A stretch of DNA of 64,000 bases from Nymphaea colorata (Eukaryota > Streptophyta > Magnoliopsida > Nymphaeales > Nymphaeaceae): positions 5,287,224 through 5,351,223 of the forward strand of contig NC_045141.1 in the NCBI RefSeq assembly GCF_008831285.2, read 5' to 3'. Positions 1 to 64,000 of this stretch are shown in pieces; within the stretch, counting starts at the first letter, position 1, and every line of letters starts with the position of its first letter. The position numbers were made by a program, and so were the translations under genes. The notes below the pieces were generated by a model. That model saw only the letters and a program-made list of their open reading frames with translations. It made no database searches and had not been told where the DNA came from.

Positions 1-315
1 TTTATCTCTATCTTCTGCCTCCCCATTCTTGATTTGGGGTTGCACCCACCACCATTGTTGCTTCCATTGTTCTTCCCCATGAGCGAGCAAACGAGAGAAA
101 GAGAGAGTTGAACGATTTAATCCTCGCTCATTGCAGGAAGAGAGAGAGAGAAGAAAATTATACGTGTAACACACTTTACACACTTTTCCGTTAAGTGCTT
201 GAGATACCAACACACTTTTGGGATTATCAGAATGATGTAAAAAGAAGGAATCAGTCATCACCTGAGAATTTTCCGAATTACTGATGTCACCATCATTCTT
301 TTCTTGGTCTGCCAT
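1..315 (-). pseudogene. Ty1/copia gag N-terminal fragment
   Basis: Reading minus from an ATG at 315, the frame stays open to the window edge (about 105 codons). Residues 1-45 carry the leader typical of plant Ty1/copia Gag: a MADQEK start, an acidic stretch, then FFLHHSDNPKSVLVSQALNG, close to the family pattern of a histidine-serine-aspartate-asparagine-proline motif followed by 'VLVS..L.G'. Family knowledge: this precedes the 'NY.TW..AM..AL..K' segment of UBN2-type Gag. Here that segment is missing. After residue 44 the frame runs through a GA-rich microsatellite (about 140-160) and loses similarity, so the copy is rearranged as well as cut by the window edge. It is a relic, not a functional polyprotein. 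The low-complexity continuation could be chance. Confidence 0.5.
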
Positions 316-3267
316 AGTTCCTTCTTATTGTTCTTAGAGAAGGAAGACAATGGTAAGCTGGGCTTCCACAAAAAACGAACACTTGCGTCTCTTCCGAGTC
401 CAGTCCATTTTTTGGGTCAAGATATTCGAAGGAGGACCCAATCTCTTTCCGTGAAAACAGTAGATTTGATTTGAGACCTTCTTCCGTCCGACCTCAAGAC
501 ATAAGTTTTTAGGGAGAAACCTGGATTTAAGATCCACATTCTTCACTCACATGGAATCCACTGTTTGTTTGAACAGTGGGTCATATAGAAAAAAGATTTG
601 AGATCCGAGGGGATCTCAGATCCACGGCCAAATAAATGCCTCCTATGGGATGCCGATTCGAGTCAGATATCGGGTAGTCTCCAAATCCTTTGTCACATAC
701 GATACTTGAATCATAACTAATTAGTGATTTGGATTCAAATCTGTCATCGATTCTGAGTTCAAATTCGAAGCGAACCTGAATCCAAAAACTTATGGAACTC
801 CTCTAAATGCACATCTAACTTTTAGTGGTGCACTAAAAGCACAAGTTTAAATTTCTTTGTTTAACAGCATTTTATGTAATAGAAGCAGTTACTTTATTTA
901 AACTTGAACGAGTTATTGCTACCCCTCATTCCCCAAGTCTATAGTTACTTTATTTTATGTAACTCACCAGTCAAAACAAAAGAAGCATTAAGACCCCTCA
1001 TTCCCCAAGTCTATAGGGCTTTGAGCTATGTACATTAGTTTGTATTAGCTTAAGGCATGTCTTAAGGGGGTTATGACCAGCCATCCATTGGCCAAAATGT
1101 AGATGGATATTGTGTTATCCCATCCAAACTTTTGGTACACTGAATTAAGGATCTGCTGCGAAACCTGAGTGTTTTACTGTTTTTTTTTTCTTTATTTTCT
1201 TCTTTGGAGCAACCGAGTGTGAGTTTGTTATTGAAAAGAAATAATTATAAAGGATACTTAAACTTTCAGGTAGCAAAAAACTTCTCAAATTGTTTAAAAA
1301 GAAAATCATCTGACCTAAGTGCTTGTTCTCTTGTATTCAATTTGAGGAAGTAAATAAAAAAGTTTGAAAGTATCTTTTACAACCATTTCATCTTCTTTCT
1401 TATTGAATCAAACCAATCTTGTAATTGTGAACAAGAGCATGTTTGAATGGGTATACAAAAATATTTTTGAAATGCATTTGGTCACTCCAAGTGAAAGTCT
1501 GGGTTGGGGTGGCACTTCTTCGGAGTGGGTATCGAAAATATTTCAAAATGCATTTAAAGGGTTGCCTCGAAGTAGTACTGCTCAACTTAGTACCCCACTA
1601 TGATTCTTATTATTATCTACAAGGCAGTAAGGTTCATATTTATTGACAGAAAGTAGTGCTTTTATTTTGGAAGACTTCTTCATCTTTTCTTGCAATTTCT
1701 TGTATGTAAAAGATCAACTTAACCTATACGAAAAATTCATGATATTTGTACAATTTGTTCATTCACAATATGTTCATTTGATTATATTGGCTAATTTGTT
1801 GAAAATTTTGGTTCCAGGTCACAACAATTGCATGGTTTGGTTTGAAGCTTATTCTATTTGCGGTAGTCGTTCGTTTGCGATTCCTTTGGTGCTGGTTCTT
1901 TGTAGTTGTTCTGTTGTAATTCCTTTGGTGCTGGTTCTTCCATATATATGCTGCTTCTTCCAATGCATTCGGCAATACAAGGATACAAAGGAAAAAAACA
2001 TGTCTTTTTAATGGTAAAAATTTTTATTCATTCCATATTTTTAGCCACGAAGATATGCTACCTACGCTAGAAATGATATATAGTAAAGGAACAGTTAAAT
2101 ACTGGCTAACTCGAACTTGCCTGTCAAACTCAAGCCATGCTGCACTTTTCCATAGCATAGGTGACATGATCCAAAGGGTGTCCTTGGCTCAGATAACAAC
2201 AGGGCAAAGAAAATTAGAACAGAGGTAACTGCAAAACAAGGGGCCACAACTTACACGGATAGTCAGATGGAGAGATCAATGGTGCCCTGCACACCCAGCA
2301 CCAAGCCCATGACTTGTCTGTTCTTTTTTCAATTTTGTGGGATTTTTTGTCTTCTGCAATCAGGGGCGGAGCTAAATTTTTTTTCCTTTCATAAAACACT
2401 TAATATATGCTTAACATATTTTCAATTGACTATGAGGCAGACCTCATGGGCCTACTCCATATAATTGGGCCGAAGTTCACCAAAGTTTGGACATCAAATT
2501 AAGGTTTCAAAGAGCGGTCGCATTCATAACCAAAATAACAGCTGAGGTCAAAAATTAGGATTCTGATTGTCTGAAGCAATGAAATTCATGTTTTCCGTGA
2601 AATTTACAGTAAAAAATTTGAACATTTCAAGGTTTGGGTCTTGAAATTCTGACTTTTCGATCCGTTTTCTTTAAAATAAAGCTTCCACTGACATGACTGA
2701 ATGTGAATCGAAAAGCCAAAACAAACAGTAGGAATGGGAATTCGTTTAAAGATGCTGCTTCTCAGAAATTATATGGTTGTCCCACCACCATCAGAAATTA
2801 TATGTTTGTCCCACCACCACTTAAAAATCCCAAATACCCAGAAAGGATGGAAGAATGGGGATCAAAATTGGCACTGTAAAACCAACGCAACCTTCCAATC
2901 TTGGCTTGTATGAGAGTCTGACTAAGTTAGGAATCTAAGTAAGTTTCAGTTACCATCTTCTTGTAAATTTTTGGTCTTTTCTTCTCAATGGTTAAGAAAC
3001 CTTTGAGAACGGAGACCTTCCAAATTCTCACAGCGTGCATGGAAGCCATGGTTCAAGTCCAATCTATAGGTTTTACCCTTCACAGCCATCATAAGTTACG
3101 AAACTACAAGACTTCCAAGAATGAGTCATACTCCTCACAAGTTCCTAGGTACAATCACAAGCATTGTCTCCATTACCTCACTTTTCTGTTGGAAAAGTTT
3201 ATCTACAGCTGCCTTTCTCATAGTTGCCTTATTTCATTGTTCCCTTACCAATCAAGATCTTGTTGCT
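316..3267. other. Non-coding stretch with short local duplications
   Basis: No convincing gene. A 24-bp sequence (acccctcattccccaagtct core) occurs at about 920-943 and again at 993-1016. Imperfect direct repeats of about 35 bp lie near 1,445 and 1,524. A segment with the core cctttggtgctggttctt is duplicated near 1,883 and 1,921. A 29-bp tandem duplication spans 2,762-2,819. The longest open frame (1,643-2,011, 122 codons) is leucine- and isoleucine-rich, runs through the local duplication and matches nothing I recognise. A left end of the 'GGCGGAGC' element type appears near 2,364, with no clear partner end. Confidence 0.5.
2762..2819. repeat. 29-bp tandem duplication
   Basis: Two adjacent copies of a 29-base unit (core tcagaaattatatg, ending cccaccacca) differ at one or two positions. 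It is a simple local duplication, with nothing to suggest function. Confidence 0.85.
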
Positions 3268-3351
3268 TTGTGAGAAAAATTAGAGAAGAAAACAGAGAAA
3301 GGGTGAAAGATAAAGCTGGACAGAACTTGTTTTTATTGATTCCTTTGAGCA

Positions 3352-3407
<56 letters not shown>

Positions 3408-3487
3408 CAAAATATGGTTATTGCTTACAAGATTTTTGGTATACAAGATCATGATAATACCCAATTTCTATCTCTAAAAAAGCTATA
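3268..3487 (-). repeat. LTR family A, truncated copy with AT microsatellite
   Basis: From TGAGAAAAATTAGAGAAG onward this matches the outer part of the LTRs at 4,414 and 9,606, including 'gataaagctgga.agaacttg' and 'tttttggtatacaagatcatgat'. A (AC)n(TA)n microsatellite at 3,352-3,404 has expanded where the other copies have only 'catatatatagtac'. The copy ends near 3,487, well short of the others. An open frame of 166 codons over 2,988-3,488 runs through the microsatellite and is not a gene. Confidence 0.7.
3352..3404. repeat. (AC)n(TA)n microsatellite
   Basis: A short AC run passes directly into about 22 uninterrupted TA dinucleotides. It sits inside an LTR fragment. Confidence 0.95.
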
Positions 3488-4149
3488 GCCTGCTTTCCAA
3501 TTACAATTTGGAAGAAATTACATAAAGGCACATTGAATGTTTCAATTTGTTTCTTTAAGCTGTCGGAGCCACACGACTTTCTTCCTCTTGCTATTATATG
3601 GTGAATGTCTCGTCGATTTTAATTGGTCTAAAATTCTGTTTATACTCAATCAGGATAATCCATTGATTGTCTTATGTAACAAAGTATCACGTAGATATCA
3701 TTCTCATTCCTGAAAAGCTGAAAAGCCAAAATGAAAATGAATATTTTGTTATGATGAACTTGAATATTATACACCAGAGATAAGAACTGACAGATTTTTT
3801 TTTTAAGAAAAAGAGAAGCACATCCTCATTTTTCCATATTAATTCAAACAAAGTAAGATAGTAAATAGGACACATAACTCCTCCATGTGATGCAGTAAAT
3901 TGGAGAGGTGAAAAGAATGGATCTATTGTGGAAAAAATTGTATTTAGGGGCTTGATTCTTCTAGAAATTCTAAATATGGTCCTCATATTTTCAGTTCACT
4001 TGATATGAGCCTGCCTTTTTTTTACTATGGATTGGCAAAAGAACCTGTGATTACGACATGGCAGTTTGAAAAGTGCGACTTGCCATGTCGCACTTTGGTA
4101 ATACACTCCAAGCTAGTGTATTATCATGTAATTTTTATCAAGATCTGCA
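3488..4149. other. AT-rich spacer, no gene seen
   Basis: No recognisable element. A 99-codon frame on the minus strand (3,687-3,986) has no domain signal. A small inverted motif 'tgccatgtcgcactt' / 'aagtgcgacttgccatg' near 4,065-4,100 is the only local structure noticed. Confidence 0.4.
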
Positions 4150-4401
4150 TAACAAAAACAGGAAGAATCCGGTGAGAAAGGCACCCTTCCCTGACTTCCT
4201 TTCCCGCTATTCTTTGAAATAATTTGCTGGAGACGAAGGTGTATCAGGCGGCAGAGAGGAAGGCCGGCGGTGATTCTTCAGGCGATTCTAGCTGTCGAGA
4301 AGAAGATTATTCCAATTCCAGGTGTCTAAAGAACCTCTCTACAAAAGCTTGGATTTTTTGGAGGTAACAGAAGGGAGTCGTTGATTTCCCTCCCTCGTTT
4401 T

Positions 4402-4413
4402 GCTCTGATACCA
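4402..4413 (-). other. Primer-binding-site complement (tRNA-iMet type)
   Basis: Plus-strand GCTCTGATACCA is the exact complement of TGGTATCAGAGC, the common plant Ty1/copia primer-binding site for initiator tRNA-Met. It abuts the TG that opens the LTR-like sequence at 4,414. The parent element was therefore on the minus strand, with its 5' LTR at higher coordinates and its internal region at lower ones. The copy at 9,594-9,605 has one mismatch. Confidence 0.75.
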
Positions 4414-4751
4414 TGAGAAAACTTAGAGAAGAAAACAGAGGAAGCGTGAAAGATAAAGCTGGAGAGAACTTGTATTTATTGATTCCTTTGAGCAAAATAT
4501 ATATAGTACCAAAAAAGGTTATCCCTTTCAAGACTGTTGGTATACAAGATCATGATATTACACAATTTCTTTTCCAATCCATTAACCGCCGAAAATGTAG
4601 TCTGCATAACAATAACAGATCTTGATAAGAGATCTGATCCCTTTTTTCTTGACAGTTTACTTATCACGTAGGATTCTGGGTGATTATCTTACCTAAAATA
4701 GTCTGGCCTGTACTCTATATATTGAGAGTCCATCTTCTCTCAAGAACATCA
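4414..4751 (-). repeat. LTR family A, block A copy
   Basis: A TG...CA-bounded segment (338 bp) next to the primer-binding site. It reads TGAGAAAACTTAGAG at the left and ends in AAGAACATCA. Compared with the copy at 9,606-10,253 it lacks about 310 bp in the middle: sequence jumps from 'acacaatttctt' to 'ccaatccattaacc'. The right boundary is inferred from the TG/CA rule and from loss of similarity to a solo LTR, so it is uncertain. The TATA-like 'ctatatattgag' near 4,717 is almost palindromic and could serve either strand. Confidence 0.6.
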
Positions 4752-4755
4752 GAGA

Positions 4756-5390
4756 ATGAATAATGAGAAAGCTCCATTTCCCGTGAATGCAGGCATCAAA
4801 ATGCCGAACCACAATCACGTAAGTTCTTTTTCTAATTTTCCATGTTTCAACACTTCTTTTGTAGGAGACTGGTAGAGTGTGCATGCATTTGCTTAGTCAT
4901 ATCTGCACTAGCATATGTGATATGTGGTTCTAATAGCTCATTCTCACACCTATGCAGTTGCAGTTTTCACACTGGAAGTAGGAGCTGCTGCCGGTGCCTT
5001 AGAGGAACAAGCCCAAAGTACGGCTTAAGAAAACACTGCTGTCACTAGGCCTACTGAAGCATGATAACCATTCACACTTTGTGACAAATTATGAAACCGG
5101 TGACGTTTTCATGGAATTGATTTGTGTCTTCTGCATTTGATCAGGTCAGCAGGCCTAGAGTGAGCGCTCAATGATTAAGCACACCTCAGGAAGTGGTGTC
5201 AAGCGAAGAGGATAAGAAGATAATGCCTCAGTCGGAGGAATTCGAAGTGATGGTGGACACGGTTATCAATCCCAATGCTGGTGTGACCCACAACAAGCGA
5301 AGGCTACCCATCTTTGTGGCTCTAACGGATCCCTCAACTCTCTCTCTAATTTTAAAGATGCCTCTTTTTTCTTTTTCTTTTGGCATATGA
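4756..5390 (+). pseudogene. Unrecognised gene fragment, block A copy
   Basis: An ATG at 4,756 opens a 21-codon exon-like stretch (MNNEKAPFPV...) ending at a good donor, CAC|GTAAGT (4,818/4,819). A pyrimidine-rich acceptor, cttcttttgtag, follows near 4,863. Later sequence (about 5,149-5,340) encodes the same C-terminal segment as the block B copy: acidic 'SEEDKKIMPQ', then 'VINPNAG', 'NKRRLPIFVALTDP'. It is interrupted by an in-frame TGA at 5,172-5,174, where block B has GGA, and diverges after the TDP motif. I do not recognise the family. The splice-like signals and the repeated coding pattern suggest a captured or decayed host-gene segment. It starts a few bases after the LTR-like end, which could mean transduplication. 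Confidence 0.45.
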
Positions 5391-6872
5391 TTGTTGCATG
5401 CACTGGCCGGCGCACACAACTCGAAGTCCTCTTTTTAGTCCCACCACCGCCTTCCTCCCTTTTTCTAATACCTTTTCTATATTCCTTTCTTGTTTTTGAC
5501 AATTTTTGCAAAATCATTGAAATTTGTCACTTAATGATATGTTCTCTTTCTCTTTCTACCTTTATCTAGATATCGTGCCTTTCCATGTAATGTAAGCAAA
5601 AGAATTGGAACTGCCTTGTCACTTGGTAAGATGGGTAGACTTTTAATGTCATTTTCCATCTTGATCGCATGTCCAATTGAACCATTCCAAAAAAAAAAAA
5701 AAAAGATATGTGAAAAAAATTAATCTTTGATTAAGAAATAGATCACTTTGGGTTTAAAAAAAAACATCCGAGTGGATTCGGATTCAGATTCTGACATATA
5801 TAAGTATCGGATCGGATATGGATTCAGATCAGATTTTGTTTTAAGTAATTACTCATATGCAATTCTCTTATCTTTTGAAAATCTTCTAGATACAGTTCAA
5901 AATTTGGATTCAGATTGTGAAACCAGATCGTGAATTCAGATTCAGACATGATATCTCTCCATTCTATTAAAATCTGAATTTGAATACCTAAAGAAACGGA
6001 TATGGTGAAGAGTATACCCAATTTAAATCCAATCCATTAACGTCCTCACTTGCAAAGAACATTGCTTTAGACAGAAAAAGAAAGAAAGGCAAGTGGGGCC
6101 CAAAGCACTTCCTGTTCCAATCTCAGACGTCATTGATGGCCATCTTCTCAAAGAAAGCAATGGTACAGCAACTGAAAGACCTGCTGCTTGGAATGAGCTG
6201 TTGGTGATGATGATGGATACTTATATACTCAGGTTTGAGTTTGGATATGAGTTTAAAAAAAGTTATATCCAAATTTGAATCCGAAATCAGATTCCACAAT
6301 CTGAATCTGATTTTTTTTCTTCATCCAAAACTGAATCCAAAATCAGATTTCATAATTTGAATCTGATCTAAATCCATCTTTTTCATCCTAATCTGAATCT
6401 AAAATCTGATGTCACAATCACAATCCAACCCGAATCCTATTTTTATATTCATATATGAATTTGAATCTGAATCCATATTTTGAACTCAGTCTGGCTGATT
6501 TCCAAACTGTAAGAGCATTGAATATAGAATTTTTGTTCAAACCTAAGTCCCATCTGGATCTGGTTGGATATTTTTGTATATTTGAATCTGAACTGAATTC
6601 GACTGAATATAACTAAATCTGAATCTGTTCGAATATTTATGCAAATAAGAATCTAAATCTAATCGGATGTCATTTCTTAATTTCGAATCCTATGTGATTT
6701 TTTAGTTGATTAGTAAATTTCTTTTCTTCATCCAAATGTTTTTGGAGCAATTGGCTTGGACATTCAATTCAAATGAGACATATTAACAACCTTATGTTGA
6801 AGCTGCCCCACTCCAACTGACATGTTTCACCATTGTAAACAGGGATGAGTCCAATTGTGTCTGTCATGTGGA
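5391..6872. repeat. GATTC-rich dispersed repeat, block A
   Basis: After a 300-bp spacer, 5,730-6,030 and 6,230-6,680 consist of degenerate 'ggattcggattcagattc', 'aatctgaatccgatt' and 'aaaatgtaagagcattgaatata' motifs. The same pattern recurs at about 11,230-12,060, 15,830-16,060, 17,340-17,545, 26,272-26,540, 35,290-35,555, 42,418-42,825, 44,590-44,760 and 50,067-50,447. Where an end is preserved it reads like '(T)AGGGATGTCAAT', a hAT-like terminus. No coding potential was seen. Confidence 0.7.
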
Positions 6873-7215
6873 TAGAGCTGTAAAACAAGTCGAGCCAACT
6901 CAAGCTCAACTCGAATTTGCTCGGTTATGCTCAAGGTTAACTCAAAACTCGTGATTATAAACAAGTCAAGTTCGAGTTTCACAAAATTGATTTGATTGAA
7001 CTTGAGTAAACCATTTATCTAGGCATTCTTTTGAAATTTTTCAAACTTAAAACCAAAAAAAGAAATCAAGTCAAATGGGAAATGAGCTTAAAAGAGTCAT
7101 GCTCGAGCTGTGGCTTGGTCTATCAAATGGAGTTCAAGCTGACCTTGTATAGCTAAACTCGTGCTCGAGCCAAGCTGAACGAGCTCAATTTTGACTTGGC
7201 CTGTATATAGCCCTA
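6873..7215. mobile_element. Non-autonomous hAT-like element with target duplication
   Basis: The left end TAGAGCTGTAAAACAAGTCGAG pairs with the right end, whose complement starts TAGGGCTATATACAGGCCAAG. These are imperfect terminal inverted repeats of the plant '(C/T)AGGGCTGTAAA' kind. The flanking 8-mers CATGTGGA (6,865-6,872) and CAAGTGGA (7,216-7,223) match at seven of eight positions, as expected of an 8-bp hAT target duplication. The interior is 'gctcgag/ctcaagctc'-rich and has no transposase. The related left part at about 12,255 in block B is truncated near 12,400. Confidence 0.75.
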
Positions 7216-7223
7216 CAAGTGGA

Positions 7224-7752
7224 TCAATTGTGTGATTTGGATCTTCTTTTTCTTGTAAATTAAATATTTGAGTACTGGTTATGCTGTAAGTCGCCAAAGA
7301 AATGATTGTCAAATAATATGCCTTTAGCTTCTTGAGTCTTACATAGAAATTAAGCTCTCTTTTTGTGCAGTTTAACTGCTAACATGTATCTGTGTTTTTT
7401 AGTTTGCTTCCTTTTGTGTGCTTTTGAAGGGTTGAGTGAACTCTTGGCAAACATCACCGTGTATGTCCGCATTAATTGCAGCTCTGCTGATCTTTCTCCA
7501 TTGCACAGATTGATTTTGCTTAACAAATGTAGAGGGCCTAATCCCCAGCATGCTGTTCGTGCAACATAAATTATGCTTTTGACAAACAAGTAACACAATC
7601 AAATGACACAGAGCATTTCTTTCATTTCTGTTTTGAGAAATTTGGTGGTAATTACTTGCCTCAAATTAATTTCCAAGTTCTTTCATGAATTCAAAAGTTC
7701 CAGCATAACTGAGGAACCACTTCAAAATTAGGTAGTATGCTTAACCAAATAC
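7224..7752. other. Spacer, no gene seen
   Basis: Short overlapping frames on both strands (around 7,350-7,600) show no domain pattern. Nothing else was recognised. Confidence 0.4.
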
Positions 7753-8163
7753 TTGGTTGAACTGTTAAATTTCCATAGAGTAGAATGGAAACTGAGTGCA
7801 AGAGTGATGTTTGGCAGCAGATGGGATCCAAGATGCTTCTTACAGATTGAGGAGAATACGAAAGTGCCAATCTGGATTAGGGTTCCTAATTTGCCAGTAA
7901 TTTTGTGGAATCGATGCACTTTCCAATCTATTTCCAGAGTGCTATGGGGAGAACTGATGGAAGATGACATCCATACTCAATCGATGTCAAGAATGGGGCT
8001 TCAGAATCTGTCTTCAGGTAGCATTGGATTTCAATCCAAAATCCGAGATTGAATTGGAATTAGAAGAGGAAGGAATTGTCCTTCAAGAAATCAACTATGT
8101 GAGTAACATTAAATTTTCCTCCCATTGCAAAACGAATATATACCCATATTACAAGTCGGTGTA
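7753..8163 (+). pseudogene. LINE ORF1-like (DUF4283 / zf-CCHC_4) fragment, copy 1
   Basis: The frame reads 'FGSRWDPRCFLQIEENTKVP' followed by 'IWIRVPNLPVILWNRCTFQS'. After a frameshift near 7,980-8,000 it continues 'RICLQVALDFNPKSEIELEL' and 'INYVSNIKFSSHC'. This follows the order seen in plant LINE-associated DUF4283 / CCHC_4 proteins: a 'RWdP.F' strand, 'vPvWvRlp.lPl..W', 'aRICve.dl', then 'V.Y..lp..C..C'. The zinc-knuckle cysteines are not all present and no reverse transcriptase follows. The assignment rests on motif order, not on a search. It is a short, frame-shifted relic. Confidence 0.4.
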
Positions 8164-8644
8164 GAGTTGATCAATTAGTGGTTTCTTCTCAAGAGGGTGT
8201 GGCAAAGAAAGATGGGTGGAAAGAATTGAAGATTATCATTATGTCAGGAGAGCTAAGGAGTTAACAAAGGAGAGACCCAGATCAAAAGAAGAACCAGAAT
8301 TGGGGGATAACAAGTTTCGGTTTCTCCATAGGCAGATAGATGGAAGTTGAAAAGGAACGTTAGACCCAGAATGATTGGAATGTAGAGAATGATTTACAGG
8401 AGACCAGCAATGGGGTAACTTGAAGACAACCAGCCGGTGGGTGACGAGAAGATAGAGCAGGAGATTTCAATTGATAACAAAAAGAATCGAAGGGGAGCAC
8501 TGTGAGTCCTCATCAGGTTTGATTCTTTCTCCTCCATTAAAAAATAATTTTCTAGAGTTTGGATGAAATGAAAACTAGCAAAGAAATGACTGGTTTGGAA
8601 GGGTTCACAGTGAGGACGAACTCAGGGTAGTTTTTAGAAGGGGA
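8164..8644. other. Purine-rich spacer between the two LINE-like copies
   Basis: The DNA is AG-rich on the plus strand ('ggagagacccagatcaaaagaagaacc', 'gaagatagagcaggag'). It could be hinge or linker sequence of the same LINE-like ORF1, but no frame stays open. Confidence 0.35.
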
Positions 8645-9026
8645 GAATGGAAACTGAGTGGAATACTCATGGTTGCCAGCAGATGGGATCCAAGATGCTC
8701 TTTATCGATTGAGGAGAATATGGGAGTGCCAATCTGGATTAGGGGTTCCTAATTTGCCAGTATTTTGATGGAATCGATGCACTTTCCAAGCTATTAACAG
8801 AGCGCCTTAGGGAGAACCGATGGAAGATGACATCCATATTCATCGATGTCAAGATGGGGCTTGCAGAATCTGTGTGCAGGTAGCATTGGATTTCAATCCA
8901 AAATCTGAGGTTGAATTGGAATTAGAAGAGGGAGGAATTGTTCTTCAAGAAATCAACTATGTGAGTAATATTAAATTTTCCTCCCATTGCAAAGCGAATA
9001 TATACTCATATGACAAGTCGGTGTAG
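8645..9026 (+). pseudogene. LINE ORF1-like fragment, copy 2
   Basis: Collinear with 7,780-8,163 throughout, from 'agaatggaaactgagtg' to the shared end 'gacaagtcggtgtag'. The readable part is 8,820-9,026: 'RICVQVALDFNPKSEVELEL', 'EINYVSNIKFSSHC'. An extra G around 8,745 (aggggttcc for agggttcc) shifts the upstream half out of frame. Most differences between the copies are point changes. Both end at the same stop codon, so the duplication is older than much of the decay. Confidence 0.5.
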
Positions 9027-9593
9027 ATGATTCTGTTTCCTCACTAACAGACCCAAATTCTATTTCCTCCCTCTTTCCTCCGATGGAGAAGCTCATTTGC
9101 CATCTTAAATCAGAGAAGAAACCAAAGCCTTTGGACAGAAGCAAATATGACTGCCTGAGTTTGTGACTCAGTGAAGGGTTGAGAGAACCTGCTGTCGAGC
9201 TGAACCTGTAGGATGAGAACAGGAGCTGCCGAGAGGAGATTTCTGGAGATGATTCATGAGGATCTGCAATGGGCTCGTCACTGACATCCGCAGCAGAGAA
9301 ATTCAGTCGACCCTGAGAAATTCCGGCGATAGGGGTTGCTGCCGGAGTACAGAAATAATCCGGCGAGAAACACGCCCTCCCCTGACTTCCTTTCCCGCCG
9401 TTCTCCGGAATAATTTGCTGGAGACGAAGGTGTATCAGGCCGTAGAGAGGAAGGCTGGCATTGATTCTTCAAGCGATTCTAGCTGTCGACCAGAAGAATA
9501 TTCCAATTCCAGGTGTCTGAAGGACCTCTCTACAAAAGCTTGGATTTTTTTGGAGTTAAGGGAAGGGAGCAGTCGATTTCTCTCTCTCATTTT
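9027..9593 (-). repeat. Copia-type 5' internal region, block B
   Basis: From about 9,357 to 9,593 the sequence matches 4,155-4,401 ('ccctgacttcctttcccgcc', 'gaataatttgctggagacga'). On the minus strand this is the leader just downstream of the primer-binding site. 9,027-9,356 has no copy in block A. A 114-codon plus-strand frame over 9,256-9,600 is antisense to the leader and is not considered a gene. Confidence 0.55.
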
Positions 9594-9605
9594 GCTCTGA
9601 TAACA

Positions 9606-10253
9606 TGAGAAAACTTATTCAGAGGATGCGCGAAAGATAAAGCTGGAGAGAACTTGTTTTTATTGATTCTTTTGAACAACATATATATAGTACAAAAAAA
9701 GGTTGTCGTTTACAATATTTTTGGTGTACAAGATCATGATAATACACAATTTCTTGAAAAATTGAGAGCACTAAAAAATATTTCTCACTTATATTTACAA
9801 GATCCACAATTTTTGGAGTGGATGAAGGATTACAAAAAGGAAGGTTATAATGGAACAAATCTGCTCTCTCCCTTTTAAGTAATTCCAGTAATTTTGATTT
9901 TGTCAATCTCCCCAACGTCTTCCTTAATTTTCGTCTTTCTATTGATATCAAGATCCTCATCGTCTTCCTTAATTCTCGTCTTTTCATTGACATCAAGATC
10001 CTCAATGTCTTCAGCAATATTCTTATTTTGAATATCCATAAAATCACTCTTTGCTGATTTACTCTTATCATTTCTATCCCAATCCATTAACCACCTAAAA
10101 TGTAGTCTGGATAACAATAACAGATCTTGATAAGAGATCTGATCCCTTTTTTCTTGACACTTTGTTTATCACTCAGTATTTGCGTGTTTATCATACCTAA
10201 AATGGTCTCCTGTACCCTATATATTGAGAGTCCATCTTCTCTCAAGAACATCA
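9606..10253 (-). repeat. LTR family A, long copy (block B)
   Basis: A TG...CA-bounded copy of about 648 bp beside a PBS-like GCTCTGATAACA (9,594-9,605). It has about 310 bp (9,765-10,075) that block A lacks, with a short internal repeat: two copies of 'cgtcttccttaatt.tcgtcttt.att' about 50 bp apart (9,917 and 9,961). That segment gives a charged 150-codon frame on the minus strand (9,619-10,071) that I take as chance. The right boundary is inferred. Confidence 0.6.
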
Positions 10254-10257
10254 GAGA

Positions 10258-10866
10258 ATGAACAGGCATCACGATGCCAAACCACAACCTGGTACATGCT
10301 TCAGTTTTTGTTTTTTTTTTATGTTTTAACACTTCTTCCATAGGAGGCTGGTAGAATGTGTATGCATTTGCTTAGTTATATCTGCACTAGCATATGTGAT
10401 ATGTGGTTCTAATAATTCATTCTCACGCCTATGTGGTTGCAATTTGCACATTGGAAGCAGGAGCTGTGGCCAATGCCTCAGAGGAACAAGCTTGAGGTAT
10501 GGCTTAAGAAAACACTGTTGTTACTACGCCTACTGAAGCATGATAACCATTCACACTTCGCAACAAATTATGAAACTAGTGACGTTTTCAAGGAATTGAT
10601 TTGTGTCTTCTGCATTTGGGCAGGTCAGCAGGCCTGAGGTGAGTGCTCAAGGATTAAGCACACCTGAGAGAATGATGCCAAGTGAAGAGGAAAAGAAGAT
10701 AATGCCTCAGATGGAGGAATTTGAGGCCATGGTGGATGCGGTTATCAATCCCAATGCTGATGTGGCCTGCAACAAGCGAAGGCTACCCGTCTTTGTGGCT
10801 TTAACGGATCCCACTCGAAGGGAGTTTTGGCTTAAAGGAGCGTCCAAGCCTTATCAGGAGGATTAG
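10258..10866 (+). pseudogene. Unrecognised gene fragment, block B copy (better preserved)
   Basis: After an ATG at 10,258 and a poor donor (CTG|GTACAT), an acceptor 'cttcttccatag' precedes about 240 bp of exon-like sequence. At 10,603-10,866 a clean 87-codon frame reads MSSAFGQVSRPEVSAQG, an acidic 'SEEEKKIMPQMEEFEAM', 'VDAVINPNADV', then 'NKRRLPVFVALTDPTRREFW' and a stop after 'PYQED'. 'gggcag|GTCAG' at about 10,620 could be an acceptor. The basic-then-hydrophobic 'KRRLPVFVALTDP' element is the best conserved part between copies. I do not recognise the family, and no promoter or 5' exons could be proved. It is probably the last exon of a host gene caught in a segmental duplication. Confidence 0.45.
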
Positions 10867-12254
10867 CTTGACCAACATCGCCTTACCAACTCGAACTCCT
10901 CTTTTGAGTCTCACCACCCCTTCCTCCCTTTCTCTTATACGTTTTCTGTATTCCTTCATTGTTTTTGACAATTTTTGCAAAATCATTGACAATTTGTCAC
11001 GAAATTATATATTCTCTCTCTCTTTCTACCTCTTTATCTAGACATATGCCTTTCCATGTAACCTAAGCAAAAGAATTGGAACTGCCTTGTCATTCACTTG
11101 GTAAGATGGATAGACTTTAAATATCATTTTCCATTTTGATAACATGTCCAATTGAACCATTCCCAAAACAAGAAAAAACAGACATGAAAAAAAATTAATC
11201 TCTGACTAAGAAATAGATGTGTTCGGATTTAAGAAATAACATCCGACTGGATTCGGATTCGGATTCAGATTCTGATATATATAAGTATCGGATCGGATAC
11301 GGATTCAGTTCATATTTAGTTTTAAGTAGTTACTCATATCCAAAAGGCCACCACCCAAATATGGAACCATTTCTCAATGTCCACAAGCTCCAGCATGCTG
11401 GTACGTACCCAATTTTGGGTATTGCTGGGCCGCCGGCAAAAGTTGAAGTTATTCGGCAACCTTCTCATTAAGAGCATCGTGAACAGTCATCACCCATACC
11501 CTTGGAGAAGTTGGGAGGACTCGAGAGAACGACTGACCTTGTTCTTCTTGAAAATCGATGGACCTAAATACAAGAAATAAAAATGAAAAATATTTGAAAT
11601 AAAATATATTATTAACCGTCTGTCGGTTTTGAGCTCCGAAACAAATAAAAAAAGTCAAATCCAAATTTGAATCTGAAATCAGATTCCACAATCTGAATCT
11701 GATCCGAATGTAATTTTTTTCCTCATCCAAAATCAGATTTCATAATTTGAATCTGATCTAAATCCATTCTTTTCTCATCCTAATCTGAATCTGAAATCAG
11801 ATGGCACAATCAGAATCCGATCTGAATCCTATTTTTATAATTGAATCTGAATCCAAAATTTTGAACTGAATCTGACTGATTTGCAAAATATAAGAGCATT
11901 GAATATAGAATCTTATTTAAAACTAAGTCTGACCTGGATCTGATCGGATATTATTGTGTTTCTGAATCTGAATTCAATTGGACATTTTGTATAACTGAAT
12001 CCATATCGGATCGGATATTTATGCATATTTGAGTCTGAATCTATTGGATGTCATTTCTTAATTTCAAATGCTATCTGATTTTTTTAATTGATTAGTAAAT
12101 TTCTTTTCCTCATCCAAATGTTTTTGGAGCAGTTGGCTTGGACATCCAATTCAAATCAGACATATTGACATCCTTAGGTTGAAGCTTCCCCACTCCAACT
12201 GACTTGTTTCACCATTATAGATAGGGGGCAAGTCCATTTGTGTGTGTCATGTGG
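10867..12254. repeat. GATTC-rich dispersed repeat, block B
   Basis: Partner of the block A repeat. 'ggattcggattcggattcag' lies near 11,250, and 11,640-12,060 carries the 'aatctgaatctgatc' series. 11,340-11,580 has extra sequence not in block A, including a 67-84 codon open stretch with no recognised domain. Confidence 0.65.
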
Positions 12255-12400
12255 ATAGAGCAGTGAAACGAGTCGAGCCAACTGAAGCTGGACTCAAATT
12301 TTCTCTGTTAAGCTCAAACTTAACTCAAAACTCGTGATTATAAACAAGTCAAGTTCGAGTTTCATAAAGTTGATTTGATTGAACTTGAGTAAACCATTTA

Positions 12401-14239
12401 TGCATTGAAGAACTGACCTCAGAATGGTGACAATTTGTCCCTGTGGAACTTATCTTGCATAAGTTGTTCTTCCTTATGCTAAGTCAATAGATCGAATACC
12501 CGAACTCCAGCATTCAAGTCAACGGTTCAGGTGCCAAATTACCCAAGTTAGAAAGACGAAAAGATGCCCTTAGAATTAGGGAAAAAAATACCCTTCACAT
12601 GGTTATCATCAGTTCAGTGTACCCTCCCAGATTTTGAGAAATGTAAATTAACTTACTCTTTGGCAGTCAAGAAAAAGAAAAAGAAAATCACTTTGGGCCC
12701 TTCAAAAATTTTTAAAAACATAATGGCCTGAAGCCAGCTGTTGGAGTGTTGAGTCTGATCCATACTTGATAGCCTTCCCTAATTTCTGTAAGGTTATTTA
12801 TGTATTTTTTTTTGTGGAAATACCTTTGTGTGGCGTTTTGGCATGTACTTTGTAATTTTTTTCTGATAGTGGAAATAGCTAAAATTTTTTTCAATGATAA
12901 TTTTTTTCTGACAGTGGAAATAGCTTTGTGTGGCGTTTTAGCTTGTACTTCTTAGTTTTAAGTTTGACAGATTAATTTAGATTCCCCTTTAGGGGCAAAT
13001 AGAATCGATGCCTTAGGGTTCTAAACAGAAACTGTTTGCCTCTATCTGCATCAAACCTGTTGGAGGCGTCCCTTATTTCCCTTTTGCCTCCAAGGTCTTA
13101 AGCTGCTTCAGCTTGCACAAAAAATTGCAGCCTATGCCACTTGGAGATGTAGACCAACCATTGCCCCGAGTTGGTCTACCAAACCCTAGGGATTTTTGTT
13201 GCATTATATGGTAACTAAAATAATACACTTTAAAATTTGATCTAGCATTGATGATGTTATATTGTTCATTAAATATTTGATAAATACTTTAGACCCATTG
13301 TGACACTCATAATCCTCATATTTTCTAATGTACACATTCCAATTGTGCATTCACATACTTTGGAAAGCCCAGCGAACTACTGTTTGATTATACGGATTAC
13401 ACAGTTTATGGTGGAACTAGCCTCCTAGTGCACACACATTTTTTGCCAGCCTAGCCAAGTTTATGAATCCATTTGATTGTCCGTATCAATCACATTTTTA
13501 TGGCACTCATAATTTTCGTATTTTCAAGTGTAAATGTTACAGGATAGGAGGACGTACACAAATTAAGTATGAAACCTGGTGATTTTTTTTTTTAAGCATA
13601 GAAATATAGCCTAGTTTATGTAACAATATTAGAAAAAAATATCAATGATAGCAATTATTTTTACAAAGATGATATTTTACCACCCTCATGGGAGAAAGAT
13701 GAGTGGAAGTCATGTTTGCAAGTAATTCGTGTGAACAAGTTATACAAGATATTATAGTCACCACAAGTCAATAGTACACCTTTATAGAAGCACACTACGT
13801 AAGTAAAAAAAAAAAAGGCAGATTTCTCAAAAAGATGGAGATGTTTTGAAATTTAATGTGGTCCATAGATAGGTGATCAAATAATCCTCTGATAAAGCTA
13901 CCGGCTTCATGCCATCTCCAGACCCATTTCAAAGAGTACCATCCAAAAGAGCCTTTTATCTCCTAAACTATTTTATTTCATATTAAGAAAATATGGAAGC
14001 ATGTTTCTCTACTCTAAACAACAGTGTCTTCTGTAAGATGAGAAATAGAAGGGGAAGGTTGTCATAATTGGAGTTAAATAATGAAAAAATTTGCTTCTTA
14101 TGAAATGAAAGCTTTTCTTCTCAAAAGGATATAAAGAGATCATTCTCCTATAAGATGTTCCCTTCATCCAACTGACCTCAGAATGGATCACTTTGGCCCC
14201 TTCAAAAAATTTTAAAAATATGATGGCTTCAGTGACTGC
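12401..14239. other. Spacer with LTR-like start at 12,738
   Basis: TGTTGGAGTGTTGAGTCTGATCC at 12,738 repeats the LTR-like start at 14,240, with shared upstream DNA ('aatcactttgggcccttcaaaaa'). An internal duplication of 'gatagtggaaatagct' and 'tttgtgtggcgtttt.gc' lies at about 12,826-12,950. The rest (13,000-14,190) shows no gene, only AT-rich sequence. Confidence 0.45.
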
Positions 14240-14556
14240 TGTTGGAGTGTTGAGTCTGATCCACACTTGATAGCCTTCCCTAATTTTTGTAAGGGTATTT
14301 ATGTAATTTTTTATTTTATGTGTTTCACTCTAATCTCATGTTTAAGAGGATGTCGTTTTAGCTTGTACTTTGTAATTTTTTTTTATAGTGGAAACTGCTT
14401 TGTGTGGTGGCCATGGACCTAAGAAAACGTCGTCTCTAAACCACTTAAAATCTTTTTGTGTTCTTTCTATGTCTTTCTTTTCTTCTGATTCAATTTTCTT
14501 GGTGTGTTAAGAAAGTGAGAGACAGAGAGAGAGAGAGAGAGCCAAGTTTCTAACAA
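14240..14556 (+). repeat. Putative solo LTR (TGTTGGAGTG...TCTAACA)
   Basis: A TGTTGG start and TCTAACA end form a short LTR-style inverted pair about 317 bp apart. The first ~100 bp matches 12,738 onward. A (GA)n run lies at 14,521-14,541. No primer-binding site follows and no clear 5-bp target duplication is visible, so it could be a solo or decayed LTR. Confidence 0.4.
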
Positions 14557-14925
14557 CAGTCGGTCCTGGAGTGTTTGTTCACACCGGATGTTCTAAAAAC
14601 GTAATGTAAACTTAGTCACCTGTTTGTTTGTGAAGATGTACTTTTGTGACAACAGATTGTATTCTTTGAATTCCATCCATCCCATCCATTGGTTTGGGTG
14701 TCTATGACTCCCCATCTAGGACAAGGTATTAGCGTACGTAAGAACTTTGGTCAGATCCATATTAGTATTTCAAAAATTAAATAAAATGAAAAAAGATAAG
14801 AGAGTTGAGTGTCACAGATACACCCTCATATGCTGGACAAAAGTGTCTCAAAGGTGCATTTTGGGACCATTCATCCATGAAAGCTTTAATGGACTACAAA
14901 ATTAAAGAGAGGACTTCCAATTGGG
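14557..14925. other. Spacer, nothing recognised
   Basis: No gene, repeat or structural RNA was identified in this stretch. Confidence 0.4.
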
Positions 14926-14933
14926 CTCTGATC

Positions 14934-15077
14934 CAGTGGCGGAGCAATGTTATAGGCACACAGGCCCATAAAATTTACTTGATTTGCATATGAGTGCCTC
15001 TTAAAGATTGAAATTTAAACTTAGAGTGTTCTTTAAAGGTTGAAGTTTAAAGACAAAAATTTCTGACTCCACCACTG
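14934..15077. mobile_element. Small hAT-like MITE ('CAGTGGCGGAGC' type)
   Basis: CAGTGGCGGAGC at the left pairs with GACTCCACCACTG at the right (complement CAGTGGTGGAGTC). The flanking 8-mers CTCTGATC (14,926-14,933) and CTCTGATT (15,078-15,085) match at seven of eight positions, which supports a real 144-bp hAT-type insertion. Related ends occur at about 2,364, 37,144, 42,092 and 53,455. Confidence 0.75.
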
Positions 15078-15085
15078 CTCTGATT

Positions 15086-15612
15086 CAACACCTTGATATG
15101 GAGTGCTAACTTGTGCTTTTTCTGGCTTCTATGTTTCGGGTTAATGTTGTTTCGACTACAGGTCCAGCTGAATGAAGGCTGTCTTAACTGCATGGGTTGG
15201 TCTTCCATCTTTTTGTGTAAACATAATTTTTGGGTAAATAGAAGTGGGAGGCTAAATCCCAATGCTCAAGTGAAAATAGAAGCCTCCCCATTCCTTTTTT
15301 TGCTCTCAAGAAATGGATCTGCCGGAGGGTATGCATCCGACCTGTTAATAAAATTTTTTCATGTCTTAACGGCCTCCAATATATAAAAATAATAAATAGT
15401 TAAATTAGAAATAAAATAAATTTGGTGGTTTGGTATGGGCACTACTGGACCATGATGATGGATTGCTCCTAACATCAGGCTTCTTTAGTTGGCATTTGGC
15501 AATGCACGGCTTTAGTTTGGCCTGGTTAAAATTAAAAAATAAAAAACACGACACCTTATCTTCAATTATCATCAAAATTTAAGCATTTTTCTAAACTATA
15601 CTAGAGATGGAG
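15086..15612. other. Spacer with an unassigned 97-codon frame
   Basis: A plus-strand frame at 15,093-15,386 opens with a hydrophobic segment ('LCFFWLLCFGLMLFRLQ') but has no family signature or neighbours to support it. I treat it as chance. Confidence 0.25.
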
Positions 15613-15724
15613 ACTCCATGGAACTTCTTGCACAATACGGGGCTCACTTCTTTTCTGAATTTCTGGTAAACATGGAACTTCTTGCACAATACGGGGCACA
15701 CTTCTTTTTTCAATTTCTGGTAAA
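15613..15724. repeat. Tandem duplication of about 55 bp
   Basis: Two adjacent copies of 'catggaacttcttgcacaat' through 'tttctggtaaa' differ at a few bases. Confidence 0.85.
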
Positions 15725-15827
15725 GCTTGGGAACGCATGGATCGTCCATCTACATATTTGTCCTTGTAAGGTGTTTGTTTTGTCATCAAATTCAATCCCA
15801 TGAATGGTCGTGGTGTTGAATGTAACT

Positions 15828-16060
15828 GGGGATGTCAATATATCCGATTGAAATTTGGTATCTGATTTGAATTGGATCTCCGACTGAACCATTTTGAAAA
15901 AAATCGGATATGAAAAGAAAACTTAATATTCGATTTAGAAATGGGATCAAATTCGGATCTAGAAAATGACATCCGATGGGATTTAATTTGGATTGAGATA
16001 TATTCATATCCAATTAGATTCAGATACGGATTTGATGCTACGAGAGGAGATCACCATAGT
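15828..16060. repeat. GATTC-family repeat with hAT-like left end
   Basis: It starts 'tggggatgtcaatatatccg', like the ends at 42,418 and 50,067, and runs through degenerate 'gatttgaattggatc' sequence. The right end is missing near 16,050. Confidence 0.55.
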
Positions 16061-16189
16061 CTTCATAAGGATGTGATCAAGCTTTTTTGTAAATTGATTC
16101 CCTTTAGGGCTGACTGGGAATGTGATCAACAATCTGAGGGTCTGTTTCAGGGTCCGCTTGGATTATGATTTCATTCCTCATTGTTTTGT

Positions 16190-16480
16190 GTACTCTCTTC
16201 TCCTTCTTCCTACATCATCCATACTGTCTCCATCGTTGAAGTCGAAAGACTCAACCTGTACCAGGTCTTCCTGTGTTTTGGAGGTCTCTCTTACAGAGTA
16301 TGTTTGGATTATTGTTCTTCTCCCCCGATGAACTTGTGTTCTTGATCGTTGCCCTTATCATCTCATACTTGGAAACAACTAGGCCCATATATAGGAGACA
16401 GAAATTAAGAACTTTTGCATTGGAACATCTCAATCAGTCTTTGAGATTTGAAAACTTTGGTCAACAAATTGGTTGTGACA
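16190..16480 (-). repeat. LTR family B fragment
   Basis: On the minus strand this starts TGTCACAACCAATTTGTTG at 16,480. It runs through 'caaagttttcaaatctcaaag', a TATA-like 'cctatatatggg', 'gcaacgatcaagaacacaag' and 'ggtacaggttgagtctttc'. A second copy lies on the plus strand at about 39,062-39,330. The position of the TATA-like motif and repeated 5' end suggest an LTR, but the 3' boundary is not clear. The 116-codon plus-strand frame here is antisense to it. Confidence 0.5.
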
Positions 16481-17341
16481 ATATTTTCCCCCAAAAAAAA
16501 ATTCCGGAAATTCCTGCAAATCCATGGAAAAGTCGAAATTTTGACCTTTTTCCTACATTCTTCAGTTTTCCAAACGTCACATTATTAGCAATTGTTGAAA
16601 AAATTGGTGTTTTGAAAGTTTAGTAAGTAAAAAGTTTGATAATTAATATTTTTTTCTGTTATAACTATGACTGGGTTTCCAAATTGATGGGCTTCCTTGA
16701 AACTTTTGGTGGCCTATCAATTCAGAGTTTAGATTTAGTGTCTTAGCTCTTCTTATCACTTTCAAACAAGTCCCTATTTTAGTTGCGGCAGTAAAGTCTT
16801 TTTTCTTTAGTGAAACAAAATGTGATCAGATTGGAGCTTCGAATCGTCAAATTTCAAGGTCATGTACACTTCGCATCGTCCAGACTTTGCATATGACATC
16901 TAACAATAAGAGATGGCATGAATAAATATGACACTCTTAATGACTTCTGTCAAATGTTCGTTCCTTCCTTCAACTGTTTAAATTTACATGCTTTGAGCAA
17001 TGTTGATCAGTTGATTACTAAGCCAAATAAGAAGTGAAATAGGATTTACGAAAAAGAACTAGCATTTCTACAGTTAACAGCCTCTGCCAGGAGTTCGTCA
17101 AAAATTTATAATCTGCTATTTTTTAAATACAAAATCTGCCCTATACACATAGACACACGCACACACACATGTACATACACACATACATATATGATAAGAG
17201 TTTTTAATTTCGATTATCTACCAAAGTTTCTTTTTAGCTATCTCCATTGTATGAGACTTGCAGGCCAGTAGGGAATAATTTGAGGGGTTTGTATCGTTTG
17301 TTATTTATTGTCTTTCTGGAGTCCTGGGATTGGGGTTGGGA
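16481..17341. other. AT-rich spacer
   Basis: No gene seen. A short 'cacacgcacacacacatgtacatacac' run at about 17,145-17,185 is the only simple repeat. Confidence 0.4.
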
Positions 17342-17547
17342 GTAGGGATGTTAAAGTATCAGATTCAAATAGGATACATGTTGAACTATATCTGTTTTTT
17401 TGGATATTCACATATCCATATTCAAACTCTGATTTGAATACAAACAATGGATCTAAAATCCAATATCACAATCTGAATTCGAATTTTGAATCAATTCTGG
17501 CTGATTTTCAAAATGTAAGAGCATTTGAGTATAAGATGTGTGGTATT
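17342..17547. repeat. GATTC-family repeat, truncated
   Basis: A hAT-like start 'tagggatgttaaagtatcag' leads into 'attcgaattttgaatc' and 'caaaatgtaagagcatttgag'. It is cut off where block C starts. Confidence 0.5.
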
Positions 17548-19460
17548 TCATAAACCTTTATCGAAAAAGTTAGAGAGGGTGACATAAAATTTTTTAAGAG
17601 ATAAAATATAGACAGAAAAAAGCTAGTAAAAGAGCAAGAGATTTTAAGAGAAAATTAAGAGAGATATAAAGATTTATAGGTGGGTGGAAAGAAATAAAGA
17701 GAAAAACTAGTAGAAGATAAAGAGATTTTAAGAGAAAAACTAATAGAAGATCAAGAGATTTTAAGAGAAAAATGGGCGAGAGAGAGAGAGATAATATTTT
17801 TAAGAGACTAGTAGAAGAGCAAGGGTGTTTAAGTGAAAAATGTGTTCCCAGAGGGAGAGAGAGAGAGATAAAGATTTTGAAAAGAAAGAAAAGAAATAAA
17901 GAGAGAAAAACTAGTAGAATGGCAAACGATTTTATGAAAAAAATTAAAGCGAGAGAGATGTAAAGATTTTTAAGGGAGAGAAATGAAATAGAGAAAGGAA
18001 AATCCGTAAAGAGATATTTTAAGAGAATAATCAAAGAGATATAAAGATTCTAAGAGAAAAAAATAAAAATCAAGAAAGAGTGATTAAAAGAAGGAAGAAA
18101 AATGATATACTAACGTGATATTTTAACCCCTCTTTTTCTTTTATATAGAAATTAAGGTTAAGGAGAGGAACTTGGGCTCATGGACCGAGGTCCTATTTTT
18201 GAAATTTTTTAAAAATAAGTTATATATATATATATATAGACAAAATTAAAAATATTTCATTTACTCTTATGTATTGCAAAAAAGTATGCCTTTCCCACCA
18301 TTGGGTGCGGGAGAGTGAGACTAAACTATAAAAGAAAAAAACAACTATCGTTGAAGAAGGCTTCTCTTGTGCTTCAATCCCATTAGGAAGACACTCTTTT
18401 AAAGGTGGATCACTCTTTTAAGACTACTAATAGGATGATCAATAGGTATCTTATCAATAGGTTGAAGATAAAGAATTATTGAAAGAGCGAGAGAATAATA
18501 GATGAATGAAGAGAGATAAAAAGGACTTCCAAGCTCTTAGTTAGAGGGCTCAAGGAGTTCCTCAAAGGTTAGCTTATACCCAAGGATCAAGTTCCTCAAA
18601 GGTTAGCTTATAAAAAGAAATAAAGCCAAAATTCAACATTTGAAAGAGTTTTAATTTCTCAAGATTTCTTATGAATTTTTCATTTTTTAAATTATTTTTA
18701 TGTTTATTTTGTTTTATAGGTTTTGACTTGTGGAGATTAGCCCTCGGCCCATGCAAACACCCTATGCCAGAGCACTTAGTAGTGCACCAAGAGCTCTAGG
18801 CAGTGCACCAAGCGCTGCCAAAATTTGTTGCATCCCCAGGTAGTTCCCGCCATGAAAAATAAAAGTTTAGCAACAAAAATATGTAATACTTTTAAGAGGT
18901 AAAATATTCCTTTTATTTTTTATTCCAGGTTTGTTTTCGATCCGGATGTAATTCCTTGAACGGGAGGGTCCCAGATTGATGACAAAGGTTGCATCATGGA
19001 TTAGATAGGTGCTTAGGCTTGAAATATGGATTGACATCCTGATTTGGATTTTACGAACCTGAGTTGAATTGAAAAGCGAGGGCGAGCTTGCGAATGACGT
19101 TGGGAATTGATTCTTGAGCTCCATTTCAAACATTTGAGTTTGAAATTTTTCTTTTATAGATTTTTGGTTCTTTTATCTAATCTAGATCTATGGGTGATTT
19201 TCTGAATCTATTTTCCTATTTTAAGCCTGACTTTGATTCTCGAGTCTATATGAGTTTTTAACCTTCTTTTTGGATCTAGAGCAGGATTTCGGATCTGGGA
19301 CATGGATTTGGGTCTAGATCTAAGATTCTACTTGGGATCTAAAATTTTGAATTTGGATCTGAATTTGGATCTGAGGCTTAGTTTTAGATTTAGAGCTCAG
19401 TTTTAGATCCAGATTGGGATCTAGGGATCTATTTTTTATCTGAAGTTGGGATTTGGATCC
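17548..19460. repeat. Block C: purine-rich repeat block, direct copy of block D
   Basis: Collinear with 31,745-34,190. It has a GA/AAG-rich tract (17,560-18,120) of variations on 'gagcaagagattttaagaga', an AT microsatellite, 'gtatgcctttcccaccattg', an 'agtgcaccaag.gct' section (18,770-18,830), then 'ggatctgaatttggatctga' repeats up to 19,460. It lacks about 500 bp present in block D (roughly 32,590-33,120). The 146-codon minus-strand frame at 17,594-18,034 is the complement of the purine tract (leucine, serine and phenylalanine only) and is not a gene. Confidence 0.75.
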
Positions 19461-20106
19461 AGATCTGGACCCACGGCTTGGTTTTTGGATCTTGACTTGG
19501 AATTGGGTATAGATCTAGATTTGACATTAATTATCATCCTAGATTGGTGTAGGGCTTGGGTTGGATGTTTAGATTTAAATTCAGATGAGTTCCAAAATAT
19601 TGTCGATAACCAAATTAGAAGGTAATTGGATCAGAACTGCGATAAATTGAAGTATATGATACCCAAAATTGTTGAAAGTAATTTGAAAATGCTAGATATA
19701 TATGAAACTTGAAAATCCATCATTAATTGGTTGCCAAAACCTATCATCAATGCATTTTTTTGCAATGTTTTAAACAATACAAAATAAAAAAAAAGCTTAG
19801 TCAGCTGATTTCAATATAAATAAATGAATGAATGAATATATATATATATATATATATATTCACACAGAGAGAGAGAGAAAGAGAGAGTCCACTTGGACTG
19901 GCAAACCACCCACTCTCTCTTTGTCTGTCTTTATCTCACCTCATCACCTCTCTGGCCCCTCCCATGCGATTCTCATTGTCTTTGACTTGTATATGACCAT
20001 GAGAGCATTATTGAGGAGAAAGAGAGTGTGTTGACACATGCATACACCCATATAAGAACTCAAAGCCAGGCCTGGTTGACTAAAGAAACGGTTCTGGCAA
20101 TTATAC
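19461..20106. other. Spacer with AT and GA microsatellites
   Basis: (TA)n at about 19,837-19,859 is followed by (GA)n at 19,866-19,888. No gene is seen. The receptor-kinase pseudogene follows on the minus strand. Confidence 0.5.
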
Positions 20107-20165
20107 TCACACTTTGAGAGACACAAAATTTATACAAAGATAGAAAAATAAGAGATAGTATGTAC

Positions 20166-22690
20166 CTGGTTCAATGTATCTGGCTGTTCCAAGAGTGGAT
20201 GTAAGAGTAGAAGAACTCACACCATTTAGAACCTTTGCAATGTCAAAATCACTGAGGTATGCTGTCATGTTCTCTTCTATAAGCACCATTACTTGGCTTT
20301 AGATCACAATGAACTATAGTCTTAGAGCATAAGCCACATCAATCATGACATCCAATCTCTGAAAGAGTTTCAAATGATGGCCACCTGAATGTAGACAGAC
20401 TTCTAGGGTCGCAAGTGGCATGTATTGGAGAGCCTTGAAATCTCTTTTAGAGCAAGATGTAATGACTTTCAGTGCCTGATTTGGCACATGACAATGCCCT
20501 CGATGTCAAAACTTTAAGATGCTCCCTCAAATGACAAATTAAGAACCTTAACAGCCACTGTCATTCCATCTGCTAGAATTCCCTTGTACACTGAACCAAA
20601 GCTTCCATTCCCAAGAAAATTTGCATTACTGAAGTTGCTGGTTGCATGCAATAGTTTTCTTTGCAAAATCACTGGAAGTGTAATTCCTCGTAATATTTCA
20701 ATGTCATCAGGATGTTTCAACAATATCCTCTTTCTATAGCATGAAATACCAATGAATGTGCAAACAATGACCGAAAGTGCTGAGCCTCCAAGTGTGCAAG
20801 CAGCAATGACTCTAGCTGCATTGCTCTGGAATTTGGGAGCTCCACATAGTGCATTGTTCCCTAGGAATGACTCAGCAGAAAGGTTTGCAAACTTTCCACC
20901 ACTTGGAATCTCTCCTTCCAATAGATTGAAGGATAAGTCCAAGACCTTGATGTGTCGAAGTTTTTCCCATGATTTTGGTATCTCACCCAAAAGCTTGTTG
21001 TGGGAAAGGTCAATAGCTTCAACGTTTACCATGTGATCAAGTTGTTGACGAATGTGACCATCAAATGTGTTATGAGAGAGGTTCAAATGCTCTAGCATTT
21101 GAAGCTTTGATAATGATGTAGGCAACTCTCAACTCAACTTGTTTTGAGATATCCATGTTGACCATCATGGCTAAATTTCCGAGATTTAGAGGGAGGTGAC
21201 CAGTGAAAGAGTTGTCTTGCAAGTATAGCTCCAACAATTCATTCAACTCACAAACACCAGACGGTAGTGTTGTTGACAAATTCTTTGAACTTAGATCCAG
21301 CGCTTGCAACCTAGTGAGATTAGAGCTTAAAATAGAGCCAATTATCATGTTGTGTTTAATAGAAAAAACATACATGCTGACCAACTGGTAACGTTAGTCT
21401 GGAATTGGACCTTCTAATGCATTGCCAAAAAGGCCTAACCCCTATAACCTGTTCATTGATCCTATATTTGATCGAATGATCCCTTTTCTTTTGTTGAATC
21501 TAAAATCTAAGACAATTAACTTGGTCAAGTTGGCTAAGGTCAATGGGATAGTACCTTCAATCAGATTAGAGGAAAGGTAAAGTCTCCACAAGGTGGTTGT
21601 CAGGTTGTGTGGCAGAACAACTTCCTCTAGCAGTCGACAGTAGGTGAAGGATGTGAGAATGGAGAGCTCATGATTGTCAGGGAAATTGGTCAACATATTG
21701 TGACAGACTACCTAATTCTAATGGTATCAGACCACTAAATTTATTGTTGTCTGCAGTAAAAACTCTAAGACTTGTAGCATTAGAAAGAGAAGGCGGGAGA
21801 GGGCCATCAAAATTGTTTTCACCCATATAGAGTTGTTGGAGATTGGGCAGGAATTGGTTATATCGTGCTAACAGTGAGCTCTGTTAGTTGATTGGCCGCG
21901 AAACTCAAACCCTGAAGAGCGGATAGGTTAAACAAGCTCTTAGGCAGTGTACCAGTGAGATTGTTCATTTCCATGTTAAAGCCCATCAAGTGGGTTAGGC
22001 TTCCCAACTCATGAGGAAATTTCCCCTATAGCTGATTTTGGGCAATACTAAACCACTCCAATTCTGTGAGATTAGCCAAAGCAACTGGAATGGTGCTGGT
22101 GAGCCTATTATCACCAATGTGTAAGCGCTTGAGTTCTAACAAACAGCTTAGACACTTTGGGATGCTTCCATAGAATTGGTTATATCGTGCTAACAGTATT
22201 TGGAGAGCTCGACAATGGCTCAGTGCTTGTGGAATCAACCCCTCAAAATTGTTTTTTCTTATAGAAATATTTTTTTACAGAGGGAGACTACTAAAATCAA
22301 TGAGAAGGTGACCATGGAAACTGTCATTCGAGAGATGAAGAAGCTGTAAGAAGGAGAGATTGCTGATGTATGGGGAGATTCAGAGCCATGTTAAAGCCCA
22401 TCAAGTGCCTTTCCGAAGAGATTCAGAGCAACTACCCTTTGTGAACCACGACTGCAAGAAACTTCATTCCAGTCACATAAAGAGATGTTGGAATTCCAAT
22501 TTGATAACACGTTATAAGGGTCTTTAGTGACAAGGGATTTGAAAGACAGCAATGTGAATTGATAAGTCACGTCGCTCAGAAAAACAAGGGCAGAGGGCAC
22601 ATCCCCTTGGCCGAGAACCAGAATTAAGGTGAAGGAGGACAAACACAAAAGAAAGACGAGCGGCTGAGGTGACCAACTGGTGGTGGCCAT
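20166..22690 (-). pseudogene. LRR receptor kinase pseudogene (LRR-XII, FLS2/EFR/Xa21 class), exon 1
   Basis: ATG at 22,690 (MATTSWSPQPL) starts a signal-like hydrophobic stretch (LVFLLCLSSFTLILVLGQG) and an LRRNT_2 cap ('LSFKSLVTKDP', 'NISLCDWNEVSCS', 'RVVALNL'). Degenerate LRRs follow in several frames ('SIPKCLSCLLELKRLHIGDN' at about 22,100; 'LGEIPKSWEKLRHIKVLDLS' at about 20,950). Then come a transmembrane stretch ('VIAACTLGGSALSVIVCTFIG'-like), a glycine loop GNGSFGSVYKG and VAVKVL. Further on, 'IVHCDLKPSN' (the non-RD form) and 'YLSDFDIAKVL' are out of frame with each other; the DFG aspartate-phenylalanine-glycine is DFD. Exon 1 ends at GTARYIEPG with a good donor CCAG|GTACAT at 20,166, about where this family places its kinase intron. 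Several frameshifts and stops make it a pseudogene. The expected second exon is absent downstream. Confidence 0.85.
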
Positions 22691-25594
22691 GCCTGTCCAA
22701 TTTGTTATGCAGAACATGCATGAGCAGGAATTCAAGGTCGTCCATTTATGTATAGATTCTCTTCTAGAAAATTTGTCCTTTTGTTTTATATTCTTCAATT
22801 CATTTTTTTCTGAAAGGAAATTTGGATTTTTAATTTTTTTCTTCATCCAAAGATGCAATAATATTCAAAAGTCAGGTTGAGACCTAAGGCTTATCTCGGA
22901 TCCAAATATAGGATTAAGTAGAATGTCCTACCAAAGACCTCCAAAGAATTGACTAATATTGAGTGAGTCAGCCGCATTTATCGCTGAGCTACTCCAACCT
23001 GCATCTTGAATACCAAAGGCTTCAATGAGTCAATCTAAGTAAATGGACTGTGCAGCGCATAGCCAGTACACTCGTCAGGCTTTGAATCTCCTACTGAATC
23101 TTGTGAGGTCCCCATCAAAAATTTGCCAAGAATTGACTCAACTATCAGGGCATCTTGAATAATGTAGAATGGTTCAAGATAGGACAGGGAATGCTTGACG
23201 TGTATTTACTCCATATTTGGTGGCAGTTAGTAGGAAGGCCCAAAAAACTTTAATCACTCAACTACTAGCAAAAATACCATTCTGAGGGGGGCGGCAATTT
23301 ATCAATTAATGTTCTAGTCCATCAACCAGGCCAACTATAGGGAAATGTTTAAAGTAGCATATTTGTGCACCACACGCTGTAGACCGATATCTCATTTTCC
23401 TTCTGGTTGTCGCATTTGATTAGGTAGTATTTGATAGCCTCCGTTTCAAGTTTGCATTGTAGGATCTTAAGTCTAAACAAACTAAGGATCTTAGTAATGT
23501 GGATCTTATATCATGTAAAAAACTATGAATTTAAAGTAGGATGAGGGGTGTTCAAGCCAAAATTCATATATTTGAAATCTTGGTGATCTCAGGTCACTGT
23601 GGGTCTCAAATTTGCAGTGAAACACACACACCCTTAGTTCCAACGACATTTAATGTGAGGAACAATAAGCATAGTTCTATCTGATCAAGGGACAAGTTAT
23701 CATAGTAAAAATTAAGTTCTTCCCCCTTTAATTTATACATACTTCCACATCCCAAAGCTTTTCCAGTAAGATGGTAAGAACTTCTTTGTATCTATATATA
23801 TGTATGTGTATGTTGTGTGTAGTGCCTAGCTGTCCATAACCAAAAAGGTAACAACAAATTGCGTTTAGTCGTTGTAAATTTCTTCCCAAATCTACACATA
23901 TTTTATTGATAATGGGCACTACATGCCCTATATTAATTCAAAAGAAGTCTATTTTTCAGTTTTTTATTTATTTAAATAACATGCCAATTACAAGCCGAGT
24001 GAGTAGCACTGACCAATGCAATTTGTACAGTTGATACAATTAGTCTGTAGGATCGGCTGATTTCTAGACTAACATTAATATAACAGGTTTGAAGATCTTT
24101 TGCTGCATTAGTTCTTGTCTGGATCTTGTCCTCCTTGTCAAGCTTGCCCTGTTTAATTAGCATGCATTACCTGTTTGGTTGCCCTTGTTATGCAGGTTGA
24201 GTTCCCTTATACTTGACGGTATCCAACTAAAAAGTAGATATGCAGCCAAGAGAATATATTCAAAACCTGACCAGTCTTCAATATTGCTTATTTGGCATAG
24301 TTTTGGCAGCTAACAAGCGCCATCAATCTGGATTATTGCATAAATGAACACTACTGACTTCCTTAAGCTTCACATTTCTATGGTGAAAGATCACACTAAA
24401 CTTGCATTTCGACTGCACTCAGATGTCAATTTTTGGCATTGCTCTTCTTATTTTGAAATTCCATTTAAATGAATGTAATGCTCCCAACATTTTTTATAAC
24501 TCAATTTCGTGTGGTTTTAGAAATGGAAGATTTGGAGTGCCTAAAACCGTGTTTCCTCATTCCTACCAAAGTAGTTGTTCATGAGTTGGTACAAAAACTA
24601 TATGGACCCGGTCCCTTCCTTTCCATTGTTAGTTAATTATTTCAACTCAGGTACATTGGTCCAAAGAATTATCTATGCCGAGTTCTTGTTGAACCGAGCA
24701 GCTCATGATTTGACTTGATTTAGTCTGTGTCAAGCTTGTGTAATTAGTTTGAGTTTAATGAGTTATTGAAATAACCTCCATTAAATAGCATTTGGCCCAA
24801 GTTAAAATCAAGCGTTGATATTATCTGGCAGTGTTTAATTTGGCACTGTCATTTATTGCTTACTTATCATTTTAATTAGCTGTTCTTCTTTTACAAATTT
24901 CTTGTTGAAGCTTACAATTCACCTCGTGATAGGCTCAATGTCTTGCCTCTTGCCTTAAATGCCTTTAACAGCCAATTAAAGTTGTTGGCTTTCTGTTTTT
25001 TTTTAATGCTGAAAAGATGGGAGAAAAGTGTCCAAACATTTCATAGTTGGGTGACCGGGAGGAGTATTTCATCCTACCATCTAACGACCTTACCATGAGG
25101 CTACACATAGTGAAATGTATAAGAATTTTACAAAAATATGTTCATGCTTTGATGAATGGCAAAAACATGCTACTGTTCTCAATTATGTTCGCTGCAACGG
25201 TCGAGGCAGGGCTGGTAGGACTCTAGTCTCCATTTCGAACTCCTATGGCGTCGACTCTTGTGGTGCAAAAAGTGACACCAACATACAAGTTGAAGCCTAA
25301 AGCACCAGAAAAGCAGTCCTGGACCCCTTTTGCTCTGGTCTTCACTCAACAAGTGGGAATAGTCTCCCGATCTCCCGAAACAAGCCGTTAGTTGAAAGTG
25401 TATTTTTCGTAATTTCATCAAAAGTCTAAAGTTGTTTTTGTAAAAGCTTCATTCCATTGCTTTTAAGGCACCATGTCTAAGCTGAAGATGTTGTGGGTCA
25501 ATACATGAAAGTGTATAGGATCAAGTTCAAGCTAAAACCTAAAGGGAATATTCAAATCAAGGTTTTGGCTCAAATTATTATTCTTAATTAAGTG

Positions 25595-25636
<42 letters not shown>

Positions 25637-26271
25637 GAAGTCAATGCTGCCAACTGCCATATGAATAAAATTTAGAAATTTGTTGCTAAAAAGTAAATAG
25701 TCATCCACCATAAATTTGGCATTGTTGTTTATTACTTGTTATTTTAATTAGTTGTACATTCTTAATTTATGTCTTTTTGTTTTGAAATATATATTTTACC
25801 GATTTCATTTTGAAGCTTACACTTCACCTCGTGATGTGCTCAATGTCTTGCTTCTTGCCTTAAATGCCTTTAACGGCTAACTAAAGTTTTTAGAATTTTA
25901 TCTTTTTTTAATACTCGAATGATTGAATAAAAATGTCCAAATATGTCATGATCAAAAAATAGGTTCAGGACTAAGGTTCAAATTTAAATTTATTGACACA
26001 AAATTAAGGGTCCTCTTGAAAACTTCCAACGAATTGACTCGTGCTGAGTACGCTGAATTTAGTGTGGATGGGTCATAGGCATTTATGGCTTACTTACTCT
26101 CATATCCTCAATGTCAATGCTTGGAAGTTTGATAGAAATGGAAATGCTTGACGTTTATTGACTCAATGCATATTGTTGGTGGGTATTTAAAAGAGGCCCA
26201 AGGAATTTTATCACCCACTTACTCGCAATTGAAGTCTAGTAAAGGCATTGAAGGGAGTTTTGTAAACACCC
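22691..26271. other. Dispersed repeats, no intact gene
   Basis: 22,691-22,790 is the 5' flank of the receptor kinase, partly shared with 38,828-38,906. 22,870-23,280 and 25,960-26,240 are related copies ('gaattgact', 'atgcttgacgt.tatt', 'aaggccca'). 24,830-24,990 and 25,715-25,900 share 'gaagcttaca.ttcacctcg' and 'tcttgccttaaatgccttta'. An AT microsatellite lies at 25,599-25,633. No domain-bearing frame was found. Confidence 0.55.
25185..25345 (+). repeat. tRNA-derived SINE candidate, copy 1
   Basis: 'ctctagtctccatttcgaac' to 'caccagaaaagcagtcctgg' parallels the candidate at 41,733-41,905. A B-box-like 'atttcgaactcc' lies at about 25,232-25,243. The upstream 'cggtcgaggcagggctgg' is a poor A box. 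Diverged. Confidence 0.35.
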
Positions 26272-27749
26272 AAAATTTTCATCCCAAATCAGATTTCAAA
26301 GTTGAAATCCAGTCCGAATCTTATTTTTATATAAGTCTGTATCTAAAACAGAATTTTGAACCCAATCCAAAGGATTTTCAAAATGTAAAGCACTGAATGT
26401 AAGTGGTTATTTAAAACTAAATTTGACCTAAATCTGAATTTGAATCTGATTAGATATTTATGTATATCTAAATCTGAATCCGATTGAATGACATTTTTTA
26501 AATATGAAAGTCGTCTAATTTCCTAATTAAATATTATTTTTTCCTCATATGTTTTTCTTTAAGGAACGGTTTGGGTGGATATCTGATGTAAATTGGAAGA
26601 CAAAAATGCCCTTGAAATTTAATAGAAAAAAAGGTTACCCTTCACTTGGTATGAATTTAGTAATCAAGCCCTCGAATACACAAAAGCAAGAGGCGTCATT
26701 GGGAGTGCACGACAAAGTCAGTACTGGGCTGACAGGGAGACCTGAATTTGGGAGTTCAGACTTTAGAGGTCATGTAGATATGGTCATGTCATTGATATTG
26801 CTACTAGAAAGCGATAACAGCATTCTCAATCATTTTGTTGGCCAATTCATTGCCAAATGTCTTTACCAAATAAAAAGCTCATCCAAAGTTTTGTCGACCA
26901 TCTGAGACAGTGTAGTGGACTTATGATCCATTAGAGTGCCGAATTTCCTAGCCAATCTATTGTCTCCCTCGAGCCTAAACTGTACTATCACCCCTGCTTC
27001 AATTTGACACCCTAACACTCAAAATAAACATAGCTGACATTGTAATTGTGCATATATAAAAAACAATAGCAAAGTTAAAATAATTATTCAAACATCATAG
27101 TGCTTAAGAAAATCACTTTTTCCATTTAAGTGTTAAAAAAAGCAGCATAAATCCACCAAAAATAAAAGATACAATTTGTACAACCAAAACCCTCATTCAG
27201 TGGGTTGCACATATGAACATGAGCATTTAGATAGACATTTATACGCATTGATAGAACAAGAAAAAAGACGGAATGTAGGTAGCTTGCGAGTTTTAGACAC
27301 CTAGTAGTTGAGTGAATAAACGATAAATGCGGAAAAGTTCATCTAACTTAAAGAAGGTCCAAACTTTGACAAGTTATGATATTTGGTAATCCATATACAA
27401 GAATTTTGAAAGTGGAATGGAAGGAGGAAGGGTTTCGAAAAGGGCGGACCTTCTCGGGTTTCTGATAATCGATCTCTCCCTGGTAAATCCTCGACGACAA
27501 GATTGTGGGTGGAAATCTGTGGTTCTCATCATCAAGATTCAGAAGTGGATGTTGAGGAACTCTCAATTCAGATGATAAATGGAACACCAATAATCAAGAT
27601 CTCTTCAAGGGTTTCAGAAAAGACGAAGCAACGCTTTCGTTGGACTATGATTGGCTGTTTTATTGGAGACTTACAGAAGAAGAGCAATGTATATGCTTGC
27701 ATTGCTAACGACCTGGGAAATCCCAACTTTATATAAAAAATAGATCCTA
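26272..27749 (+). repeat. Inverted repeat, left arm
   Basis: The reverse complement matches 34,150-35,555 over about 1.4 kb, at roughly 90% by eye. It includes GATTC-family sequence (26,272-26,540), an 80-codon open stretch 'ERFGWISDVNWKTKMPLK...' and a DUF4283-like stretch near 27,590-27,735 ('PIIKISSRVSEK', 'FRWTMIGCFIGD'). Paired differences in the open stretches are mostly amino-acid changing, so there is no sign of coding constraint. The last ~28 bp correspond to the end of block D in reverse, so the junction with D was part of the original inverted unit. Confidence 0.8.
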
Positions 27750-30700
27750 TTGATTAATCTATATGCTTGCATTCATTATTGATTGATTTATTTAATTGAA
27801 ATCACAAGTTTGTATGAAAATGAATGAGATTCAAGTAATTCATTAAGTGATTCATACAAACTTGTTATTTCAATTCACTAAATCAATCAATATGGATGTG
27901 ACAACAAGTTAAGCACATTTAATTAATTATGCATGATCAAATGAATAACTTAAATCTTACTCGCATTGATACGAACTTGTGATTTAAATCCTTTAAATCG
28001 TTCACTATAAATGTGACAAGTTCAACTCATTGGACTAACTACAAGGGATAAAAGTAATGCATTGATCCGATTTGTCTTCATATGAACTTGTGATTACAAT
28101 CATTGAAATCTTTCATTATAGATATAATAACAAGAGAAACACATTAGGTTAATTATAGGGTAAAAGATGAATCACTCGAATGTCATTCATTTTCTTACAA
28201 AGTTGTGATTTCAATACACAAATTCATTTAATATGGATGTAATCACAAGTTAAGCACATTCAATTAAGTACGCGTAATCAAATGAATAACTTAAACACCA
28301 CTCGTATTGTTACAAACTTGTCATTTCAATCACTTAGATCATTCACTATAGATATAACTATAAGCTAATGCATAGATCTCAATTATATCCATATAAACTT
28401 CTGATTTTAATCATTTAAATCATTCATTAAAGATGTAACAACGAGTGAAATACTTTAGATAAGCTATAACATATTAAATGAATTATTTGAATCTAATTTA
28501 TTGTCATACAAACTTACGATTTCAATCCACTAAATCATTCAATACGGATGTAACAACAAGTTACGCACATTTAATTATAAATGCATGATCAAACGAATCA
28601 CTTAAATCATTAATATTGACACGAACTTGTGATTTCAATTTTTTAGATCGTTCACTATAAATGTAACATTAAGTTCAACTTATTGGACTAACTGCAAAGG
28701 ATCAAAGTAATGCGATCCCATTTATATCCGTATGAACTTGTGATTTCAATCATTTAAATTGTTCATTATAAATGTAATAACAAGTGAAACACATTAGGTT
28801 AACTATAAGACACCAAATTAATCACCCGAATCTCATTCATTTTGATACAAACTTGTGATTTGATATACTAAATCATTTAATATAGACGTAACAACAAGTT
28901 AAACACATTCAATTAAGTATGTGTGATCAAATGAATCACTTAAATCTCACTTGTATTGGTACGAACTTGTGATTTCAACCCTTTAGATCATTGACTATAG
29001 AAGTAACAACAAGTTCAACTCTTTGGATTAACTACAAGGGACCAAAGTAACGCATAGATCCCATTTGTATCCATATGAACTTGTGATCTGAATCATTTAA
29101 ATCATTCATTATAGATGTAATAACAAGAAAAACACATTAGGTTAGCTATAGGGGACTAATTAAATGACCTGAATCTCATTCATTTCCACATGAACTTGTG
29201 ATTCCAAACTACTAAATCAATGAATATGTATGTAACAACAAGTTAAGCACATTCAGTTACATAAAAGTGATCAAATGAATCACATAAATTCCACTCATAT
29301 TGATACGAACTTGTGGTTTCAATCTCTTAGATTGTTCATTGTAGATGTAACAACTAGTTCAACTCATTGGACTACCTACAAAGGATCAAAGTAATCCATA
29401 GATACCGTTTATATCCAAATAAAGTTGTGATTTCAATAATTTAAATCATTCATTATAGATGTAATAACAAGTGAAATACATTAGATAAACTATAACATAT
29501 TAAACGAATTACTTGAATCTAATTTATTTTCATACAAGCTTATGATTTCATTCCACTAAATCATTTCAATCCTTTAGATTGTTCACTATAGAAGTAACAA
29601 CAAATTCAACTCATCGGACTAACTACATTCGTTCAAAGTAATGCATAGATTCCATTTGTATCCATATGAACTTGTGATTTCAATTATTTAAATCATTCAT
29701 TATAGATGTAATAACAAGTGAAGTACATTATATTAAGTATAAGGGACCATTTTAATGACTTGACTCTCATTCATTTCCAAACAAACTTCTTATTTCAAAC
29801 CACTAAGTCATTCTATACGTATGTAACAACAAGCTAAGCACATTCAATTAAATACAAGTGATCAAATATGTGTAATAACAAGTGAAAATGAATCAGTTAA
29901 TCTCTCAATTAAATATAAGTGATCAAATATATGTAATAACAAGTGAAACACAATAGGTTACCTATAAGACACCAAATGAATCACTCAAATCTCTTTAATT
30001 TTCATACAAACTTGTGATTTCAATCTACTAAATCATTTAATATAGACGTAACAAGAAGTTAAGCACATTCAATTAAGTATGCTTGATCAAATGAATCACT
30101 TAAATCTCACTCGTATTGATACGAACTTGTAATTTCAATTCATTAGATCGTTCACTATAGATGTAACAACAAGTTCAACTTATTTAACTAACTTTAAGGA
30201 ATCAAACTAATGAATAGATCTCATTTATATCCATATAAACTTGTGAGTTTCAATCATTTAAATCATTCATCATAGATGTAATAACAAGTGAAACACTTTA
30301 GATTGACTATAAGGGATCAAATGAATTACTTGAATCTCATTCATTTTCATACAAACTTATGATTTCAATTCACTAAATCGATCAATATAGATGTAATAAC
30401 AAGTTAAACACATTCAATTAAGTATGTGTTATCATATGAATCACTTAAATCGCACTTGTATTGATACGAACATGTGATTTCAATCCTTTAGATCGTTCAC
30501 TATAGATGTAACAACAAATTCAATTCATCGGACTAACTACACGGGTTCAAAGTACTGCATATATGCCATTTGCACTCGTATGAACTTGTGATTTCAATCA
30601 TTTAAATAATTCATTATAGATGTAATAACAAGTGAAATACATTAGATTGACTATAAGGGTCCAATTGAATGACTTGACTCTCTTTCAATTCCAAACAAAC

Positions 30701-31303
30701 TTCTTATTTCAAACCACTAAGTCATTCCATATGTATGTAACAACAAGTTAAGGACATTAAATTAAATATAACTGATCAAATGAATGACTTAATCTCTCAA
30801 TTAAATATAAGTGATCAAATATATGTAATAACAAGTGTAACACATTAGGTTACCTATAAGACACCAAATGAATCACTCAAATCTCTTTCATTTTCAAACA
30901 AACTTGTGACTTCAATCTACTAAATCATTTAATATAGACATAACAACAAGTTAAACACATTCAATTAAGTATGCTTGATCAAATGAATCACTTAAATCCC
31001 ACTCGTATTGATACAAACTTGTGATTTCAATTCATTAGATCGTTCACTATAGATGTAACAACAAGTTCAACTTATTGAACTAACTACAAGGGATAAAACT
31101 AATGCATAGATCTCATTTATATCCATATAAACTTGTGAGTTTCAATCATTTAAATCATTCATCATAGATGTAATAACAAGTGAAAGACATTAGATTGACT
31201 ATAAGGGATCAGATGAATTACTTAAATCTCATTCATTTTCATGCGAACTTGTCATTTCGATTCACTAAATCAATCAATATGAATGTAACAACAAGTTAAG
31301 CAC
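27750..31303 (+). repeat. Satellite array 1, about 115-bp monomer
   Basis: About 31 monomers are anchored on 'aacttgtgatttcaatc'. Successive anchors near 28,085, 28,200, 28,315, 28,511, 28,624, 28,735 and 28,850 are mostly 111-115 bp apart, with one 81-bp step and one spacing spanning a variant copy. Three monomer types alternate: 'aagtgaaacacattaggtt', 'aagttaagcacattcaatta' and 'aagttcaactcattggacta'. This gives a trimer of about 342 bp. Monomers are diverged. Nearly all run in one direction, except a reversed one at the left edge. The array ends mid-monomer at the kinase shard. No coding potential was seen. Confidence 0.9.
27772..27894. repeat. Head-to-head monomer pair forming a hairpin
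   Basis: 'attgattgatttatttaatt' onward (27,776-27,818) is the reverse complement of 27,852-27,894 over about 43 bp, with a few mismatches and a loop of about 33 bp. It marks the only orientation switch in array 1, at its left edge. Confidence 0.75.
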
Positions 31304-31476
31304 TGGGGATGGCTAGGAAGGTGCCAACTAAAGCTGATGTCTACAGCTATGGAATTCTCCTCCTTGAGGTATTTATAGGAAGAAAGCCTACTGATGAACA
31401 ATTTGATGGGGATTTTCATTTGAGGCAGTGGGTGGCTGAAGCATTTTCTGTTGCAATTTCAAATGTCATCGACAAT
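31304..31476 (+). pseudogene. Receptor-kinase exon 2 shard (kinase subdomains IX-X)
   Basis: The frame reads GMARKVPTKADVYSYGILLL, then EVFIGRKPTDEQFDG and FHLRQWVAEAF...SNVIDN. This is the LRR-XII pattern 'G..G.VST.GDVYSYGILLLE', '.F.GKKPTDE.F', 'L..WV..A.P..v..vvD'. It includes the conserved aspartate of subdomain IX (DVYSYG). It is the part missing from the 20.2-22.7 kb copy, but on the opposite strand. The upstream edge is a direct fusion to satellite ('aacaagttaagcact|gggg'), within two or three codons of where homology starts, so no splice acceptor remains. Similarity stops at IDN followed by GTATGC. Too short to be functional. Confidence 0.8.
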
Positions 31477-31744
31477 GTATGCTTAATATGCTTGTGTTTT
31501 CCATTCCTAAGGCATTTGAGTGACTAATCTTGTAGAAAAACTCACATTTCTACTACAAGTTATGTGAAAGAGGGTTGGAACTTTGTCCATTATTGCAGTT
31601 TGTGCCTTATTCTAAGTAAGGACACCTCAATACCCATAGTTTGCATAAATCCTTTCAATTTTCTAAAATTTTGATATACTATATCCTCAGCACAATTTCT
31701 CAAATCTACCAAAAAGATGCACAACAAGAATAAAGGAAATTCTT
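31477..31744. other. Spacer after the kinase shard
   Basis: No further kinase similarity. Nothing else recognised before block D starts near 31,745. Confidence 0.45.
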
Positions 31745-32350
31745 TTTAGAGGAATGTATTTCATAAAACTTTATCAAAACAATTAAAGATAGAGATACAC
31801 GGAGATTTTTAAGAGAGAGATACATGGTGATTTTTAAGAGAGAGAAATATAGACATAGAAAAACCAGTAAAAGTGCAAGAGATTTTTAGAGAAAATTAAG
31901 AGAGAGAAATAAAGATTTATAAGAAATAGGAAAGAAATGAGGAGAAAAACTAGTAGAAGAGCAAGAGATTTTAAGAGAAAAATGTGTGTCTGTGTGTATG
32001 TGTGTGTGAGAGAGAGGGAGAGAGATGTAAAGATTTTTTAAGGGAGAGAAGAAATAGACAAAGGAAAATTAGTAAAAGAGAGATTTTAAGGAATAATCAG
32101 AGAGATAAAGATTCTAAGAGAAAAGGAGAAATTGAGAAAGGGTGAAGAAAAAAAGGAAGAAAAAATGATCTAATAGCAAGATATTTTAACACCACTGTTA
32201 TTTTTAAATAGAAATTGAGATTTAGGAAATAAGTTTGAAAATTTCAACTTCTTTTTATGTAGGCGATAGAGGAACTTAGGCTCATGGGAGATCCTAGAGT
32301 AAGTCTCCATAGCCTCCTTAGGGAGGACTTATTTTTGAAATCTTTTTAAA

Positions 32351-32393
<43 letters not shown>

Positions 32394-34190
32394 CAAAGTT
32401 GAAAATATTTCATTTATTATTGCAAAAAAGTATGTCTCTCCCACCATTGGGTGTGAGAGAGAGACTAACTACAGAAGAAAAAACAACTATCAATAAAGAA
32501 TGCTCTTTCTGTTCTCAAATCCGGTTGGGAAGCCACTCTTTAAGAGGTGGATCACTCTTTTAAGGATACTATCAGGACTACAAATAGATATTTTGTTAAG
32601 GGAATGAGGATAAATGATGTCAAAACTAATCATAGAATAATACAAAAATGCATTTTAACATCTATATATTCATAGTGTTTTTCTTAAGTTGGATAAGCCC
32701 CAACCTCAAAAGTCAACTAGCTATGTATGCATTCGTAGAGATATAAAGAATGCATACAATCAATGGAAGGTTTAAAAAAAAAAACACATATTGTGCTTAT
32801 TTGAATTTATCAAACAAACAAGACTTGGCTTCACCTTGCTCATACTTCAGTGGCTCTTGGCTCTGAAGAGGAAATTTCAAGAGCTCTCTTACATGGCCAT
32901 GGGGAGATGACAAATGAAAGATCAAGAGAAAACAATACTACATACCTCAAGATAGTATAGTTTAAGAAGAGATGAGTCCAAAATGAAAACTCTGACGTGT
33001 TGAAGAAGCTTTCCAAGGGTCTCCACGTGCTCTCCTTTCTACTAGTTGAAGGTGAAGGTTGGAAAAGAAGGAGAATCCCAAGTTTGAAGATGAAAAAGTG
33101 TTGAAAGAGCCAGAGAAGAATTGATGAAGGAATAGAGATAAAAAAGACTTCCTAGCTCATAGTTAGAGGGCTCAAGGAGTTCCGCAAAGGTTAGCAGCTT
33201 ATACCCAACGATCAAGATGTGGAGGTAGGCTATTTATAGAAAGAAATAAAGCTAAAATTCAACATGTGAAAGAGTTTTAATCTCTCAAGATTTCTTATGA
33301 ATTTTCATTTTTTTGAATTATTTTTATTTTTATGAGTTGTGGAGATTAGCCCTTGGCTCTGCAAACACCCTTGGAGGGGGGTGACAGAGCATTTGGTGTG
33401 GCCGTGCACTCTCAACCATAGCACTCAATAGCACTGTGCACGGTAGTGCCCTGCACCCTATGCCAAAGCACTTAGTAGTGCGCCAATTGCTCTAGGCAGT
33501 GCACCAAGCACTGCCAAAACTTGGTGCGTGGGGGCAAATTGAGGGTAGCCTTTGCCCCCTGCCATCCCCAGGTAGGTCCCACCTTAAAAAAAGTCAAAGT
33601 TTAACACAAAAATATGTAATTGTTTTAAGAGGTAAAATATTCCTTTCATAAAGCCGGTCCGGCTCCATTTTCTATGATTACAGGTTGGTTTTCGATCTGG
33701 ATCTAATTTCCTTCAAGGTCGCAGATCGATGTCGAAGGTTGGATGGGAGATTAGATAGGTGCTTAGGCTTGAAATATGGATTATACATCCAGATTTGGAT
33801 TTTACGAACCTGAGTCGAATTGAAAAGCGAGGGGCAGCAATGATGTTGAGAATTGATTCTTGGGCTCGATTTCAAACATTTGAGTCTGAAATATTTTTTT
33901 ATCTAGATTTTTGGTTTTTTGATCTAATCTAGACCTGTGGCCATTTTCTGAATCTATTTTCCTTTTTTGGGCCTGATTTTGATTCTCGAGTCTATATGAG
34001 TTTTTAACCTTTTTTTTATCTAGGGCACGATTTTGGATCTGGACCTTGGATTTAGATTTGCGCCTGGACCTGAGGTTCTACTTTGGATCTGAAACTTTGA
34101 ATTTGGATCTGAATTTGGGATGAAGGCTTAGCTTTAGATCCAGATTGGGATTTAGGGATCTATTTTTTATCTAAAGTTGGGATTTCTCAG
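31745..34190. repeat. Block D: direct copy of block C
   Basis: Same order as block C: purine-rich tract (31,790-32,170), AT microsatellite (32,354-32,390), 'ccaccattgggtgtgagaga', the 'agtgc.ccaa.gct' section (33,470-33,520), then 'ggatctgaatttggg' repeats. It is longer than C by about 500 bp. It ends at 'aaagttgggattt', where it joins the right inverted-repeat arm. Confidence 0.75.
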
Positions 34191-35555
34191 GTCATTAGCA
34201 ATGCAAGCATATACATTGCTCTTCCTCTGTAAGTTTCCAACAAAACAGCCAATCACAGTCCAATGAAAGGGTTGGTTCATCTTTTCCAAAACCCTTGAAG
34301 AGATCTTGATTATTGGTGTTCCATTTATCATCTGAATTGAGAGTTTCTCAACATCCACTTCTGAATCTTGAGATGAGAACCACAGATTTCCTCCTACAAT
34401 CTTCTCGTTGAGGATTTACCAGGGGGAGATCGATTATCAGAAACCCGAGAAGGTCCGCCCTTTTTGAACACCCTTCCTCCCTCCATTCCACTTTCAAAAT
34501 TCTTGTATATGGATTACCAAATATCATAACTTGTCGAAGTTTGGACCCTCTTTAAGTTAGATGAACTTTTCTGCATTTATTATAGTTTATTCACTCAACT
34601 ACTAGGTGTCTAAAGCTCGCAAGCTACCTACATTCCATCTTTTTTCTTGTTCTATCAATGCGTATAAATGTCTATCTACATGCTCATGTTCATATGTGCA
34701 ACCCACTGAATGAGGCTTTTGGTTGTACAAATTGTATCTTTTATTTTTGGTGGATTTATGCTGCTTTTTTTATTACTTAAATGGAAAAAGTGATTGTCTT
34801 AAGCACTATGATGTTTGGAGCTTTAGTTTGAATAATTATTTTAACTTTGCTATTATTTTTTATATATGCATGATGGCAATGTCAGCTATGTTTATTTTGA
34901 GTGTTAGGGTGTCAAATTGAAGCAGGGGTAATAGTACAGTTCAGGCTCAAGGCAGACAAGATTGGGTAGGAAATTTGGCTCTCTAGCGGATCATAAGTCC
35001 ACTACACTATCGCTTTCTACTAACAATATCAATGACATGACCATCTACATGACCTCTAAAGTCTAAACTCCCAAATTCAGGTCTCCCTGTCAGCCCAGTA
35101 CTGGCTTTGCCATGCACTCCCGATGATGCCTTTTGCTTTTGTGTATTCGAGGGCTTGATAACTAAACTCATACCATGTGAAGGGTAACTTTTTTTTTTAT
35201 TAATTTTCAAGGGCATTTTTGTCTTCCAATTTACATCATATATCCACCCAAACCGTTCCTTAAAAAAAAACATGTGAGGAAAAAATAATATTTAATTAGT
35301 AAATTAGACTACATTCAGATTTAAAAAATGACATTTGATCGGATTCATATTTAGATATACATAAATATCTAATCAGATTCAAATTCAGATTTACGTCAAA
35401 TTTAGTTTTAAATAACAGTCTTACATTCAGTGCTCTTACATTTTGAAAATCGTTTGGATTGGGTTCAAAATTCTGTTTTAGATACAGACTTATATAAAAA
35501 TCAGATTCGGACTGGATTTAGACTTTGAAATCTGATTTGGGATGAAAGGTTTGGG
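34150..35555 (-). repeat. Inverted repeat, right arm
   Basis: Reverse complement of 26,272-27,749. Matching landmarks in reverse order are the DUF4283-like stretch (34,190-34,358), the 'cccactgaatgaggctttt' region (34,700), the 'ERFGWIYDVNWKTKMPLK' stretch (35,007-35,273) and GATTC-family sequence to 35,555. Part of it (34,630-34,900) recurs at 39,598-39,876. Confidence 0.8.
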
Positions 35556-36423
35556 TATGAATTTTTCGCATTCGTATTCGAATCAGAATTCAAATCCAGG
35601 TACGTGCCTGGTTCAATTTCATAACCTTTAGCCAATTCCACTGTAATAAGCTAAATTTATCCATGCATGAGAGAACGAAGCAAACCTTCTTTTCACGTTT
35701 TTAGTTGTATTTATTTTTTTTTAATTTAAAAAAATTGTCGGGCCTGCCAGGGTGCTGATGGGTTGACTGTAATGCTTGGTCCTTGCCTGTTAGGTTGTTG
35801 GGCGGTACTACCCGGCTCAACATGTCTGGGGCCTGACAGGCCAGCTACAGTGCCTAGATATGGGTCTGAGGTGGGTCGAGTTTGGGTAGCCGCTCTTTCC
35901 AGTGGTCTCTCCTACTCACCAAGAAAATAAGTTTTATTCCAAAATTATTGAATGATAAAACTGGTTAATATCCTTTGACTAATGGTCTCATTAGGCCAAC
36001 TTTATGCATTCGATTTCGATCCAAGTTTGCCGGGACATAGCGCTGCTGATTTTTATCTTGCAATAAGACTACGATGGCTAGAACGTCTGTTGGTTCAAAA
36101 GAGGATAGGAAATGGTTGATGTACATCGATTCTTTCGTTTAATTGAGGTGTCAAGCAATCTTATGATCATGAACAATTAGCAACGTCCTTTTGTAGATTT
36201 TCTTCTTCCGGAAAATTTCACATTCATTTTTTGTTTAATTCAAATTGTTAGAAGATTCAGGTCTACTGCTCTTTAAAATAAAGTGATGTCATTTGTCATT
36301 TCCACACTCAGTGCCAACCGGACCTTTTCTAACTCTAGGTCCTGTTATTTACACATCATCACGTTCTCTTTTTTGCCAGGTTTCTACTCTATCCTTTTTT
36401 TTTCTTCTTAATTGAGTACACTG
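35556..36423. other. Spacer, one GC-rich repeat patch
   Basis: 35,735-35,890 is unusually GC-rich for the window ('gggcctgccaggg', 'gggcctgacaggcc'). It resembles the interior of plant hAT-like 'GGGCCGG' elements, but no ends are visible. No gene. Confidence 0.4.
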
Positions 36424-38055
36424 CATTTAGTGGTACGTCAACTCGACCTGCTGTTCCCTTATGCATTTTTTAATAGATATAAAAATATTTGTATTCTTAA
36501 TTATTTTTTATATTCTTCCATTCATTTTTCCTTTTTTTTTGGTGATTTGCATGTAAATCATTTACATTATTGAATTGCCCGCTTAACTAAATTTGCAGTG
36601 TACATTGCTGACTCGATTAAGAAGCCGGTTCTTACAACTGGAGATCAGACCATGAGGCAGCCTTGAATTTTTTATTGCTCCAAAAATAAGGTAGGGAATA
36701 TCTGGGTGCATGTTGTTTGTATTAGAATATATGGGGACAAGTTCTCGGGCTGCGCACGAGTAGAGCTCACACTTGAGCTCGGTCAGCTCCGACCTCAAGT
36801 CGGCTCATACCTTGATCGGTACTGGTTCCACTAGTTCAATCTCATTTACCAACTCCCCAAGTGATCTGATTTGTTTTCTTCATTGTGAGTTTGAAAATTA
36901 CCAAAAACAAATAAACTGTAAGCTACAAAAAATTTTTATTCATAATTAATTTTATATCTATCCTTCCATTCATTTTGCCCAAAATTTCAATTTTTGCTCA
37001 TTTGTATCTAAAATCATTTAGATTATTGGATTGGCCCATTCACCAAATTGGCAGCATTATCTATTTGATTCAAACATCAGTTTTTACAACAAAGGGATTA
37101 AGCCATCGGGGCCGTCTTGCATATTTTGCATGAAACATGTGGGAAAAGGGCCCCTCCAACCAAGGGCGGAGCCAAGGCAGGGCCAGCAAGAGCCATGGCT
37201 GTACCTCAAAAAAAAAAAAATTTAAATTTACATGTAAAATTTTAAAAATTTTCACTTGTCCTATATAAAAATTTTGAAAAATGATAGTTCGACTAAAATC
37301 AAAATTTATAAACTTTAATTTGGTCCCTCTTATGAAAATTTCTTGCTTGTGCCCCCAACCCTTTTATTGTCTAAAAATTAGAGAGGAAGGAATACACAGG
37401 GATACACAAAAAGAAAAAAAAGGTAAGACAAGTTTTCTAACAACCTCACCCTTTTGTTCATAGCAATTTTGTTCAGCCCTCCACCGACGATCTGGTCGGA
37501 CCATACTTCTCTTTGTTCTGATAACCTCACCCCTTTCGTTCTTCAGAACAAGGACAAAGAAATCTTTGTTCTTGCAATAAAGAGTTGCTGATTGGCTACC
37601 AAACTCTCATGCCTCTAAGGAGGAGACACCTATATAATTAGAATGACTTTTCTTGCCATTGCATGATCAACCGCTTATCACTTTTCATCATCGCATCTTT
37701 GGATATTGCTCTTCAGTTCGCGAAAAGTTAGCTAGCTTCAAATGGAGTTATTGAGCTCGTAGAACTTTAATTTTGAGTAAATGACAAGCACCAAGGCTAT
37801 CTTAATTAGGAAAATTGGTTTCTGGATCGAGTCAACAATGCTGCCAATTTGGTGAACCGGCCAATCCAATAATCTAAATGATTAAAATGCAAATCAGAAA
37901 AAAAGAAAACAATTGAAAACTAAATATTTCATTCAGAAAAATGAATCGATGAATATAAAAATTAGTATAAGAATTAAAAGCATTTATAACTATTAAGAAA
38001 TGCATAAGGAAACAGCACGTAGCGCTCCCGGAGTCCCGAGTTGACCACTTAATGG
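36424..38055. mobile_element. Long-TIR (MULE-like) non-autonomous element
   Basis: The left arm 36,424-36,640 is the reverse complement of about 37,815-38,055: 'cttatgcatttttt', 'ttccattcatttttc', 'gatttgcat..taatcattta', 'attattg.attg.cc', 'aa.ttggcagc'. Arms over 200 bp long and no transposase suggest a Mutator-like MITE. A third, direct-orientation copy of the arm sequence lies at about 36,950-37,110. No 9-bp target duplication could be confirmed because the outer ends are diverged. A 'GGGCGGAGCCA' element (37,144 to about 37,365) sits inside. Confidence 0.6.
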
Positions 38056-38827
38056 AAACATTTATTGGAATGAATGTCTCGTCTTCTTCAAGCCCATTCA
38101 TCAACCATGTCCAATTCTTTTCAAAAATAAATGAACAACGTATATTTTAAGCTAACCTGAATACAGCGTACTCAACACCATGCAGCCGTTGCTTAATTTA
38201 TGACGTGGGTTGCCAATATACAATTCCTGCTATCATGGAACCACCCTATATTTTGCCCAATCTAGTTATATACGTTATATTGGTGTACTAATTTTCATGT
38301 GCTAGCATGGTTAATGACTAACATACCTTTAGTCCACATTGAAAAAGAAATTTTTAGTTAAGAGAAAATTGAAAATAGAAAGAAGTAAAAAGGCTATAAA
38401 GGACATTTTTTTAATAAATTAACAAAATGTTTTTCCTCTTTCATTGTGCATGGTGCACTAAATGCACGCAACTTTCTCTCTGAGTTGTTGCACATGTTTT
38501 TCTTACTGATGACAAGCACCACTCACAGGTTGCCATAGATGACAACCAAAATTAGTTAGTAAATATGGTCACTACAAATGCAATTTTTTTTATAAAATCC
38601 GTTTTAAAACATGAAAAATAAATTTTTAAAAAATGCCAAAACAAAGAACATGTTTGTTCTCATTTTTCTCTTATTTTCCTATTTTTTTCATTTCTTGCAT
38701 TTTTTCATATTCTTTAAATGTAATCATGAACCGTGCCACTGGATTTGGAAATGTGAAGCAATGTGTGCGGAGGAGGAGTTGAGTCTTCTACATTTTCAGG
38801 AAGTATGTGAGAAATTTTATACAAGAG
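38056..38827. other. AT-rich spacer
   Basis: No gene. A 99-codon frame over 38,611-38,910 is a chance frame that runs into the receptor-kinase 5' shard. Confidence 0.4.
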
Positions 38828-38906
38828 AATATATACATAAATTAAAGACCTGTAATTCCTGTTCATGCATGCAGGCATGGCTACCACTCGGTTACCTCAG
38901 CCACGT
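38828..38906 (+). pseudogene. Receptor-kinase 5' shard
   Basis: 'gagaatatatacataaatta' through the ATG at 38,877 and 'ggctaccac...cctcagcca' matches the 5' flank and first codons of the 20.2-22.7 kb pseudogene, whose start is MATTSWSPQP; here MATTRLPQP. Similarity stops after about ten codons, and the frame ends soon after. It is the third piece of the same gene type in the window. Confidence 0.55.
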
Positions 38907-38925
38907 GTAATGTACAACCATGTAT

Positions 38926-38926
38926 A

Positions 38927-38960
<34 letters not shown>
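38926..38960. repeat. (AT)n(GA)n microsatellite
   Basis: An AT run passes directly into a GA run. Confidence 0.9.
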
Positions 38961-39061
38961 GTAATAATGTTTCATTTGGAAAGCTTAAGAACCTAGGTAA
39001 AAGACCTAAATTATTCGACTTTCAAAGGATTTTAAGAAATCTTCACTTTTTTTTTGCAAAT

Positions 39062-39330
39062 ATTCACACAACCAACCAATTTATTCACCAAAGTTTTCAA
39101 ATCTCAAAGACTGATAGAAAAGGTTCTAATGCAAAACGATCTTATTATCTTAATTCTTCCAAGTTTGAGACAATATTATCTTAATTCTTCCAAGTTTGAG
39201 AAAATAAGTGCAACGATCAAGAACACAAGTCCGTCAGAGGAGAAAAAAATAACCAGAAGACATTCTGCAAGAGACAATCCCCCGCAACACAGGAAGCCTT
39301 GGTACAGGTTGAGTCTTTCACGCTTTTTTT
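39062..39330 (+). repeat. LTR family B, second copy
   Basis: It matches the reverse complement of 16,190-16,480: 'caaagttttcaaatctcaaag', 'gcaacgatcaagaacacaag' and 'ggtacaggttgagtctttc'. It carries an internal 31-bp tandem duplication ('tattatcttaattcttccaa') at about 39,144-39,205. It lacks the TATA-like section of the other copy. Confidence 0.5.
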
Positions 39331-39597
39331 CCAGATTTTATCATCGAAACAAAAGAGATCGAGCGAGCCGGCACTTCTAGAATGATAATTTTCTGTAACT
39401 TTCCCTTCAAATTCCGCACAATAGTCACTTCTGAAGTTCCCTTGACAAAGAGGCATACCCAAACAAGTTATTGGGAATGGGTCTTAGTCCATCTCAAGTA
39501 GTCAATAAATCCACTAGAAGTGGGCTCATCTACATAAAAAGAAATAACTGCAGACATCAGATGATTAATAAATAACCCTGCTTTGTGGCCCAAGGAA

Positions 39598-39876
39598 ATG
39601 TTCATGTTACATTCCATCTTTTTTCTTGTTCTATTAATGCATATAAATGTGTGTCTACATGTTCATGTTCATGTGTGCAACCCACTGAATGAGGCTTTTG
39701 GTTGTACAAATTGTATCTTTTATTTTTTGGTGATTTATGCTGCTTTTTTAACACTTAAATGGAAAAAGTGATTGCCTTAAGCACTATGATGTTTGGTGAG
39801 CTTTACTTTGAATAATTATTCTAACTTTGCTATTTTTTTTTTATATATGTAGGATGGCAATGTCAACTACGTTTAT
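39598..39876 (+). repeat. Block E, part 1: copy of inverted-repeat arm segment
   Basis: Matches 34,630-34,900 in the same orientation ('cattccatcttttttcttg', 'cccactgaatgaggctttt', 'ttgcttaagcactatgatg'-like). It stops at the assembly gap. Confidence 0.8.
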
Positions 39877-39976
39877 NNNNNNNNNNNNNNNNNNNNNNNN
39901 NNNNNNNNNNNNNNNNNNNNNNNNNNNNNNNNNNNNNNNNNNNNNNNNNNNNNNNNNNNNNNNNNNNNNNNNNNNN
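39877..39976. other. Assembly gap of 100 N
   Basis: Exactly 100 Ns, the usual placeholder for a scaffold join of unknown length. It falls inside a repeat that has two other copies in the window. Confidence 0.98.
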
Positions 39977-40392
39977 AGGTGGGTATTTGGTCCTGCACCT
40001 AGGTAGGCCCATACGAGTCCAGCCGCATGGTTAAAATTAAAAGAAAAGAGAAAAAGTGAAAATTTCATATTTTTCTAAGGGCAAAATGACCTTTTTGTAA
40101 ATGAATTGAATCCGGTTTTGACATTTTGGTCCGCTTGAATCTGAATCAATTTTTCCCGAACCTGGAAGGGTCCAGGTTGATGTCAAATGCCGAATTATGG
40201 ATTGAATTTGTGTCTTCAGTCCAGTTTTAGATTTTATAAAGCAAATTGAGACAGAAGGTGAGGGGAGTTTGTGTGCGTGCTCGGGGATCCAACTTGATAT
40301 ATGATGCTGGAGGTTGGTTCTCGGGCTTGGTTTTTTATATTTGGATAAAAATTTGGGTTGGATCTAGGTTATGCTTTGTGCATTGAATTTGG

Positions 40393-40427
<35 letters not shown>

Positions 40428-40975
40428 TATATATATATATGTTTTTGTTCTGGATTGTGAACTGGATTTTTCTCTATTTTTGGATCTTGGATCGGGTTTT
40501 TGGATATAGGTATATTTTTGGATGTAATGCTTAGTTTTCGATCTGAATTGCACAATGTTCGATCAAAAGCTGAGATTGGATTCAGATCTATGACTCAATT
40601 TGTATCTGGATCTTAATTTGGGTCTAGATATGGATCTATGGATCCATTTTTCTTAGATCTTGGATTGGATCAAAATTGAATCCAAGGCTCTTCAATCTAG
40701 ACTAGGTGGATCTAGATATGGATGGAGGGCTCTTTTACAATCTAGAGGTGGCATTTGGATCCAAAGATGGGTCTACGGATCTGATTTCGATTTACAGCTA
40801 GGATTTGGATCCAGATATGGGTCTTGGGTCTGTTTTCAGTCTCTGTATGATTTTTGGACTGAATCCCTGTCTGAATTGGATTTGAATTACAAAATATGTC
40901 TAGATTGTGCTGTGCTGGAGTCTAAACTTCTGAAATTAGATCTAAATGGGTCCTAAATCGAGTTGACAATATAAT
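39977..40975 (+). repeat. Block E, part 2: diverged copy of the end of blocks C/D
   Basis: 'gggtccaggttgatgtcaaa' and 'tggattgaatttgtgtcttc' parallel 18,965-19,020 and 33,710-33,770. They are followed by 'ggatctgg.tcttgg' type repeats. A long AT run lies at 40,393-40,440. A 98-codon frame at 40,660-40,956 is a product of the repeat and is not a gene. Confidence 0.6.
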
Positions 40976-41726
40976 CAGATAAGAAATTGATCAAAATTAA
41001 GGAAAATCAAGGTGTTTGCAGCTAGCAATCTTTGCTATTTGTTGTAAACTGACCATAAAATGTTCAAAAAATGCTGATTACCCCAAACAACGGTTGGATC
41101 TATCATCCACCATTGGCAAGACATTGATGTGGTGGTGGAGCTTATTAAACGGACCCACTCACTCAACTAATTTTTATGAGGGGAGTGCCTAAGTCTACAA
41201 GTCAACTATAATTTTCGGCAGCAGCGTCATCTTATCGTCAGTTCTTGCTTTGCCTTTCTTCCCCTCCATATTCTACAATCCCCTATCCCCAATACTCATA
41301 CCAAATTTTCACCATCTTACCATTACCCAAACACCGCTAGATAAGTAACAAACCTCTTCTCGTCCCCAAAAGGCAGCTTTCCATATCCATGAGAAATGAG
41401 CTTTAGTTTATAGGGTTCACAAGCTCCAATTCAAGCATTGGTGTCTGACCAAAAGAGCCCGCAAGGAGTTGGACATTCTAGCATGAAAATTATAGTAAAG
41501 AAAACACTGGAAATATCACCAGAAAATATCGATGGAAAGCCCTGTTGAATAGTAGAGTTAGACCGGGATAACATGAACAAGAATTTGAGCTCTGTCAAGA
41601 GTCTTTTTGTGTCCATTGTATATGCAAAACAATAAAAAGGTATTACATGTGTAACTCTTAGTATCACAGTGCAAGACATTTATCCTAGCTCCGCAAGAGT
41701 ACATAGGCTCAGCAAAGGGGAACTGC
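40976..41726. other. Spacer, nothing recognised
   Basis: No gene-like frame with a domain pattern. The 82-codon minus-strand frame (41,431-41,679) has no support. Confidence 0.4.
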
Positions 41727-41732
41727 ACCCCA

Positions 41733-41905
41733 AGGGGTTGGTGCCTTGGCCAGGTGGGATGGGTAGACTGCTAGTTTCCGTTTTGAATCCCCATTGTATC
41801 AACTCCCTGTGCTGCAAAAGAATGCATCTAATTGAAAATTGATCCATAATGTGGGCACCTTTCCCAAGGCACCAAAAGCAGACTGGACTTTATGGGACTT
41901 ATTGT
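41733..41905 (+). repeat. tRNA-derived SINE candidate, copy 2
   Basis: TGGCCAGGTGG (41,747-41,757) fits a Pol III A box (TRGYNNANNNG). GTTTTGAATCC (41,780-41,790) is one or two bases from a B box (GWTCRANNC), with tRNA-like spacing. The downstream part ('gtgctgcaaaag' to 'caccaaaagcagactgg') is shared with 25,185-25,345. No full tRNA cloverleaf and no clear tail. Confidence 0.4.
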
Positions 41906-42091
41906 AAAAATTGACTTTCTAATACTCATTCTGCTCTCCCAAACAAGGGAAACGTGAAACTTTTTGACCATTTTTCTGATTTTCTTTATGAATTTAACAA
42001 GTTAAAACTATGGGAACCCCCATATGAGCCAAGTGGTACATGTCCACTCTTCATTGCCGAAAATTTCATTACATGTCTTTATGGTTGCGGC

Positions 42092-42269
42092 CAGTGTTAG
42101 AGCCAAAAATTTCTGGTTGAGGGGCACTTGAAGTGTAGATTCAAATCTCAAGGGACACTGATGTGTGAAAAAACTGAAAATTAATGGAGTTTTTGTATGT
42201 AAATAGTTTAATTTTTTTGGGTTGGTGTGGGCAACTGCCCACACTAGCAATAATGTAGCTCTGCCACTA
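42092..42269. mobile_element. MITE, 'CAGTG..AGAGCC' type
   Basis: The left end CAGTGTTAGAGCC and the complement of the right end, TAGTGGCAGAGC, form an imperfect TIR related to the element at 14,934. The interior reads 'gaggggcacttgaagtgtag' and 'ttgggttggtgtgggcaact'. No matching target duplication is visible. Confidence 0.55.
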
Positions 42270-42417
42270 GGACACAGTAGCTAAGTTTTCACTATGGTCT
42301 ACATGCTATGCATCCCCATTTTTGGCTGCTGTAAATACAGTTTTTTGTTAATACAAGTCCAGAGCCTAACTCCCACCATCTTCCATAGGAAACCTGAGCT
42401 GCTAATTACCCTATATC

Positions 42418-42825
42418 TGGAGATGTCAGCATATCCGACTTGGATCAGATATCTGACCAAACTCTATCGAAAAAAGTCAGATATGAAAAAAGAAAATATC
42501 TGGTTAATAAGGCAGATCATATTTGCATTTCAGAAATGACATATGATGGGATTCAGATATACATAATATCCTATCATATTCGGATTCATCGGATTTATTT
42601 TTAAAGAAATATCCTATATCTAATGCTCTTAAATTCTAAAAAAATGGCTAAATTTGGTTCAAAATTCGGATTCAGGTTCAGATACGAATGTAAAAGTCAA
42701 TTGTGAAATCAGATTTTGAATTTGGATTCAGATATAAATTTCTTCGTGTTTCAAATATGAATATCCAAAAAAGTGGACACAGTTAAAAGTATATCTGATT
42801 TGAATGTGATCTGCTGATATCCCAA
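42418..42825. mobile_element. GATTC-family hAT-like element with both ends
   Basis: The left end TGGAGATGTCAGCATATCCG pairs with the complement of the right end, TTGGGATATCAGCAGATC. CTATATC flanks it on both sides (42,411-42,417 and 42,826-42,832), extending to seven of eight bases of a hAT-size duplication. This copy defines the ends of the family seen in fragments across the window. The interior is GATTC-rich and non-coding. Confidence 0.65.
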
Positions 42826-42984
42826 CTATATCCACATAAATTGTCCAACTCAACTCAAAGATCAGAAGACAAACATGCAGCCCCTGCGAAATGAATTAGC
42901 ATAAGATTTGCAATTGGAAGGAATGCAACAGGCAAGCTTAGCATCACAAAAGGTTCTGATACACTCTTTGTTACACATATCAAT

Positions 42985-43783
42985 GGACAAAAAGAGCTGC
43001 AAATAAGCCAGATGTGGGGTGGTATGAGCAGTTGCCGGCTTTGTTTGGGATTGAAGAAGATCCCTTTTCCTTCCCTGGTCGCCCCACAAGTTCCCAGCAG
43101 CGATCGCGTGTGTGACCCAATTTCCTGCAGTGAGTACACTTAAGTTTGCTGTGATTTTTCTGTGTGTTTGAGTGGTACCTTTGTATGCCTTGATTAGTGC
43201 CCGATTGTGAAAGGCATGCCATTCTTTCTTGGCTGTCTTCTATGCAGTCCATTTTAGGAGGGAAGCTCATGACTCTTTGCCTTGACACCTCTCTCTGAAA
43301 CATTTGACAAACCGCATTGAATTTTGGCCGCGGCATAGTATTCAGGATTTGAGTCCTTGTGGCTTCATAGTCCTCACTCAATCCAACGAGGACCTTGAAG
43401 ATTTGATCTTCTTCAAAATGCTGTTTGTAAATGACTGGATCAGAGGTCGCTGGTCGATATTGGAAGAACTCATCATATAGACTCCCGAGTCTCCCAGTGC
43501 GCGGTATCTTGATATGTAAACAGATTTACTATGGATGGTTCTGTGGAGTTGAGCAGTCATGCCATAACCATGTTATTCTGTGATTCCCATTCATCATAGT
43601 TGGGTCAGTAGTGGCTGGAGCTTTGATTTTCCCATTAATATATCGTGCCTTTAGAAACCTGTGGCACTTGTTAATTCCGTATCTCTTCACAGGATTGTCC
43701 AAAAAATCTGAAAATTGGACAAAAAATACTAGACACGTCCTCAAATCCAACACCACCTTACTCGACCTCTGAATCGCCTCCAC
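42985..43783 (-). pseudogene. Ty1/copia gag relic with zinc knuckle
   Basis: Three minus-strand segments in differing frames form one Gag. First, 43,783-43,560 has 'YINGKIKAPATTDP', 'NHRITWLW', the UBN2 'G.I..P...DP....W...N..V..Wi' pattern. Second, 43,560-43,380 has a hydrophilic middle with 'VYMMSSSNIDQRPLIQSFTNS'-like helices. Third, 43,381-42,985 has 'SEDYEATRTQILNTMPRPKF', the family's 'L...Y..iR.qIL...PlPs', and a CX2CX4HX4C knuckle CTHCRKLGHTRDRCW. Frameshifts separate the parts and no protease or reverse transcriptase follows. Clear copia Gag, not functional. Confidence 0.8.
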
Positions 43784-44072
43784 TCAAAAACGCGCTCCAG
43801 AGAAAGTCACGCCCGGAATGGGCAGCAGCTGCGGCACTTCTGACATGCCGTCTCCTCCTTCACCCCCTTATCTTGTTCTCCCGGGATCTTCAGATAACCT
43901 TGCAGGACATGGTGAAGAGAAAGAACTGGGCAGTGTGAGTGGTAAAGAAATGCAGGATTTCTCCACTCCTTGTGGAGACGGTGGCGATGGGGAGTGTATT
44001 TTTGCAAGCGACACACATTTGGTGGGTGTGTGGCCAAGTTTGCTATACAGTTGGAAGTGGGGAAGGGGCTGA
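43784..44072. other. GC-richer segment with overlapping open frames
   Basis: All of 43,807-44,077 is open in at least three frames on both strands, and it is more GC-rich than its surroundings. It lies directly upstream of the gag relic. The plus-strand frame (MGSSCGTSDMPSPPSPPYLV...) and the minus-strand frames are unrecognised. It might be retroelement leader or a captured exon. Confidence 0.3.
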
Positions 44073-45449
44073 GGCAATTGATAACATGAAATGTTTGAAA
44101 AATGATAAATATTGAATTTTAGAAAATTTGGGGTGATTGCACCTTCTAAGAATTTTCAAACTATTAGAACATTGATTAGGAAATACTTGTTGCTCTTAAA
44201 TTGTTGTGTAAACAAATTTATTAATTGAAAAATGTTGTTCTCATGTTTTAATAAATAATGAATAAGTGCACGTGAGCAATATGTTCCTTTAAGGGGTAGC
44301 ATTGATTGTGAAGGTTCCACGAATCTGCCCAGAAAATTCATAAAGGTTTATGAAACAATAGCTCTAGTGTCAAATGAACCTTCTATAATTTTGCTGTAGA
44401 TTTATGGGACACTCACAAAGTGTCTCTATTGCCAAACGCCCTCTTAGCTCCTTTATAAACTAAAGGGCAACACAAGGCACTGAGAGAGTTTGTAAACTTC
44501 GCCTTACGCAAAACGGTGGGTGAGAAGATTACATCATAAAAACATGAAAGATGGTTGTTGTATATGAAAACACCCTTACTTTGAACCGGGTCCAGATCTA
44601 GAACTTTGAGAACATTTTTAGTTGTAATAACTTTGGATGTGATGTATATTCAAACTCTGATTTTAACTATGCATTGGACTCAGATATTTAAATTTGGATT
44701 TGGATATATAAATTCAGCTTTGTTTTATTTTGAATTTACTATCCAATTGGATATATACCGAATTACTTAATTTTAAGACGATCTGTTATAAGTTAGGTTG
44801 TATGGGAAGAAAATATTTTTAACATCCAGTAATTTACATATCCATTCCTCTCTCCCATTCTCGTCTTGGGTCATCAATTTTGGGCAGGAGGTTAGAGTTG
44901 TATCTTATTATCCAGTCATTGGTGTAAAACCCATAAATTGCCCAAGCCACATATCTAAATAAGCTTTGTGATTCTGAGAAAAGAAAAAAAAAACAAGATC
45001 ACATATCCAATTTTTTTACATAATAAAATAGGATAGATGAAAACCATAGAAAAAGAAATCTGCAAACGTGAGAAAAGGGAAGCGTAGAAGATTGGGATTG
45101 ATAAATTTTTCCCAAATTTGTTTAGCAGAAAAAATATATGGGACTTTGCCAGTGTGCATAGAAGCCTATAGGCTCACCATAGTCGAAAATCGGTAGAGCT
45201 TCTGATTGGAGGCAAACAAATGGACCCTTAAAGATTAATTCTCTCATAAACTCAGCAACTTGAGAAATTTAATTTTCTGAGTTAAAAGAAAGCGTGAGTC
45301 TTGTTGTATTTTTGTACTCTCCACCACGGCAGCGTTGGACCTAATTAGAGGGGTGCATGCGCACTTGCTCACCTTTGTAAGTTTGATCTCTTCCTTAATT
45401 TGCCTAATTTCTTCACTTCTGATTCTTTTCCTCTACTCTTCCCGTCTAC
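44073..45449. other. Spacer with GATTC-family fragment
   Basis: About 44,590-44,760 has degenerate GATTC-family sequence ('ttggactcagatatttaaat'). The rest is AT-rich without a gene. Confidence 0.4.
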
Positions 45450-45453
45450 CCAG

Positions 45454-45678
45454 AAACAGGGGAGGTTGGCGTTGGTAAAGGCCATACTTGTAGAAGCACT
45501 CTTTCTGTTATTTTGGAAGCCATCACCAGTTTATTGAAAGAAAAGGTCGGCCTCATCTTGAATGCCAAAGGCGATATCGTCAACCTTCAGAGGAAGCTGG
45601 AACTGGCAGCCCTCAAGGTTGCAGGTCGCAAGCCCTTTTCCAGCAACAAGGGTGACAAAGGTCTGGACGACAGCTGAA
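45454..45678 (+). pseudogene. Possible NLR coiled-coil (Rx_N) fragment
   Basis: After a possible acceptor (tctacccag|), an open stretch runs to TGA at 45,676-45,678. Its middle reads LSVILEAITSLLKEKVGLIL, then NAKGDIVNLQRKLELAALK. This follows the N-terminal CC pattern of plant NLRs: 'LS.vLe.l.sLL.eevgLl.gvk.ei..Lq..L..i.a.L'. There is no ATG in the right place, no MHD or NB-ARC domain follows, and the downstream part is basic and short. GTAAG near 45,729 could be a donor. Plausible relic of an NLR first exon; a chance amphipathic helix is the alternative. Confidence 0.35.
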
Positions 45679-46126
45679 GGCTTGAGCTCGGCAAAAGGGA
45701 GAAGGATCCTTTAACTTCATGGAACAAGGTAAGAAAGCCTTGGACCATTCTGCATGGGTTTTACATTTTTTAGAGTATGCACCATATCTCATGTTTCATT
45801 CTCTTCTTGTGCTTTAAATTAAGCAGCCATGGCGTCACACCAACATTGATGCTTAATGGCTTGACTAAAGGAGGATGGTTCCAAATCTTTAGAGGTGACC
45901 ACAAGAAGTGATTTATGAGCTGTAGGGATATAAAGGAAATTATGACTGTGTGCATACATGTGACACAGAGAGAGAGAGAGAGAGAGATAAAGAGAGAGAG
46001 TACTGAATTTAATTTATTAATGTACCCATTTTATTACATAATGATACATAGCATGATAAGTAGGATTCGGGTAATGGGCACCAACATGGTTGATAGATTG
46101 GGAAAACATCGACACTGGTGAGTTGC
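45679..46126. other. Spacer 3' of the terpene synthase pseudogene
   Basis: A (GA)n microsatellite lies at about 45,966-46,000. No gene. Confidence 0.5.
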
Positions 46127-48648
46127 TTAGGCAGTCTGGATGGGCTCGGCAATGAGAGAGTAGATATGGTCCATGGACTCATGCTCCAAGGCACTGATGC
46201 CATCTTCATAGTCATACATGCACTGTGAGACCCTCGCAATGTTGAGAGCCACGTTCATGAAGGAACGAGAGAAGGCGATCTGTTGCTTCTGCTGCTGAGC
46301 AGAGAGCAGCTCCCTGTTCAGCGTCCTTCATGCATCCCTCAACAAGTTCCTTATGTGCTGCCGTGCTTGCTCCTCTGCTACCCGTGCCTCGTTCATATAA
46401 ATCTGGACCGATCTAGGCTGGTTTCCTCTCCTGAATCCAACCTTCGATCAAGTGTTCAACATATAAAGAGAAGATCATCAGCCAATTAAAACAGAAAAAC
46501 AGAACAAGAACACTGTCAACTCAGAAGCTATTACTAGTTAACCAGCACAAAATACACTAAACTAACCCTGGATCTCTGGAGGTCAGCCGAGAGACGAACT
46601 ATCATCGATGACAAGTTGATGATGTTGGACTCAGACTGCAGCTGCTGGATGGATTGTTCCTCAATGTTTTGGGAGAGGAAGAAGTAGGCAGGGAGGAGAA
46701 TAGGGCTGGTCATGGCTGCCCGGATGTTGCTCAAATATTCCTCTAGCCTTGGTGTCTGTCGGGCACGGTGCCACCTTGCTTCAACCAAGTAATCTCTGCA
46801 CACACTCACCCACTGCGCAAGAGTAGAAGAGAGCAAGTCAATTAGAGAGTGAAGCTAATATACTAATGTGATGATGTGAAGAGTAGAAGAAAGATTTGAT
46901 AAAGAAAGTGTCGTACTGCTCTCCTCATGTGTGAAGTTATATCACAGCCATGCCTCCTAAGAACAGTGTAGCTGATCTGGTTGGTTGTGTTGTAGACAGC
47001 CGCATAGAAGACCCTCAGTGACTGTGGCAGCTGCTCTGCCGCTTGAAGATCCCACCTGCGTATATACAATATACAGCACCCACATTGGCTCCTAACAATG
47101 TGAAGCAGAAACTAGAGACAGAGTTTCTACCTCTAATTTACCAACCATAATCATCCTTTACCTCTCAACAACTTGCACAAAGCATTCGAGCTCCTGAACA
47201 GACTGATGCTCGCCGAAGATGTCCTCAACGGTGGCCATCAAGTAGGAGACCCTGGCGAATTGCATCATGTACTGTGAGAACTGTGGCTCATGCATCTTCC
47301 CCACTGCCATGAAGTAGCTCTCCACCAGGCTATCTCTGGCGAAGCTAATGTGCTCGCCCAAGCCCAAGTCCCTCCACCACCAACAAACACCCAAAACAAA
47401 GGACTCATGGTTGATTATTAGTGGACCCAATGATGCAGACCAGCAACAATGTAACATACATGATATTCATTACAGGTATACATATACGCATAGAAAGGCA
47501 TTAGTTGCTGCATTATTATCAACTATTAACCAAGTTATTTAAGCAAAAGTGCAAGAATGAATTGTACCCAGATAACTCCCTGAGGTCTCTTTGGTGGATT
47601 GTCTACACCATGTTGAAGTCCAGCCTAGCGAACTCATGCAGCACTTGGCTTCTACGGTCCATCCTCTCGAATGTGTCAATATACTCTCAGGCCTCCACCC
47701 TGCGAACCCTTCTGTGGAGCGGAACCTGCAGAGCACGCTGTACCTGTTGAGACATCCTCTAGTCCATGCGGCTTAACCTTGCTCTAAGATGCTCTGAAGA
47801 GAAGGCCGTAGCTTCTTCCAACACAGTTTCTCCTTCACAGGCTAGTTGTGATGCTTCCGGCCAGACTGTTCCCTAAATCTACTAAAGCACTCTATGAAAT
47901 GCAAAAAGAAACTTTAATGGTTAGTGTCAATTAACACATTTGTAATAGACAGTCTATATTAAGAAGTAATTATTGAGCCAATATTTTGGAATTAACACAT
48001 GTGTATATATATATGTATACCTGCAGAAACATTATAGCCATGTTGCCTCAGAATTCTGAACCGAAGTGAAGAAGAGTAGAGGTCTTCAAATCCTCTAGTG
48101 CTCCTGGATATGGCATCTAGCGATCGCCTGATCTCACTCTCAAAGTGATAGGCTACACCTAAATGTTCGAGTGAATCAATGAGCTCCAACTGAGCCACTT
48201 GCTCAGTTGTAGATGTTATAAGTTGTTGGACTTCTCTTCTCAATTCTTCAACTCTGGTCCTTTATGTTTCGATCTGCTTTCATTTTCATGTCTTTGAATT
48301 AGGATCACATCATATTACCAAAATAAACAAAATAATAGTCAGATCAGAGGTATGGAAAATTACTGATGTTGCGCTGGTAATGGACTGGATGAAGTCATAG
48401 TTCCATGTACTTGGCTGGTATCTGGAAGGCCTCCTTTGAGCAGCAAACCTACCACAGCCCTCAGCCCTTGGCTCACATCTCACAAGGGTGGTGCTCCATG
48501 GCTTGAACCCAGCCTTGCTATTAAGAGCAAGCTTGGGGGAAGTAACAAAAGGAGTGGAAAGGGAGGCAAGATGAGCAGCTATTAGAACAGTATGTATTTG
48601 TTGTTGAATGCCGAATACTTTCACAGGCTCCCGGAAGACTTTTCTCAT
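46127..48648 (-). pseudogene. TPS-b type terpene synthase pseudogene, seven exons
   Basis: ATG at 48,648 opens exon 1 (to about 48,364): a Ser/Ala-rich plastid-transit-like leader, then the monoterpene-synthase motif RRPSRYQPSTW (RRx8W). Exon 2 (48,021 to about 48,259) has 'LEHLGVAYHFESEI' and 'LRFRILRQHGYNVS'. Exon 3 (47,568 to about 47,900), exon 4 (47,162 to about 47,390; 'WWRDLGLGEHISFARD', 'MHEPQFSQ'), exon 5 (46,917-47,055; 139 nt; 'RWDLQAAEQLPQ'), exon 6 (46,567-46,812) and exon 7 (46,127-46,441) follow in the family's order with GT donors. In-frame stops lie in exon 3 (47,759-47,761, 47,687-47,689, 47,603-47,605) and exon 7 (46,328-46,330). Exon 3 also lost part of the '..GLLSLYEAS' segment with a frame change. 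The DDxxD metal motif reads EDIFG. Exon 2's acceptor phase is unclear. Non-functional. Confidence 0.9.
47205..47240 (-). other. Altered DDxxD metal-binding motif in the TPS pseudogene
   Basis: In exon 4 the sequence ATVEDIFGEH sits where class I terpene synthases have 'tt.DD.yD.y'. The first aspartate is glutamate and the third acidic position is glycine. In the family, DDxxD binds the Mg2+ ions that ionise the prenyl diphosphate, so this copy would be expected to be inactive even without its stop codons. Confidence 0.75.
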
Positions 48649-48654
48649 GATTGG

Positions 48655-49640
48655 TTTGCTAGTTTATATAGAGCTGCATCCGAGTGTGCATTGCGTGTCT
48701 ATAATTGTTAGAGAATTTTAATTAGGTTCAATCTCTTAAAATATGGTGTTTGAGTAAGCTATAAATGTTTAATGCTTTTTCCTTTGTATATAAATAGAAA
48801 GCATTAAACTATGACACTTGCCCAAGCCATAATTATTTGGTACTTTTATTTTATAGATAGAATGCATTCTTTCTTCAAGTTTTTGATATGCATTTTAATC
48901 CGACACTGATTAGCTAATGTTCACCACTTAAAACCACTTTTATTAAAGACCATGTTTATTTTTTACAAGTATTTGAGTAATTGCACCCATTCACCTCTAA
49001 GTGGTGCAACTTGCTGTTTCAACAATATTATGAACATGGTTTGCTAGCGTACAAAGACCAGCATCCAAGTGCATATTCTGTGTCTATAATGGTTAAAGAA
49101 TTTTAATAAGGTTCAATCTCTTAAAAATATGGTATTTGCGTAAGCTATAAATGTTTGATGCTTTTTTCTTTCCACATAAATAGAATACATTAACCTATGT
49201 CACTTCTCTAAGCCATAATTATTTTGTACTTTTATTTTATTTGCATATAGATAGAATGCATTCTTTATTCACGTTTTTTATATGCATTATAATCCAACAC
49301 TTATTAGCTAATGTTCGCCACTTAAAACCATTTTTATCAAAGACCATGTTTATTTTTTACACGTTTTTGAGTAAATGCACCCCTTCACCTTTACGTGGTG
49401 CAAATTTCCATTTCAACAAATGCATTCTTTCTTCATGTTTTTGATATGCACTACAATCCGACACTTATTAGCTAGTGTTTGCCACTTAAAACCATTTTTA
49501 TCAAAGACCATGTTTATTTTTTACACGTATTTGAGTAATTGCACCCCTTCACCTTTAAGTGGTGGCAACTTGTCGTTTCAACAATATTATGAACATGGTT
49601 CGCTAGCTTATAGAGAGCCACAATCGAGTGCACATTGCAT
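48655..49640. repeat. Tandem repeats directly 5' of the terpene synthase
   Basis: A unit of about 385 bp starts at 'tttgctagtttatatagag' (48,655), repeats at 49,040 ('tttgctagcgtac') and restarts at about 49,600 ('ttcgctagcttatag'). Within it, a 175-bp sub-block ('atgcattcttt.ttca.gttt', 'caaagaccatgtttatttttt', 'gtggtgcaa') is present three times (from about 48,864, 49,256 and 49,422). Copies differ at perhaps one base in ten. The repeat starts within 10 bp of the TPS start codon and covers its promoter region. Confidence 0.85.
48663..48670 (-). promoter_or_regulatory. TATA-like motif before the TPS start
   Basis: Minus-strand TATATAAA lies only about 15 bases upstream of the ATG at 48,648. 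That is too close for a normal leader, so it is either incidental or the annotated ATG is not the one that was used. Confidence 0.25.
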
Positions 49641-50066
49641 GTCTATAATGGTTAGAGAATTTCAATGACAAGTAACATCTTACATTATGTTGCTTACATA
49701 AGCTATAGTCGTTTGACACACTTTCTTTGAGCAAAAAAAATGCACTAAAAGATGCTGTTTGTGTAAGTTATAATTCTCTGTATAAATGTAGAATGTATTC
49801 ATTGCTTCAATGAAAATTTTAATGGGTCGGTGTCGGAAGCCAGCCCCACCAGCCGGCCCACACCAGCCGCGATGTGTTTCTGCCATTGTTCTGAGAGAAG
49901 TATGTAAGGGAAAAGAGCAAAAAGAAAAAAATGATGAAAACATGTGGCAGTCCCAACTATCTTTCAGGCATTTTTCACAAAAAGAAACCATTAACCTCAC
50001 TACTTGTTAAAGCTGCCAAAGGAGAAAGAAAGGAAGGAAGGCCAAAGCTACCCCTTCAACCACAAT
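49641..50066. other. Spacer, nothing recognised
   Basis: A GC-rich patch at 49,825-49,880 ('gccccaccagccggcccacac') is the only departure from the AT-rich background. A 106-codon minus-strand frame (49,680-50,000) has no domain signal. Confidence 0.4.
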
Positions 50067-50447
50067 TAGGGATGTCAATGGATATAGTCAACTTGGATTT
50101 ACCTTTAACCATATCTAAATCCAAATCTGGAATCCTATTTCGCAAACAGAATTTGATTTGAATATAATTTTCATATTCATATCTGAATAAAAAAATTTTG
50201 AACTGAATTTGACCTATTTTCAAAATGTAAGAACATTAGATATAGGATATTTGCTTAATAACAAATCTGATTCAAATCCATATCCAAATCCAACCGGATG
50301 TTTATTTATATGCGAAAATGTGATTGGAACCCAATTACTAAAGCTGAATTCAATCCTACTTTTTAATAGGATATGTTTTTCTTTTTCATATTCTTCGTAA
50401 TAGATCGATTAGATTTTCTATCCAAAGCAGACATATAGGCATCCCTA
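50067..50447. mobile_element. GATTC-family hAT-like element, second full copy
   Basis: The left end TAGGGATGTCAATGGATATAG pairs with the complement of the right end, TAGGGATGCCTATATGTC. The interior has 'tttcaaaatgtaagaacatt' and 'aaatccaaccggatgttt' as in the other members. No clear 8-bp flanking repeat is visible. Confidence 0.65.
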
Positions 50448-53400
50448 TGCGCAACTATGGAGGCCAGTGGTTTGGATTCTGGGAGGACATGGGATTCAGA
50501 TGTAGGCTCTACTTTTCAAAACTGAATTTGGATCCAAGAAGTATATGATCCCAAATATAGACATAATCAGGTTGCATCTCCGTAACACAAAGTTGACTCG
50601 GGCCTGAATATGGCATAAAACATAAAGGAACACAAATTTGATTAGGAATGGCACAATGCTTTTTTACTAGCTACAGTTCAAAATCAGGTCCATAATCAGA
50701 TGTGTCCAACCTTGAAAATGGTGGGGAAATTTTTTTTTTTGTAAATTTTAATTATAAAAATACGATAAAATTTTTCTTCTGTTTTTTTTCCACTTTTCAT
50801 TCTCAAAGAGCAACCCTCAGTCATGGGGACCAAAGGCTTTGACCAACAAAATTACAAAGAGAGGGAGTCTGGAGGCAGGGGGACCTGGTAGGGGCTGTAT
50901 TTCTTCTTGGATTTTTAAAAAATAAAAAAAGTTATTTATAAATTTTAAATATTTTAGTTTTTCCTCTATAAAATAAAATAAGAAAACTATATCTCTGGTT
51001 CTGTAAAAATTAGGATACTATAGTTTGGTTCCTACAACAAAAAATTCCTAGCTTCTTTTTTGAGATCTCTCAGCAACCCTCTACGTAAGGATTAAAAAGA
51101 ACTTTATGCCCTTTGTTCTATAGTTTTCACCAATTAAAAAAAAAGGAGCTTTGAAGTCTTTCCTTTTAGCCGAACAGAACAGAAACAAAGACGCTACAGG
51201 AATTATCACTTAATACCACAAGAAGTAAAATTTTGTCAAAGAAAACAAGCAGCTCATGCTGTAAAAGTCGTCACCTTCTTTTATAATGCGGCCATGAAAA
51301 AACTCATGGCCTTTCATTACACAGCAGAAAGTTTTCATTAGATTGTTACCTTTGTGTGCATACTTTGTGGTACGTCATATAAGGTTCCCAGTTGGCAGCT
51401 TGCTTTTTAATTATAACTACAGAATATTTGATCCACCAATCAGATTTCAAGAATCTTTTAAAAATTTTATAGATTTCAGCACTGGAGCATAACCATATGT
51501 CACTGGATGTATAAAATATTTATATGTATCTTAGAAAGTTTCCCTAGAAATTGAGGATAATTATTAAAAGGGGAATGAACCTGAAAATATGTAATCATTA
51601 ATGTTTGGTCTATAGTAAATAAAATTATTCTCCTATCACTGCCTTTGTGACTGCTGGATGCTTTGGATTAAATTCATTTCACAACTGTTTTTTCTTGCTT
51701 TAGTTTGTACGAATACCTTTGTCTATCATAACAAAAGTGATGTTCTCATCACTTTGTCTTTTTTACTGGTGGAATCAGGATTAGCTAATCAGGTTTTGTT
51801 GAAAAATAAGAAATACTCTAGCTATAAGCCACATATTAGACAAATAAGAGACCATAATGACTCACTGATCTCTCAACAATTTGATTTACATTCTCATTCT
51901 GAGACATTCAATAATAGCATCATGTATATTATATTCTCACTATAGCGATAATTTCTCTTATAACACTATGAAATATTTTTTAAATTATTGGTATTTGATT
52001 TTTTTATTGTTTTAAAGCAAGAAGAATGATAATGCTGAGACACAATTAAAATTTTAAAACAAATAATTTCTTAAAAAAATGAATGACTGTCTTAAAAAAA
52101 AAGAGGGGCCACTATCGATAGACTTTAGGGAGTCAAAATCATAAATTTTACACTCTTATCAAGAAAGCATCCAAAGTGAAGCTTTTCTCTATTCTTTTGC
52201 TCTAACTTCTACAAAATGAAATAAAAAAAAAAACCACTTGAAAGGAAATAGGTCAAAACACTAGTAACAAAACCTAACCCTGAGTGCGTAATTGGTCTGG
52301 GCCAACTTTGTGTGGCTCGTGCCACTTGTTCATGCCCTGTTGCTATGGTTAGAGAGACCTTTCACATCCCATTCTGAGCTCTTAGTTCTGTCAAACAGAG
52401 TTTGTTGAAATAAAACAGCTCAACTGGATTAGTATGAGTCCTGGACATCATCAGCTTTGTCTCTTCATAATTGGGATGGCCTGTCTTAAGTTTGGCAAGG
52501 TCGATTGCATTCCCTCGTGGCACGAACAAGTTGTACATCTAGTCAATGGTCAGATCATGAAACTTGGATGGGATAGAGTAAGTGTAGGTGATGTAGAAGT
52601 TTGTGGATTGGGAAGTTTTTCGGATTTATTTAACACCAATCATAGACCTTGCCAGCCTGTAGAGCACTACCTTCATCTTCTTTCTCTTTCCATTTTCGTA
52701 GAGTGAACAACAAGCCGATTTATTTCCATTTTCAAACATTTCTCTCACTTCTTTTCTTTTTCTCGACGCGAACCTTGTTCACAACTCACTTTTCCATTTT
52801 CCCCATATTATTGTGAATGAAAAAGCAAGTGATATGTGGAAAATATTATCTTGGTAGGCACCATGTTTCCAAATCAAAAGAAAACTAAAGTTAGATATGC
52901 ATGATAAGGGGCTTTGTTTGTTTGAAAAATTTACTAATGTAGATTGGATTTTCATGGTTGGGATTTCGTAATCTTGGAAATGTCAACTGCTAAAATTAAA
53001 TCTATTCAAATTTGTGGGCCAATCTTTTTTTTTCCTTTTTTTCTTTCTTTTCTACATGCAACACTAAAGTGACTGGACAAGTGGTTTTGAATTCTTTCAT
53101 GGTGAAGAATAAATATGGGAAGTTAAAATTTTTGAAAGTTTTTGCCATTGATCCACTTCTTTCTGTTCAATTACAAAAATAGGTGAGCGTAGCCCATGTG
53201 AAAAATATTGATTGATAACTAGACAGTCGATAGCTTTTATAACTATGCTTTTTGCTATTGAATTATTGACTGTTGATCACAATTTAGTCAAGATTAGTGA
53301 ATATTTGTGACGTCGCCTTAAATTCCAATTTCTGGATGTATGAACACAAGTATGGCCCATTAATAGGAAGCCAATCCTGGTGATACATCAATGTACCAGG

Positions 53401-53885
53401 GACACCCATGATAGTAAGTATCATTTGCCAAATAATCTTATTGTAAGGATTTAGGCTGGAGCAGAAGGTGGGGGACCTGAAAGGAGCCATGGCCCCTCCC
53501 CCCTCATGTTTTGGAAAAAGAAATGATACTTACATTTTAAAAAATTTTAAATTGGCCTATGTAAAAATTTAGAAAAATATTGTTTGGCCCGTGTATAATT
53601 TATGCAAATACTGTTCTGTCCTTCCTAAAAAAATTGCTCGCTTCACCCCTGGATCTCGCGGTCTACTGTTTTTTATTTCATATCCATTTCATCTCAAGTT
53701 AATGAAATTTTGAGTACCTCATGTCAGAACATCATCACAATCAATAAGAGAAGAATAACTAATAAGAAACTAGACTGACATAGAAAATATATCTCTAGAG
53801 AGAAATTCTTGCTTGTGGGTAAGAACTGCCTCCACTGTAGCTTGCATCTGACTTTGTAATTTCATAAGATAATCTTGCTTGACTT
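50448..53885. other. AT-rich stretch without a supported gene
   Basis: 50,860-50,990 resembles the 'GGCGGAGCC' MITE interior ('ctgtatttcttcttgg', 'aaaaaataaaaaaag'). A similar element with GC-rich ends lies at about 53,455-53,655. Open frames at 51,658-51,945 (95 codons) and 52,434-52,706 (90 codons) have no recognised domain or codon signal. No tRNA, rRNA or structural RNA was found. Confidence 0.4.
53455..53655. mobile_element. Degenerate MITE of the 'GGCGGAGCC' type
   Basis: A left end around 'ggctggagcagaaggtgggg' and a right end 'cgcttcacccctgg' bracket an AT-rich interior ('aaatttagaaaaatattgtt'). It is similar to the elements at 14,934 and 37,144, and the ends are imperfect. Confidence 0.35.
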
Positions 53886-56800
53886 TTATAGAAGTACTAA
53901 ACAGTGAAACACATTAGGTTAACTATAAGGGATCAATTGAATGACTTGAATTACAAACTAATGCATGAATGTGCTTAAACACGCATGTTGAATGATTTAG
54001 TGTAAAGAAATCACAAGCTTGTATGTACATAAAAGACATTTAAGTTATTTACTTGATGTATTTCAGTTAATATAACGTGTTTCGCTTGTTATTACATCTA
54101 TAACGAATGATTTAAATGGTTCAAACTAAAAGTTTGTACGAAAAAATGAGATTCACGTCATTCGTTTGATCGCTTATCATTAGCCTAATGCGTTTCACTT
54201 GTTATTACATGTACAATGATTGATTTGGTTGATTGAAATCACAATGTTCAAATGCATGCAAATGAGATCTACGCATTAGTTTGATCTCTTGTAGTCAAAC
54301 CAATGAGTTGAACTTGTAGTTACGTAAATAGTAAGGATCTAATGAATTGAAATCAGAAGTTTGTATCAATACGAGAGGGATTTAAGCGATTCATCTGAGC
54401 ACGCATATTTCATTGAATGTGATAAACTTGTTGCTACATCCACGATGACAGATTTAGTGGATTTAAATCACAAGTTTGCATGAAAATGAACAAAATTCAA
54501 GTGGTTCAATTGCTCTTTTATAGTTAATCTAATGTGTTTCACTTGTTATTACATGTATAAGTAATGATTTAAATGATTGAAATCACCAATTCATATGGAC
54601 ATAAATCTGATGTATACATTAGTTTGATGCTTGTATTTAGTCCAAACTTTTTGTTTCAATGAATTAAGTGAAAGGGGTCAAACAAAAGCATAGATCGCTC
54701 TTGTATCCATGTGAACTTGTGATTTCAATCATTTAAATCGTTCATTACACATGTAATAACAAGTAAAACACATTAGATTAAATATGAGGGAGCAAATTAA
54801 CGACTTGAATCTTATTCATTCTCATACAAACTTGTGATTTCGATTAAATAAATCATTCAAAATGGATGTATTAACAAGTTAAAAACATTCAATTAAATAT
54901 GTGTAATCAAATGAATCGCTTAAATCCCACTCGTGTTTATACGAACAACTGATTTCAATCGCTTATATCACGTACTATAGATGTAACGACAAGTTGAATT
55001 CTTTCGATTAAGTACTAGGGATGAAACTAATGCATATATTCCATTTTTAACTATATGAACTAGTGATTTCAATCATTTAAATCGTTCTTTATAGAAGTAA
55101 TAAACAGTGAAACACATTAGGTTAACTATAAGTGATCAATTGAATGACTTGAATCACAAACTAATGCATGAATGTGCTTAAACATGTATGTTGAATGATT
55201 TAGTTGAATGAAATCACAAGCTTTTATGTACATAAAAGACATTTAAGTTATTTACTTGTTATATTTCAGTTAATATAATGTGTTTCGCTTGTTTTTACAT
55301 CTATAACCAATGATTTACATGGTTCAAACTAAAAGTTTGTATGAAAAAAAGAGATTCATGTCATTCGTTTGATCGCTTATCATTAGCCTAATGCGTTTCA
55401 CTTGTTATTACATGTACAATGATTGATTTGGTTGATTGAAATCACAATGTTCAAATGCATGCAAATGGGATCTACGCATTAGTTTGATCTGTTGTAGTCA
55501 ATCCAATGAGTTGAACTTGTAGTTACATAAATAGTAAGGATCTAATGAATTGAAATCAAAAGTTTGTATCAATACGAGAGGGATTTAAGCGATTCATCTA
55601 AACACGCATATTTCATTGAATGTGATAAACTTGTTGCTACATCCACGATGACAGATTTAGTGGATTTAAATCACAAGTTTGCATGAAAATGAACAAAATT
55701 CAAGTGGTTCATTTGCTCTTTTATAGTTAATCTAATGTGTTTCACTTGTTATTACATGTAAAACTAATGGTTTAAATGATTGAAATCGCCAATTCATATG
55801 GACACAAATCTGATGTATACATTAGTTTGAAGTTTGTAGTTACTCCAAACTTTTTGTTTCATTGAATTAAGTGAAAGGGGTCAAACGAAAGCATAGATCC
55901 CTCTTGTATCCATGTGAACTTGTGATTTCAATCATTTAAATCGTTCATTACACATATAATAACAAGTAAAACACATTAGATTAAATATGGGGGAGCAAAT
56001 TAACGACTTGAATCTTATTCATTCTCATACAAACTTGTGATTTCGATCAAATAAATCATTCAAAATGGATGTATTAACAAGTTAAAAACATTCAATTAAA
56101 TATGTGTGATCAAATGAATCGCTTAAATCCCACTCGTGTTTATACGAACAACTGATTTCAATCACTTATATCGCGTATTATAGATGTAACGACAAGTTGA
56201 ATTCTTTCGATTAATTATTGGGAATGAAACTAATGCATATATTCCATTTTTAACTATATGAACTGGTGACTTCAATCATTTAAATCGTTCTTTATAGAAG
56301 TAATAAACAGTGAAACACATTAGGTTAACTATAAGTGATCAATTGAATGACTTGAATCAGAAACTAATGCCTGAATATGCTTAAACATGTATGTTGAATG
56401 ATTTAGTGGAATGAAATCACAAGCTTGTATGTTCATAAAAGACATTTAAGTTATTTACTTGTTGTATTTCAGTTAATATAATGTGTTTCGCTTGTTTTTA
56501 CATCTATAACGAATGATTTAAATGGTTCAAACTAAAAGTTTGTATGAAAAAAAGAGATTCACGTCATTCGTTTGATCGCTTATCATTAGCCTAATGAGTT
56601 TCACTTGTTATTACATGTACAATGATTGATTTGGTTGATTGAAATCACAATGTTCAAATGCATGCAAATGGGATCTACGCATTAGTTTGATCTCTTGTAG
56701 TCAATCCAATGAGTTGAACTCGTAGTTACATAAATAGTAAGGTTCTAATGAATTGAAATCACAAGTTTGTATCAATACGAGAGGGATTTAAGCGATTCAT

Positions 56801-59800
56801 CTGAGCACGCATATTTCATTGATTGTGATAAACTTGTTGCTACATCCCCGATGACAGATTTAGTGGATTTAAATCACAAGTTTGCATGAAAATGAACGAA
56901 ATTCAAGTGTTTCATTTGCTCTTTTATAGTTAATCTAATGTGTTTCACTTGTTATTACATGTATAAGTAATGGTTTAAATGATAGAAATCGCCAATTCAT
57001 ATGGACACAAATCTGATGTATACATTAGTTTGAAGTTTGTAGTTAGTCCAAACTTTTTGTTTCATTGAATTAAGTGAAAGGGGTCAAACGAAAGCATAGA
57101 TCCCTCTTGTATCCATGTGAACTTGTGATTTCAATCATTTAAATCGTTCATTACACATATAATAACAAGTAAAACACATTAGATTAAATATGGGGGAGCA
57201 AATTAACGACTTGAATCTTATTCATTCTCATACAAACTTGTGATTTCGATCAAATAAATCATTCAAAATGGATGTATTAACAAGTTAAAAACATTCAATT
57301 AAATATGTGTGATCAAATGAATCGCTTAAATCCCATTTGTGTTTATAAGAACAACTGATTTCAATCGCTTATATCGCGTACTATAGATGTAACGACAAGT
57401 TGAATTCTTTCGATTAAGTAATAGGGATGAAACTAATGCATATATTCCATTTTTAACTATATGAACTGGTGATTTCAATTATTTAAATCGTTCTTTATAG
57501 AAGTAATAAACAGTGAAACACATTAGGTTAACTATAAGTGATCAATTGAATGACTTGAATCACAAACTAATGCATGAATGTGCTTAAACATGTATGTTGA
57601 ATGATTTAGTGGAATGAAATCACAAGCTTGTATGTACATAAAAGACATTTAAGTTATTTACTTTCTGTATTTCAGTTAAATTCTTTTGATTCAGTACTAG
57701 GGATGAAACTAATGCATAGATTCCATTTTTAACTATATGAACTGGTGATTTCAATCATTTAAATCGTTCTTTATAGAAGTAATAAACATTGAAACACATT
57801 AGGTTAACTATAAGGGATCAATTGAATGACTTGAATCACAAAATAATGCGTGAATGTGCTTAAACATGCATGTTTAATGATTTAGTGGAATGAAATCACA
57901 AGCTTGTATGTACATAAAAGACATTTAAGTTATTTACTTGCTGTATTTCAGTTAATATAATGTGTTTCGCTTGTTTTTACATCTATAACGAACGATTTAA
58001 ATGGTTCAAACTAAAAGTTTGTACGAAAAAATGAGATTCAAGTCATTCGTTTGATCGCTTATCAATTGTTATTACATGTATAAGGAATGATTTAAATGAT
58101 TGAAATAACCTATTCATATGTACACAAATCTGATGTATTTGTTCGTTTGAATACGAGAACTCATTGAATTAAGTAAAAGGGGTCAAACAGCATAGATCCC
58201 ACTTGTATCCATATGAAATTGTGATTTCAATAATTTAAATCGTTCATTACACATGTAATAACAAGTGAAACACATTAGATTAAATATAAGGGAGCAAATT
58301 GACGACTTGAATCGAATTCATTCTCAGACAAACTTGTGATTTCGAACGAATAAATCATTTGAGATGGATGTATTAACAAGTTAAAAGCATTCAATTAAAT
58401 ATGTATGATCAAATGAATCGCTTAAATCCCACTCGTGTTTATACAAACAACTGATTTCAATCGCTTATATCACGTATTATAGATGTAACGACAAGTTTAT
58501 TTCTTTCGATTAAGCACTAGGGATGAAACTAACGCATAGATTCCATTTTTAACTATATGAACTGGTGATTTCAATAATTTAAATCCTTCTTTATAGAAGT
58601 AATAAACAGTGAAATACATTACGTTAACTATAAGGGATCAATTGAATGACTTGAATTACAGACTAATGCATGAATGTGCTTAACCACGCATGTTGAAATA
58701 TTTAGTGTAAAGAAATTACATGCTTGTATGAACATAAATGACATTTAAGTTATTTACTTGCTGTATTTCAGTTAATATAACGTGTTTCGCTTGTTATTAC
58801 ATCTATAACGAACGATTTAAATGGTTGAAACTAAAAGTTTGTACGAAAAAATGAGATTCATGTCATTCGTTTGATCGCTTATCATTTGCCTAATGCGTTT
58901 CACTTGTTATTACATGTACCATGATTGATTTTGTTGATTGAAATCACAAGTTCAAATGGATGCAAATCGGATCTACGCATTAGTTTGATCTCTTGTAGTC
59001 AATCCAATGAGTTCAACTTGTAGTTACATCAATAGTGAGGATCTAATGAATTGAAATCACAAGTTTGTATCAATACGAGTGGGATTTAAGCGATTCATCT
59101 GAGGACGCATATTTCATTGAATGTGATAAACTTGTTGTTACGTCCACATTGAATGATTTAGTGGATTTAAATCACAAGTTTGCATGAAAATGAACGAAAT
59201 TCAAGTGGTTCATTTTCTTTTTTATAGTTAATCTAATGTGTTTCACTTGTTATTAGTTGTATAAGTAATGATTTAAATGATTGAAATCACCAATTCATAT
59301 CGATACAAATATGATGTATACATTAGTTTGATGCTTCTAGTTAATCCAGTAAGTAGAACTTTTTGTTTCATTGAATTAAGTAAAAGGGGTCAAACAAAAG
59401 CATAGATCCCACTTATATCCATATGAACTTGTGATTTCAATCATTTACATCGTTCATTTAACATGTAATAACAAGTGAAACACATTAGATTAAATATAGG
59501 GGAGCAAATTATCGACTTGAATCTTATTCATTATCATACAAACTTGTGATTTCGATCAAATAAATCATTCAAAATTAATGTACTAACAAGTTCAAAACAT
59601 TCAATTAAATATGTGCGATGAAATGAATCGCTTAAATCCCACTCGTGTTTATACGAACAACTGATTTGAATCGCTTAGATTGCGTACTATAAATGTAAGG
59701 ACAAGTTGAATTCTTTTGATTAAGTACTAGGGATGAAACTAATGCATAGATTTCATTTTTAACTATATAAACTGGTGATTTCAATCATTTAAATTGTTCT

Positions 59801-62800
59801 TTATAGGAGCATTAAACAGTGAAACACATTAGGTTAACTATAAGGGATCAATGGAATGGCTTGAATCACAAACTAATGCGTTAATGTGCTTAAAAATGCA
59901 TATTGAATGATTTAGTGGAATGAAATCACAAGGTCGTATGTACATAAAAGACATTTAAGTTATTTACTTGTTGTATTTCAGTTAATATAGTGTGTTTTGC
60001 TTGTTTTGACATCTATAACGAATGATTTAAATGGTTCAAACTAAAAGGTTGTATGAAAAAATAAGATTCACGTCATTCGTTTGATCGCTTATTACTTGTT
60101 ATTACATGTATAAGGAATGATTTAAATGATTGAAATCACCAATTCATATGGACACAAATCTGGTGTATTTGTTCGTTTCAATACGAGAACTCATTGAATT
60201 AAGTAAAAGGGGTCAAACAAAAGCATAGATCCCACTTGTATCCATATGAACTTGTGATTTCAATCATTTAAATCGTTCATTACACATGTAATAACAAGTG
60301 AAACACATTAGATTAAATATAAAGGAGCAAATTAACGACTTGAATCTTATTCATTCTCATATAAAGTTGTAATTTCGATCAAATAAATCATTTGAGATGG
60401 ATGCATTAAAAAGGTAAAAGCATTCAATTAAATATGTGTGATAAAATGAATTGCTTAAATCCCACTCGTGTTTATACGAACAACTTATTTCAATCGCTTA
60501 GATCGCGTATTATAGATGTAACGACAAGTTTATTTCTTTAGATTAAGCACTAGGGATGAAACTCATGCATAGATTCCATTTTTGACTATATGAACTGGTG
60601 ATTTCAATCATTTAAATCCTCCTTTATAGAAGTAATAAACAGTGAAACACATTAGGTTAACTATAAGGGATCGATTGAATGACTTGAATTACAAACTAAT
60701 GCATGAATGTGCTTAAACACGCATGTTGAATTGAATTATTTTGATTAAGTACTAGGGATGAAACTAATGCATAGATTCCATTGTTAACTATATGAACTAG
60801 TGATTTCAATCATTTAAATTGTTCTTTATAGAAGTATTAAACAGTGAAACACATTAGGTTAACTATAAGGGATCAACTGAATGACTTGAATCACAAACTA
60901 ATGCGTTAATGTGCTTAAACATGCATATTGAATGATTTAGTGGAATGAAATCACAAGCTTATATGTACATAAAAGGCATTTAAGTTATTTACTTGCTGTA
61001 TTTCAGTTAATATAGTGTGTTTCGCTTGTTTTTACATCTATAACGAATGATTTAAATGGTTCAAACTAAAAGTTTGTATGAAAAAAAGAGATTCACGTCA
61101 TTCGTTTGATCGCTTATCATTAGCCTAATGCGTTTCACTTGTTATTACATGTACAATGATTGATTTGGTTGATTGAGCACTAGGGATGAAACGACAAGTT
61201 TATTTCTTTCGATTAAGCACTAGGGATGAAACTAATGCATAAATTCCATTTTTAACTACATGAACTGATGATTTCAATCATTTAAATCCTCCTTTATAGA
61301 AGTACTAAACAGTGAAACACATTAGGTAAACTATAAGGGATCAATTGAATGACTTGAATTACAAACTAATGCATGAATGTGCTTAAACACGCATGTTGAA
61401 TGATTTAGTGGAATGAAATCACAAGCTTGTATGTACATAAAAGACATTTAAGTTATTTACTTGCTGTAGTTAAATTCTTTTGATTAAGTACTAGGGATGA
61501 AACTAATGCATAGATTCCATTTTTAACTATATGAACTGGTGATTTCAATCATTTAAATCGTTCTTTATAGAAGTAATACACAGTGAAACACATTAGGTTA
61601 ACTATAAGGGATCAATTGAATGACTTGAATCATAAAATAATGCGTGAATGTGCTTAAACATGCATGTTTAATGATTTAGTGGAATGAAATCACAAGCTTG
61701 TATGTACATAAAAGACATTTAAGTTATTTACTTGCTGTATTTCAGTTAATATAATGTGTTTCACTTGTTTTGACATCTATAACGAACGATTTAAATGGTT
61801 CAAACTAAAAGTTTGTATGAAAAAATGAGATTCACGTCATTCGTTTGATCGCTTATCAATTGTTATTACATGTATAAGGAATGATTTAAATGATTGAAAT
61901 CACCTATTCATATGTACACAAATCTGATGTATTTGTTCGTTTGAATACGAGAACTCATTGAATTAAGCAAAAGGGGTCAAACAGCATAGATCTCACTTGT
62001 ATCCATATGAACTTGTGATTTCAATCATTTAAATCGTTCATTACACATGTAATAACAAGTGAAACACATTAGATTAAATATAATGGAGCAAATTAATGAC
62101 TTGAATCTTCATTCTCATACAAGCTTGTGATTTCGATCAAATAAATAATTTGAGATGGATGTATTAACAAGTTAAAAGCATTCAATTAAATATGTGTGAT
62201 CAAATGAATCGCTTAAATCCCACTCGTGTTTATACAAACAACTGATTTCAATCGCTTATATCGCGTTTTATAGATGTAACGACAAGTTTATTTCTTTCGA
62301 TTAACCACTAGGGATGAAACTAATGCATAGATTCCATTTTTAACTACATGAATTGGTGATTTCAATCATTTAAATCCTCCTTTATAGAAGTACTAAAGAG
62401 TGAAACACATTAGGTTAACTATAAGGGATCAATTAAATGACTTGAATTACAAACTAATGCATGAATGTGCTTAAACACGCATGTTGAATGATTTAGTGGA
62501 ATGAAATCACAAGCTTGTATGTACATAAAAGACATTTAAGTTATTTACTTGCTGTATTTCAGTTAAATTCTTTTGATTAAGTACTAGGGATGAAGCTAAT
62601 GCATAGATTCCATTTTTAACTATATGAACTGGTGATTTCAATCATTTAAATCGTTCTTTATAGAAGTAATAAACAGTGAAACACATTAGGTTAACTATAA
62701 GGGATCAATTGAATGACTTGAATCACAAAATAATGCGTGAATGTGCTTAAACATGCATGTTGAATGATTTAGTGGAATGAAATCACAAGCTTGTATGTAC

Positions 62801-64000
62801 ATAAAAGACATTTAAGTTATTTACTTGCTGTATTTCAGTTAATATAATGTGTTTCGCTAGTTTTTACATTTATAACGAACGATTTAAATGGTTCAAACTA
62901 AAAGTTTGTACGAAAAAATGAGATTCACGTCATTCGTATGATCGCTTATCAGTTGTTATTACATGTATAAGAAATGATTTAAAAGATTGAAATCACCTAT
63001 TCATATGGACACAAATCTGATGTATTTGTTCGTTTGAATACGAGAACTCTTTGAATTAAGTAAAAGGGGTAAAACAAAAGCATAGATCCCACTTGTATCC
63101 ATATGAACATGTGATTTCAATCATTTAAATCGTTCATTACACATGTAATAACAAGTGAAACATATTAGATTAAATATAAGGGAGCAAATTAACAACTTGA
63201 ATCTTATTCATTCTCACACAAAGTTGTAATTTTGATCAAATAAATCATTTGAGATGGATGTATTAACAAGGTAAAAGCATTCAATTAAATATGTATGATA
63301 AAATGAATCGCTTAAATCCCACTCGTGTTTATACAAACAACTGATTTCAATCGCTTAGATCGCGTATTATAGATCTAACGACAAGTTTATTTCTTTCGAT
63401 TAAGCACTAGGGATGAAACTAATGCATAGATTCCATTTTTAACTATATGAACTGGTGATTTCAATCATTTAAATCCTTCTTTATAGAAGTAATAAACAGT
63501 GAAACACATTAGGTTAACTATAAGGGATCGATTGAATGACTTGAATTACAAACTAATGCATGAATGTGCTTAAACACGCATGTTGAATTGAATTGTTTTG
63601 ATTAAGTACTAGGGATGAAACTAATGCATAGATTCCATTTTTAACTATATGAACTGGTGATTTGAATCATTTAAATCGTTCCTTATAGAAGTAATAAACA
63701 GTGAAACACATTAGGTTAACTATAAGGGATCAATTGAACGACTTGAATAACAAAATAATGCGTGAATGTGCATAAACATACATGTTGAATGATTTAGTGG
63801 AATGAAATCACAAGCTTGTATGTACATAAAAGACATTTAAGTTATTTACTTGCTGTATTTCAGTTAATATAATGTGTTTCGCTAGTTTTTACATTTATAA
63901 CGAACGATTTAAATGGTTCAAACTAAAAGTTTGTACGAAAAAATGAGATTCACGTCATTCGTATGATCGCTTATCAGTTGTTATTACATGTATAAGAAAT
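53886..64000. repeat. Satellite array 2 with 1,203-bp higher-order unit
   Basis: Same monomer family as array 1 ('aacttgtgatttcaatc', 'taataacaagtgaaacacatta', about 115 bp). The landmark 'cagtgaaacacattaggtta' falls at 53,902, 55,105, 56,308 and 57,511: three successive steps of exactly 1,203 bp. Beyond that the landmark recurs at 57,787 (variant), 58,607, 59,817, 60,640, 60,842, 61,310, 61,581, 62,398, 62,674, 63,497 and 63,709. These steps alternate between about 820 and 200-470 bp, so shortened units are present. Within a unit, monomers run reversed for about 700 bp (for example 53,950-54,650) and forward for about 490 bp (54,660-55,150). Adjacent 1,203-bp units are nearly identical. The array continues past the window edge. 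No genes. Confidence 0.92.

Follow-up and report, generated by a model that had tools for sequence, protein, structure and literature searches.

The window, the whole stretch of DNA analysed, comprises 64,000 nucleotides of Nymphaea colorata contig NC_045141.1 (positions 5,287,224 to 5,351,223 of the forward strand). Leucine-rich-repeat receptor genes were among the genes seen. Two arrays of a 115-bp satellite family lie in the window, with the following features.

27,785–31,271, + strand: array 1, the comparison array of the 115-bp family, an A-B-C trimer with a 344-bp period
53,888–64,000, no single strand: array 2, a higher-order satellite with alternating monomer orientation, continuing past the window end to ~70,616
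53,994–55,196, no single strand: 11-mer unit 1 (1,203 bp), reversed slots a7 a10 C B A c2, then forward slots C A B c3 a8
54,645–54,679, + strand: head-to-head junction (R-c2 into F-C), a 35-bp word with 431 matches at ≤3 mismatches in the 408-Mb assembly
55,152–55,203, + strand: tail-to-tail junction (F-a8 into R-a7), a 52-bp word with 437 matches at ≤3 mismatches in the 408-Mb assembly
55,197–56,399, no single strand: 11-mer unit 2 (1,203 bp)
55,197–55,862, − strand: reversed arm of unit 2, six monomers
55,859–56,396, + strand: forward arm of unit 2, five monomers, the first and last incomplete
56,400–57,602, no single strand: 11-mer unit 3 (1,203 bp)
57,603–63,588, no single strand: irregular part of array 2, with 11-mers among 8-mers and shorter units and reversed blocks of 1, 2, 3 or 6 monomers
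63,588–64,000, no single strand: start of a 2,030-bp super-unit (11-mer plus 8-mer), continuing to ~70,616

Self-comparison of 53,886–57,520 gave 96.4% identity at a lag of 1,203 bp and 96.0% at 2,406 bp, against 34% for the best lag over 10 base shuffles. In the monomer profile, the reversed monomers that open consecutive units lie at 53,994, 55,197, 56,400 and 57,603, a spacing of 1,203 bp three times over. A sequence-only reading of this DNA had proposed landmarks recurring at exactly this interval and copies nearly identical over the whole unit, and both proposals are borne out. The limits it gave, 53,886–57,520, fit the regular part of the array but not the array as a whole; towards the right end, 5,000 bp compared with themselves at an offset of 2,030, the length of the super-unit, were 97.6% identical.

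Eleven ~115-bp monomers, six reversed and five forward, make up the 1,203-bp unit. Two forward monomers per unit are incomplete: the first lacks ~23 bp and the last ends at model position 79. For this reason the earlier count, correct for the six reversed monomers, fell slightly short at about four forward ones. Apart from short junction pieces, the entire unit matches the 115-bp family. Classes A, B and C of array 1 were found in both arms with the trimer order kept. Whole units are 96.0–96.4% alike, as compared with 0.75–0.83 between mirrored monomers, the pattern of a higher-order repeat. All of array 1 except a 60-bp fragment at its left end runs in one direction, and a 3-kb sample of C1, in which 26/26 monomers were forward, is another unidirectional array of the family. 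A third array (79,202–83,415) was considered as an independent, oppositely oriented array and rejected, because 39,977–58,143 and 97,373–79,197 share 99.24% identity along 18,237 bp from the contig ends; it is the array 2 locus on a second, overlapping contig.

With six monomers pointing one way and five the other, each copy of the unit could fold back on itself. In all three units, ungapped inverted arms of 282–292 nt, 77–80% complementary, lie 50 nt apart. Gapped alignment of the whole arms paired 476–479 positions, with 78.7, 77.5 and 76.1% agreement in units 1, 2 and 3, respectively, and a longest exact match of 18–21 bp. The description of every unit as a large imperfect inverted repeat in the sequence-only reading is accurate. 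Folding in silico (1,000-nt folds, 20 shuffles each) gave one long hairpin from either strand, with z scores of −32.2 and −34.5, in agreement with the suggestion that transcripts of both strands could self-pair. No such hairpin was obtained from the + strand of the unidirectional array 1 (z +0.5).

The spread of the unit was assessed by searching the assembly with the two junction words at ≤3 mismatches. At least nine large contigs carry matches, as against 0 matches for the reversed control, and the inversion sites are conserved across arrays. Complete 11-slot units in identical order were present in 9/10 fetched array samples; the tenth, C8, carries a 1,588-bp derivative with extra orientation switches. 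The head-to-head word had no match at ≤3 mismatches in the C14 and C8 samples. Among the matches listed, and in an assembly with ordering errors, sites were scattered along C4 (5.34, 5.62 and 8.64–8.73 Mb) and C13 (10.4–10.5, 14.0 and 16.05 Mb). Three orientation switches occur within a 3.5-kb sample of C2, and whole-unit flips, possibly assembly errors, were seen on C240, C332, C356 and C3.

Monomers cluster by slot across chromosomes, not by array. Identity within a slot, between arrays on different contigs, was 0.925–0.975 (0.867–0.887 for C8). On a 269-row tree, tested after rows <75 nt and minor slot labels had been dropped, 18 slot labels required 19 changes, as compared with a minimum possible of 17 and a shuffled mean of 207.5; on a 102-row tree they required 18. 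Monomers of the duplicate locus (array 3) were excluded from both trees. We conclude that one founder unit spread genome-wide.

How the founder arose is a matter of interpretation. We favour, at a probability of about 0.6, an ordinary higher-order repeat amplified from a composite that included a short inverted stretch of an earlier A-B-C trimer array. The ~115-bp satellite would first have built A-B-C trimer arrays. Some six monomers would then have come to lie inverted beside about five others, within or between already diverged arrays, through breaks rejoined at 3–4 nt of common sequence and with slight loss. The junction alignment, as we read it, hints at a 3–4-nt overlap at the head-to-head joint, the lengths depending on guessed ancestral letters, and suggests that C-like filler of ~13 nt sits in the tail-to-tail joint. 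From then on the composite would have behaved like any ordinary higher-order repeat: unequal exchange or rolling-circle copying would have multiplied it in tandem, and it would have reached many chromosomes, each slot becoming homogenised separately. The hairpin would be a by-product of two related, opposed arms and might influence replication, chromatin or small RNA. Evidently, an inverted composite can multiply and disperse in the manner of other higher-order units, here to at least nine large contigs.

The sequence-only reading had instead suggested a palindromic or fold-back intermediate as the unit of amplification. In such a history, about five monomers would have been copied in inverted orientation by fold-back or template switching, and the palindrome amplified and later diverged. 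Had one arm been copied from the other not long before amplification, the two would be expected to resemble each other far more than they resemble the rest of the family. Mirrored arm monomers were 74.5–82.9% identical to each other, while each arm was 73.0–82.8% identical to array 1; the arms are as distant from each other as from a unidirectional array, and the suggestion is unsupported. On the 102-row tree, F-a8 formed a clade with array-1 class a9 (97/88), with its mirror partner R-a10 outside. Joint change at matched arm positions, which also bears on a fold-back origin, showed no excess (7 observed, 2 of them compensatory, versus 7.1 expected, at 392 matched positions in 49 units that include 3 from the duplicated contig).

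Some of the data do fit a fold-back copy and count against the history that we favour. The arms stand in mirrored register around the head-to-head joint (C-C, A-A, B-B, C-C, A-A), as fold-back predicts, and random inversion would give this about one time in three. The A-class pair (R-A, F-A) formed a weakly supported clade without array 1 (88/81 on the 102-row tree; 84/85 in a tree that included array 3 monomers), and for the remaining four mirrored pairs (B, C and a-class) one-clade tests gave no rejection (p = 0.331, 0.431, 0.13 and 0.447). The two joints are, moreover, incompatible with a loss-free single inversion. With divergence of up to 13% in the C8 units, the 11-mer could have half the age of the split between its arms, so that the argument from dating is only moderate. 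We nevertheless consider inversion of a piece of an older trimer array, followed by ordinary amplification, more likely than a fold-back origin, which we regard as unlikely.

A different possibility is that the dyad itself has been selected, a hairpin, cruciform or double-stranded transcript being kept because it serves the centromere or heterochromatin, a role already suggested in Tribolium. That both strands are so strongly predicted to fold is consistent with this, as are the orientation switches in other arrangements (C8 and C2, and the flips), although the assembler may have produced the whole-unit flips. In the reversed arm, variants at mismatched positions frequently equalled the partner base (203/296 cells; 35/73 column-level states). 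This excess is weak and confined to the mismatched positions of that arm; forward-arm variants equalled the partner base in 108/251 cells and 28/71 states. Joint change at matched positions was at chance level, as given above, wobble-compatible changes favoured neither strand (24 versus 19), and unidirectional arrays of the same family, array 1 and that in C1, coexist with the dyad arrays. Selection on the dyad is improbable. We hold equally little expectation that the plant independently evolved a genome-wide long-dyad satellite with flipping arrays in which the dyad would serve to mark or protect centromeric or pericentromeric chromatin.

An origin from a fold-back or inverted-repeat mobile element whose termini carried tandem repeats and which later became tandem is very improbable. 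A dispersed repeat does end ≤10 bp from the left array edge and has a ~92% identical copy ~86 kb upstream, but comparison of the right flank with that copy revealed no clear empty site, no ORF of ≥120 aa was seen within the unit, nor any coding capacity, and the unit consists of family monomers outside its junction pieces.

We give almost no credence to the idea that the assembler created the 1,203-bp period or the switches of orientation: a real assembly error does exist in the region, the 18.2-kb stretch that occurs at two contig ends in opposite orientations, but both junctions are identical at many places and on many contigs, and three units in the window, inside one contig, carry both. 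The second, overlapping contig has the same units in the same order as array 2, and unplaced contig C568 has 17 units, 99.8% alike on average; as both come from one assembly, they support a real organisation without proving it.

Human alpha satellite forms multi-monomer higher-order repeats that are homogenised slot by slot and arose from older monomeric arrays, its known units lying head to tail throughout. The Nymphaea satellite resembles it in its multi-monomer unit, its slot-wise homogenisation and older arrays as its probable source, and differs in its orientation switches. Palv156 of Populus alba var. pyramidalis is centromeric and shares monomers of 100–200 bp organised in higher-order repeats with chromosome-specific variants (PMC12046899). 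Its monomers lie mainly on one strand per centromere (PMC12046899), whereas the Nymphaea unit switches strand twice.

The sequence-only reading had called a built-in orientation switch unusual. Unusual it is, but precedents exist in Tribolium beetles: long dyads within satellite units are described as uncommon, Tribolium provides the main cases, and array-scale dyads are reported only there (PMC13081366). In open-access full texts we found no report of this satellite or of any plant satellite with an intra-unit dyad, which is weak evidence of absence. The 11-mer has long opposed related segments of the Tribolium type, its arms reaching ~480 bp at 76–79% in three units. Tribolium madens TmSat2 has a 704-bp unit of seven related ~110-bp subunits; like it and the Tribolium macro-dyad arrays (PMC13081366), the Nymphaea arrays have related subunits of similar size in both directions, a long dyad per unit, conserved inversion sites and, besides, array-scale inversions of whole units, which in Nymphaea may be assembly errors. 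TmSat2 is set apart as a beetle satellite of 704 bp with inverted segments of ~300 bp, and the beetle satellites occupy a far larger share of the genome (PMC13081366). Since the host groups are distant, we assume that the likeness is convergent.

Closest in scale is the major satellite of Tribolium brevicornis, which is described as 1,061 bp long with inverted segments of ~470 bp and ranked as the most prominent intra-monomer dyad yet reported (PMC13081366). There, as in the 11-mer, two long opposed segments make up one complex unit of nearly identical size. The 11-mer differs in that its arms are stacks of ~115-bp monomers and in that unidirectional arrays coexist with it. The presence of unidirectional and dyad arrays of one family in one nucleus would make the relevance of the dyad testable, by way of CENH3, small RNA, methylation and recombination.

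Searching the window with an iterated 115-bp profile gave 128 monomer matches, which fell into two arrays:

27,785-31,271, forward except for one 60-bp fragment: array 1 (115-bp profile)
53,888 to the window end, both orientations: array 2 (115-bp profile)

Lag analysis of 53,886-57,520 gave 96.4% identity at 1,203 bp, against 34% for the best lag in 10 shuffles, bearing out the period that the sequence-only reading had placed there. Each 1,203-bp unit of array 2 (the 11-mer) contains six reversed monomers, where that reading had about six, followed by five forward ones, where it had counted about four. When 15 neighbouring 10-kb stretches were added, array 2 could be traced to a right end at 70,586 (profile) or 70,616 (self-BLAST), window numbering being continued downstream. 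Past 57,603 it consists of mixed units (11-mers, 8-mers and shorter forms), and a 2,030-bp super-unit, an 11-mer plus an 8-mer, spans 63,588-70,616, with 97.6% identity over 5,000 bp at a shift of 2,030.

The contigs at 39,977-79,096 and 79,197-136,849 have 18,237 bp in common (99.24% identity, opposite orientation):

39,977-58,143 and 79,197-97,373 (window numbering), opposite orientation: 18.2-kb duplicate, both copies beginning at the end of a contig, by a 100-N gap

As the shared sequence runs from the contig ends, the array at 79,202-83,415 is the same locus again; probably the scaffold has one contig turned round, or retains an allelic copy. LRR receptor-kinase-like pieces lie on one side of the array at 20,514-22,858 (-; Pfam LRR_1 and LRRNT_2) and on the other at 72,835-74,885 (+, window numbering; judged by eye from ORFs). 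The left edge of array 2 lies within 10 bp of the end of a dispersed repeat (49,686-53,878), which has a second copy, about 92% identical, near -36,534 to -32,253. At 48,652-49,716 tandem duplications (about 390 and 164 bp) are nested, and a 399-bp tandem duplication (99.0% identity) lies at 72,065-72,851 (window numbering). An ORF at 42,983-43,525 (-) has a zinc-knuckle-like stretch and resembles a Copia-type gag; an ORF overlapping this interval had no Pfam match.

Monomer classes were obtained by clustering 233 monomers. Clustering and period analysis show array 1 to be built of A-B-C trimers that recur every 344 bp, and its three classes occur in unchanged order in both arms of the 11-mer. 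In monomer sense the reversed arm (R-) reads c2 A B C a10 a7 and the forward arm (F-) C A B c3 a8, small letters denoting diverged relatives of a class. The common order gives the arms a mirrored register about the head-to-head joint (R-c2 into F-C), which decides little because random inversion of a trimer array yields such a register about one time in three. Both joints were read by alignment to array 1, the class and overlap assignments being our own reading. At the head-to-head joint the reversed side has a C-class start that is shortened and passes directly to a C-class monomer, entered at about position 24; 3-4 nt at the boundary are assignable to either side. At the tail-to-tail joint (F-a8 into R-a7) an A-class monomer is left at position 79 and about 13 nt of C-like sequence lead to the start of a reversed B-class monomer. 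Both look like products of end joining or of template switching, accompanied by minor loss of sequence.

The assembly (407.8 Mb, 783 contigs), in which the window occupies C4:5,287,224-5,351,223, was searched with junction words at up to three mismatches. The 35-bp head-to-head word gave 247 + 184 matches and the 52-bp tail-to-tail word 276 + 161, with none for either reversed control. Among the matches listed, the head-to-head word occurs on the large contigs C3, C4, C6, C7, C8, C9, C12, C13 and C14 and on unplaced contigs. Complete 11-slot units in unchanged slot order were present in nine of 10 fetched array samples; the tenth (C8:2,000,001-2,008,000) carries a 1,588-bp derivative with extra orientation switches. 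The head-to-head word had no match at three mismatches in the C14 and C8 samples, nor the tail-to-tail word in the C13 sample, and both totals are therefore floors. Whole-unit orientation flips were seen on C240, C332, C356 and C3, some of which may be assembly errors.

With up to one mismatch allowed, a 17-bp monomer core matched 15,421 times across the assembly, against 8 for the control. Calibrated at 0.26-0.45 core matches per monomer across nine sets, this count suggests, as our very rough estimate, a family of about 34,000-59,000 monomers, or about 1-1.6% of the assembly. The monomers of 431 11-mers (431 x 11) would be 8-14% of that total, and thus many family members belong to no recognisable 11-mer. 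A 3-kb sample (C1:9,423,001-9,426,000) was unidirectional (26/26 monomers), with a period near 658 bp. The 33 monomers of a 3.5-kb sample (C2:33,792,501-33,796,000) had three switches at irregular places, in runs of 10 reversed, nine forward, three reversed and 11 forward, unlike the 11-mer.

Monomers clustered by slot, which points to one origin for the unit. In a 269-row tree the 18 slot labels needed 19 changes, two above the minimum (shuffled mean, 207.5), and in a 102-row tree 18; these trees used 107 columns only and were built after removal of rows shorter than 75 nt and of minor labels, the extra inverted C8 monomers among them. Same-slot identity across arrays was 0.925-0.975, or 0.867-0.887 with C8 as one partner.

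The proposal that the unit was amplified from a palindromic or fold-back intermediate was not supported. Mirrored arm pairs were 0.749, 0.829, 0.787, 0.768 and 0.745 identical (range 0.745-0.829), against 0.730-0.828 for their monomers and array 1; an earlier arm comparison within the window gave the same picture. The A pair formed a weakly supported clade (88/81), one-clade tests left the remaining four pairs neither established nor rejected (p = 0.331, 0.431, 0.13 and 0.447), and F-a8 grouped with array-1 class a9 (97/88). At 392 matched arm positions in 49 units, seven joint deviations were found against 7.1 expected, two of them compensatory; these positions thus give no indication that one arm was copied from the other. 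At 105 mismatched positions, variants carried the partner base in 203/296 cells of the reversed arm (35/73 column-level states) and 108/251 of the forward arm (28/71); the reversed-arm excess hints weakly at exchange or shared ancestral variants. Arm identities, trees and joint-deviation counts therefore lead us to prefer, with moderate confidence and from sequence comparison, that the arms arose by inversion among already diverged monomers.

Whole-arm alignments covered 476-479 positions at 76-79% identity, with a longest exact match of 18-21 bp. The suggestion that transcripts of either strand could self-pair agrees with 1,000-nt RNA folds that have the head-to-head joint at their centre: -420 kcal/mol for the + strand (z -32.2 against a shuffle mean of -199.5) and -410.8 for the - strand (z -34.5 against -188). 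A 1,000-nt + strand fold of array 1 gave -160 (z +0.5 against -163.5), with 16/20 shuffles folding equally well or better. The hairpin is a predicted structure; computed folds do not show that it forms.

The structure is well supported: a genuine higher-order satellite of a plant, spread through the genome, whose units contain dyads. A fold-back origin of its unit is not supported. The 11-mer sites among the matches listed are scattered, and the satellite is no more than a candidate for centromeric membership. No plant counterpart was recognised in the open-access literature, judged mostly from listings. The closest cases found are in Tribolium: TmSat2 of T. madens (704 bp, seven subunits of about 110 bp, inverted segments of about 300 bp) and a T. 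brevicornis satellite (1,061 bp, inverted segments of about 470 bp), both in PMC13081366, which describes array-scale dyads as documented until then only in that genus. Common descent with these satellites is unlikely; the resemblance, as far as that source goes, is one of architecture.
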